Below, in pieces: positions 1 through 36,782 of a DNA stretch of 36,782 nt. Position numbers and translations under genes: made by a program. The DNA is from Phenylobacterium sp. (GTDB lineage Bacteria > Pseudomonadota > Alphaproteobacteria > Caulobacterales > Caulobacteraceae), in contig PLEH01000040.1 in NCBI GenBank assembly GCA_003136395.1, forward strand, positions 1 to 36,782, given 5' to 3'. Within the stretch, counting starts at the first letter, position 1; every line of letters starts with the position of its first letter. Below the pieces are notes generated by a model. It was not told the DNA's origin. It saw nothing but the letters and a program-made list of their open reading frames with translations, and searched no databases.

Positions 1-1560
1 CTCATGTCCATTTGTCAAGCTGGAGGGCACGATGAAGCGCCCGGCCGATTGGGCCGAGCGCTTACCGATGGAGTCCATGCGCAGGGTCGGAGGCGGGGCT
101 CAAGACGACGGTAGATCAGACACTCATGCGCGGGTTGGCTACCGCAGGACCGCGGTGTTCGTCTCGGAGCTTGCTCTGTCAGCGGGCGGGCGTCGGTTCG
201 ATGACCGGCCACACGAAGGGGTCGAGAGATCTCCTTACCGGCCCCGCCCCCGATACTGCGTATGGACGCGTGTTGTGACGTGCCTCCTTCTACCGATCCA
301 AGCTGCCCGGATCAGGCGACGGCCGGCCCGGCGACGCGCTGGCCTATGGCCCAGATGAAGCCGACCAGCTCGCGCGCGATCGCGGTGATCACCACGTTCT
401 TCGGCTTACCGGTTGCCGCCAGCCGGCGATAACGATCATGCAGCCGCAGCTGCGCCTTCCAGGCGATCTTCACGATCTCCAGCTCGATGCCCTCCTGTCG
501 GCGCTGGATCTCCTGGCTGACGCGCGGAGACTTGGCGTAAGTCCATGCGCTCTCGACGAGCAGGCGCCGCGCCCGCGGATTGCCGGCCTTGGTGATGCCG
601 CGCCGGCGGATCTTCGCACCGCTGGAGTGCTCGGCCGGCACCAGGCCGAGGTAAGCCATCAGCTTGCGCGGCGTGGAGAAGCGGCCCAGGTCGCCGATCT
701 CGGCCACGATGGTGGCGGCCGTGATCATCGCGATACCGCGCATCGCCTGTAGCGCGGTCACCAAGGGCGCCATCGACCAGGTCGGGATGATCCCTTCGAT
801 CTGCTTCACGAGCCGATCGTGCCGCGCGTCGGCTTCATGGATCGCCAGGATGTACTCCTGCATCGCGATCTGTTGGGCGGGATGCTCGAGCACAAGCGTC
901 GCCAGCCAGCGCCAGTAGGACGCCGTCCAGGCGCTGCGGCCTCCATAGCGGTAGCCTTGCCGTAGCAGGAAGCTGGAGAGCGCCTGGCGTGCCCGGTTCC
1001 GCCAGTACATGGCCGCCTCCCTGGCGCGGACGAGGTCACGAACCGCCTCATGGCTCGCGTCCGGCACCCAGACCGTCGTCAGTTCGCCGGCGCGATGCAT
1101 CTTCGCCAGCATGGTGGCGTCGCGCTTGTCGGTCTTTATGTGGTCTCCGGGCCGCGACGGGATAAGCGACGGCGCGATCACCAGGCATTCGTAGCCGGCG
1201 TCGGTAAGCTCGCGCGCCAAGCCGTACCCACACGACCCCGCCTCGTAACAGAACGTCAGCCGGGCCCCCGGATGCTTGCTCTGAAGCCGTCGCCCCAGGT
1301 CCGCCATCGCGCCGGGCCGATGCGGGACGGAGCCTTGAAACCTGACCTCGTTCGAGCGGCCGTCCGGCGCCAGCGCCACAGCGATCGTCGCCTTGTGCAC
1401 GTCCAATCCTATGAAGATGATTTCCTGATCCACTGTCCTCTCCTGTCGGGCTTGCGCCAGCCGCGCTGGCGCTGCGCCAACGGTCGCACAGCGGTGCGGG
1501 AGCGGGCGCCCATGGACATCAGGTCAGCGGGGAGCGCCCCGCAACGCCCCCGAAGGCGTC
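1..1560 (-). mobile_element. IS110-family insertion sequence, left end possibly outside the window
   Basis: A complete IS110-type transposase gene (312-1433, minus) is flanked by non-coding DNA on both sides: about 310 bp downstream of the gene (1-311) and 130-150 bp upstream. IS110 elements lack clear terminal inverted repeats, so the ends cannot be fixed by eye. The right limit is placed near 1560 because 1575-1650 resembles the leader of another gene at 3247-3330 and so is probably host DNA. The 1-311 stretch has small palindromes, for example ACCGC/GCGGT at 141-156, and no convincing gene. In this family a non-coding end encodes the bridge RNA that guides recombination; both flanks are candidates. 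Confidence 0.6.
312..1433 (-). CDS. IS110 family transposase (DEDD recombinase)
   Basis: 373 aa, full length for the family. The N-terminal RuvC-like DEDD domain starts with GLDVHK (first Asp near residue 10), followed by CYEAGSCGYGLAR (Glu) and KTDKRDA (Asp pair). The C-terminal Transposase_20 domain is recognisable from AMRGIAMITAATIVAEIGD to YLGLVPAEHSSG and RRGITKAGNPRARRLLVESAW, which supplies the serine region. Family members cut and rejoin DNA at sites chosen by a structured bridge RNA made from the element's own non-coding end. No frameshift or stop is visible, so it may be active. It lies just upstream of and divergent from radC, inside a plasmid/ICE-like remnant. Confidence in the family is high; the IS110 versus IS1111 subgroup is not resolved. 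Confidence 0.93.
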   Translation of the reverse strand: MDQEIIFIGLDVHKATIAVALAPDGRSNEVRFQGSVPHRPGAMADLGRRLQSKHPGARLTFCYEAGSCGYGLARELTDAGYECLVIAPSLIPSRPGDHIKTDKRDATMLAKMHRAGELTTVWVPDASHEAVRDLVRAREAAMYWRNRARQALSSFLLRQGYRYGGRSAWTASYWRWLATLVLEHPAQQIAMQEYILAIHEADARHDRLVKQIEGIIPTWSMAPLVTALQAMRGIAMITAATIVAEIGDLGRFSTPRKLMAYLGLVPAEHSSGAKIRRRGITKAGNPRARRLLVESAWTYAKSPRVSQEIQRRQEGIELEIVKIAWKAQLRLHDRYRRLAATGKPKNVVITAIARELVGFIWAIGQRVAGPAVA

Positions 1561-1641
1561 CGGCCAGGGCCGGCCGGGAGGGAGAGGAAGGGCCGGGTCG
1601 GGCGGCCCCGACAGAGGGGTCGGTGAGCTGGAGCGACCCCC

Positions 1642-2361
1642 GTGACCTACCCCGACGTCCAGGAAGCCCCCGCGGCGGGAATGGACCTGCGCCTTGCGCA
1701 GTCCGAACCTGCAGAAGACACAAGGATGCGCTGGCGGTGGCTTGAGCATCGAATCCTGCAGCCCGGTGACGTCACCCTCGACGACATCGAGGCCCTGTCC
1801 CTGTTGTGCGGTCTCGACGAACCTCAGGCCGAGGCGCTGCTCTCCGCCTTCGGCTCCCTGCCGGAGGTGATCGGTGCGCCGGCCGCGGACCTGGCGCGGG
1901 TGGCGGGACGCCGCGCCGCGGTGCGCCTGCGGCTGGTCCAGGCGCTGGCGCGCCGGCAGCTCGCCCAGCCACTGCGGGAGCGGCCCGTGATCTCCGCGTC
2001 GAGCCAGCTCCACGCCTACCTGAGGGCCGGCCTGACCGGCGCGCCGCGCGAGCAGTTCCGAGTGCTGTTCTTGGACAAGAAGAACCGGCTGATTTCGGAC
2101 GAGGCCATGGGCGAAGGCACCGTGGACCATGCGCCGGTCTACCCGCGGGAGGTCATGCGGCGCGCCCTGGAGCTGAACGCCTCGGCGGTGATCCTCGCGC
2201 ACAACCATCCCGGCGGCGACCCGACACCGTCGGCCGCGGACATCGACATGACCCGGCAGGTGATCGAGGCCGGGCGGGCGCTCAGGATCGCGGTCCATGA
2301 CCACGTCATCGTCGGCGGCCAGTCGACCGCGAGCCTCCGGACCCTGGGCCTGCTGCCGTGA
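1642..2361 (+). CDS. radC: RadC-like JAB/MPN domain protein (plasmid/ICE type)
   Basis: 239 aa from a GTG start. Residues about 25-105 form the helix-hairpin-helix-like N-terminal part. Residues about 110-239 are the RadC/MPN domain with the metal site intact: a Glu region near EAMGEGT, then HNHPGGDPTPSAAD, matching HxH-x7-S-x2-D. RadC proteins are common on plasmids, ICEs and phages and are not proven repair enzymes despite the old name; a metal-dependent hydrolase or anti-restriction role has been proposed. GTG at 1642 is chosen because the same GACCCCC-GTG-ACC context starts the gene at 3325; ATG at 1681 is the alternative. The stop overlaps the next start (GTGA), so the two genes are translationally coupled. 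Confidence 0.85.
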   Translation: MTYPDVQEAPAAGMDLRLAQSEPAEDTRMRWRWLEHRILQPGDVTLDDIEALSLLCGLDEPQAEALLSAFGSLPEVIGAPAADLARVAGRRAAVRLRLVQALARRQLAQPLRERPVISASSQLHAYLRAGLTGAPREQFRVLFLDKKNRLISDEAMGEGTVDHAPVYPREVMRRALELNASAVILAHNHPGGDPTPSAADIDMTRQVIEAGRALRIAVHDHVIVGGQSTASLRTLGLLP

Positions 2362-3233
2362 GCCTGGGCGCCATCGTCAAGGCCTTGGGCGGAGAGCTCT
2401 ATGACCGTGGCCGCCGCGCCAATGTACCGGCGCCCGGTCACAGCCGCGCCGACCGGTCGGTGTCCCTGCTGCTGCAGGGCGACCGCGTGGTGGTCCACAG
2501 CTTCGGGGCCGGCGACTGGTGGGAGATTCTGGACGACCTACGAGAGCGCCGGCTGATCGGCGATGACAACACGGTACTGGGCGGGCGCAGGTCGGCCGCG
2601 CCGCCCGCGTCCCCGAACCAGCCTGAACGGCGGGCGGCGGCCATGAGCCTCTGGGTCTCCGGCCGCGCCATCACCGATACCCTATCAATGAGGTATTGCC
2701 GGGGCCGCGGGATCGACCGCGATCTCCCAGGACCCTGGGCGTTGCGGCACGGCGCGGACATCCCGGTCTCGGTCTATCGGCCGGGGCGCCATCGCAGGCC
2801 GGCCCTGCTGGCGGGCATCCAGGACGCCGCCGGCGACTACACCGCCGTCGAGGTGACCTATCTCAAGCCGAACGGCCGCCGCGCCGACGACCTGTACCTG
2901 CCGCGCAAGACCGTCGGCTTGGCGCCGGGCGGCTGCGCCGTCCGCCTCGACCCGGCCGCGGCGGAGATGCTGGTCGGCGAAGGGGTCTTCGCCACCCTCT
3001 CGGCCAGTGAGCGGTTCAGCCTGCCGGCATGGGCGCTGCTCTCGACCCGCAATCTGCGCGCCTGGCGCGCGCCGCCCGGCGTGCGCTCGGTGCTGATCGC
3101 GGCCGACCGCGGCGCGGACGGGGAGGCCTCTGCGGCCAGGCTGCGACAGGGGCTGCTCGCGGACGGCGTGACCGCCGTCATCGAGCTGCCGCCCCAGCCG
3201 TTCGGGGATTGGAACGACTGGGCGCAGCGGTGA
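2358..3233 (+). CDS. Toprim domain protein (DUF7146-like, plasmid/ICE primase-type)
   Basis: 291 aa, GTG start overlapping the radC stop by four bases. The N-terminal part (residues 1-60) has the pattern of primase-like accessory proteins: PGHSRADRSVSLLL then VVHSFGAGDWWEILDDLRER. The middle (about 105-185) contains RYCRGRGID and a sugar/nucleic-acid-contact-like segment. The C-terminal part is a Toprim fold with MLVGEGVFATLSA (the conserved Glu in EG) and VLIAADRGADGEASA (DxD-like acidic pair). Toprim-bearing proteins of this class sit beside radC on alphaproteobacterial plasmids and integrative elements and are thought to prime or modulate element replication; function is inferred. It is followed after 90 bp by a ParB-like gene, which supports a broken plasmid/ICE backbone. 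Confidence 0.75.
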   Translation: MSLGAIVKALGGELYDRGRRANVPAPGHSRADRSVSLLLQGDRVVVHSFGAGDWWEILDDLRERRLIGDDNTVLGGRRSAAPPASPNQPERRAAAMSLWVSGRAITDTLSMRYCRGRGIDRDLPGPWALRHGADIPVSVYRPGRHRRPALLAGIQDAAGDYTAVEVTYLKPNGRRADDLYLPRKTVGLAPGGCAVRLDPAAAEMLVGEGVFATLSASERFSLPAWALLSTRNLRAWRAPPGVRSVLIAADRGADGEASAARLRQGLLADGVTAVIELPPQPFGDWNDWAQR

Positions 3234-3324
3234 CCGCGGCCCTGGGGAAAGGAGGGAGGAAGGGACGGGCGGGGTGCGCCCAAGGGGAGGATGGACCTCG
3301 CCCCGGCGCTGGAGTCTGACCCCC

Positions 3325-3870
3325 GTGACCGACACCCCGATCATTCCGATCACCCCCATGACCCGCATCAAGGTGCGGCTCGGCGACTTTGGCCTGGCGC
3401 GGGAGAACGCCCGATACGATGAACCCGCCGATGACGGCATCCCGCAGCTCGCGGAGACCCTGCTCGCCGCCGGCGTGGTCATCCCGCCCATCGTGCGGCC
3501 CGGCCGAAAGGGCGAGCAGGCCTACGAACACTTCGAAGCCGGCAAGGGGCCCCTGTATGTCGACCGCATCCATGACTTTGCAAACGCCCTCGGCGTGGAT
3601 CCCCACGCCATCCTCCTGGCGCTGGAAATCGGGTCCCCGGACTTCGCCGTCAGGTGCGCCGACAGCAAGTTGATGACAATCATCGTGATGGCCTTGCAGG
3701 ACTTTGACGCCGCGACAGGTGACGCGATCTCGCAGCTCGACGCTCAGACGCTTCGGTCCAGCTTTGAGCGCCTGTTTGGTGACCTGGGCGACCTAGCCCG
3801 CGCCCGAGCCGCATTGGCCGAGGGTTGGCTGGACCAGGGCTCGAAGCCGAAAGATGGCCCCAAGGAATGA
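3325..3870 (+). CDS. Chimeric ParB-like N-terminus fused to XRE-regulator C-terminus (remnant)
   Basis: About 181 aa from GTG 3325 (ATG 3358 is an alternative). Residues about 12-60, from MTRIKVRLGDFGLARENARY to IPPIVRPGRKG, look like the start of a ParB/Srx-type domain. From about YEHFEAGKGPLYVDRIHDF onward the sequence is instead the tail of an XRE helix-turn-helix regulator: end of the HTH, then ALGVDPHAILLALEIGSPDF and a helical C-terminus. The ParB catalytic/CTP-binding motifs after the junction and the first HTH helices are missing. The simplest reading is a deletion that fused two genes in frame near position 3510. Whether the product has any function is unknown. The GTG start shares its leader with radC (see findings). 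Confidence 0.6.
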   Translation: MTDTPIIPITPMTRIKVRLGDFGLARENARYDEPADDGIPQLAETLLAAGVVIPPIVRPGRKGEQAYEHFEAGKGPLYVDRIHDFANALGVDPHAILLALEIGSPDFAVRCADSKLMTIIVMALQDFDAATGDAISQLDAQTLRSSFERLFGDLGDLARARAALAEGWLDQGSKPKDGPKE

Positions 3871-4252
3871 CAGGGACTTTGCGAACGGTCGCGAAGTCCG
3901 GGCGCGGGGCTCCTTCGAACCCAAGAGTGTGCGGCGGCGCTCACCATCAATGGCGGGCGCCCAGGGCGCTCCCTACAGTTATGTCGTTTGCCACGGATCG
4001 ACCTCTCAAGGCAGCTGGGGAAGACGCTATAGACTGATCCTGAGCGCGATCCATAGTTGGGACGAGTCAGCGCGAGTCTGGATCGATGAACGCAGCCCAC
4101 AGTCACAGTTGCTGGGCGGCGTTGGCCAAAGTTGGCGTGTCGCGGAGTGCAAGGTGACACCCAACGAAGTGTCAATTCGATGGGAGCCGACGGGTCTTCT
4201 ACCGGGCACAGGGCGGCCGTCTAACGGCCTTCCTAAGACTTGCCCGACTTAG
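3854..4252 (+). CDS. Hypothetical protein, doubtful
   Basis: 132-aa open frame that overlaps the end of the chimeric ParB-XRE gene and, tail to tail, the end of the Crp gene. I do not recognise it. The first 40 residues are Arg-rich and compositionally odd. The later part (about 42-115: SYVVCHGSTSQGSWGRRYR, then WDESARVWIDERSPQ, then SIRWEPTG) reads like real protein with several Trp residues. The true start may be inside, and the frame may be the end of an older gene now read through a junction. No Shine-Dalgarno sequence stands out. A plus-strand reading is preferred over the overlapping minus-strand frame, which is rich in Arg/Ser/Pro and looks like a shadow. Confidence 0.3.
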   Translation: MAPRNDRDFANGREVRARGSFEPKSVRRRSPSMAGAQGAPYSYVVCHGSTSQGSWGRRYRLILSAIHSWDESARVWIDERSPQSQLLGGVGQSWRVAECKVTPNEVSIRWEPTGLLPGTGRPSNGLPKTCPT

Positions 4253-4973
4253 GCCTACATCCCAGAACACTTCCCGGCTCAAGTTCGCGACGCAGGTGCT
4301 GCACGGAGGCGCGACATTCGCAGGCGCCTTTTTCCAACCCTGCGCGGTCGAGAATTTCCACGGAGCCGCGGACGTATTTCAGGAGTCCGCGCTTCTGGGC
4401 GTCCAAGGCGATCCGCGTCACCGTCGTGCGCGTGACGCCCAGCATCACGGCCAGGAATTCCTGCTTCAAGGGCATGACCTTCATCCCGCCGGCCAGATCC
4501 TGGCACTCGAGGAGCCAGCGGTTGAAGCGCGGCTTCACCTCGTGCAGGCTGTGGCAGGCGATCGCCTGACGGCCCTCGGCCTGCAACAGCTCGATCTGTT
4601 GCTGCACGGCCTTGCGCATAGTGGCGCTCGCGTCGAACGCTTCGCGGTACGGCTTGGCGTGCACCCGGTACGCCTTGCCCGGCACCTGCACGATCACCCG
4701 GCTGAAGATCTTCCCGCTGCCCAGCGCCTCGATGAAGCCGACGCCGCCTTCGCGTCCCACGATAGAGGTCTCGATCGCCTCGCCCGACTCCATCATGATT
4801 ATTAGCGACAGCAGGCCGACTTCCGGCAGGTAGACCCATTCCACCGGGTCCCCCATCTCGTACAGGGTCGCTCCGGTCTTCAGATCGAAAAGCTGGAGAT
4901 GCGGCTCCAGCTTGTCGAGGTCGGCCTTCGAGAGGGAGCGCAGAAGGGCGTTGTCGGGGGCGAGCTTGGCCAT
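4233..4973 (-). CDS. Crp/Fnr family transcriptional regulator
   Basis: 246 aa from ATG 4973, chosen for the purine-rich GGGGCTAGGGTGG just before it; ATG 5006 would add 11 residues. Residues about 8-125 form a cyclic-nucleotide-binding-like beta barrel (LKTGATLYEMGDPVEWVYLP, then the SIVGREGGVGFIEAL phosphate-binding-loop region). Residues about 155-225 are a HTH_Crp_2 domain (MPLKQEFLAVMLGVTRTTVTRI is the recognition-helix region). The loop lacks the canonical RxS motif for cAMP and there are no Fnr-type N-terminal cysteines, so the signal is unknown. A C-terminal tail with several Cys (CECRASVQHL) is typical of the alphaproteobacterial members. It stands alone and is transcribed away from the response regulator gene. 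Confidence 0.88.
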   Translation of the reverse strand: MAKLAPDNALLRSLSKADLDKLEPHLQLFDLKTGATLYEMGDPVEWVYLPEVGLLSLIIMMESGEAIETSIVGREGGVGFIEALGSGKIFSRVIVQVPGKAYRVHAKPYREAFDASATMRKAVQQQIELLQAEGRQAIACHSLHEVKPRFNRWLLECQDLAGGMKVMPLKQEFLAVMLGVTRTTVTRIALDAQKRGLLKYVRGSVEILDRAGLEKGACECRASVQHLRRELEPGSVLGCRPKSGKS

Positions 4974-5269
4974 GCGCCACCCTAGCCCCATGGCGTCGCG
5001 CTGCAACGTCCGCGTGTCATTTGACGTGCTCGCCGGGCGGCGGCATCGAAATTAGGCAATCTATAAGTGCTGGCGGCGACCGACTGCACGACGCGGTTGT
5101 GTCAGAAGCATGTGCGGGGGCTCATCGGAGAGCCAAGTATGTCTGGCGTAAGTCTATCGTACGATACGGCCGCTACACGTGCGCATGGGATTCTCCGACC
5201 GCCGCTGCGAGGACGCTCTTCAAGCCTGAGTCCTTCCAGGACCCGCGAAATCGGCGGATGTGCACTGTG

Positions 5270-5446
5270 ATGTCTGCCCTGGAATACCGCGCGCGGGCAG
5301 TCGAACTCGATAGCTCCGCAGATGCGTGCGCGAACTACGAGGTGATGCTCCAGATGGAAGCCCTCGCGCGGGAATGGCGGAAGCTGGCGGGCGTCGCCGA
5401 ATGGCAGGACGCGATGCTATCGGCGCTTGCCGCTACGCGTGAGTGA
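5270..5446 (+). CDS. Small helical protein, unknown function
   Basis: 58 aa from ATG 5270 (ATG 5258, four residues longer, is equally possible). The open frame extends further upstream to 5021, but that part has no protein-like pattern. The sequence is one or two amphipathic helices: EYRARAVELDSSADACANYE, then MEALAREWRKLAG. It resembles the many short alphaproteobacterial proteins built as YRxKAxExxxxAExxxxxxxxxxxxxLAxxWxxLA, often next to regulators; no function is known for them. Its stop lies 10 bp before the ATG of the response-regulator gene, so the two are probably co-transcribed. Confidence 0.5.
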   Translation: MSALEYRARAVELDSSADACANYEVMLQMEALAREWRKLAGVAEWQDAMLSALAATRE

Positions 5447-5456
5447 GGCGCTCATC

Positions 5457-6245
5457 ATGTTGGGGCAGTCAGAAGTTTATATCGTCAAGGACGACGAGCC
5501 GGCGAGGCGGGCACTGGTGTCCCTGCTGGAGACCGCTGGTATCGTGTCTCGCACCTTCGACAACGGCTTCGACTTTCTTGAGGCCTGCGGCGAGCTACCG
5601 ACAGGATGCATCATCACGGGCCTTGAGACGCCGGGGATCGGCGCATTCGAACTTATCCGGCGCCTGAACGCGGAGCACGTCTCCTATCCGGCCATCATCG
5701 TCGCGAACTACGGCAATGTCGCCCAGGCAGTGGAGGCCATGAAAGCCGGCGCGGCCGACTTCATCGAGAAGCCGTACGGCGGCGAGGTCCTTCTTCGCGC
5801 GGTGCGCTCGGCTCTGAAGATGAACGAGGGAGTGTCCGCGCGCGTCGCGAGCCAGCGTCTTCAGCGCCAGATCCTAGCCGCGCTTACGCCGCGCGAACAC
5901 GACGTCTTGAATGGCATCGCGGAAGGCAAGAGCAACAAGAGCATCGCTCGCCACTTCGGTATCAGCCCGCGCACCGTGGAAGCTCACCGCGCGAAAATGA
6001 TGAGCAAGTCCGGCGCGCACAGCGTCTCCGAGCTGGTGCGGTTAGCCGCAACGACGGTCAATATGAACACAGCTCTCGTATCTCCGCATTGCGCAGGATG
6101 CTATTCCGTTGGCACGGCTGTCGCTGCGTGGCAGGGGCGGAGCCGCAGTAGCAATAGCTTGGCGATCAATCCACTGAAGTTGGACAAGTCGCCTCGCCTG
6201 GGGATAAAGCCCGCCGCTGCGCGCCAGATTGCGACGTCGGCATGA
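5457..6245 (+). CDS. FixJ-like response regulator with degenerate receiver (REC-LuxR HTH)
   Basis: 262 aa from ATG 5457 (in-frame GTG 5439 and TTG 5427 are alternatives). The receiver spans residues about 5-118 and the LuxR-type HTH about 140-205 (LTPREHDVLNGIAEGKSNKSIA, ISPRTVEAHRAKM). The receiver keeps the acidic pair (KDDE, Asp12-Asp13) and Lys105 of FIEKP. The phosphoacceptor Asp is Gly55 (ITGLETPG where FixJ-type proteins have LDVRMPG) and the conserved Thr is Ala83 (IVANYG). It therefore should not be phosphorylated in the usual way. The 60-residue tail after the HTH (PHCAGCYSVG onward) is not found in normal FixJ proteins and may be read-through after loss of an earlier stop. DNA binding is likely; regulation by phosphorylation is not. 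Confidence 0.85.
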   Translation: MLGQSEVYIVKDDEPARRALVSLLETAGIVSRTFDNGFDFLEACGELPTGCIITGLETPGIGAFELIRRLNAEHVSYPAIIVANYGNVAQAVEAMKAGAADFIEKPYGGEVLLRAVRSALKMNEGVSARVASQRLQRQILAALTPREHDVLNGIAEGKSNKSIARHFGISPRTVEAHRAKMMSKSGAHSVSELVRLAATTVNMNTALVSPHCAGCYSVGTAVAAWQGRSRSSNSLAINPLKLDKSPRLGIKPAAARQIATSA

Positions 6246-6483
6246 GGCACACCGACTGCGCGCCGGACATCCCAGCCTCGAGTGTCCGCAGATTCATTCG
6301 TCGACGGCACGCTCTCTTGGTCTATTTGGGCACGTCCGCGGCGGATGATCAGACGTGATCCCGCTCAGCGCGCAAAGAAGCCCGCCAGGGATCGCGCGAA
6401 GGTCGACGGATGATCGACAAGCTAAGGTTGTTAACGTAGCGTCAGGCGATTGAGAGCAATACTCTGGGTTGAGGGAGCGCTCC

Positions 6484-8295
6484 ATGCCAATGTTGCGTCG
6501 ATCGAACACCAACCCAGCGACCCTGGCCGCATATCCCGAGCCCGCCGCCGTCTCCATTCAGCTCGGCCGAAACCTGATCGTGCAGGCGCTCGGCATGGGC
6601 ATGGTCAGCGTGATGGGTCTGAGTATCCTGCCGTGGCCGATGGTCCTGGCCTGGACCCTGGTCGCGATCGCCGTCGCCGCCGCGGAGGATCATTTCCTGC
6701 GGCTCAAGGCCAGGGGTGGCCGCGTCTCGCGGGCGGCTGGCGTGTGGGCGCCGGCGCTTCGCGTCGTGACGACCACGGTCTACGCCGTCGCGGCCTTCGC
6801 CCTGATCGTGAACGGCGGGCCGGGCACGCGCATGTTCGCCTTCGCGCTGATGAGCGTCTCGATGGTTCACGTGCTCATGCGCTACTATGGATCACCCCTG
6901 ATCCTCATAGCGAGCCTGTCGCCCTACCTCGTCATCCTGGGGTGGGTCGGCTTCGGCCTGACGCGCACGGCGCTGCAGCAGGGCCACGTGATCGGCGCTC
7001 TCGCATCCGGCTTCACGATTGCGATGTTCGCGGTCCAGTTCTGGTCGGCGCGTGCGCAGCTTGCCGGCGCCTGGACCGAGCTCATGACCGCGCGTCAGCA
7101 GGCCGAGGAGCGTGAGCGCGTCGCCGACGCGGCCAATCGTGCGAAATCCCAGTTCCTCGCCACCATGAGCCACGAGTTGCGCACGCCCTTGAACGGGGTG
7201 CTCGGCATGGCCCAGGCGCTTACAGGCGACCGACTCACCCGGGTTCAGCACGATCGCGTCAACGTCATCCGCCGATCGAGCGAGACCCTGCTCGCGATGC
7301 TGAACGATCTGTTGGACCTCTCCAAGATCGAAGCCGGCGCCCTTGAGCCCGAGGTCGTCGAGTTCGACCTGGAGCACTTGGTGCGCGGTGTGGTCGCCGC
7401 CTATCAACCGCTGGCTGCGAAGAAGGAGCTGGCGTTCGAGTTCGAGGTCGCCGAGGCGGCCCGCGGGCGCTATCTGGGCGATTCAGCGCGCATCAAGCGT
7501 GTCCTCTACAGCCTCTCCGAAAACGCCGTGAAGTTCACGCAGACCGGCGGCGTCACGCTGCGGGTCGACCGCGACGCCGGGCACGTCGTCTTCCGCGTGG
7601 CCGACACCGGCATCGGGATTGCCGAGCACGACGTCGCGCGCCTCTTCGAAGGCTTCTTCCAGGCCGACGGCACGCTCGCGCGCCGACATGGCGGCGCGGG
7701 CATCGGGCTCACGATCTGCGGCGAACTCACCACCCTGATGGGCGGCGTCATCGAAGTCTCGACCGAGCTTGGCGAGGGCTCCACATTCACCCTCATTCTG
7801 CCGCTGGAGCCGGCTCAGGCCTTGGCCGAACCGAAGGCCGCGGAAGCGCGACCGGAAGAGACCGAACGGCCGGCCGAACTTCGGGTCCTCGCGGCCGAGG
7901 ACAACGCCACCAACCAGCTGGTCCTCAAGACCCTTCTGGCGCCGGCGGGCATCGCGCCGACCCTGGTGGTCAATGGCCGCGAGGCCGTCGCCGCCTGGGA
8001 AGACCAGACCTGGGACATCATTCTGATGGACATCCAGATGCCCGAGATGGACGGCATCGAAGCCACGCGGGCCATCCGGCTACGCGAGCTGGAGACCGGT
8101 CGAGCCCGCACACCCATCGTCGCGGTGACCGCCAACGCCATGACCCACCAGGTGGTCGAGTATGAGGCCGCGGGAATGGATGGCCTGGTCCCCAAGCCCA
8201 TCGAAATCGCCCAGCTGTTCGAGGTGATGGAGCAGGCTCTGGCGCTGGCCGATGCCGCGGCCGCGGAACTTGGCCGGCAGAACACAGCCGCCTGA
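6484..8295 (+). CDS. Membrane hybrid histidine kinase (7TM-like region, HisKA, HATPase, REC)
   Basis: 603 aa from ATG 6484, with GAGGGAG nine bases upstream (TTG 6469 is less likely). Residues about 25-190 hold five or six membrane segments. A short linker helix leads to HisKA with the phospho-acceptor His230 (FLATMSHELRTPLNG). The HATPase has the N box ENAVKFT (Asn near 347), DTGIGI and GGAGIGLTIC. The C-terminal receiver (about 465-590) is complete: AAEDN, Asp516 in ILMDIQMPEMDG, VTAN and PKP. Autophosphorylation followed by transfer to its own receiver is expected; no HPt protein or matching output is adjacent. The membrane domain resembles that of the kinase on the opposite strand at 8694-10835 (LPWP motif in the same place). 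The input signal is unknown. Confidence 0.93.
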   Translation: MPMLRRSNTNPATLAAYPEPAAVSIQLGRNLIVQALGMGMVSVMGLSILPWPMVLAWTLVAIAVAAAEDHFLRLKARGGRVSRAAGVWAPALRVVTTTVYAVAAFALIVNGGPGTRMFAFALMSVSMVHVLMRYYGSPLILIASLSPYLVILGWVGFGLTRTALQQGHVIGALASGFTIAMFAVQFWSARAQLAGAWTELMTARQQAEERERVADAANRAKSQFLATMSHELRTPLNGVLGMAQALTGDRLTRVQHDRVNVIRRSSETLLAMLNDLLDLSKIEAGALEPEVVEFDLEHLVRGVVAAYQPLAAKKELAFEFEVAEAARGRYLGDSARIKRVLYSLSENAVKFTQTGGVTLRVDRDAGHVVFRVADTGIGIAEHDVARLFEGFFQADGTLARRHGGAGIGLTICGELTTLMGGVIEVSTELGEGSTFTLILPLEPAQALAEPKAAEARPEETERPAELRVLAAEDNATNQLVLKTLLAPAGIAPTLVVNGREAVAAWEDQTWDIILMDIQMPEMDGIEATRAIRLRELETGRARTPIVAVTANAMTHQVVEYEAAGMDGLVPKPIEIAQLFEVMEQALALADAAAAELGRQNTAA

Positions 8296-8693
8296 CGTGG
8301 GCGTTCAGCCAGACGTCTGCCAACGGGTCTTGGAGAGGATGCCGTCCGGCCATGACTCGCTGGACTCGCTGGCGATGGCGATCAGGCCGACGCCGCAACC
8401 CCTAAGGTCATTGACGGTGGTCGTGACGCCGAAGCGCTTCGACGTGCGACATGAAAGGCGACACTTGGCGCAACGCAAAAAGCGAATAATTCTAGATCAT
8501 AAAAAGCGATAATCCCTGCCATCCTCGATGGCGGCAGGGATTGCGGTTGTGACGGGATGACAGATGGCCACGCCACAGGAGCGCTTGGCGAGCGCCCTTT
8601 AAGCGCTCCAGAAGGCCGGTCGCCAGACCATCCGGCCAAGGACCTGAGGGGCGAGGCCCTTCGGATTCACGCCGAAGCCTGAGCAGACGCGGT
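8296..8693. other. Intergenic gap between convergent kinase genes, hairpins only
   Basis: 398 bp without a convincing gene. It carries three palindromes: AATCCCTGCC/GGCAGGGATT (8511-8542), GAGCGCTT/AAGCGCTC (8579-8608) and CTTCGG/CCGAAG (about 8658-8676). The placement between two converging genes suits transcription termination. A locally AT-rich stretch lies at 8475-8515. Short open frames here lack start signals and protein-like composition. Confidence 0.6.
8496..8542 (-). terminator. Probable intrinsic terminator of the minus-strand hybrid kinase gene
   Basis: Read on the minus strand, a 10-bp perfect stem (AATCCCTGCC/GGCAGGGATT, 12-nt loop) is followed after ATCGC by a run of five T. 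It lies 150 bp after the kinase stop codon. The offset of the T run from the stem makes it less than ideal. Confidence 0.45.
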
Positions 8694-10835
8694 TCAGACG
8701 CGGGTGCGTTCCTTCTCCGGTTCCTCGTCCTCAGTGTTCAGGCTCAAGGCCTGCTGAACCCCCGCGATCAACGCCTGGGCGGTCACCGGCTTGGCGATGT
8801 GCAGGTCGGCGCCGGCCTCGGCGGCGGCCTCGCGGTGATGCTCCATGGCATTGGCGCTCAGCATCGCCACCGGAGTGCGCGGCCGTTGGGCATCGGCCCG
8901 TTCGTGGGCTCGCAGGGCCCGGATTGCGGCCAGCCCGTCCATCACCGGCATCTGCATGTCCATCAGGATCACGTCGTAGCTGCGGCGGCCGACCGCTTCG
9001 ACGGCCTCGGCGCCGTCGCAGGCGGTGTCGATCTCGATGCCGAAGGGGCTGAGGAGCGTCGTGATCAGCTCCCGGTTGACGGCGTTGTCCTCGACCACGA
9101 GCGCGCGGATCGGCCTATCGAGCGTGGGGCTGGCGTCGGGTTCGGCGGTCGCCGCCCACTCCTCGGCCCGGGGCAGGTCGACCTCGAACCAGAACACCGA
9201 GCCCTCGCCCGCGACGCTTGAGGCGCCGATCTGGCCGCCCATGGCCTCGACGATCTGCTTGGAGATCGCCAGGCCCAGGCCCGTCCCGCCGAATTGGCGC
9301 GAAACCGAGGCGTCGGCCTGGGTGAAGCGGGTGAACAGCGCGCCGATGTGCTCCTCGTCGATGCCGATGCCGCTGTCGCGCACCTCGACGCGCAGGCGGC
9401 AGCGATCGTCCTCGACCTGGCAGGTGAGCGCCAGCTCCACGGCGCCTTCGCGGGTGAACTTGATCGCGTTGGAGAGGAAATTGAGCAGCACCTGGCGCAG
9501 GCGCGGCGCGTCGCCGACCAGGGCGGGCGCATCCTCGTCGATGTGCGCGGTCAGAGTCAGGCCCTTGGCGGCGGCCTGGGCGGCGACGATCGCGGTGGCG
9601 GATCGGGCCATGGCGACCGGGTCGAAGGGTTCCGGATCGAGTTCGAAACCGCAGGCCTCCAGCTTCGAGAAGTCCAGCACGTCGCCGACCACGCCCAAGA
9701 GGGTCTGGCTGGCGTCATGAATCAGTCCGGCGTGGCGGGCGTCCTGCTCGGACATCGCCTTCGAGTCACGCAGCACGCCGGCGAAGCCGACGATGGCCGT
9801 GAGCGGCGTGCGCAGCTCGTGGGTCATGTTGGCCAGGAAGTCGGTCTTGGCCGCGGCGGCGGCTTCGGACCGCGCGACGGCCTCGATCAGCTCGCTCTCG
9901 AGCACCTTGCGACCGGTGACGTCGCGCGAGACCCCCAGGATGCGGCCGCTGCCGTCGTCCAGGCGCCGGAAGGTGGTCTCGGCCCAGATGACCGAGCCGT
10001 CCTTGGCGAAAACCCGGTATTCCAGGGTCTGGGGACCGGACTCCACCGACACGGCCTGGGTGAAGGCCTGGACCGACTCGGTGTCCTCGGGGTGCATGTA
10101 GGTGTAGTTCGACGTCTCGATGAGTTCCCCCGGCGAGAAGCCTAAGACGCGCTCGATGGAGGGTGAGACGTAGAGGCGCTGGTTGTCAGCGCTGGCGAGC
10201 GAGATGACGTCGGTGACGTTGTCGGCCAAGAGGCGGTAGCTCTGTTCGCTGTCGCGCAGGGCCTGGGTCGCCTGGTCGTAACGGCGGCGCGCGGCCATGG
10301 TCTGGCGGGCGCTGGAGATGGCGAAGCCGATGCTCAGCCCCAGGATCAACCATACCGGCAGGCTGTGCGGCACGGCGGGGCTGGGATTCGCCAGCGGGGT
10401 GATCAGCATCGCCGCGGCGGGGAACACTGTGGCCAGGACATAGCCCGCCCTCGACTGGTAGGCGTAGACTTGGGCGAATCCCATGACGGCGAGCCAGATC
10501 ACCACCCCGCAGATGGCGCCGGCGGCCGTCCCGGTGCGCCAGAAGAGGACGCCCAGCGCCACCCAGGCCATGGCCACGCCGACCAGGCAAACGACGTGCT
10601 GCACGCGGGCGGCTACGCTGACCTCACGTCCGAGGAACTGGTCGCGGGTCACGAACCAGCTGGCCAGGTCGATCCCGCCCGCCACGGCCGCCCAGGCCGC
10701 GCAGATGGGCCAGGGCAGGAAGGCGAGTGCGACCAGGCCGACCCCGAGCACGGCGGCCACGCGCAACGCGTACCCGCGGTGGGCGCCCGCCGCCAGCTCG
10801 TCGAGGCCCTGGTCGAAAAGGTTCAGGAGCTTCAT
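8694..10835 (-). CDS. Membrane PAS hybrid histidine kinase (TM region, PAS, HisKA, HATPase, REC)
   Basis: 713 aa from ATG 10835, which has AGAGGGG just upstream; TTG 10868 and ATG 10859 are alternatives. Residues about 25-175 hold five or six membrane helices. A PAS domain with PAC follows (about 197-310; YRVFAKDGSVIWAETTF, GVSRDVTGRK). HisKA has His339 (FLANMTHELRTPLTA). The HATPase has SNAIKFT, DSGIGID and GGTGLGLAIS. The receiver is complete: VVEDN, Asp626 in ILMDMQMPVMDG, LSAN, AKP. It is an ArcB/BarA-like layout without an HPt domain. The gene converges on the other hybrid kinase, whose membrane domain shares the LPWP-containing helix pattern, suggesting an old duplication with PAS gain or loss. 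Signal and partner are unknown. Confidence 0.94.
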   Translation of the reverse strand: MKLLNLFDQGLDELAAGAHRGYALRVAAVLGVGLVALAFLPWPICAAWAAVAGGIDLASWFVTRDQFLGREVSVAARVQHVVCLVGVAMAWVALGVLFWRTGTAAGAICGVVIWLAVMGFAQVYAYQSRAGYVLATVFPAAAMLITPLANPSPAVPHSLPVWLILGLSIGFAISSARQTMAARRRYDQATQALRDSEQSYRLLADNVTDVISLASADNQRLYVSPSIERVLGFSPGELIETSNYTYMHPEDTESVQAFTQAVSVESGPQTLEYRVFAKDGSVIWAETTFRRLDDGSGRILGVSRDVTGRKVLESELIEAVARSEAAAAAKTDFLANMTHELRTPLTAIVGFAGVLRDSKAMSEQDARHAGLIHDASQTLLGVVGDVLDFSKLEACGFELDPEPFDPVAMARSATAIVAAQAAAKGLTLTAHIDEDAPALVGDAPRLRQVLLNFLSNAIKFTREGAVELALTCQVEDDRCRLRVEVRDSGIGIDEEHIGALFTRFTQADASVSRQFGGTGLGLAISKQIVEAMGGQIGASSVAGEGSVFWFEVDLPRAEEWAATAEPDASPTLDRPIRALVVEDNAVNRELITTLLSPFGIEIDTACDGAEAVEAVGRRSYDVILMDMQMPVMDGLAAIRALRAHERADAQRPRTPVAMLSANAMEHHREAAAEAGADLHIAKPVTAQALIAGVQQALSLNTEDEEPEKERTRV

Positions 10836-10993
10836 GATCCCCTCTTGTGCGCGGATCATTCCAGACAACCCTTAATTCCGGATAAGCTTCCGCCGGATTG
10901 CCCGGCGGGCTGGCCAAACCCGCATTCGTCCCCCACATCGGACGGGCCGGCGCGCACGGCGCGCGCCTGGAACCACCACGGAAAGCCTGATCC

Positions 10994-11890
10994 ATGTCCG
11001 AAGCCGCCGCCTACGTTCCCCCCACCGTCTGGACCTGGAACAAGGAGAACGGCGGCCGGTTCGCCAACATCAACCGCCCGATCGCAGGCGCGACCCACGA
11101 CAAGGACCTGCCGGTCGGCAGGCATCCCCTGCAGCTCTATTCGCTGGCGACCCCCAACGGGGTGAAGGTGACGGTGATGCTGGAAGAGCTCCTGGCGCTG
11201 GGGCACACAGGCGCGGAATACGACGCCTGGCTGATCAATATCGGCGCCGGCGACCAGTTCGGCTCCGGCTTCGTGGCCATCAACCCCAACTCCAAAATCC
11301 CGGCGCTTCTGGACCGCAGCGGCCCTGAGCCGATCCGGGTGTTCGAGTCGGGCGCGATCCTGGTCCACCTGGCCGAGAAATTCGGCGAATTCCTGCCGAC
11401 CGCGCCCGGACCGCGCGCCGAGTGCATGTCGTGGGTTATGTGGCTGATGGGCGCCGCGCCCTTCCTGGGCGGCGGGTTCGGCCACTTCTACGCCTATGCG
11501 CCCTCGAAGATGGAGTACCCCATCGACCGCTACGCCATGGAGGTGAAGCGCCAGATGGACGTGCTGGACCGCCGGCTGGCGGAGAGCGAGTATCTGGCGG
11601 GCCCCGAGTACACCATCGCCGACATGGCCACATGGCCCTGGTACGGGGCGCTGGCCAAGGGGGTGCTCTACGAGTCGGGGACCTTCCTTTCGGTGAGCGA
11701 CTACAAGCACGTCCAGCGCTGGACCGACCAGATCGCCCAGCGCCCGGCGGTGAAGCGCGGCCGCATGGTCAACCGCGCCTTCGGCGACCCGGCAAGCCAG
11801 CTCATCGAGCGGCACGAGGCCAGCGACTTCGAGACCAAGACCCAGGACAAGGTCCTGGCGGCGAAGGCGGCGGAAGAGGCGTCGTCCTAG
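10994..11890 (+). CDS. yghU: Glutathione S-transferase, YghU type
   Basis: 298 aa. The sequence follows the YghU/disulfide-bond reductase-like family closely from end to end: VWTWNKENGGRFANINRPIA near the N-terminus, LPVGxHPLQLYSLATPNG, the thioredoxin-like domain with NPNSKIPAL (cis-Pro) and RVFESGAIL (Glu-Ser glutathione site), then an all-helical C-terminal domain with GAAPFLGGGFGHFY and YTIADMAxWPW. Known relatives bind two glutathione molecules and reduce disulfides or peroxides in the cytoplasm; activity here is inferred from the family. It stands alone, starts at ATG 10994 and ends tail to tail, with a few bases of overlap, against a small minus-strand gene. Confidence 0.93.
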   Translation: MSEAAAYVPPTVWTWNKENGGRFANINRPIAGATHDKDLPVGRHPLQLYSLATPNGVKVTVMLEELLALGHTGAEYDAWLINIGAGDQFGSGFVAINPNSKIPALLDRSGPEPIRVFESGAILVHLAEKFGEFLPTAPGPRAECMSWVMWLMGAAPFLGGGFGHFYAYAPSKMEYPIDRYAMEVKRQMDVLDRRLAESEYLAGPEYTIADMATWPWYGALAKGVLYESGTFLSVSDYKHVQRWTDQIAQRPAVKRGRMVNRAFGDPASQLIERHEASDFETKTQDKVLAAKAAEEASS

Positions 11891-12018
11891 ACGGGGCTGT
11901 AGCCGGTCGAAAACAGCGCGATCGAGACGGCCGCGAACCCGCTGCTCAGGACGAACAGACCGATGGCCCAGGGCGACGGACGGGGCCTTCGCGGCGCCGG
12001 GGTGTTCGTCATGGCCAT
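11887..12018 (-). CDS. Small membrane protein, 43 aa
   Basis: A short reading frame begins at ATG 12018, preceded by a near-perfect ribosome site (CAGGAG, then CC, then ATG). A second in-frame ATG is at 12012. The product has a basic, Pro-rich N-terminus (about residues 5-16), a single hydrophobic helix (AIGLFVLSSGFAAVSIALFS) and a short polar end. The stop lies inside the last codons of the YghU gene on the other strand. I do not recognise a family. Strong SD plus a clean TM segment make it more likely real than chance. It would sit in the inner membrane. Confidence 0.55.
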   Translation of the reverse strand: MAMTNTPAPRRPRPSPWAIGLFVLSSGFAAVSIALFSTGYSPV

Positions 12019-12129
12019 GGCTCCTGAACGCTGAACGCTCCGGCAGACTTGAATCGTCGGCTTGAACGGCGGCTGAACGGGTCCGTCAGGGTGATTGCGG
12101 CGGCCTTAACCAGGCCAGCGCGGCGAGCG

Positions 12130-12405
12130 TCAGGCCCTTACGCCGAACCGTTCCGCGGCGCGGGCCTTGGCCTTCTGGGCCTCGGTCTCGCGGTCGCGCG
12201 GCGGGGCCTGGGTCTCCAGCGAGGTCAAAAGTCGCCGCTCGGCGGCGAACACCTCCTCGATGGCGGCGTTGAAGGCCGCCTCATTGGCCCTGGAGGGCGC
12301 ATTGAACCCGGAGAGCTTGCGGACGAACTGCAGCGAGGCGGCCCGGATCTCCTCGTCGGTGGCCGGCGGGTCGAAGTTGAACAGGGTCTTGATGTTGCGG
12401 CACAT
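12130..12405 (-). CDS. DUF2277 domain protein
   Basis: 91 aa from ATG 12405, with GGAGG ten bases upstream; the longer frame from 12432 adds nine unlikely residues. The whole protein matches the DUF2277 pattern: MCRNIKTLFNFDPPATDEEI, then AASLQFVRKLSGFNAPS and the N-A-FNAAIEEV segment, followed by a charged tail. The family is widespread in bacteria and small; its function is not known. The conserved CRNIK start with its Cys and the FVRKxSG motif are intact. It is divergent from the methyltransferase-like gene at 12489, with only 83 bp between start codons, so the promoters must be back to back there. Confidence 0.88.
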   Translation of the reverse strand: MCRNIKTLFNFDPPATDEEIRAASLQFVRKLSGFNAPSRANEAAFNAAIEEVFAAERRLLTSLETQAPPRDRETEAQKAKARAAERFGVRA

Positions 12406-12488
12406 GGGCTGGGGCCTCCGGGTCGGGAGCACGATAGCGCCATGGGCCTGCGGTGGCCTAGACTGTCCGCAAAAGGGGAGGCGAGATC

Positions 12489-13238
12489 ATGAGGCGTTTT
12501 CGAGGGGCCGTGCTGGCCCTCACGGTCATCGCTCTGGGCGCGGGTGGCGCGCTGGCCCAGCCGCCGAAGTTCGACATCCGCTCGCCCGTCGACCCGTCGC
12601 GGGGCGACGCGCTCAGCAATCCGGAGTTCAAGGGCCCGGAGGTCCTGAAGTTCATCGGGGTGAAGACGGGCGACCGCGTCGCCGACATCTTCTCCGGGCG
12701 CTTCACTACCGCGCTCGCGGGCGTCGTGGGGCCGACGGGCCGGGTCTACGCCTTCGTTCCTGAGGAGGCGATCAAGATCCACCCGGAGCTGCGCGACATG
12801 CTGTCGGGCCGCGCCAAGGACCCGGCCTATGTGAACGTGGAGACCACCACCGCGCCGATCGAAGGCATGGTGCTGCCGGACAAGCTCGACGCGGTGTTCA
12901 TCCGCCAGAACTACCATGACCTGCATGTGCGCTTCATGGGCCCGGCCGACGTGCCGGCCTTCAACCGCAAGGTCTTCGCGGCCCTCAAGCCCGGCGGCGT
13001 CTATGTGGTGCTGGACCATGTGGCCGCGCCCGGCGGCGAGGTGAACCAGGTCGCCAACCGCCTGCACCGCATCGACCCGGCGACGGTGAAGGCCGAGGTG
13101 GAGGCCGCGGGCTTCAAGCTCGACGCGGAGAGCGCGGTCCTGGCCAACCCGGCCGACGCCCACGACAAGATGGTCCTGGAGACCTCGATCCTGGGGAAGA
13201 CCGACCAGTTCCTGCTGCGGTTCAGGAAGCCGAGGTAG
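12489..13238 (+). CDS. Exported class I SAM-methyltransferase-like protein
   Basis: 249 aa with a clear Sec signal peptide (residues 1-23, ending GGALAQ). The mature part is a Rossmann-type methyltransferase fold: the glycine motif region is GVKTGDRVADIFSGRFTTALAGVVG, and a later strand plus motif is FAALKPGGVYVVLDH. The family is annotated as a methyltransferase with an export signal and occurs in many Proteobacteria. SAM is not expected in the periplasm, so its chemistry is unclear. Motif I has FSGRF rather than the usual GxGxG, which may weaken cofactor binding. AAAAGGGGAGGCG about eight bases before ATG 12489 supports the start. A strong palindrome follows the stop. Confidence 0.8.
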   Translation: MRRFRGAVLALTVIALGAGGALAQPPKFDIRSPVDPSRGDALSNPEFKGPEVLKFIGVKTGDRVADIFSGRFTTALAGVVGPTGRVYAFVPEEAIKIHPELRDMLSGRAKDPAYVNVETTTAPIEGMVLPDKLDAVFIRQNYHDLHVRFMGPADVPAFNRKVFAALKPGGVYVVLDHVAAPGGEVNQVANRLHRIDPATVKAEVEAAGFKLDAESAVLANPADAHDKMVLETSILGKTDQFLLRFRKPR

Positions 13239-13258
13239 GGGGCTGCCACGGACCAGGC

Positions 13259-13290
13259 GGCGGGTGCGGCGGTCACCACCCGCCTCTTGC
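13259..13290 (+). terminator. Hairpin after the methyltransferase-like gene
   Basis: Perfect 8-bp stem GGCGGGTG (13259-13266) / CACCCGCC (13277-13284) with a 10-nt loop, followed by TCTT. It ends just before the predicted -35 box of the SRP RNA and could insulate the two units. Confidence 0.5.
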
Positions 13291-13315
13291 CCTAGCGCGC
13301 CCCATCCTCCATATC
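13287..13315 (+). promoter_or_regulatory. Predicted sigma-70 promoter of the SRP RNA
   Basis: TTGCCC (13287-13292), a 17-bp spacer and CATATC (13310-13315) stand eight bases before the first paired base of the SRP RNA. Spacing is ideal; the boxes match the consensus moderately. Confidence 0.5.
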
Positions 13316-13322
13316 CCCTCGC

Positions 13323-13416
13323 GGAGATCGGCGGCGGGCGGACGCTTCGCCAACCTGGTCAGGGCCGGAAGGCAGCAGCCACAACGAATTCCGTTCCGGG
13401 TCGCCGTTCGGTCTCC
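13323..13416 (+). ncRNA. ffs: Signal recognition particle RNA, small bacterial (4.5S) type
   Basis: The invariant SRP helix-8 motif is present: GGTCAGG, then CCGGAAGG, then AGCAGCC within 13357-13380. Flanks fold into one long hairpin. The outermost pairs are GGAGA (13323-13327) with TCTCC (13412-13416), continuing through TCGG/TCGG-type, CGGC/GCCG and GGCGG/TCGCC pairs. That gives about 94 nt, the size of alphaproteobacterial 4.5S RNA. It binds Ffh and directs membrane proteins to the translocon. Position directly upstream of dnaX is a known conserved arrangement. Exact ends are estimated from pairing (give or take five bases). Confidence 0.92.
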
Positions 13417-13443
13417 ACCCATCCTTCGCTCTTCGAGCTTCGG

Positions 13444-13458
13444 AGGGCGGGCCCTTTT
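13444..13458 (+). terminator. Weak intrinsic terminator after the SRP RNA
   Basis: AGGG-CGGG-CCCT followed by TTT; two preceding G can extend the stem by G-T pairs. Short, but correctly placed 28 bp after the RNA. Confidence 0.35.
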
Positions 13459-13484
13459 CCCCAGCATTCGAAACTGCTCGTCAT

Positions 13485-13593
13485 GGCCCGGCTTGTCCGG
13501 GCCACCCATGATCTCCGTGTCGACAGGAGAACGTGGCGGCGGCGTGCGCACCCGGCGTCTCGGTGATCATAGGTCCCCCGGACAAGCCGGGGG
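13485..13593. repeat. Pair of inverted REP-like palindromes between SRP RNA and dnaX
   Basis: GGCCCGG-CTTGT-CCGGGCC (13485-13503), preceded by CGTCAT, and CCCCCGG-ACAAG-CCGGGGG (13575-13593), followed by ATGACG, are two copies of one repeat in opposite orientation. This CGTCATGGCCCGGCTTGTCCGGGCC family is common between genes in alphaproteobacteria. The 259-bp interval from the SRP RNA to dnaX holds nothing else I can support. Confidence 0.7.
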
Positions 13594-13674
13594 ATGACGA
13601 TCAGGAGGGGATAACGGGCGTGCGCCCCACTTTCGCATGGCGCGGTGGCCGGGCGATCTCTTACATGTAGGTCC

Positions 13675-15510
13675 ATGGGCGACGACGACCTGATCCCGGA
13701 CGATTCTGACGCTCCGCCCCCTGAAGCTGAAGGGGGGCGTGACCCCAACGCGCCCGACATGTTCGGCGGGGCTCCGACGATGAGCGGCGAGGACGCCTCG
13801 GCGGCCTATACGGTTATCGCGCGGAAGTACCGGCCCAAGACCTTCGACGACCTCTATGGCCAGGAAGCCATGGTGCGGACGCTGAAGAACGCGTTTTCGT
13901 CGGGGCGGATCGCGCACGCCTTCATGCTGACCGGCGTGCGCGGCGTCGGGAAGACCACGACGGCGCGGCTGCTGGCCCGCGCGCTCAACTACGAGAGCGA
14001 GACGATCCACGAGCCGACGCTCGACCTGGCGGTGGAGGGCGTCCACTGCAAGTCGATCATCGAGGGGCGGCACATGGATGTGCTGGAGCTCGACGCGGCC
14101 TCGCGCACCAAGGTCGACGAGATGCGCGAGCTCCTGGACGGGGTGCGCTATGCGCCCACCTCGGCGCGCTACAAGGTCTACATCATCGACGAAGTGCACA
14201 TGCTCTCGACGCAGTCGTTCAATGCCCTGTTGAAGACGCTGGAGGAGCCGCCGCCGCACGCCAAGTTCATCTTCGCCACCACCGAGATCCGCAAGGTTCC
14301 GGTGACCATCCTGTCGCGGACCCAGCGGTTCGACCTCAGGCGCGTGGAGCCCGACGTGATCGTCAGGAACCTGGAGATGATCTCCGAGGCGGAAGGCGCG
14401 CGGGTGGAGGCCGACGGGCTGATGCTGATCGCGCGGGCCGCCGAGGGCAGCGTGCGCGACGCCCAGTCGATGCTGGACCAGGCCATCGTGCAGGCCGAGC
14501 CCGGCCAGACGGTCACGGCGGCGACGATCCGCGACATGCTGGGGCTCGCGGACCGGGCCCAGACGATCTCGCTCTTCGAGCAGGTGATGCGCGGCGAGGC
14601 GGGGCCGGCGATCGAGACCTTCCGCACGCTCTATGGCTACGGCGCCAATCCCGACCAGGTGATGCTGGACCTGATGGACCACTGCCACGGGGCCTCGGTG
14701 GCCAAGGCCGTCGGGCCGGCGGCGCTGATCATGCCGAAAGACCAGGCGCAGCGGCTGGCGGCGGTGGGCGCCGCGGTCTCGGCCGGGACGCTCTCGCGCC
14801 TGTGGCAACTGATGCTGAAGGCCTATGGCGAGGTGCGCCAGGCGCCGGACGCCGCGGCCGCCACCGACATGGCGCTGATCCGGCTCGCCTATGCCGCCGA
14901 CCTGCCGGGGCCGGAGGAGGCCCTGAAGCGGCTGCAGGCCGGCGACCCGGCGTCGTCGCCTGGGCCGGCCTCGCAGGGCGGGGGCCCCGGCGGTGGCGGT
15001 GGAAGATCGTCCGCATCGGCCGGCGGTGGCGGGGCGACGGTGGCGCGGGGGTTCGCGGCGCCGCAGCCGCAGTCCTCGGCCGAGCCGGTGGCCGTGCTCA
15101 ACACCTTCGAGGACATGCTGGCGCTGATCGAGAAGAAGCGGGACATCTCGCTGAAGCTCGACGTGGAACGCTATGTCCGGCCGATCAGCTTCAGGCCGGG
15201 CGCCATCGAATATGAGGCCGCGCCGGGCACCCCCAACAACCTCGCCCAGCGGCTGGTGGGGCGGCTGAAGGACTGGACGGGCGAGCGCTGGCTGATCGCC
15301 GCCCAGGGCGGCGGCGGGGCTGAGAGCCTCTGGGAGCGCCAGAAACGCGAGGAGCGCGAGGTGCGCGCCGAGATCGAGCAGGACCCCTTCGTGCTGGCGG
15401 TGATGAAGACCTTCCCGGGCGCGGAGATCGTGGGCGTGCGGACCCTCGCCCAGGCCGAGGCGCCGGAGGGCTCTGCGACGGAGGCGGAGGGGGACGACGA
15501 TGAGGACTAG
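13675..15510 (+). CDS. dnaX: DNA polymerase III subunit gamma/tau
   Basis: 611 aa from ATG 13675; a GTG at 13645 in frame is less likely. After an acidic, Pro-rich leader of about 45 residues comes the clamp-loader ATPase. Walker A is GVRGVGKT (87-94), Walker B ends IIDEVH (about 171-175), and a sensor/arginine-finger region follows with LSRTQRF. The usual four-cysteine zinc module is largely lost (one Cys in GVHCKSI), as in related alphaproteobacteria from memory. A Gly-rich linker lies at about 435-458, then the tau-type C-terminal domain that contacts polymerase and helicase. In Caulobacter the shorter gamma form comes from ClpXP trimming, and a Gly-rich linker here would fit that. The stop overlaps the cupin gene start. 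Confidence 0.96.
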   Translation: MGDDDLIPDDSDAPPPEAEGGRDPNAPDMFGGAPTMSGEDASAAYTVIARKYRPKTFDDLYGQEAMVRTLKNAFSSGRIAHAFMLTGVRGVGKTTTARLLARALNYESETIHEPTLDLAVEGVHCKSIIEGRHMDVLELDAASRTKVDEMRELLDGVRYAPTSARYKVYIIDEVHMLSTQSFNALLKTLEEPPPHAKFIFATTEIRKVPVTILSRTQRFDLRRVEPDVIVRNLEMISEAEGARVEADGLMLIARAAEGSVRDAQSMLDQAIVQAEPGQTVTAATIRDMLGLADRAQTISLFEQVMRGEAGPAIETFRTLYGYGANPDQVMLDLMDHCHGASVAKAVGPAALIMPKDQAQRLAAVGAAVSAGTLSRLWQLMLKAYGEVRQAPDAAAATDMALIRLAYAADLPGPEEALKRLQAGDPASSPGPASQGGGPGGGGGRSSASAGGGGATVARGFAAPQPQSSAEPVAVLNTFEDMLALIEKKRDISLKLDVERYVRPISFRPGAIEYEAAPGTPNNLAQRLVGRLKDWTGERWLIAAQGGGGAESLWERQKREEREVRAEIEQDPFVLAVMKTFPGAEIVGVRTLAQAEAPEGSATEAEGDDDED

Positions 15511-16036
15511 GCTTCTTGCCTCCGCGCGAGCGGAGGCGTTCGGATTGGGAACCGCGGAAGACGCGGAAAGCGCGGAAAACGCCGGTGGAGGCGTCCGCGA
15601 ATTCAGCGTCTTCCGCGGTCTATTGATCGGCGCCTGCGGCGCCCTCGGCGTGGCCGGCTCGGCCTGGGCCCAGCCGGCGCCGCCGCTGATCAACGAGCCG
15701 GTGGCGATCGCGCCGGGGTTCGACGCGCACATGCAGATCGTCAACATACCGCCGGTCGGCGACGGCCCCCTGACGACGGCCGGCCAGAGGGGCCATCGGC
15801 ATCCGGCCTCGACCTATGCCTATGTGTCGAAGGGCGCGGTGATCAATCGGCTGGGCGACCAGCCGGAGAAGCGCATCGAGGCCGGCCAGGCCTGGTCTGA
15901 AACCCCGGGGCAGCCGCACTATATCGTCAACGCCAGCCGCACCGAGCCCGCCCAGCTGGTGGTCGTGCAGATCGCCAGGGCGGGGACGACCGCGATGACC
16001 GAACCGATGCCGCAGACGAAGGAGCCGGCCAAGTGA
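15500..16036 (+). CDS. Exported cupin-like protein with repeat-derived N-terminal extension
   Basis: 178 aa if it starts at ATG 15500, inside the dnaX end. Residues about 37-58 form a hydrophobic signal segment (FRGLLIGACGALGVAGSAWA). The mature part is a small cupin: HRHPASTYAYVSKGAVINRL, then QAWSETPGQPHYIVNASR, the two cupin motifs, with plausible metal His residues. Such proteins are annotated as cupin-domain proteins of unknown substrate. The first 36 residues are encoded by a known-type intergenic repeat (AEDAESAENAGG), so the functional start may be further down, for instance at TTG near 15623. The stop overlaps the ybaB GTG start by four bases, so it is coupled to ybaB-recR. Confidence 0.75.
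   Translation: MRTRLLASARAEAFGLGTAEDAESAENAGGGVREFSVFRGLLIGACGALGVAGSAWAQPAPPLINEPVAIAPGFDAHMQIVNIPPVGDGPLTTAGQRGHRHPASTYAYVSKGAVINRLGDQPEKRIEAGQAWSETPGQPHYIVNASRTEPAQLVVVQIARAGTTAMTEPMPQTKEPAK
15552..15618. repeat. Palindromic repeat lying inside the cupin reading frame
   Basis: CCGCGGAAGACGC (15552-15564) and GCGTCTTCCGCGG (15606-15618) are perfect 13-bp inverted arms. Between them are further CGCGGAAA direct units. The repeat is read in frame. Confidence 0.8.
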
Positions 16037-16353
16037 AAGACCTCGGCTCGCTGATGAAGCAGGCTCAGGCCATGCAGGAGAAGCTGGGCGCCGCCCAGGC
16101 TGAGCTGGAACAGCTGGTGCTGCTGGGCCAGGCCGGCGACGGGCTGGTGAAGGTGACGCTGAAGGGCACGGGCCAGATCACCCGCGTGGATATCGACGAG
16201 AGCCTGATGGCGCCCGGCGAGGCCGAGCTGGTCGGCGATCTCGTGGCCGCCGCCCACGCCGACGCCAAGCGCCAGCTCGACACCCGCTCGGCCGAACTGA
16301 TGCAGAAGGCCGCCGGCCCGCTGGCCGGCATGCCCGGCATGCCGAAGTTCTGA
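16033..16353 (+). CDS. ybaB: YbaB/EbfC family nucleoid-associated protein
   Basis: 106 aa, GTG start overlapping the cupin stop. It has the family layout: a helical N-terminus ([24 protein letters not shown]), a central beta sheet ([24 protein letters not shown]) and a C-terminal helix ([23 protein letters not shown]). The product forms dimeric tweezer-like particles that bind DNA. The gene sits directly between dnaX and recR in very many bacteria, which fixes the identity. The end with repeated GMPGMP is typical. The stop overlaps the recR start by one base (TGATG), so translation is coupled. Confidence 0.95.
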
Positions 16354-16955
16354 TGGCCGCAGCCGCCGGCCCCGAGATCGAAAGGCTGATCAGCCTCTTA
16401 TCCAAGCTGCCGGGGCTTGGGCCGCGGTCGGCCAGGCGCGCGGCGCTGGCGCTGCTGAAGAAGCGCGACCAGTTGTTGAACCCGCTGGCCGAGGCCCTGG
16501 CCGACGCCGCGGCGCGGGTGAAGGTCTGTTCGGTGTGCGGGTCGCTGGACACCCTGGACCCTTGTGCGATCTGCAGCGACAGCTCGCGCGACCCGACGCT
16601 CATCTGCGTGGTCGAGGAGGTGGGGGCGCTGTGGGCCATGGAACGGGCGAGCGCGTTCCGCGGCCGCTATCACGTACTGGGCGGCTTGCTGTCGGCCCTG
16701 GACGGCGTCGGCCCGGAGGCGCTGCGCGTGAACGGCCTCGTCACACGGGCCGCCGAGGGCGAGGTCCGCGAGGTGGTGCTGGCGTTGCCGGCCACCGTCG
16801 ACGGCCAGACCACCGCCCACTACCTGGCTGACCGCCTGGCGGGGGCCAATGTGTCGGTGACCATGCTGGCCCGCGGCGTGCCGGTGGGCGGCGAACTCGA
16901 CTGGCTCGACGACGGGACGATCGCGCAAGCCATGCGGGCGCGGCGGCCGGCGTAG
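16353..16955 (+). CDS. recR: Recombination mediator RecR
   Basis: 200 aa, normal length. The N-terminal helix-hairpin-helix region includes [20 protein letters not shown] (about 15-34). A four-cysteine zinc finger follows ([16 protein letters not shown], about 57-72), then the Toprim domain ([32 protein letters not shown], with the Glu of VVEE) and the C-terminal segment [20 protein letters not shown]. RecR acts with RecO and RecF to load RecA onto SSB-coated gaps. It is the last gene of the dnaX-cupin-ybaB-recR unit; a 31-bp inverted repeat follows five bases after the stop. Confidence 0.97.
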
Positions 16956-16959
16956 CAAA

Positions 16960-17086
16960 CCGCTCATCCCGGCGAAGGCCGGGACCCAGATGGGATGGCT
17001 GGGATGTGGGCTCGAAGGGCTCAGCGGCAAACCGACTTACCTCGGCGCCTTGCGATCTGGGTCCCGGCCTTCGCCGGGATGAGCGG
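16960..17086. repeat. 31-bp perfect inverted repeat between recR and rmuC
   Basis: The arm at 16960-16990 (starting CCGCTCATCCCGG) is exactly repeated as its reverse complement at 17056-17086 (ending CCGGGATGAGCGG). The arms are separated by 65 bp, and each arm itself contains CCCGGC/GCCGGG. The family is common in alphaproteobacterial gaps. As RNA it would form a very stable stem and may end recR transcription; TTTTG follows the right arm. Confidence 0.9.
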
Positions 17087-17129
17087 AGTTTTGATGGCCG
17101 CGACTCAGCTAACCCGCTAAGAACACAGC

Positions 17130-18347
17130 ATGAACGTGCTCCTGGTCCTCACCCTCACCTTTGCGCTCATTGCGGTCGCCGCCTTGGTCTGGGCGCTGCG
17201 GGAGCGCGACCGGGCCTCGCGCGCCGAGATCGAACTGGCCTCGGCGCAGAAACACGCCGACCTGGTGAGCGCCCAGGTGGCGCAGTCGGCCACCAGCGTC
17301 GCCGAGGCCATCCTCAAGAAGAACGAGGAGGCGATCCACAATCGCGAGCAGCTGGCGCAGGCGAGGCTGGAGGCGCAGCTGAAGCCGGTGGCCGAGAGCC
17401 TGCAGAAGTTCCAGGAGCATGTGGCGCTGGCCGAGAAGGTGCGGGTCGAGGAGACCGGCGGCCTGAAGGAACAGATCGCGGCGCTCCTGATCGCCTCGAC
17501 GGCGACCCAGGACGAGGCGCGCAAGCTTTCATCGGCGCTCCGCCGCGGGGCCGGCGTGCAGGGACGCTGGGGCGAGCAGACCCTGCGCAACGTGCTGGAG
17601 CAGGCGGGACTTTCCAGCTTCTGCGACTTCACCGAACAGGCCTCGACCGACAGCGAGGAGGGCCGGCGGCGGCCAGATGTGATCGTCAAGCTTCCTGGGG
17701 GAGGCCAATTCATCATTGATGCCAAGTGCTCGCTGAACGCGTTCCTGGAGCTGCAGGACGCCGACAGCGAAGAGGCGCGCGAGGCGGCGGGCCTGCGTCA
17801 CGTGCAGAGCGTCCGCGGCCACGTGGCCGGCCTCTCGGCCAAGGCCTACTGGGACCAGTTCGAGGGCTCGCCGGACTTCGTGGCGATGTTCGTGCCCCTG
17901 GACTCGGCCTTGGCCGCGGCGGTCGACCGCGCGCCGGCCCTGATGACCGAGGCGATGGACCGCAAGGTGGTGATCGTCACGCCCACGACGCTGTTCGCCC
18001 TTTGCAAGGCGGTGGTCTACGGCTGGCGGGTCGAGGAGCAGGCCGCCAACGCGCGGCACATCGCCGACCTGGGCCGCGACCTCTACAAGCGGCTGTCCAC
18101 CATGGGCGGTCACGCCGGTTCGGTCGGCAAGGCGCTCTCGGCGGCGGTCGATCGCTACAATCAGTTCGTCGGCTCGCTGGAAAGCCAGGTGCTCACCCAG
18201 GCCCGCCGCTTCGAGGAGCTGAAGGTCGATCACGAGGGCAGCGAGATCGAGGTGCTGGCGCCGCTGGACAAGGCCGTTCGCCCGCTGACCAAGCTGACGG
18301 ACGAGACGGCGCCCAAGGTGCGCCTGGTGAAGGGCGACGAGGCCTGA
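17130..18347 (+). CDS. rmuC: DNA recombination protein RmuC
   Basis: 405 aa from ATG 17130. Residues 1-22 are one membrane helix, residues about 25-135 a coiled coil (many Ala/Glu/Gln heptads), and residues about 140-370 the RmuC nuclease-like domain: LRRGAGVQGRWGEQTLRNVLE, then GRRRPDVIVKLPGGGQFIIDAKCSL with the PD-(D/E)xK-type Asp and DAK, then VAMFVPLDSAL and VIVTPTTLFALCKAV. RmuC limits rearrangement at inverted repeats in E. coli. Placed ahead of def-fmt-truA and probably transcribed with def (75 bp gap). The start is supported by the TM segment. Confidence 0.95.
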   Translation: MNVLLVLTLTFALIAVAALVWALRERDRASRAEIELASAQKHADLVSAQVAQSATSVAEAILKKNEEAIHNREQLAQARLEAQLKPVAESLQKFQEHVALAEKVRVEETGGLKEQIAALLIASTATQDEARKLSSALRRGAGVQGRWGEQTLRNVLEQAGLSSFCDFTEQASTDSEEGRRRPDVIVKLPGGGQFIIDAKCSLNAFLELQDADSEEAREAAGLRHVQSVRGHVAGLSAKAYWDQFEGSPDFVAMFVPLDSALAAAVDRAPALMTEAMDRKVVIVTPTTLFALCKAVVYGWRVEEQAANARHIADLGRDLYKRLSTMGGHAGSVGKALSAAVDRYNQFVGSLESQVLTQARRFEELKVDHEGSEIEVLAPLDKAVRPLTKLTDETAPKVRLVKGDEA

Positions 18348-18422
18348 CGTGAGGCTACTTGGGGCGTGAGACTCTTCGTCTCCTACCTTGACGGTCGGGA
18401 ACAGCGCCCCTACGTCCGCCCC

Positions 18423-18932
18423 ATGGCCCTGAGAGAGATCCTCGTCGTCCCTGACCCGACCCTGAAGAAGGTCTCGGCGCGCGTCGACGTGGTCGATGAC
18501 GCGGTGCGCGCGCTGATGGACGACATGCTGGAGACCATGTACGCGGCGCCCGGCATCGGGCTGGCGGCGATCCAGGTGGGCGTCGCCAAGCGGGTGATCG
18601 TCATGGACCTGGCGCGGGCCGAGGAGCCGCCGGCGCCGCAGCACTTCGTCAATCCGGAGATCCTCTGGGCCTCGGAAGAGACCGCGCCCTACGAGGAGGG
18701 TTGCCTGTCGGTGCCGGAGATCTACGACGAGGTGGAGCGCCCCAGCCAGGTGAAGATCCGCTACCAGACCTATCACGGCGAGACGGTCGAGGAGGACGCC
18801 GAGGGCCTCTACGCCGTCTGCATCCAGCACGAGATGGACCACCTGGACGGCGTGCTGTTCATCGACCACCTGTCACGGCTGAAGCGCGAGCAGGCGGTGA
18901 AGAAGGTCAAGAAGCAGGCGAAGGCGGCGTAG
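18423..18932 (+). CDS. def: Peptide deformylase
   Basis: 169 aa from ATG 18423; a longer frame from GTG 18366 would add 19 residues without family match. All three motifs are present: GIGLAAIQ (44-51), EGCLSVPE (92-99, metal ligand Cys94) and QHEMDHLDG (metal ligands His136 and His140, catalytic Glu137). It removes the formyl group from new proteins and is a partner of fmt, which makes formyl-Met-tRNA; the two are neighbours here as in many bacteria, though separated by a minus-strand lipoprotein gene. The C-terminal Lys-rich tail is usual. Confidence 0.97.
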
Positions 18933-18933
18933 G

Positions 18934-19281
18934 CTATTTCTTCACGTCGGCGGCGGCCTTGTTGAGCGCCGCGTCGGTCTTGTCGCCGGCGGTCTTGGCG
19001 CCGGACTTGAGGTCGGACCCGGCCTTCTCCGCGCCGGCCTTCAACTTCTCGCCGGCCTCGCCGGCGGCGACCTTGGTCTTGGCGGCGGCCTCCTGCGTCC
19101 CCTGCTTGATGTCGGAGCCCAGGTCCTTCACGGCCGGGGTGGCGGCGACGCTCTTGGCGGCGGCGCCGACTTCGGAGCCGACGGCCTTGAGGTCCTGTCC
19201 GGTCTTGTCCTGCGTCGCCTTGGAACAGGCGGCGACCGCCAGCCAGATGCCCAGGATGACGGCGAGGTGAGAGTTTCGCAT
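18934..19281 (-). CDS. Small helical lipoprotein, unknown function
   Basis: 115 aa. Signal peptide ends in a lipobox (LAVAAC, Cys about residue 19), so the mature protein should be lipid-anchored in the envelope. The rest is repetitive amphipathic helix rich in Ala, Lys, Gly, Asp with 11-residue-like periods (AAAKTKVAAGEAGEKLKAGA), resembling LEA-type or apolipoprotein-like stress proteins. It lies on the opposite strand between def and fmt, one base from the def stop. A perfect CtrA-type site sits 22 bp before the start codon, pointing to cell-cycle control. Similar short Ala/Lys lipoproteins are common in Caulobacterales; no function is assigned. Confidence 0.8.
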   Translation of the reverse strand: MRNSHLAVILGIWLAVAACSKATQDKTGQDLKAVGSEVGAAAKSVAATPAVKDLGSDIKQGTQEAAAKTKVAAGEAGEKLKAGAEKAGSDLKSGAKTAGDKTDAALNKAAADVKK

Positions 19282-19302
19282 GGCGTGTTCCTAAAGAGCC
19301 CT

Positions 19303-19318
19303 GTTAACGAACTGTTAA
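19303..19318 (-). promoter_or_regulatory. CtrA-type binding site
   Basis: Minus-strand TTAA-CAGTTCG-TTAAC matches the full CtrA consensus TTAA-N7-TTAAC. It lies 22 bp upstream of the lipoprotein ATG and 61 bp upstream of fmt on the other strand. Confidence 0.65.
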
Positions 19319-19378
19319 GCTCTAGAGCAAGTTCCGGGCCTTTGCGCGCGTCCTCCCCCACGGGTAGAAGCGGCGCAC

Positions 19379-20305
19379 ATGCGCCTCGCCTTCCTGGGAA
19401 CTCCTGACTTCGCGCTCGCGGCGCTGAAACGCCTCGTGGCGGCGGGGCATGAGATCGCCTGCGTCTATTCCCAGCCGCCGGCGCCCCGGGGTCGGGGACA
19501 GGCGCTACGGCCCTCGCCGGTGCAGGCCTTCGCCGAAGAGCAGGGGCTGAGGGTCCGAACGCCCGTCTCCATGCGCGATCCGGCCGAGATCGCCGCGTTC
19601 CAGGCGCTGAACCTCGACGCGGCCTGCGTGGTGGCGTTCGGCCAGATCCTGCCGGCCGCGGTGCTGGAGGCGCCCCGACTCGGGTCCTTCAACCTGCACG
19701 GCTCGCTCCTGCCGCGGTGGCGGGGCGCGGCGCCGATCCAGCGGGCGATCATGGCCGGAGATGCGCTGACCGGCGTCGAGGTCATGCGGATGACCGAGGG
19801 GCTGGACGAGGGCCCGGTGCTGGCGAGCGAGACCGTGCGCATCGGGCCGCTGGACACGGCCGGGACCGTGCACGACCGGATGGCGGCGGCGGGCGCAGAA
19901 CTGCTGGCGCGGACCCTGGTGGACATCGAGAGCGGCGAGGCGGTGGAGACCCCCCAGTCCGAGGAGGGCACCACCTACGCCAAGAAGATCGGGCCGAAGG
20001 CGGCGCGGATCGTCTGGGACAGGCCCGGCCAGGAAATCGACCGCAAGATCCGCGGCCTGTCGCCCTTCCCGGGCGCCTGGTTCCTGCTGCCCACCGACAA
20101 GGGCCCCGTCCGGGTGAAGGCCCTGCTGTCGGCCTTCGAGGACGTGGACGGCCCGCCCGGCCAGGTGCTGGACGACCGGCTGCTGGTGGGAACCGGCGCG
20201 GGCGCGGCCAGGCTGCTGCGGGTGCAGCGCGAGGGGCGCGGGCCGCAGGACGCCGAGGCCTTCCTGCGCGGGGCGCCGGTGGCGGCCGGAACGAGGCTCG
20301 GCTGA
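19379..20305 (+). CDS. fmt: Methionyl-tRNA formyltransferase
   Basis: 308 aa from ATG 19379. N-terminal formyltransferase domain begins [16 protein letters not shown]. The catalytic region is [17 protein letters not shown] with Asn105 and His107, and Asp143 in [10 protein letters not shown], matching the E. coli Asn-His-Asp triad. The C-terminal OB-like domain (about 205-305) contains [10 protein letters not shown]. It formylates initiator Met-tRNA using 10-formyl-THF. Stop and truA start overlap by one base (TGATG). Confidence 0.97.
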
Positions 20306-21042
20306 TGCCCCGCTACCGGCTCACCCTCGAGTACGACGGCGGGCCCTACAACGGCTTCCAGGCCCAGGCCGACCAGCCGACGGTGCAGGGCTCGCTGGAA
20401 CACGCGGTGACCGCCTTCTGCGGCGAGACGGTGCGGGTCCACGCCGCCGGGCGAACCGACACCGGCGTGCACGCCACCGGCCAGGTGGCGCACATCGATC
20501 TTGCGAAGGACTGGCCGGCGGAGACCGTGCGCAATGCGCTGAACGCCCACCTGCGGGGCGAGCCGATCGTCGTGCTGGAGGCCGAGGTGGCGGTCGGCGA
20601 CTGGCACGCACGGTTCTCGGCGACCGAGCGGCGCTACCGCTACCGGATCCTCAACCGGCCGAGCCCGCCCGCGCTGGACCAGGGCCGGGTCTGGCACGTG
20701 AAGGCGCCGCTGGATGCGGGCGCCATGCACGCGGCCGCGCAGGTCCTGGTCGGCCACCATGACTTCACCACCTTCCGCGACGTGGCCTGCCAGGCGAAGA
20801 CCCCGGTGAAGACCCTGGACGTGGCGAGCGTCGCGCGGGTGGGCTGCGAGGTGGTGCTGGTCTTCGAGGCCCGCTCGTTCCTGCACCGCCAGGTCCGCTC
20901 GATGACCGGCTCCATCGCCGAGGTGGGCCTGGGGCGCTGGACGGCGGACGACCTGAAGGCCGCCCTGGAGGCCAGGGACCGCACCGCCTGCGGCCAGGTG
21001 GCGCCGGCCGATGGGCTGTATCTGACGGGGGTTTCGTACTGA
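20305..21042 (+). CDS. truA: tRNA pseudouridine(38-40) synthase TruA
   Basis: 245 aa from ATG 20305. The sequence shows [19 protein letters not shown] at the N-terminus, the catalytic Asp52 in [17 protein letters not shown] and the C-terminal motif [18 protein letters not shown]. It modifies uridines 38-40 in the tRNA anticodon stem. Last gene of the def-fmt-truA block; core-genome synteny ends here, since the island's flanking repeat begins five bases after the stop. Confidence 0.97.
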
Positions 21043-21046
21043 GCGT

Positions 21047-21105
21047 CCTTCTCCCCTTGCGGGAGGGGTTATAGTGATCGCGGGATCGAGCGACACTTTT
21101 GACCA
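21047..21105 (+). repeat. Left arm of 59-bp inverted repeat flanking the island
   Basis: Matches the reverse complement of 36631-36689 at 52 of 59 positions. Five of the seven differences are in the loop of a CTCCC/GGGAG hairpin, which reads CTTGC here and GCAAG in the other. The inner part (CGGGATCGAGCGACACTTTTGACC) belongs to a four-copy repeat that resembles the multiple end repeats of IS21-type elements. Confidence 0.85.
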
Positions 21106-21370
21106 AGGCCCGGCCGTGCGCGGTGGCCCTGGACAGCAGGGGTCACCCGTCCGCAGCCCTATTTGAGATTGGGTGGAAAATTGTAATCGCGGAAACGAGC
21201 GACATTTTTGACCAGGCAAGGCCGTTCGCGGTGTGGTTCAGCGTCCAAAGGCGCAGAGCTTGATCATATGCAGGGGCATAGAAAAATCAGTCACTTAGCA
21301 GGTGCCGCCTGCTACGTTTGTGTGCGCCGTGTGTAGCAGTTTTGGGAGCTTTGAACAGGTGCAGAGCGCC
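21106..21370. other. Intergenic island edge
   Basis: No gene can be supported. It holds the spacer between the two left repeat copies, the second copy, and AT-richer DNA to the end of the frameshifted gene. Composition changes from core-like GC to lower GC after about 21240. Confidence 0.5.
21185..21214 (+). repeat. Second, inner copy of the island-edge repeat
   Basis: AATCGCGGAAACGAGCGACA then TTTTTGACCAG; the similarity to the first copy continues on (AAGGCCGTTCGCGGTG versus CCGGCCGTGCGCGGTG). Same orientation, 109 bp further in. Confidence 0.8.
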
Positions 21371-21599
21371 TCAATTGAGTTCCACCAGTTGGTCCAACTC
21401 GCCAACCTCAACACTCGGAACCGAGGCGAACCCACACACAAGGCCAGGGTTCGCGAGAAGGGAATGGCTCCCCCTAACACACGTCAGCCCCATGTTTCCA
21501 GCAATGCCTGCCAATCGAATGTATCGGTCCATGAACATTCGATTGTCGTCTCGCAACATCTTGGCATCCTCAAGCATGCCGCCAGCGCTACCTCGGCTG
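21371..21599 (-). pseudogene. Out-of-frame 3' part of the ImmA/IrrE partner gene
   Basis: In the second reading frame the minus strand continues as FFSRGSAGGMLEDAKMLRDD, then NRMFMDRYIRLAGIAGNMGL and a tail ending ELDQLVELN with a stop at 21371. This is more protein-like than the in-frame end of the upstream frame. The two frames join if one T is added to the T5 run (plus-strand A5 at 21600-21604). The combined product would be about 158 aa. Confidence 0.5.
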
Positions 21600-21846
21600 A
21601 AAAATTTGTATGCTTAGAACCCAAAAATGCGGACTTGGCCTCTTTGACCAAATGACCACAGATTGAGCATTTTTTGAACATGTCTTTCTCATCATCTGAG
21701 AAAAACACACGCCCCTCTGAAAGGAGATGAGCTAATATCTGCGGCATTATATTAGCCTTTGTCGGCGGTATGCCATCGCCGGACAGAATCGCATATACGG
21801 CCTTGTACTCCATCAGAAATTTTAGCTCAGGTTCCTGAGTCTGCAA
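21484..21846 (-). CDS. Unknown protein downstream of ImmA/IrrE gene, probably frameshifted
   Basis: Frame of 120 aa from TTG 21846 (ATG 21810 gives 108 aa). I do not recognise the family. It is helical at the start (ILSGDGIPPTKANIMPQILAHLL), then FFSDDEKDMFKKCSICGHLV with a Cys-x2-Cys pair that could bind zinc. After residue about 82 the frame turns into an unlikely Cys/Trp-rich end while the neighbouring frame continues with good helix-forming sequence (see the adjoining entry). It begins one base after the stop of the ImmA/IrrE-XRE gene, so the two form an operon. Partners of ImmA/IrrE-XRE proteins are often toxins, phage-response effectors or repressors; here that is only inference. Confidence 0.5.
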   Translation of the reverse strand: MQTQEPELKFLMEYKAVYAILSGDGIPPTKANIMPQILAHLLSEGRVFFSDDEKDMFKKCSICGHLVKEAKSAFLGSKHTNFSAEVALAACLRMPRCCETTIECSWTDTFDWQALLETWG

Positions 21847-21847
21847 C

Positions 21848-23068
21848 TCAGTAGCCCTGAACTCTATTAGCTGCGATGCTAAAAGTCCTAAGTCTTGTTT
21901 TTCCTCTCGCGTTTAAAATGCGCGCTACATCAACATCATCAATCAAGCCCTGCAGGTGTGCAGTCTTGACCAATTCAACGGCGAGATAGCCGTTGTCCAT
22001 TATGACGTTGAGAGCGTATTGGCCACCTTCCCTCTCATCCTCTAGGTCAAGCTCGTCATCGTTATCACTCGCAGGCGGATCTTCAGCGCCGTATGTGGTA
22101 ACTAGATGAACTTGTTCTCGCCACGCCTGATACTGGCTGGGAGTAATCCGCCTGCTCCGCAACAATCGATATGCCATTGCACCCTGACTCAGTAGGGTCA
22201 GGGCCGACATGAGTTTTATACTGGCGATATGATCGCTAGACGAAAAGTATCTATCTGCCAGGTCAGATAGATCACCCTCCGACAGTATAAGGTTCGAGGC
22301 GAATTTATTGCAGGCCCGCTCAAGATCATTGTTGAGAACGAAAGGATCTGAAATACCTCCGGCGCGCAGAACGAAATGCGCCAACTCGTGGAGAAGAGTA
22401 AATATTTTAGCTTTCGGACTAAACGTCTTTCGATTAATAAATATTAATGAAAGACTAGTGTTCAATTCGGTAAAGAATCCTCTGTAGTCCTCGGGGGGAA
22501 CGTCGCCAACGAACGTGAAAAGCCCGGCATTTTCTGCCCTATATCTTAGTGAATGCAGAGATCGTTCAGGCTCAGACGCATGGACGCTAATATTGCCTTG
22601 GAATAGCGCGGTGCGAACATCCTCGACAACTCTATCCAGATCAACGATTCTCTTAATATGCGGCAATGATAGCTTGGGCTTCCACTCCAGCGCCCTCGCT
22701 AGACCGGCAATGGTCTCGGCCTTAGCCTTGCTCTCGAAATACGCTCGCGTGCCGCGTGGTGAAATCTCTGCTGGAGCTTCATGCTCCTTGCGGAGGTCGA
22801 GGGCCATTGGTTCTAAGTTGGGACGCGCCGGTGAGGCGAGACGGTAGACCGACGCACCGTAGATCGCGCTCAGGCGCGCCCATTGCTTGGTGGTTGGGCT
22901 CGCCGCACCCGCCTCGAATTTCTCAATCTGGGTTGGTCGGGTGCCTACTTCAGCGGCCACCTCTTCCAGCGAGAGGTTCCGGACTTCGCGGGCATAAGCT
23001 AAGCTATTCACGAATGGCCGCGCCCCCCACGCCCGATACAGTGACGTTAGCAAACCTCTCTGGAGCAT
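21848..23068 (-). CDS. XRE-HTH plus ImmA/IrrE family metallopeptidase
   Basis: 406 aa from ATG 23068; TTG 23083 and GTG 23011 (which would give a typical NSLAYAREVRNLSLEE start) are alternatives. Residues about 22-75 are an XRE helix-turn-helix (LSLEEVAAEVGTRPTQIEKFEAG). Residues about 190-260 are the ImmA/IrrE domain with the zinc site HELAH (227-231) and later conserved RACNKFASNLILSE. In the family, the peptidase cuts a repressor after stress or phage signals (ImmA on ImmR, IrrE on DdrO); some are antitoxin-like. Codon and base use is clearly more AT-rich than in the core genes, which suggests transfer. C-terminal acidic stretch DNDDELDLEDEREGG is unusual. Confidence 0.85.
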   Translation of the reverse strand: MLQRGLLTSLYRAWGARPFVNSLAYAREVRNLSLEEVAAEVGTRPTQIEKFEAGAASPTTKQWARLSAIYGASVYRLASPARPNLEPMALDLRKEHEAPAEISPRGTRAYFESKAKAETIAGLARALEWKPKLSLPHIKRIVDLDRVVEDVRTALFQGNISVHASEPERSLHSLRYRAENAGLFTFVGDVPPEDYRGFFTELNTSLSLIFINRKTFSPKAKIFTLLHELAHFVLRAGGISDPFVLNNDLERACNKFASNLILSEGDLSDLADRYFSSSDHIASIKLMSALTLLSQGAMAYRLLRSRRITPSQYQAWREQVHLVTTYGAEDPPASDNDDELDLEDEREGGQYALNVIMDNGYLAVELVKTAHLQGLIDDVDVARILNARGKTRLRTFSIAANRVQGY

Positions 23069-23481
23069 TCCAGACGATTGCAACCCTGGGATTTGCGATG
23101 GGGGTATTCAAAGCGCCACTCTCTACGCTCCTGTCAGCTACGGAAGGGCGTCTTAGCCGGGAGGAAATCGTTCTTGATGGTCGCCAAGACGAGTCGGCCA
23201 CCGCCCGACGCGGCGAACTCGCTTCCGTGCGGCGCGATCTGAACTCCGCTCGAAAGCGCATGCACCGACCTGCCTCGGTTCTCGAGCTTCTAATATGGGT
23301 TGCGTCGCTTGGTAGCGCGACTCTGCTCGTTTGGGCCAGCGTGCGCCCAAATGTTGTTGTTTCCTTTTCGACCGGCCTCGCTTTGATCCTTATACCTGTG
23401 GCCACGGCGGCGGCGGCCACTATCGCGATTTGGGTCATGGCCGCACACGAGCTTCGGGACATCAACGCCAAGCTCAAATAG
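23014..23481 (+). CDS. Small membrane protein, unknown function
   Basis: 155 aa from ATG 23014. N-terminus is moderately hydrophobic (AFQTIATLGFAMGVFKAPL), the middle is charged and helical (RREL/RRDLNSARKRMHRP), and the C-terminal third has two membrane helices (LLIWVASLGSATLLVWASV and FSTGLALILIPVATAAAATIAIWVM). I do not recognise a family. It is divergent from and overlaps the proposed 5' end of the ImmA/IrrE gene by about 55 bp; if the latter starts at GTG 23011 the two start codons are two bases apart. Paired membrane protein and XRE/peptidase would fit an abortive or stress-response module, but this is inference. Confidence 0.55.
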   Translation: MAAPPTPDTVTLANLSGAFQTIATLGFAMGVFKAPLSTLLSATEGRLSREEIVLDGRQDESATARRGELASVRRDLNSARKRMHRPASVLELLIWVASLGSATLLVWASVRPNVVVSFSTGLALILIPVATAAAATIAIWVMAAHELRDINAKLK

Positions 23482-23585
23482 CTGGCGACCAAATTTTGAT
23501 GCGGTCTCGCGAGGCGGGACCTGAGGACTAAGAACCGTGCGTTGTCCCCATGGCCCTCCTCCAGGGCGGACGAATGGGCGTCGCC

Positions 23586-23678
23586 CTAGGGCCTGCGCCT
23601 GATCGCCCAGATGAACGCACCGGCAGCCGTGACCAGCGCGGCCAATGCATACAGAAGCTGACTGTCCAAGATGATCAC
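23586..23678 (-). CDS. 30-aa single-pass membrane peptide
   Basis: GTG 23678 stands six bases after a perfect AGGAGG (23690-23685); two further GTG codons lie between. The product is one hydrophobic helix (LLYALAALVTAAGAFIWAI) with a basic end (RRRP). Such very short peptides (one TM helix, then RR/K) occur widely in Caulobacterales. It is downstream of and in the same direction as the polymerase gene, 235 bp away. No function is known. The 23679-23912 stretch holds no other gene I can support. Confidence 0.5.
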   Translation of the reverse strand: MIILDSQLLYALAALVTAAGAFIWAIRRRP

Positions 23679-23912
23679 CACCACCCTCCTGTTAGGCTTT
23701 TGTTAGCCATAACGTGGGGTCTGATGGTGAAGGACCCGTTTAGGAAAGAAGCGGGCCCCCACTAACCCGCGCGGTAAAGCTCATAAGTTGTGGGTTCTGA
23801 GCCCCACTTCGTCGAGGATTCAGCCGGGCCGGGCCTCGTGGGAAGCGGCTAACTTCTGAGCCAGGCGGAGTTGCGCGCCCTAATTATTGATCCCGCCAGT
23901 TAGCGAGGACTT

Positions 23913-26900
23913 TCAGGTGCCGGCATGACTGCGTCTGAGGGAAGCGGAGATGGTCCGGGTGCGGGCCAACACCTTTGCCAGATTGGACGCATCCACCCCA
24001 AGCTCCGCCGCCAACGCCGGCACCCCGATTTCTGTCGCACGGCTCCGCATCCCGTCCAGCAGCGCGGCGTCTTCCTTTGCACGCACACCGTCAGCCGCCC
24101 AAAGCCGCTCCGCACCGTTACGCATCCTGACAAGGTCGCGGTCTGCGATGGTTGAATCCGGCTCCAGCGCCCGCGTGATTGTGTTGTCGGACACGCCGGC
24201 CGCCTTACGGAAGGCCCGCACTCCGAAACGCTCCTTGGTCTCCCGAACCGCCTCTATGGCCGCAGCCCGGTGCGATGGTGTTAGCCCGTAAGGCACCGCC
24301 GGATCATCCTCAGCGCCGATTGACCCGTCTTCCTCGAAACGGTCGCCCTCCTTGCCGATGTTCCACACAAGGTCGGCCAGGATGTGCCGGCGCCTGGTGG
24401 GGCCGCGCCGTGTCCGCCCGCCGTCCAGAAACTTGGACTCCGAGTGAACCGGGTATGTCCGCAACACCTCCGCATAGGTCCTCAGCCATGCCGGCTCGAC
24501 GTCCTCGCCTGTCTCGCGATCCCAGATGTGATCGATGGTTGAGAGGTCCTTCGTGTACGGCGCAACCGGCTTGGGCGGTCGCTGTCGCGGATCAAACAGC
24601 GCGCCGTTGTCCTCGACCGCCCGCTCGTGCGGCTTCTTGGACTGGAACCAGAGCAGGAAATTGAACGGCCGCACCTGGCTCGCATAGTGCCGGTGCTTGT
24701 TGAACGGCGCGAACCAGCTGAGCACGGTCGGCGTCGTAGCCGCATAACGGCTGGCCGCCGGCTTCGCCAACTCCGGACGCCAGACAAATTCCGCGTCGTC
24801 GTCATCGGCGCGGCCGGCCGCAGCGGTGATCATCTGTTCCCAGAAATGCTCCTGCCAGAGGTGCACGCCCGTATCGCGTTCCGGCTCGTCAGGATCGTCT
24901 GGACCGTATGGCGGCAATAGGTGCCCCAGCCCGTGCGCGGAGGCCTTGCGGATGATCGGTCGGCCGTCATCGCCCCAGTTGAAGAGGGCGTAGCGCTTGG
25001 CGGAAATGGCGTAGCAGTAGAGGTCCCGCGGCTCGCCGGTCTCGCGGTCGGTGTTCTGATCCTCGAACTCCAGAATCGAGCCCGGCTTCTCGTACGGGTT
25101 CAGGGCTGAGAACCAGGCGCACACCCGTTCCACCCGCTTCCGGAATTCGGTCTGCGCCATGCCGGCTGGCCGCGCAAACGCCATGCTGTCGGTGTCGCAG
25201 AACGCCCAATCCAAACCCTCGTCAAGCAACAGGCGCTCTGTGATCGCAAGCATCAGCCGCGCCGAGCCGGTGATCAGGGTCGCCAGCAGCGGGTGGAAGT
25301 GGCTGCCCGGCGTCTCTGTCTGGCGTGGCGATGTCGGGAACGAGCCATCCACACCGTACGCAGTCACCGGCTCGTCCTGGCGGTCGGCGTCCTCAACGTT
25401 GAGTTCAATGAAGATGCCGTAGCTCGTGGCGTTGGCCAGAATCTTGAGCGCCAGCTGTTCGGCGTCCAGGCGGTCAATCTCCGACTTGGCTGCGCCTGAC
25501 TTCTTGGCTGCCGACAGCCTTCCCTTCACCTCGCGACGAAGGTCGATCACCCGCTTGTAGAAATTGTCGGTGGCGGGATCGACGCCATAGGCCGAATTGC
25601 CGGCGATGTTCACGGGCGCCAGTCCGGTATGCACATCCTTCGGTACGAACCGGATCGCCTGCACGACCTCCGGCGATTTGCCGGTCAACAGCTTTGACGC
25701 GATGCAGTCCGGCAGCGTCATCCACACCGGCTGTTCGCTGGTGAGGTAGTTGAGGCCGATGGTCGTGCTTGGGTCGGCGCCGTACCGGCCGCCGGGTCCG
25801 TCGCTGTAGCGCGCCCGTACGGGGAAGATGTCGGCTGCCGGCTTCACCAGCACCAGCGCATGGAAGTCGCGCCAGGTCTCGGGCCGTTGCAGCGCCGCCA
25901 GGTCGACGCCGGCAAGCAACGCCCGTGCGCCGTCCGTCCAGTCCTCACGCGTCATGCCGTCCGACACGACATAGCGCCACAGGTCCATCAGCGTGCAGAC
26001 CGACGGGTACATGCTGGCGAAGTCGCAATAGAGGGTCGGCACGATCTCGCGGCGCCGGTGCACCTCGGAGCGCCCGCCGAAGTACGAACTCATGATCGCG
26101 CCGATGATCTCCGGCGGGAACTCCGGCTGCACCGCGCGCCAGGGCCGGATGTTCATGGCGTTGAGGTAGGCCTTGCCGAGCCCGGCCTCGGAATAGATCC
26201 GCGTCGGCGGAGTGGCCAGCTGGTGCTGGCGGTAACGGGAGATCAGCGCCTCGTAACACTCCCACGTGACCTGAGTGTCCTGCACCGCGTAGGCGATCAG
26301 TTCGGGGTCGAGGTCACGGCCGAAGTCGCTGAATGTCCCTTTGCGGCCAACGCCAAGGAAACCCGCCAAGCGGTCCAGGGTGAAGGAATTGCTCGTGAGC
26401 GCCGCGGCCAGGGTGCGCAGGTCGAGGAAGAACCCGGGCTTTTTGACGACTTCCTCCTCGCCTTCGTCACCCATCACATAGACCGGGTCATCCCAAACCT
26501 GAGTGAAGTTGATGAAAGCGGAGCGCCGCGACAGGTGCCGCACGCGGATATTCGGTCGGCCCTCAACGTCAGACAGCTTGAACGTGAACCCGCCGACCAT
26601 GGACCGATCTTTGGTCCCGTCTTTGCGGACGATGGTGCGCGCCGACCCGTGTTTGATGGCCAGCCTGGAAATGTCGAAAGGCAGGTTGAACCCAACGATC
26701 GAGGCGTCGGTCTTGTAGGCGGCGTCAAACAGGATCGCCTCGCGAAACTCGGTCACGGTGATCAGCCGGCTGCCATGCTTCACCGCCTCGCGCTGGAGCA
26801 CCGCTAGCTCAAAATCCCGCACCTCCTCCGGATTGTAGAATATGCCTTTGTCCCGAAGCCGGCCCCGCTGGCGCAGCTGGTAAGTGCCGATGCGCATGTT

Positions 26901-27083
26901 CTGCGCCGCGTCCGGCCAGGTCTCGGTATCGAATACGAGCACCCAGTCCGAGGGTCTTGGATATCCCCGACGCTTCGGTGTGGGCTCGTCGGTGGGCACG
27001 TAGGCCCGCAGGAAGATCGAGCGCGGCTCCGCTTCCGGAACCGCGCCCGTAGGGTCGTCAGACGAAGCTGAGGTCGTCGCCAT
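23913..27083 (-). CDS. polB: Family B DNA polymerase with 3'-5' exonuclease and C-terminal HTH region
   Basis: 1056 aa from ATG 27083, which has AAGGA five bases upstream (ATG 27089 also possible). Numbers below count from 27089. Exonuclease motifs: ExoI FDTET (Asp54, Glu56), ExoII GFNLPFD (Asn135, Asp139), ExoIII YAVQD (Tyr267, Asp271). Polymerase motifs: A DFASMYPS (356-363), B K549-x3-N-x3-YG (ALKILANATSYG), C CDTDS (Asp632, Asp634). All catalytic residues are present. Residues about 640-940 are thumb and unknown sequence. The last 110 residues look like two helix-turn-helix units (FRKAAGVSDNTITRAL, LAAELGVDASNLAKVL), an unusual fusion. The start overlaps the HNH-like gene by 26 bp. In casposons this enzyme copies the element. 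Confidence 0.92.
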   Translation of the reverse strand: MATTSASSDDPTGAVPEAEPRSIFLRAYVPTDEPTPKRRGYPRPSDWVLVFDTETWPDAAQNMRIGTYQLRQRGRLRDKGIFYNPEEVRDFELAVLQREAVKHGSRLITVTEFREAILFDAAYKTDASIVGFNLPFDISRLAIKHGSARTIVRKDGTKDRSMVGGFTFKLSDVEGRPNIRVRHLSRRSAFINFTQVWDDPVYVMGDEGEEEVVKKPGFFLDLRTLAAALTSNSFTLDRLAGFLGVGRKGTFSDFGRDLDPELIAYAVQDTQVTWECYEALISRYRQHQLATPPTRIYSEAGLGKAYLNAMNIRPWRAVQPEFPPEIIGAIMSSYFGGRSEVHRRREIVPTLYCDFASMYPSVCTLMDLWRYVVSDGMTREDWTDGARALLAGVDLAALQRPETWRDFHALVLVKPAADIFPVRARYSDGPGGRYGADPSTTIGLNYLTSEQPVWMTLPDCIASKLLTGKSPEVVQAIRFVPKDVHTGLAPVNIAGNSAYGVDPATDNFYKRVIDLRREVKGRLSAAKKSGAAKSEIDRLDAEQLALKILANATSYGIFIELNVEDADRQDEPVTAYGVDGSFPTSPRQTETPGSHFHPLLATLITGSARLMLAITERLLLDEGLDWAFCDTDSMAFARPAGMAQTEFRKRVERVCAWFSALNPYEKPGSILEFEDQNTDRETGEPRDLYCYAISAKRYALFNWGDDGRPIIRKASAHGLGHLLPPYGPDDPDEPERDTGVHLWQEHFWEQMITAAAGRADDDDAEFVWRPELAKPAASRYAATTPTVLSWFAPFNKHRHYASQVRPFNFLLWFQSKKPHERAVEDNGALFDPRQRPPKPVAPYTKDLSTIDHIWDRETGEDVEPAWLRTYAEVLRTYPVHSESKFLDGGRTRRGPTRRRHILADLVWNIGKEGDRFEEDGSIGAEDDPAVPYGLTPSHRAAAIEAVRETKERFGVRAFRKAAGVSDNTITRALEPDSTIADRDLVRMRNGAERLWAADGVRAKEDAALLDGMRSRATEIGVPALAAELGVDASNLAKVLARTRTISASLRRSHAGT

Positions 27084-27444
27084 ACCCATCCTTGGCGAGG
27101 TTGATCAGGAAGTCGCCGAACCCGCGTAGCGTGGACATCAGGATTCCGAAATACCCGGCCATGCTCAAAAGCCATCGGCCGATGACCTCGAAGACATTTC
27201 GGGGGTTCGGTGACGGCGATGGCTCCGCCCGCTGGAGGCAATCGCGCAACGCCTTGCAGTTCATGCAAACCAGCAGTGTCGTGTCGTCGGAATTTTTTCC
27301 TGCCGGGTGCTCGAAGGTGAGGCACAACACATCATCCTGGGGACAGCAGACACAGACATGGACAAAGTGCCCGGCGGCTTCGAATTTTTGGCGCTTCTTC
27401 GCCCGCTCGGCGTCGCAGTGCAGGTCGTAATCAAGGTCGGTCAT
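27058..27444 (-). CDS. HNH-like zinc-binding protein, possibly inactive
   Basis: 128 aa. Residues 29-66 have the shape of the HNH family with HHIAGR: Cys31-x2-Cys34, then LTFEHPAGKNSDD (His46) and Cys60-x2-Cys63. The final HNH His, usually right after the second Cys pair, is Lys64, and no Asn is seen before the second pair, so nuclease activity is doubtful while zinc binding looks intact. Residues about 84-118 form one or two hydrophobic helices (VIGRWLLSMAGYFGILMSTL) also present, from memory, in long-tailed HHIAGR proteins. Its end overlaps the start of the polymerase gene and its start is 10 bp after the HTH gene stop: one operon. Casposons usually carry an HNH nuclease here. Confidence 0.65.
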   Translation of the reverse strand: MTDLDYDLHCDAERAKKRQKFEAAGHFVHVCVCCPQDDVLCLTFEHPAGKNSDDTTLLVCMNCKALRDCLQRAEPSPSPNPRNVFEVIGRWLLSMAGYFGILMSTLRGFGDFLINLAKDGYGDDLSFV

Positions 27445-27454
27445 AGCCGCATCC

Positions 27455-28078
27455 CTATGAGATGATTTTGTAGAGCTCGGGGAACGAGAGTTCCCCGGCG
27501 GCGTCGAGTTCGTAGAGGGCGTCCGGGTCGGTCTCGAAGGGGTGTAGCCGCCCCTTGATGTCCGTCACACCGGCGTCCTCGAAGGGTCTGAGGACCTTGC
27601 GTCGGCCGGTGAATAGGAACCGGTTTACGGCGCGCATGTAGTCCGACGCACGCGTCGCTTCGGCCGGGGTGAGCCAGGGGTGCGCGATGGCGCCTTCCGA
27701 ATAGACTGGAAATTGCCGCGGACGGTTGTCGGTGATCACCCACTTGCCGCCCTTCCGTTCGGCCTGGACGTTCTCTTTGAGGTAACGCCGCAGCGTTTCC
27801 TCCCGGAGCCCGAATTCCCGCGCCGCGGTCCGCAGGTAAGACCCGCGGGCGATCTTCCGGACCGCGAGTTCGAATGGGCCTTTGCCGGCCGCGAGGCGGG
27901 GTCCGGGCGGCTTTGGCCGTTCGCCCGCCCTGGCGTGGCCGCGGGCTTGCGAGCGGCTCTTGCCCGCCTCCAGGCCCTTGGCGACCCGTCTGGCGTACTC
28001 GATTTTGAAGTCTCGGCCGGGCCGGGCCCTAGCTTTTGGTCGCCGGCCTTTTCCGACGCCTGTTGTTCGATTGGTCAT
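27455..28078 (-). CDS. HTH DNA-binding protein, first gene of the PolB operon
   Basis: 207 aa from ATG 28078 with GGAGGGG about six bases upstream; the frame extends to 28159 without support. The N-terminal 75 residues are very basic and contain a YARRVAKGLEAGKSRSQARGHA segment that I know from phage/plasmid proteins. Residues about 78-115 form a helix-turn-helix (YLRTAAREFGLREETLRRYL). The C-terminal half (about 120-205) is a mixed fold with FLFTGRRKVLRPFEDAGVTD. A DNA-binding regulator or end-binding protein is likely. The RBS lies in a hairpin loop (see 28081-28107), which may be its own operator. Confidence 0.65.
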   Translation of the reverse strand: MTNRTTGVGKGRRPKARARPGRDFKIEYARRVAKGLEAGKSRSQARGHARAGERPKPPGPRLAAGKGPFELAVRKIARGSYLRTAAREFGLREETLRRYLKENVQAERKGGKWVITDNRPRQFPVYSEGAIAHPWLTPAEATRASDYMRAVNRFLFTGRRKVLRPFEDAGVTDIKGRLHPFETDPDALYELDAAGELSFPELYKIIS

Positions 28079-28080
28079 TT

Positions 28081-28107
28081 CGCGCTCCCCTCCTTTTCGG
28101 GAGCGCG
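28081..28107 (-). promoter_or_regulatory. Perfect 9-bp palindrome with the Shine-Dalgarno sequence in its loop
   Basis: On the minus strand CGCGCTCCC, loop GAAAAGGAG, GGGAGCGCG, then AA and the ATG of the HTH gene. It lies between the divergent operons (93-bp gap). It could be an operator for the HTH protein or an mRNA hairpin presenting AGGAG in the loop. Confidence 0.7.
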
Positions 28108-28171
28108 CGGACTCCTGACCACCCCGGAGCGCAAAATCTGTGTTGGCCGGCCTGAGCACCTCGGTGGGAAA

Positions 28172-29215
28172 ATGACCAAGGACGAGCTCGTCGCCCTAGT
28201 GCACGAACGGACCGCCAAACCGCTTGGCTGGGAGTTCAATGCCGGGACGCTGGATGACCTGATCAAGCACGGTCTGGTGCGCCCGACCCCACGAAACGGG
28301 AACGATGGCCGCCGGCCCATCTATCGTTTCACCTGGCGCGACGTTCACCGCATCACATTCCTGGCGGCAATTCAGGCCAGGGGCGTGCGGGGCCGCGACG
28401 CGTTGCGGCTTCGACTCTTTGTCGCCGGCTGCAAACTTCCGCTGTGGGAAGTCAAAGCGGCTTTGCTCAATGAATATCGCGATGTGGTTGCGTCTCTGAA
28501 CAATCAGACCCGCACGGCATATCTCGACAACCGAAAACCCCTGACGCCGACCAAGCTCGCATCCATCACACGCGAACTCGGGCGTGCAGATCCGATCCTG
28601 CGGGACGCAGGGTTGGAGACGCCACCGGAGGCCATGATCCAATTCATCCGTGATGCTCGGCAGGAGCCATTGCCGACTGGCATTGGAGATATTTCCCCAG
28701 AGGCCTTTGCCCGCCTAGCCTCCGGCAAAGCATCGATTGCCGATCTGGTGCCAATGGCCGGCAATATCTTTCCAGGCATGTTTCAGATGGACGCTGCGCC
28801 CGGCGATGATCCGGGCCAGATGGATTCTGTCGATGGGTTGATTAGGAATACCGACGACCGCGCGTGGGAAGATGCGCTGGCCCAATTTCGCAATATGCTG
28901 ACCCATCTCGCGATGCATGGGGCGGGAAATTTGATGCCTGATGGCGGCGGGCCGGCCGGCGTCCGTCGCGTGGTCATCAGAACTATTAAGCGGTCGCCGC
29001 AATTCCTCGCCTTACACTTGGTTCTGGCACTCCGAATGGCGGTGGCCGACCCCGGAAAACCGTCGATTGAGCAATTGGAATTTATGAATTGGCTCATGAA
29101 GGAGCCCGGTCGAATTCTAAAGATCCAGGCGACCAATTCACCCGATGAACTATCGGTGATTACCCGCAATTATTTTGATGAATTCAAATTGATAGGGGAT
29201 TCGCGGCGCCATTAA
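28172..29215 (+). CDS. Winged-HTH-like protein of unknown function, upstream of cas1
   Basis: 347 aa from ATG 28172, with GGTGGGAAA before it; an open frame continues upstream to 27680 but overlaps the HTH gene and is not protein-like. Residues about 15-75 resemble a MerR-type winged HTH: LDDLIKHGLVRPTP, then RPIYRFTWRDVHRITFLAAIQARG, with the wing between. The rest is helical and I do not recognise it (ALLNEYRDVVASLNNQTRTAY, FARLASGKASIADLVPMAG, AQFRNMLTHLAMHG). Its stop is 36 bp before cas1, so the two are co-transcribed. Codon choice is less GC-rich toward the end. It could be the integrase's regulator or a target-site factor; that is a guess from position. Confidence 0.6.
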   Translation: MTKDELVALVHERTAKPLGWEFNAGTLDDLIKHGLVRPTPRNGNDGRRPIYRFTWRDVHRITFLAAIQARGVRGRDALRLRLFVAGCKLPLWEVKAALLNEYRDVVASLNNQTRTAYLDNRKPLTPTKLASITRELGRADPILRDAGLETPPEAMIQFIRDARQEPLPTGIGDISPEAFARLASGKASIADLVPMAGNIFPGMFQMDAAPGDDPGQMDSVDGLIRNTDDRAWEDALAQFRNMLTHLAMHGAGNLMPDGGGPAGVRRVVIRTIKRSPQFLALHLVLALRMAVADPGKPSIEQLEFMNWLMKEPGRILKIQATNSPDELSVITRNYFDEFKLIGDSRRH

Positions 29216-29231
29216 ATCAATTAGAATTCGT

Positions 29232-29244
29232 CCCTCACTGAGGG
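29232..29244 (+). promoter_or_regulatory. Hairpin covering the cas1 ribosome-binding site
   Basis: CCCTC-ACT-GAGGG; the right arm GAGGG is the Shine-Dalgarno sequence, seven bases before ATG 29252. It would reduce cas1 translation unless opened, for example by ribosomes leaving the upstream gene. Confidence 0.5.
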
Positions 29245-29251
29245 TCGATAG

Positions 29252-30316
29252 ATGCTTGTCGCCGCCGAACAATTGCCCGTGGATACGTGGTCGGCCCGAA
29301 ATTCATATTGGTCCGACACCGGCCGTGATCAAAAGCCTGCCCGCCGCAAACGTCATCGCCCTATTGAGCCACTAGTATTGTGCGGCCACGGCATGTCCTT
29401 GCGGGTCGATGGCGGGACGCTCTTGGTCCGGAATGGCCGGACCCATTACCCCCACGAGCCGGAGACCTATCGGTTCTTTCCAGGCGGAAAGGCATTGCCG
29501 CCGCGGATCATCGTCCTCGATGGCTCGGGTTCGATCTCGTTTGATGTCCTGGGATGGCTAGCCGAGCAAGGCGTCCCGTTAATCCGGATCAATTGGCGTG
29601 GAGAGGTCGTGACCGTGGCCGGCGGCAGCGGTTACGGCGCCGACGGGAAAAACCTTCAATGGCAATTGGAAACGCGGGCAGACCCGGTGCGCCGCGTGCT
29701 GTTCTCGACCAGCCTGATCCGACAAAAGCTACAGGCCAGCGTCACCACGCTGACCGAATGCATTGCGGATTCACCGGCGCGGCGGGTGGCGCTGTCGAAC
29801 GCGGCAGCAGCCCTTGAACAGATCGACCGTTCTCCGCCGCGCGATCTTGTCCAGCTTCGCGGCATTGAGGCTTTTGCAGCAGCCGCATACTTCGCCGCGT
29901 GGCGTGGTCTTGAGATGTCGATCAAGCCAACCGTACGGAAGCATGTGCCGGAAGAATGGCTTGCCTTCGATGCGCGGGCGTCGCTCGCCAACGGCAAGCG
30001 GCCCAAGAACAAGCGTGCCTCCCACCCTCTGAACGCCATGCTGAACTATGCGTATGGCGTTCTACAGGCCCAGCTACAGGTGCGCGCCGTGTCTGAGGGT
30101 TTTGATCCGACAGTCGGGATCATGCACCACGGCTATCGGGACAGCCCTGCGTATGTCTTCGATCTTATGGAGCCGGAGCGGCCGAAGGTGGACGCAGCGC
30201 TGTTGCGCTTCGTGACAGGCCACGAATTCAGCGCCGCGGATTTCACGTTGCGTTCGGATGGTGTCGTGAGGCTATCGCCGCAGTTGGCGCGGCGGGTTTG
30301 CGGTTTGGTTGTCTAG
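29252..30316 (+). CDS. cas1: Cas1 family integrase (solo Cas1 / casposase-like)
   Basis: 354 aa. An extra basic N-terminal segment of about 40 residues (QKPARRKRHRP) precedes the Cas1 beta domain (LVLCGHGMSLRVDGGTLLV, PPRIIVLDGSGSISFDVLGWLAEQGV). The helical catalytic domain has Glu206 (LRGIEAFAAAAYF), His292/His293 (PTVGIMHHGY) and Asp304 and Glu307 (FDLMEPERP), matching the Cas1 metal site. Conserved HPLNAMLNYAYGVL is also there. In CRISPR systems Cas1 with Cas2 inserts spacers; in casposons Cas1 alone inserts the transposon. No cas2 or array is nearby, while a polymerase and HTH genes are, so a casposase role is more likely. Domains for HTH or Cas2 are not fused to it. Confidence 0.93.
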   Translation: MLVAAEQLPVDTWSARNSYWSDTGRDQKPARRKRHRPIEPLVLCGHGMSLRVDGGTLLVRNGRTHYPHEPETYRFFPGGKALPPRIIVLDGSGSISFDVLGWLAEQGVPLIRINWRGEVVTVAGGSGYGADGKNLQWQLETRADPVRRVLFSTSLIRQKLQASVTTLTECIADSPARRVALSNAAAALEQIDRSPPRDLVQLRGIEAFAAAAYFAAWRGLEMSIKPTVRKHVPEEWLAFDARASLANGKRPKNKRASHPLNAMLNYAYGVLQAQLQVRAVSEGFDPTVGIMHHGYRDSPAYVFDLMEPERPKVDAALLRFVTGHEFSAADFTLRSDGVVRLSPQLARRVCGLVV

Positions 30317-30340
30317 GTCGGGCTTCGGCCATCAGCCGAA

Positions 30341-30424
30341 TATCCACTGCTGACCCAAAGCGGATGTTGGCTTTCCACCCGAAAGCGGACTCTCCGAATG
30401 TCCGCTATGGGGGGAATGCGGACC
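30341..30424. repeat. GTCCGCT/AGCGGAC palindrome cluster 1
   Basis: Two to three copies of the unit GTCCGCT-(loop)-AGCGGAC with CCACCCGAAAGCGGACT, directly downstream of cas1. First of seven clusters of this family in the window. Confidence 0.75.
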
Positions 30425-30529
30425 TTGCGGCGCTATCACGATCGACGCCGATCTACCACCTCCCATCCGCTCAACAAAGCGCCGCCAGCATCGTGGCCAG
30501 CGGCGCTGCTGTTGGTCTCGGCCCGTCGA

Positions 30530-31207
30530 TCAGGCGGTGGCAGTCGCGAACTTTCGACGCGAGCGCATCACCGCGCCGAGTCCGCCGAAGCCGACCAGCA
30601 TCAGAGCCCAGGTGGCGGGTTCGGGCACGCCGCCGGCACCCTGGTTGATCACGATGTGATCGGTAAACGAATCAGCACCGGTTGTTCCCACCGTCCAGTC
30701 GACCACGTAGGTGCTGTCGAGGGTCGTGTCGTAGTTGATGTCGCCGACGTTGAAGGAGGAGCTACCGTTCAGAAACCCGAAGGCGAGACGCTCGCTGTTC
30801 TGCTCGCCGGCGGTGCCACTCAGATTATTGTCCGGAATCGCGAGCGGATCAAAGCTGGCAGTGCCGCCCCTGGTCAGATTGGTGATGGTCATCAGAGACG
30901 TCAGACCGGTAAGCGAGGTGGTGCCGGGGTTGAAAGAGAAGTCCAGGCTGACGTCGGTACCCAGCGCGATGGTGTAGATATCGCCGACGGAAGCGACCGG
31001 ACCCAGCAGGTACGGCCTGGCCCGAAGTCCGAGCTCGATGCCGTCCACCGTGTTCACGGCGAAGTCGCCGTTGCCGTTGCCAGTCCCGAAGTAGACGCCG
31101 GGGGAAGCGAGATCCTGATTGAAGAGCTCGGTGGCTTGGGCGGCGCCTGCGAGCAGTGCGGCTACCGAAATGGTGGCCGCAAGCAGCGGAATACGGTAAT
31201 TCTTCAT
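30530..31207 (-). CDS. PEPxxWA-CTERM sorting domain protein
   Basis: 225 aa from ATG 31207; the longer frame to 31273 adds an unlikely leader. Signal peptide 1-25 (IPLLAATISVAALLAGAAQA). The mature part is Ser/Thr/Gly/Asn-rich beta sequence without Cys. The last 30 residues are the sorting signal: VPEPATWALMLVGFGGLGAV, then MRSRRK. Proteins with this tail are cut and handled by an exosortase and end on the surface or in the matrix; none is in this window. AAGAGG lies about nine bases before the start. It is unrelated in function to the Cas1 cluster as far as can be seen. Confidence 0.85.
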   Translation of the reverse strand: MKNYRIPLLAATISVAALLAGAAQATELFNQDLASPGVYFGTGNGNGDFAVNTVDGIELGLRARPYLLGPVASVGDIYTIALGTDVSLDFSFNPGTTSLTGLTSLMTITNLTRGGTASFDPLAIPDNNLSGTAGEQNSERLAFGFLNGSSSFNVGDINYDTTLDSTYVVDWTVGTTGADSFTDHIVINQGAGGVPEPATWALMLVGFGGLGAVMRSRRKFATATA

Positions 31208-31896
31208 CTTGAACAGCCTCTTTGTCATGCGAAGGTTCATATCAGAACGCCCCCTGCCGTCGGCTCCAAACACATTCGTTTAGTTTACCGCAGCAATAAT
31301 TCCCCGAAACTCAGCTATTGATAGATTTAGAAGACATCTCTTCTGCTTCCGAGATGGCCATCACTTCACCTGAGAAAGCCTAGAACATGCCGGTGTGAGC
31401 CAAATGCGGACTCACTTTTAGATCTATTCTGAAGTGTGAAACTGTGAGACCCAGTGGCCCAAGGCCTCGCCTATATACGAGCATTATACAAACATTAATC
31501 TATCCGCCCGGCCATGGAAGAGCTTTCCCCTAAGAGGCGAGTTGCCGAGCCCGCCGCCGAAGGGCGTCCACACACGGACTTCTGATCGCCCGCGCCTTAT
31601 GCCCCTCGAATGACCGACAGGACCGCACTCATTTGTCGGCGGACGCCAACGCGGGAGCCGCCGCCTTGATCCCGCGGGTTCAGCTGGACACCGCCGACAT
31701 ACCCGGGGGCGGCCAACTGCGCCTCATGCGGCGCGGTGCTGAGTTCTCAATCAGGTCGGGCGCCATCGAGCTTATGAACAGTCGCCTACATGGACTTTCT
31801 AAGGTCCGCTTTGGGTCGAAAGCGGACATTGGCTCGATGCCGGAAAGCGGACTCCGCGAACGACGCGAGTGGATGGGTTGCGGACATTGGCCCGCT
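31208..31896. other. Intergenic gap with promoter region and palindromes
   Basis: 689 bp without a gene I can support. 31290-31510 is AT-rich (TATATACGAGCATTATAC near 31471) and likely holds the promoter of the PEP-CTERM gene and older debris. The open frames at 31633-31980 run through palindromic repeats and are rejected. Confidence 0.5.
31801..31893. repeat. Palindrome cluster 2
   Basis: GGTCCGCTTTGGGTCGAAAG continuing CGGACATTGG, then CGGAAAGCGGACTCCGCG and a partial TGCGGACATTGGCCCGC. Lies just past the 3' end of the secreted protein gene at 31897. Confidence 0.75.
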
Positions 31897-32355
31897 TCAG
31901 ATGCCGTCCTCCCAGCCGGACCCCTCATCGCAGAAATACTCATTCCGGGTAGGCCCTTGTTCGTTGAAGCGGATCGTTGAGGCCATGCCGTTGCGCATTA
32001 CTGTCAGCCGGTCTGAGCCAAGCACGACGCGTCCGTCGTCGGCGCCACGCCCGAGCGTGCACGGGTAGCTGCCCATGAACTTGCTGCCATTCTTGATGAT
32101 GGCAATGCGTTGCTGGCCATGCAGCGACACGGGGTTGGCGAAAACCAGATAGTAAATCCCGTACGCCGAGTTGAGGACGCGTATGGTCCCAAGCCGCCGG
32201 ATCGTCGTGTTGGGCAATCGCCCCTGAGGGTCGTGCTTCGCGAACACTGATCTTGGAGAAGCCGGGCGTGTGTCGGCCGCCGCAGTAGCCGACGCACTGA
32301 CTGACGCCAGGAAGACCATTGCGACAATGGCCGAGAAATTTGCGCTTTGCCGCAT
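31897..32355 (-). CDS. Secreted protein of unknown function
   Basis: 152 aa, ATG 32355. Signal peptide about 1-26 (ANFSAIVAMVFLASVSASAT). The mature part has a region like a small beta domain (LGTIRVLNSAYGIYYLVFAN, RIAIIKNGSKFMGSY) and one Cys pair far apart (SYPCTLG, EYFCDEG), which may form a disulfide in the periplasm. I do not recognise a family. No clear SD is present. It is flanked on both sides by the GTCCGCT palindrome. Confidence 0.7.
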   Translation of the reverse strand: MRQSANFSAIVAMVFLASVSASATAAADTRPASPRSVFAKHDPQGRLPNTTIRRLGTIRVLNSAYGIYYLVFANPVSLHGQQRIAIIKNGSKFMGSYPCTLGRGADDGRVVLGSDRLTVMRNGMASTIRFNEQGPTRNEYFCDEGSGWEDGI

Positions 32356-32382
32356 GGAGGAACCCTAAGCCTGGGCTGCAAA

Positions 32383-32433
32383 TGTCCGCAATGGGTCGAA
32401 AGCGGTCCCTGGCTCACTGCCCAAAAGCGGACG
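32383..32433. repeat. Palindrome cluster 3
   Basis: GTCCGCAATGGGTCGAAAGC, GGTCCCTGGC, then GCCCAAAAGCGGACGT. It sits between the minus-strand genes at 31897 and 32441. Confidence 0.75.
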
Positions 32434-32440
32434 TCAGTCG

Positions 32441-32767
32441 CTATCGCTTAGCGACTCCTCGGGAGGGGTCCGCCTTGATGATCTGCCTCAGGCGGAACGT
32501 GATGTGCGTTCGAATGGCTTGCGTGTGGTCGGGTTTGAGGGCATCCGGCCGCTCAATCGGAGGAACAGGAAACGGGATCATTGGTCCGCATCGCTCGACC
32601 GCGCGGTCAACCATCGTATCGAACGGCTCTGTCTTGAACTGGGTCGCAACGCCCTGGAGGCAGTCGCCGACCTCTGTGTACAGGTCGGGGCCGCCAGGGC
32701 CTGTCGGCGATGCCCCCTGAGCCAAGATCGAGATCGCTGCCGCCAACGCCAGGGCTGCTGAGCTCAC
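32441..32767 (-). CDS. Small secreted protein, unknown function
   Basis: 108 aa from GTG 32767; AAGGAGG lies seven bases upstream, a very good ribosome site. Signal peptide about 1-20 (SSAALALAAAISILAQGASP). The mature part has two Cys (GDCLQGV, ERCGPMI), probably disulfide-bonded, and a C-terminal amphipathic helix (AIRTHITFRLRQIIKAD). I recognise no family. Likely periplasmic. It lies alone between two palindrome clusters on the same strand as its neighbours. Confidence 0.7.
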   Translation of the reverse strand: MSSAALALAAAISILAQGASPTGPGGPDLYTEVGDCLQGVATQFKTEPFDTMVDRAVERCGPMIPFPVPPIERPDALKPDHTQAIRTHITFRLRQIIKADPSRGVAKR

Positions 32768-32855
32768 CTGAAGCCTCCTTTGACTGACACCGGGTAGTGT
32801 AGACTAACCGATATCTCGGGCATATCGCATCCCGTGGCAGGAGGCTCACCGGGAA

Positions 32856-32938
32856 GTCCGCTATGGGTCGAAAGCGGTCGTTGGCGCCGCGTCCAAAAGC
32901 GGACCCCGTGAACGTCAGGATCGGGGGAAAGCGGACGT
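32856..32938. repeat. Palindrome cluster 4
   Basis: GTCCGCTATGGGTCGAAAGC, GGTCGTTGGC, GTCCAAAAGCGGACC and a third partial unit GGGGGAAAGCGGACGTT, ending at the stop codon of the TPR gene. Confidence 0.8.
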
Positions 32939-34402
32939 TCAGCGCTTGATCAGCTTCGGATCCAGCCGGACCGCCACCGCGTCGTCCGCATCTGCCCGAT
33001 GCAGGTCACGCTTCAGGCCGTAGGCCATACTGCGGAAGTAGAAGGCCAAGGCGTCGTCGCTCTTGAGCGCGATGGCCTGGGTCAAATCGGCGACCGCGGC
33101 ATCGCCATTGCGCTTCTCGAGGTTGACCAACCCGCGGCCGCGCCACGCCTCTTCGTCCGACGGGTTGAGCTTGATCGCCCGGGCATAGTCAGCAAACGCC
33201 CCGTCGTAGTCGGCCTTGGCGTGGCGCAGGAAGCCGCGGTGGCGGTAGGCGGGTCCGCTGTCGGGCCGAAGTCGGATCACGTCGCTGAAGTCGGCGATGG
33301 CACGATCCGTCTCGCCGCTGGCCTCCAGCGCCTGGCCACGGTTCATGTAGGCGGCGGCGAGCCTGGGATCCAACGCCACCGCCTTGCCAAGGTCGGCAAT
33401 CGCGTCCGCCCAGTCGGCCTTGGCCAGATAGGCGGCTCCGCGATTGTTGTAGGCGTCGCGGAAGTTGGGCTGCAGCTCAATGGCGCGGTTATAGTCGGCG
33501 ATGGCGAGGTCGCGTTCGCCGCGGGCGAAGTAGGTGTCGCCGCGCGCCTTGATGGTCTCCGCCGCAGTCGGGTTGAGGGCGATGGCGCGGCCGAACTCGG
33601 CGAGGGCTTCGCCCGTCCGGCCGCTCGCCTGCAAGGAGAGGCCTCGATCATGATGAGCGCCGGCATTGTTGGGGTCGAGGCGGAGGGCCTCGGCGGCGTC
33701 CGCTTCAGCGCGCGCCTCGTCGCCCTTCTTGTGCCAGGCCATGCCGCGGTCGCGCCATGCGGTTGGGTCAACTGGGTTGAGCGCAATGGCGGTGGAGAAA
33801 TCGGCGATGGCGCGATCCTGATCGCCCTGGTTGCCGTAGAGCGCACCGCGGCTGACGAAGATCGCCGGCTCCTTGGGCGAGAAACGCGCAGCCTCCGTCA
33901 AGTCGGCCAGGGCGTCGGAGTGATCGCCGGCCTTCAGCGCGAGGGCTGCCCGGTTCAGGTAGGCGACGCCTAGCGTCGGATCGACCGCGAGCGCCGCGCT
34001 GTAGTCGGCGAGTGCATGGGCATCATCACCCTTGGCCGCGTAGGCGATGCCGCGGTTTACGTAGGTCTTGGCGAAGACGATTGGGCTCTCCGCCGCGGAC
34101 TCGCCCAGACGGATCGCCGCATCGTAGTCGGCCATGGCGTGGTCGAGGTCGCCGCGGCTCTGATAGGCGAAGCCTCGGTTGCGGAGCGCGATGGCGAGGT
34201 CGCCGGGGCGCGAGGCCTTGTCCTGAATGATGTGGGTGCAACCCGGCACGGCCTTTTCGGGCTTCCCCGAACTGCAGGCCGTGCGGTCTGGGCTGGCGAC
34301 AACCCGCTCACCCTCCTGGGCGCGGGCCGAGCCGATCGCCAAGGCCAGAACCAGAGCGGGGAGAGCTCCGCGCAGAGCTACATTCCGGATCGTTGGACGC
34401 AC
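32939..34402 (-). CDS. Exported TPR repeat protein
   Basis: About 487 aa from GTG 34402, chosen because it gives a normal signal peptide (RPTIRNVALRG, then ALPALVLALAIGSARA); GTG 34411 and TTG 34447 are alternatives. From about residue 65 to the end there are roughly eleven or twelve 34-residue TPR units of the type NRGxAYxxxGDxDxAIADYxxAIxLxP, almost without spacers. A Cys pair (TACSSGKPEKAVPGCT) lies before the first repeat. TPR arrays bind peptides or proteins; the export signal puts this one in the periplasm. The repeats are very even, which suggests recent internal duplication. No partner can be named. Confidence 0.85.
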   Translation of the reverse strand: MRPTIRNVALRGALPALVLALAIGSARAQEGERVVASPDRTACSSGKPEKAVPGCTHIIQDKASRPGDLAIALRNRGFAYQSRGDLDHAMADYDAAIRLGESAAESPIVFAKTYVNRGIAYAAKGDDAHALADYSAALAVDPTLGVAYLNRAALALKAGDHSDALADLTEAARFSPKEPAIFVSRGALYGNQGDQDRAIADFSTAIALNPVDPTAWRDRGMAWHKKGDEARAEADAAEALRLDPNNAGAHHDRGLSLQASGRTGEALAEFGRAIALNPTAAETIKARGDTYFARGERDLAIADYNRAIELQPNFRDAYNNRGAAYLAKADWADAIADLGKAVALDPRLAAAYMNRGQALEASGETDRAIADFSDVIRLRPDSGPAYRHRGFLRHAKADYDGAFADYARAIKLNPSDEEAWRGRGLVNLEKRNGDAAVADLTQAIALKSDDALAFYFRSMAYGLKRDLHRADADDAVAVRLDPKLIKR

Positions 34403-34515
34403 CCTATACACCCGACAAGATCGCGCAGCCTTACCGCCGCAAACCAAGGAGCAGCCTAGTCAGTAGGCAAACTCTGTCCACCTCGACACGAGGGTCGCCC
34501 GATCAACCCCCGAAG

Positions 34516-34625
34516 GTCCGCTAAGGGTCGAAAGCGGTCTTTAGGTCGGTGCCCGAAAGCGGACCCCGTAAATGTCAGGAACGGGGGGAAAGCGGACGTT
34601 GGCATCGTGGGCCAATAGCGGACCT
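34516..34625. repeat. Palindrome cluster 5
   Basis: GTCCGCTAAGGGTCGAAAGC, GGTCTTTAGG, GCCCGAAAGCGGACC, GGGGGGAAAGCGGACGTTGG and AATAGCGGACC: the longest cluster, four to five half-units. Confidence 0.8.
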
Positions 34626-34668
34626 AAGCCAGACGATCCCATAAGCGGGCCGCAGGCGTGAAGCCGTA

Positions 34669-35427
34669 TCACCCGCGCGACGCGGTCGCTCGCCGCCGCC
34701 AAGCCTCCGCTGAGGTCGCATAGGGCTTGCCAGCAATATAAGCCCCCCAAGCCTGCTGGAGCGTCTGACCGAGGGTCTCGCGAAGAAGCGCCTGGCCGTC
34801 TTCACCCGCGCGCAAGGTCGCGTTAACGCGGGTGATGGTTCCCGGATGGCCCTGCTCGACCCAATCCAGGAAGCCCGCCGACGCCTGATAACCATCATGC
34901 CAGGTTGCGCCGTCTGGCCGGAAAGCGCGGCCTGGGTCGTCGGGGATTAGGACGTAGTAGCGCATGTAGTCGGCAATCCCCTCGACCAGCCAGCCTGCGG
35001 CATGAGGATAGCGTTGCACCACGTGGACCATCTCATGCGCAATCATCGCGAGGGCGTCGGGGTCACGTAGCCGGGCGAGGAGACCGCGGGCGTCGACCTC
35101 GATCACCGACTCGTGGGTTAGGGCCGGCGCCCCCTTGATCTTGATGTCGTTGAATTCGATGGTGATCTGATCGACTGTCACAAATCCTGGCGAGGCCAGT
35201 CGGGTGGTGATCGTGCGCCACCAGCCATCCGCCAAGCGCGTGAGAACGCTGCTCCAGGCCTCAAGCGCCTTGCGCTCGGCGCTGCTGAATTGCCGGCCGT
35301 AGGCGAAGGTCAGGAGCGGAGGATTTGATTGACCCCGGCTGGCCGTCGCGCTCGCCAGACAGCCCAAGCCGCCGGCCATGAATGCGCGGCGGCGCGCTCT
35401 CAGCACGCGTTCCACGCGTCTAGGCAA
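34669..35427 (-). CDS. Basic secretory protein-type metallopeptidase (peptidase of plants and bacteria family)
   Basis: 252 aa if TTG 35427 is the start; GTG 35415 is an alternative that keeps the signal. The N-terminus has RARRRAFMAGGLGCLASATA, a possible Tat signal. The zinc site is HEMVH (131-135) followed by GWLVEGIADYMRYY (Glu149), the BSP-family arrangement in which HExxH and a downstream EG(I/L)ADY act together. The family is known from plant defence proteins and bacteria; substrates are mostly unknown. A small membrane protein gene ends nine bases upstream, so the two are an operon. It should act outside the cytoplasm. Confidence 0.82.
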   Translation of the reverse strand: MPRRVERVLRARRRAFMAGGLGCLASATASRGQSNPPLLTFAYGRQFSSAERKALEAWSSVLTRLADGWWRTITTRLASPGFVTVDQITIEFNDIKIKGAPALTHESVIEVDARGLLARLRDPDALAMIAHEMVHVVQRYPHAAGWLVEGIADYMRYYVLIPDDPGRAFRPDGATWHDGYQASAGFLDWVEQGHPGTITRVNATLRAGEDGQALLRETLGQTLQQAWGAYIAGKPYATSAEAWRRRATASRG

Positions 35428-35436
35428 GACTCGCCA

Positions 35437-35655
35437 TCACCGCCCATGGGCCGGAAAGTAGCGGCGCCAAATTCCCTCTAGGAGCACCGCGAACGACGTG
35501 ATGACGCACGCGATAGCCAAGGTCGTCGTTGGGTCATTCTTGGCGGCCATCCAGACCACTTGGCCCTTTGTCACAACGAACGCGAAGAAGACCGCAGCCC
35601 AGACGAGGAGCTTCCACAACTCTGGCCGCCTTGGCGATGGACGATGTTCTGACAT
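35437..35655 (-). CDS. Small two-TM membrane protein
   Basis: 72 aa from ATG 35655 with GGAG six bases upstream. Short basic start (SEHRPSPRRPELWK), helix 1 LLVWAAVFFAFVVTKGQVVW and helix 2 TTLAIACVITSFAVLLEGIW, then RRYFPAHGR. Both ends are probably cytoplasmic. No family is recognised. It precedes the metallopeptidase gene by nine bases and could be its membrane partner. Confidence 0.65.
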   Translation of the reverse strand: MSEHRPSPRRPELWKLLVWAAVFFAFVVTKGQVVWMAAKNDPTTTLAIACVITSFAVLLEGIWRRYFPAHGR

Positions 35656-35718
35656 GGAATGCTCCGATCACCCGGACGATAGGCTCCCCCGCGCCAATAG
35701 CGATCCAATTCGCTGAGA

Positions 35719-35827
35719 GTCCGCAATGGGTCGAAAGCGGACTCTAGGTTGGCGCCCGAAAGAGGACATTCCGAGAGTCCGCTTTCGGCGACTAAGCCAA
35801 TGTCCGCTTTCGACCCAGAGCGGACAT
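35719..35827. repeat. Palindrome cluster 6
   Basis: GTCCGCAATGGGTCGAAAGC, GGACTCTAGG and GCCCGAAAGAGGACATT, followed by the same unit in inverse orientation (AGTCCGCTTTCGGCG, TGTCCGCTTTCGACCCAGAG, CGGACATT). Both orientations meet here. Confidence 0.8.
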
Positions 35828-35873
35828 TTGAGGATCGGCTTTCCACCCATCATGGACGCGCGAAACCGCCTTT

Positions 35874-36398
35874 TCAGGGTCGCACCTTAAATCCGTCCTC
35901 TGGCGAGACCCACATGACGGTAGGCTTTATCGCTGGTTGCGCCGCGCCATCGACTGTCACGTTTGCGACGAGAGCATCGCCCTCACCGACGTACCCGGTG
36001 CAAATCTCGTGGCCGTAAATGCCCCTTCGGGCCGCCGCTGCGCTCTGCCTAAGCTTTGTGGTTTGGTCGGCAGTGGCAGGGGCGCCGGAAATAGTGAACT
36101 CCGCTGCCGCAATATCGCCTGGTCGAATAAAGCCGCAAACGCGGTTCGATTTGATCGTCACAGTCGAGATAGTTCGCATCGTGATCGGCGGCGTGGCCGA
36201 TATCAACACCGTGGCTGGATTAACAATCCCGCCGTTCGGCCCGAGTTCATAAGCCGCTAATGACTGGCAGGATTTGGTAGCGAGGTTGGGCTGATAGCAC
36301 TGAAGCTTTCCGTCAGAAGCCGGAGTAATTGGTGACGGCAGGGGAGCGACGGCGGCGGATATGGCAGCGCTGATCGCCAGAAGCTGGAACAGTCCCAT
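35874..36398 (-). CDS. Secreted protein of unknown function
   Basis: 174 aa from ATG 36398; GGGGGAG four bases before it is a good ribosome site. Signal peptide about 1-18 (FQLLAISAAISAAVAPLP). The mature part has four Cys (LQCYQP, KSCQSL, RVCGFI, EICTGY), probably two disulfides, and beta-rich sequence. A TISGAPATADQTTKLRQ loop may be a helix. It looks like the Caulobacterales-type unknown exported proteins. No motif for an enzyme. Flanked by palindrome clusters 6 and 7. Confidence 0.7.
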   Translation of the reverse strand: MGLFQLLAISAAISAAVAPLPSPITPASDGKLQCYQPNLATKSCQSLAAYELGPNGGIVNPATVLISATPPITMRTISTVTIKSNRVCGFIRPGDIAAAEFTISGAPATADQTTKLRQSAAAARRGIYGHEICTGYVGEGDALVANVTVDGAAQPAIKPTVMWVSPEDGFKVRP

Positions 36399-36472
36399 TT
36401 TTCTCCCCCGTAGTTGCTTTCAGGTTGGCACAATCATTCGAAGGCGGCCAAGGGGATGGCCGCGCTAAACAA

Positions 36473-36520
36473 TGTCCGCTACCCCCCCATAGCGGACCTT
36501 CGGAGAGTCCGCTTTCGGGC
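36473..36520. repeat. Palindrome cluster 7
   Basis: TGTCCGCTACCCCCCCATAG, CGGACC, then GAGAGTCCGCTTTCGGGCAG. The last cluster before the right island-edge repeats. Confidence 0.75.
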
Positions 36521-36543
36521 AGTTCGGTACGACGTGAGGCGCG

Positions 36544-36571
36544 GGTCAGAAGTGTCGCTCGATCCCGCGAC
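36544..36571 (-). repeat. Inner right copy of the island-edge repeat
   Basis: GGTCAGAAGTGTCGCTCGAT then CCCGCGAC; inverse of the left copy with the GGGATC core. 36399-36782 contains no gene I can support, only repeats. Confidence 0.8.
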
Positions 36572-36630
36572 TGCCGGCATTTCGTCACGCCTTAAGCCAA
36601 TTTCCGCGAAACTTAGCCGACGGGTCCGTC

Positions 36631-36689
36631 TGGTCAAAAGTGTCGCTCGTTTCCGCGATCACTATAACCCCTCCCCTTGCGGGAGAAGG
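36631..36689 (-). repeat. Right arm of the 59-bp inverted repeat flanking the island
   Basis: Reverse complement of 21047-21105 with seven differences (52/59). It includes TGGTCAAAAGTGTCGCTCGT, TTCCGCGATCACTATAACCC and CTCCCCTTGCGGGAGAAGG. Confidence 0.85.
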
Positions 36690-36690
36690 T

Positions 36691-36750
36691 GTCGGCCGAA
36701 GGCTGACGGATGAGGGGCTTTGCTCCGCTATCCGCGCCACCCCTCATCCG
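36691..36750. repeat. Compound palindrome at the right island edge
   Basis: GTCGGCC-GAA-GGCTGAC (36691-36707), then perfect 11-bp arms CGGATGAGGGG (36707-36717) and CCCCTCATCCG (36740-36750). Common type of intergenic hairpin in this group. Confidence 0.75.
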
Positions 36751-36782
36751 ACCGCTTCGCGTGTCCAGCGGATTGATGGGTA

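What the first reader, a model, noticed from the sequence alone, without database searches (positions are those of the whole stretch)
23913..30316. Bacterial casposon-like locus: solo Cas1 with family B DNA polymerase, HNH-like and HTH proteins
Seen: an intact Cas1 (Glu206, His292/293, Asp304, Glu307) and an intact PolB (Exo I-III and Pol A, B, C motifs) 2.2 kb apart in divergent operons, together with an HNH-shaped zinc protein, an HTH protein and a winged-HTH-like protein. No cas2, no effector, no repeat-spacer array. Known: Cas1 + PolB + HNH + HTH defines casposons, mostly archaeal; from memory a few bacterial ones are reported, including in alphaproteobacteria. Inference: this is a casposon relative or a domesticated Cas1-PolB system in Caulobacterales, with an unusual divergent layout, a basic N-terminal extension on Cas1 and a PolB with C-terminal HTHs.
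Basis: partly seen in the sequence, partly recalled or inferred. Interest (0 to 1): 0.95.

Follow-up and report, generated by a model that had tools for sequence, protein, structure and literature searches.

The report
Transposon that lands in DNA hairpins
This stretch holds a complete 15.6-kb casposon, a transposon that likely moves by using Cas1, the enzyme with which CRISPR systems store memories; it and most of 29 complete relatives sit in the middle of short DNA stem-loops, so the shape of the target would be what guides insertion.

Summary
Cas1, PolB, an HNH-like protein and two HTH proteins are the core of a complete element with ends: 40-bp terminal inverted repeats at 21066-21105 and 36631-36670 (2 mismatches) and a 15-bp target duplication, CTCCCCTTGCGGGAG, at 21051-21065 and 36671-36685. 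The target is a stem-loop after truA; the joined flanks match, with no gap at the junction, an intact stem-loop after truA in one relative. No Cas2 was found in the draft genome. So it is a casposon with intact ends, and its divergent layout is the rule (45 of 51 loci). New here: in 30 complete elements the 14-15 bp duplication is centred on the dyad of a hairpin (6.3 of 8 arm pairs at the exact centre, at most 3.9 at other shifts; 13 of 30 perfect, background 0.03-0.1%), with at least 28 different sequences. Two of the 30, and one more locus, lie next to recA instead. Bacterial casposons, and a hint of palindromic targets, are in print; REP, terminator or recA targeting did not appear in my searches. 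The window's HNH lacks its last catalytic His; no activity was tested.

The parts
21051..21065 (.). Left copy of the 15-bp target site duplication CTCCCCTTGCGGGAG (centre of the stem-loop; 8 nt after the truA stop)
   Evidence: Identical to 36671-36685; 27 of 27 positions of duplication plus repeat tip match, shuffled control 21
21066..21105 (+). Left terminal inverted repeat, tip GGGTTATAGTGAT
   Evidence: a 19-nt pattern of the tip is found at the two ends only in the 4.9-Mb draft at up to 3 mismatches; the reversed control pattern has 1 match
21088..21104 (+). Repeat GAGCGACACTTTTGACC, first left copy (inside the terminal repeat)
   Evidence: 4 matches in window, 0.06 expected
21197..21213 (+). 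Second left copy of the same repeat (subterminal)
21484..21846 (-). Cargo ORF, 120 aa, unknown
   Evidence: no family
21848..23083 (-). Cargo: HTH plus IrrE-like metalloprotease regulator
   Evidence: Peptidase_M78 7.2e-10, HTH_3 1.5e-6; PADLOC RmrA models 1.1e-12; phrog_2439 1e-35
23913..27089 (-). PolB, family B DNA polymerase with 3'-5' exonuclease
   Evidence: homologue on the opposite strand upstream of Cas1 in 45 of 51 loci; only one in the own genome
27058..27444 (-). HNH-like zinc protein with the last HNH His replaced by Lys
   Evidence: 25 of 26 copies keep that His
27455..28078 (-). Conserved HTH protein with basic N-terminus
   Evidence: HTH_psq 0.012, below its cut-off; homologue in 44 of the 45 loci with PolB
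28172..29215 (+). Winged-HTH protein with helical C-terminus, fast evolving
   Evidence: 8 proteins matched, the window's own included; model with a wHTH-like N-terminus at pLDDT 81-89 over residues 1-100, mean 65.6
29252..30316 (+). Cas1 (casposase)
30530..31273 (-). Cargo: PEP-CTERM protein
   Evidence: PEPxxWA-CTERM 9.2e-12
31897..32355 (-). Cargo ORF, 152 aa, unknown
32441..32767 (-). Cargo ORF, 108 aa, unknown
32939..34447 (-). Cargo: TPR protein
   Evidence: TPR_1 2.1e-65
34669..35427 (-). Cargo: BSP-type peptidase
   Evidence: PF04450 5.9e-17
35874..36398 (-). Cargo ORF, 174 aa, unknown
36544..36560 (-). Subterminal right copy of the 17-bp repeat
36632..36648 (-). Terminal right copy of the 17-bp repeat
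36631..36670 (-). Right terminal inverted repeat
   Evidence: 2 mismatches to the left one
36671..36685 (.). Right copy of the 15-bp target site duplication

Best explanation
This is a complete casposon of 15.6 kb that sits in the centre of a stem-loop after truA, where its Cas1 likely inserted it. Shown: the ends, the duplication, the gene set, the empty site in one relative, and that 26 of 30 complete elements of this group have at least 5 of 8 arm pairs at the exact centre of the duplication (27 of 30 if the centre may move by half a base). Inferred: a Cas1 multimer (a tetramer, as solved for the M. mazei enzyme) holds the two transposon ends and joins their 3'-OH ends to the two strands 14-15 bp apart, symmetrically about the dyad of the hairpin; gap filling makes the duplication; PolB copies the element or repairs the gaps; the conserved HTH protein and the variable winged-HTH protein bind the ends or the target. 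Because the stem sequences differ between elements while the dyad position is constant, I take the target to be read mainly as a two-fold symmetric shape (inverted repeat or extruded hairpin), with a weak preference for pyrimidine-C at the border.
For: Ends and 15-bp duplication in the window, tip found nowhere else in the draft genome; joined flanks align with no gap at the junction to the stem-loop after truA in same-genus genome G027 (truA by NCBIfam 2.9e-51); GC falls from 0.74 to 0.51 between the 1.5-kb windows left and right of 21000. Of 43 distinct loci searched for ends, 31 gave a pair at a deficit of 3 or less against shuffled bests of -4 to -9; I counted 30 and set L009 aside. 60 of 60 tips, aligned by their tip motif, begin GGG, consensus GGGGTATAGTGAT. 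Arm complementarity 0.63-0.93 at 3-10 nt from the dyad, null about 0.27; 6.30 of 8 pairs at the exact centre, at most 3.93 at shifts of up to 6 bases; 13 of 30 with 8 of 8 pairs (all 13 at the exact centre) against 0.026% (all flank) or 0.10% (outside long ORFs). Duplications of 14 bp in 16 and 15 bp in 14; 29 distinct strings, 28 if L017's boundary is moved. No Cas2.
Against: No activity was tested. Three of the 30 have 3 or fewer of 8 pairs: L007 and L023 at an AT-rich site next to recA, which is no hairpin, and L017, where a G-run probably shifts the called boundary. 12 of 43 loci gave no pair of ends, five of them (L016, L025, L010, L032, L141) with under 1.5 kb of flank on one side. The first two positions of the duplication are mostly C or T, so part of the symmetry could come from a short border motif. 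The window's contig ends 97 bp after the right duplication, inside a repeat family, so the right flank cannot be checked. Only one of 29 relatives looked at has the matching empty site. The window's HNH is probably not catalytic. L018 has Cas1 between two ends but no PolB hit.
Confidence: 0.86

Rival explanations
1. A casposon whose hairpin preference is indirect: Cas1 reads only a short pyrimidine-C motif on both strands 14-15 bp apart, and GC-rich terminators and REP-like repeats are simply where such symmetric motifs are common.
For: Position 1 of the duplication is C or T in 27 of 30 and position 2 is C in 22 of 30; for A. boonei the border bases C+1 and C+2 matter (PMC6614799, passages).
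Against: Pairing goes on outside the duplication (3.47 of 5 pairs at 8-12 nt from the dyad, null 1.35), where a border motif would not reach; 13 of 30 have perfect 8-bp arms; the tandem junction in L028 is GATAAGGTGCTTATC, without a CC/GG border.
Confidence: 0.3
2. The window's copy is a fossil or depends on another casposon: real ends, but no longer autonomous.
For: HNH His replaced by Lys; 6.3 kb of cargo between Cas1 and the right end carries repeats that, among 60 relatives, match genomes of the same genus only; the same genome holds a truncated second Cas1 without PolB.
Against: Cas1 and PolB intact, terminal repeats 38 of 40 identical and duplication 15 of 15; an HNH homologue is detected in only 26 of 51 loci, so it may be dispensable.
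Confidence: 0.3
3. A domesticated Cas1-PolB locus serving the host (defence or genome maintenance).
For: Gene set and layout kept across orders.
Against: Intact ends and duplications at different sites; 22 of 398 genomes of the window's order (own included), 5 of 396 of a second order (centre chosen for having one), 4 of 385 of the class; two copies in G925, G869 and G1049.
Confidence: 0.03
4. A stray CRISPR adaptation gene.
For: Cas1 models of CRISPR types match.
Against: No Cas2 in the draft genome; no array in the part of the window scanned; 45 Cas1s of this group form one clade apart from 9 others, among them 7 Cas1s of the class that I take as CRISPR Cas1 (99/98; 3 of the 7 checked, best model Cas4g/Cas1g).
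Confidence: 0.01

Closest known systems
Family 3 casposons, HenMar-C1 of Henriciella marina (Alphaproteobacteria), PMC4046053
   Same: Cas1 without extra domains, PolB; TIRs and TSDs in casposons in general; HNH and conserved HTH genes in three of the four family 3 elements; bacterial host of the same class (parts 1 and 2 of the Results and passages)
   Different: HenMar-C1 carries a Cas4-SF1 helicase fusion, a DNA methyltransferase and a kinase; its target site was not visible to me (supplement not held); its sequence was not obtained, so clade membership is untested
Family 2 casposons of A. boonei and M. mazei (PMC4046053, PMC6614799, PMC6977970, PMC10359463)
   Same: Five-gene core with two HTH proteins, 14-15 bp duplications, tandem insertions known; best solved relative of the window Cas1 is 6opm, E=7.8e-20 (that 6opm is the M. 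mazei casposase is recalled); a review says that the A. boonei enzyme recognises the palindromic repeat of the T-loop (PMC9939771, passage)
   Different: Their Cas1 has a C-terminal HTH; they go to 3' ends of tRNA genes using an upstream leader, here the duplicated segment itself is the centre of a hairpin
CRISPR Cas1-Cas2 adaptation
   Same: Cas1 chemistry; duplication of a short palindromic target
   Different: No Cas2, no array, no effector; the inserted DNA is a 15.6-kb element
Group IIC introns and IS elements that use terminators or REP repeats (recalled, no call)
   Same: Use of hairpins as landing sites
   Different: Unrelated enzymes

Membership tests
Casposon superfamily | Cas1 with all four catalytic residues | tested here: met
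   E206, H292, D304, E307 in 37 of 37
Casposon superfamily | No Cas2 or CRISPR association | tested here: met
   0 Cas2 matches at E<=1 in the own genome, 92% complete draft; only other Cas1 is a fragment; arrays sought in window 20000-36782 only
Casposon superfamily | Own family B DNA polymerase | tested here: met
   Motifs intact in 40-sequence alignment; Pfam below cut-off
Casposon superfamily | Terminal inverted repeats | tested here: met
   40 bp, 2 mismatches
Casposon superfamily | Target site duplication of 14-15 bp | tested here: met
   15 of 15
Casposon superfamily | Empty site in a relative | tested here: met
   G027, joined flanks with no gap at the junction; 1 of 29 relatives looked at
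Casposon superfamily | Transposition | not testable with these tools
   needs an experiment
Casposon family 2/3 gene core | Conserved HTH protein | tested here: inconclusive
   An HTH homologue is conserved in 44 of 45 loci with PolB, but it was not compared with the HTH of published casposons
Casposon family 2/3 gene core | HNH endonuclease | tested here: inconclusive
   Homologous to 25 HNH-like copies, but the last His is Lys in the window
Casposon family 3 | Cas1 in the family 3 clade | not tested
   Reference sequences not obtained; 6opm placement unresolved, long branch
CRISPR-Cas adaptation module | cas2 and repeat-spacer array | tested here: not met
   Cas2: whole draft; array: window 20000-36782 only
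Domesticated locus | Fixed site, ends lost | tested here: not met

The most novel reading that the evidence does not exclude
This casposase lineage is a shape-guided integrase: it recognises DNA stem-loops whatever their sequence, cuts symmetrically about the dyad and duplicates the hairpin, so tandem insertions build a row of short palindromic repeats with elements between them. That is the architecture of a CRISPR array, and it would make hairpin preference an ancestral property of Cas1 and the origin of the palindromes in CRISPR repeats.
Probability: 0.3. Interest if true: 0.92.

Novelty: new variant of a known kind. Interest (0 to 1): 0.74.

Why it matters
Casposons are the proposed ancestors of CRISPR adaptation (PMC4046053), and, as far as I recall, it is unclear where the palindromic CRISPR repeats came from. 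Here is a large bacterial group, with many elements whose ends are intact, whose natural target is itself a short palindrome that is duplicated on insertion. That makes the question testable with one enzyme and a set of hairpin targets.

Tried and rejected
Viral contigs: no match for patterns from the window's Cas1. Plasmids: Cas1 tblastn gave 24 records, none covering 80% of the query; 23 are annotated as cas1 or a CRISPR cas1 type, and one is an unannotated fragment in a Bradyrhizobium plasmid (32% of the query, 47% identity), perhaps a casposon remnant; PolB none. The phage collection was not searched. The first end search missed the window's ends because its right flank was cut at 4 kb. 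wHTH structure: mean pLDDT 65.6, Foldseek no match at E<=0.001, a MerR regulator (3gp4) at E 1.1. A second empty-site test, for element L148, failed: of six relatives looked at, those with the left gene lack the hairpin there; the same search showed that the hairpin is a repeat family in that genus. Terminator reading: only 3 of 30 sites (G473, L015, L139) have a run of five T after the hairpin, so I say stem-loop, not terminator, in general. Rows dropped: L009 by hand (deficit -2, 18-bp perfect repeat, but an imperfect duplication and no GGG at the found boundary); L134 (same contig as L019); from the 51 loci six loci on short contigs were left out (L018, L024, L027, L028, L033, L035), and L004, L006, L030 are there as G443, L129, G459. 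In one search, L027 and L035 show PolB and Cas1 in the usual layout, L028 and L033 show parts of PolB, L018 and L024 none. The 12 loci without ends: G414, L008, L021, L022, L016, L025, L010, L032, L135, L140, L141, L142; of these G414, L010, L025 and L032 show one tip. Shuffles keep base composition only.
Full report
What is there. Cas1 has its four catalytic residues in 37 of 37 aligned homologues, its best solved relative is chain 6opm_A at 7.8e-20 (that this is the M. mazei casposase is recalled), and 1278 proteins matched at E<=0.001 among 7997 scored candidates. PolB keeps its motifs across 40 aligned copies and is the only one of its kind in the own genome. The HNH-like protein aligns with 25 copies that end their motif in NCH, but the window has Lys there. 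The winged-HTH protein between the HTH gene and Cas1 has 8 matches, its own included; several other elements have divergent HTH-like proteins in that slot, by eye.

The element and its ends. Flanking the genes I found a 15-bp direct repeat, CTCCCCTTGCGGGAG (21051-21065, 36671-36685), directly outside inverted repeats that match at 38 of 40 positions (21066-21105, 36631-36670). A 19-nt pattern of the tip occurs at these two places only in the 4.9-Mb draft genome at up to 3 mismatches; the reversed control pattern has one match. A 17-bp repeat, GAGCGACACTTTTGACC, occurs twice at each end (4 matches, 0.06 expected), as expected for binding sites (inference). GC drops from 0.74 to 0.51 at the left end. 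The element is 15,605 bp.

The empty site. The duplicated segment begins 8 nt after the stop of truA (NCBIfam 2.9e-51). Joining the two flanks with one copy of the duplication gives CCTTCTCCCCTTGCGGGAGAAGG, a stem-loop, and the joined sequence aligns to G027 (same genus) from inside truA through the junction; the one 10-nt gap lies between truA and the stem-loop. I looked at 30 truA loci, the window's and 29 relatives' (one search matched 50 of 60 genomes): G027 alone has this stem-loop, several others have different ones there, by eye. In the own genome 12 places match the 23-nt stem-loop at up to 2 mismatches, control 0: it belongs to a repeat family.

The group. A scan of named genomes gave 34 loci, whole-genome searches gave more. 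Of 51 loci set side by side, 45 have PolB on the opposite strand upstream of Cas1; in the other six the contig ends within 4 kb upstream of Cas1; so the divergent layout is the rule. L018, outside that set, has Cas1 between two ends and no PolB hit. Distribution is patchy: 22 of 398 genomes of the window's order (own included), 5 of 396 of the order around G443 (itself chosen for having one), and in the class sample 11 of 385 at E<=1e-20, of which 4 reach 150 bits or more while the other 7 lie at 75-84 bits; three of those 7 were checked and fit CRISPR Cas4/Cas1 models best. G925, G869 and G1049 have two copies each. Viral contigs gave no match; plasmids gave no full-length copy.

Target choice. 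Of 43 distinct loci, 31 gave a duplication plus repeat tip at a deficit of 3 or less; shuffled flanks gave -4 to -9. I set L009 aside and counted 30. Tips, aligned by their motif: 60 of 60 start GGG, consensus GGGGTATAGTGAT. Around the centre of the duplication, bases at 3-10 nt pair in 63-93% of elements, those at 1-2 nt in 23% (a loop), null about 27%. The signal needs the exact centre: 6.30 of 8 pairs there, 3.93 at best at shifts up to 6 bases; allowing half a base, 27 of 30 have at least 5 pairs (background 11-12%) and 13 of 30 have all 8 (background 0.026% or 0.10%); at the fixed centre 26 of 30 have at least 5. The three low ones are L007, L023 and L017. Pairing continues outside the duplicated part (3.47 of 5 pairs, null 1.35), so the hairpin was there before. 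29 of the 30 duplications differ as strings; moving L017's boundary makes it equal to L014's, leaving 28. Some sites are related: flanks of L007 and L023 match, as do some of L131, L137, L143 and L144, so independent sites are fewer than 30.

Exceptions and extras. L007, L023 and G414 (right end only, not among the 30) lie directly upstream of recA (NCBIfam 3.6e-172, 2.6e-174 and 2e-174), near GAAC-N7-GAAC, which I recall as the SOS box of alphaproteobacteria. Back-to-back ends with one short repeat between them, that is tandem elements, occur in L028, in L099 (genome of L025) and beside L132, and less clearly twice in L018.

Tree. 45 Cas1s of this group form one clade (99/98) apart from 7 other Cas1s of the class, 4n06 and 6opm; the last two sit on long branches that meet, the root is only a midpoint, so the relation to archaeal casposases is open.

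Literature. Bacterial casposons including HenMar-C1, the five-gene core, TIRs and TSDs: PMC4046053 (outline, parts 1 and 2 of the Results and passages). Hickman and Dyda 2014, PMC4150552 (passages and main text section) say that aligned family 2 duplications hint at a palindromic target motif; a review (PMC9939771, passages) says that the A. boonei enzyme recognises the palindromic repeat of a tRNA T-loop and that tandem casposons are known in Methanosarcina. So palindromes near casposon targets are not a new idea; the precise centring on hairpins in a large bacterial group is what I add. A. boonei leader and border bases: PMC6614799 (passages). M. mazei tetramer on a symmetric 14-mer: PMC6977970 (passages). 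In vivo movement and tandems: PMC10359463 (passages). Searches for casposon with terminator, with repetitive extragenic palindromic, with recA and SOS, and with hairpin and insertion site gave no paper that by title or listed abstract start describes such targets (open-licence papers only); further listings were.

How it likely works. Shown: structure, sites, symmetry. Inferred: Cas1 joins the ends across the dyad; PolB makes or repairs the copy; HTH proteins recognise ends or target; the hairpin is read as a shape. The two-fold symmetric clamp solved for the M. mazei enzyme fits a two-fold symmetric target, but this is an argument, not a test.

Noticed in passing
L038 (G000:C6) 848-3680: A second, broken casposon remnant in the same genome: Cas1 residues 13-181 only, a MerR-like HTH protein (by eye), an HTH gene 64% identical over 173 aa to that of L009, an HNH-like ORF (by eye), no PolB and no ends found.
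   Followed up: partly
L007 19224, L023 15615, L084 13761: Three casposons of other lineages lie directly upstream of recA near a GAAC-N7-GAAC box: a second, site-specific target class.
   Followed up: partly
L028 8468-8482, L099 5587-5601, L132 15004-15017, L018 3161-3175 and about 10909-10924: Back-to-back casposon ends with a single short repeat between them: tandem elements.
   Followed up: partly
30400-36540: The right arm carries short repeats that match other places in the own genome and, among 60 relatives, genomes of the same genus only, plus PEP-CTERM, TPR and peptidase genes: cargo that looks taken from a host of this genus.
   Followed up: partly
21848-23083: Cargo HTH plus IrrE-like gene matching PADLOC RmrA models; could be a regulator or a defence part.
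   Followed up: no
13322-13420: Bacterial small SRP RNA (Rfam RF00169, 62.1 bits).
   Followed up: no
L075 (G199), L115 (G997), L122 (G1003), L124 (G1067): Cas1 copies with inner stop codons in the aligned region: decaying elements.
   Followed up: no
L149 and G1097, genus of G1097: The target stem-loop of element L148 belongs to a roughly 100-bp repeat family with dozens of matches across the genus.
   Followed up: partly
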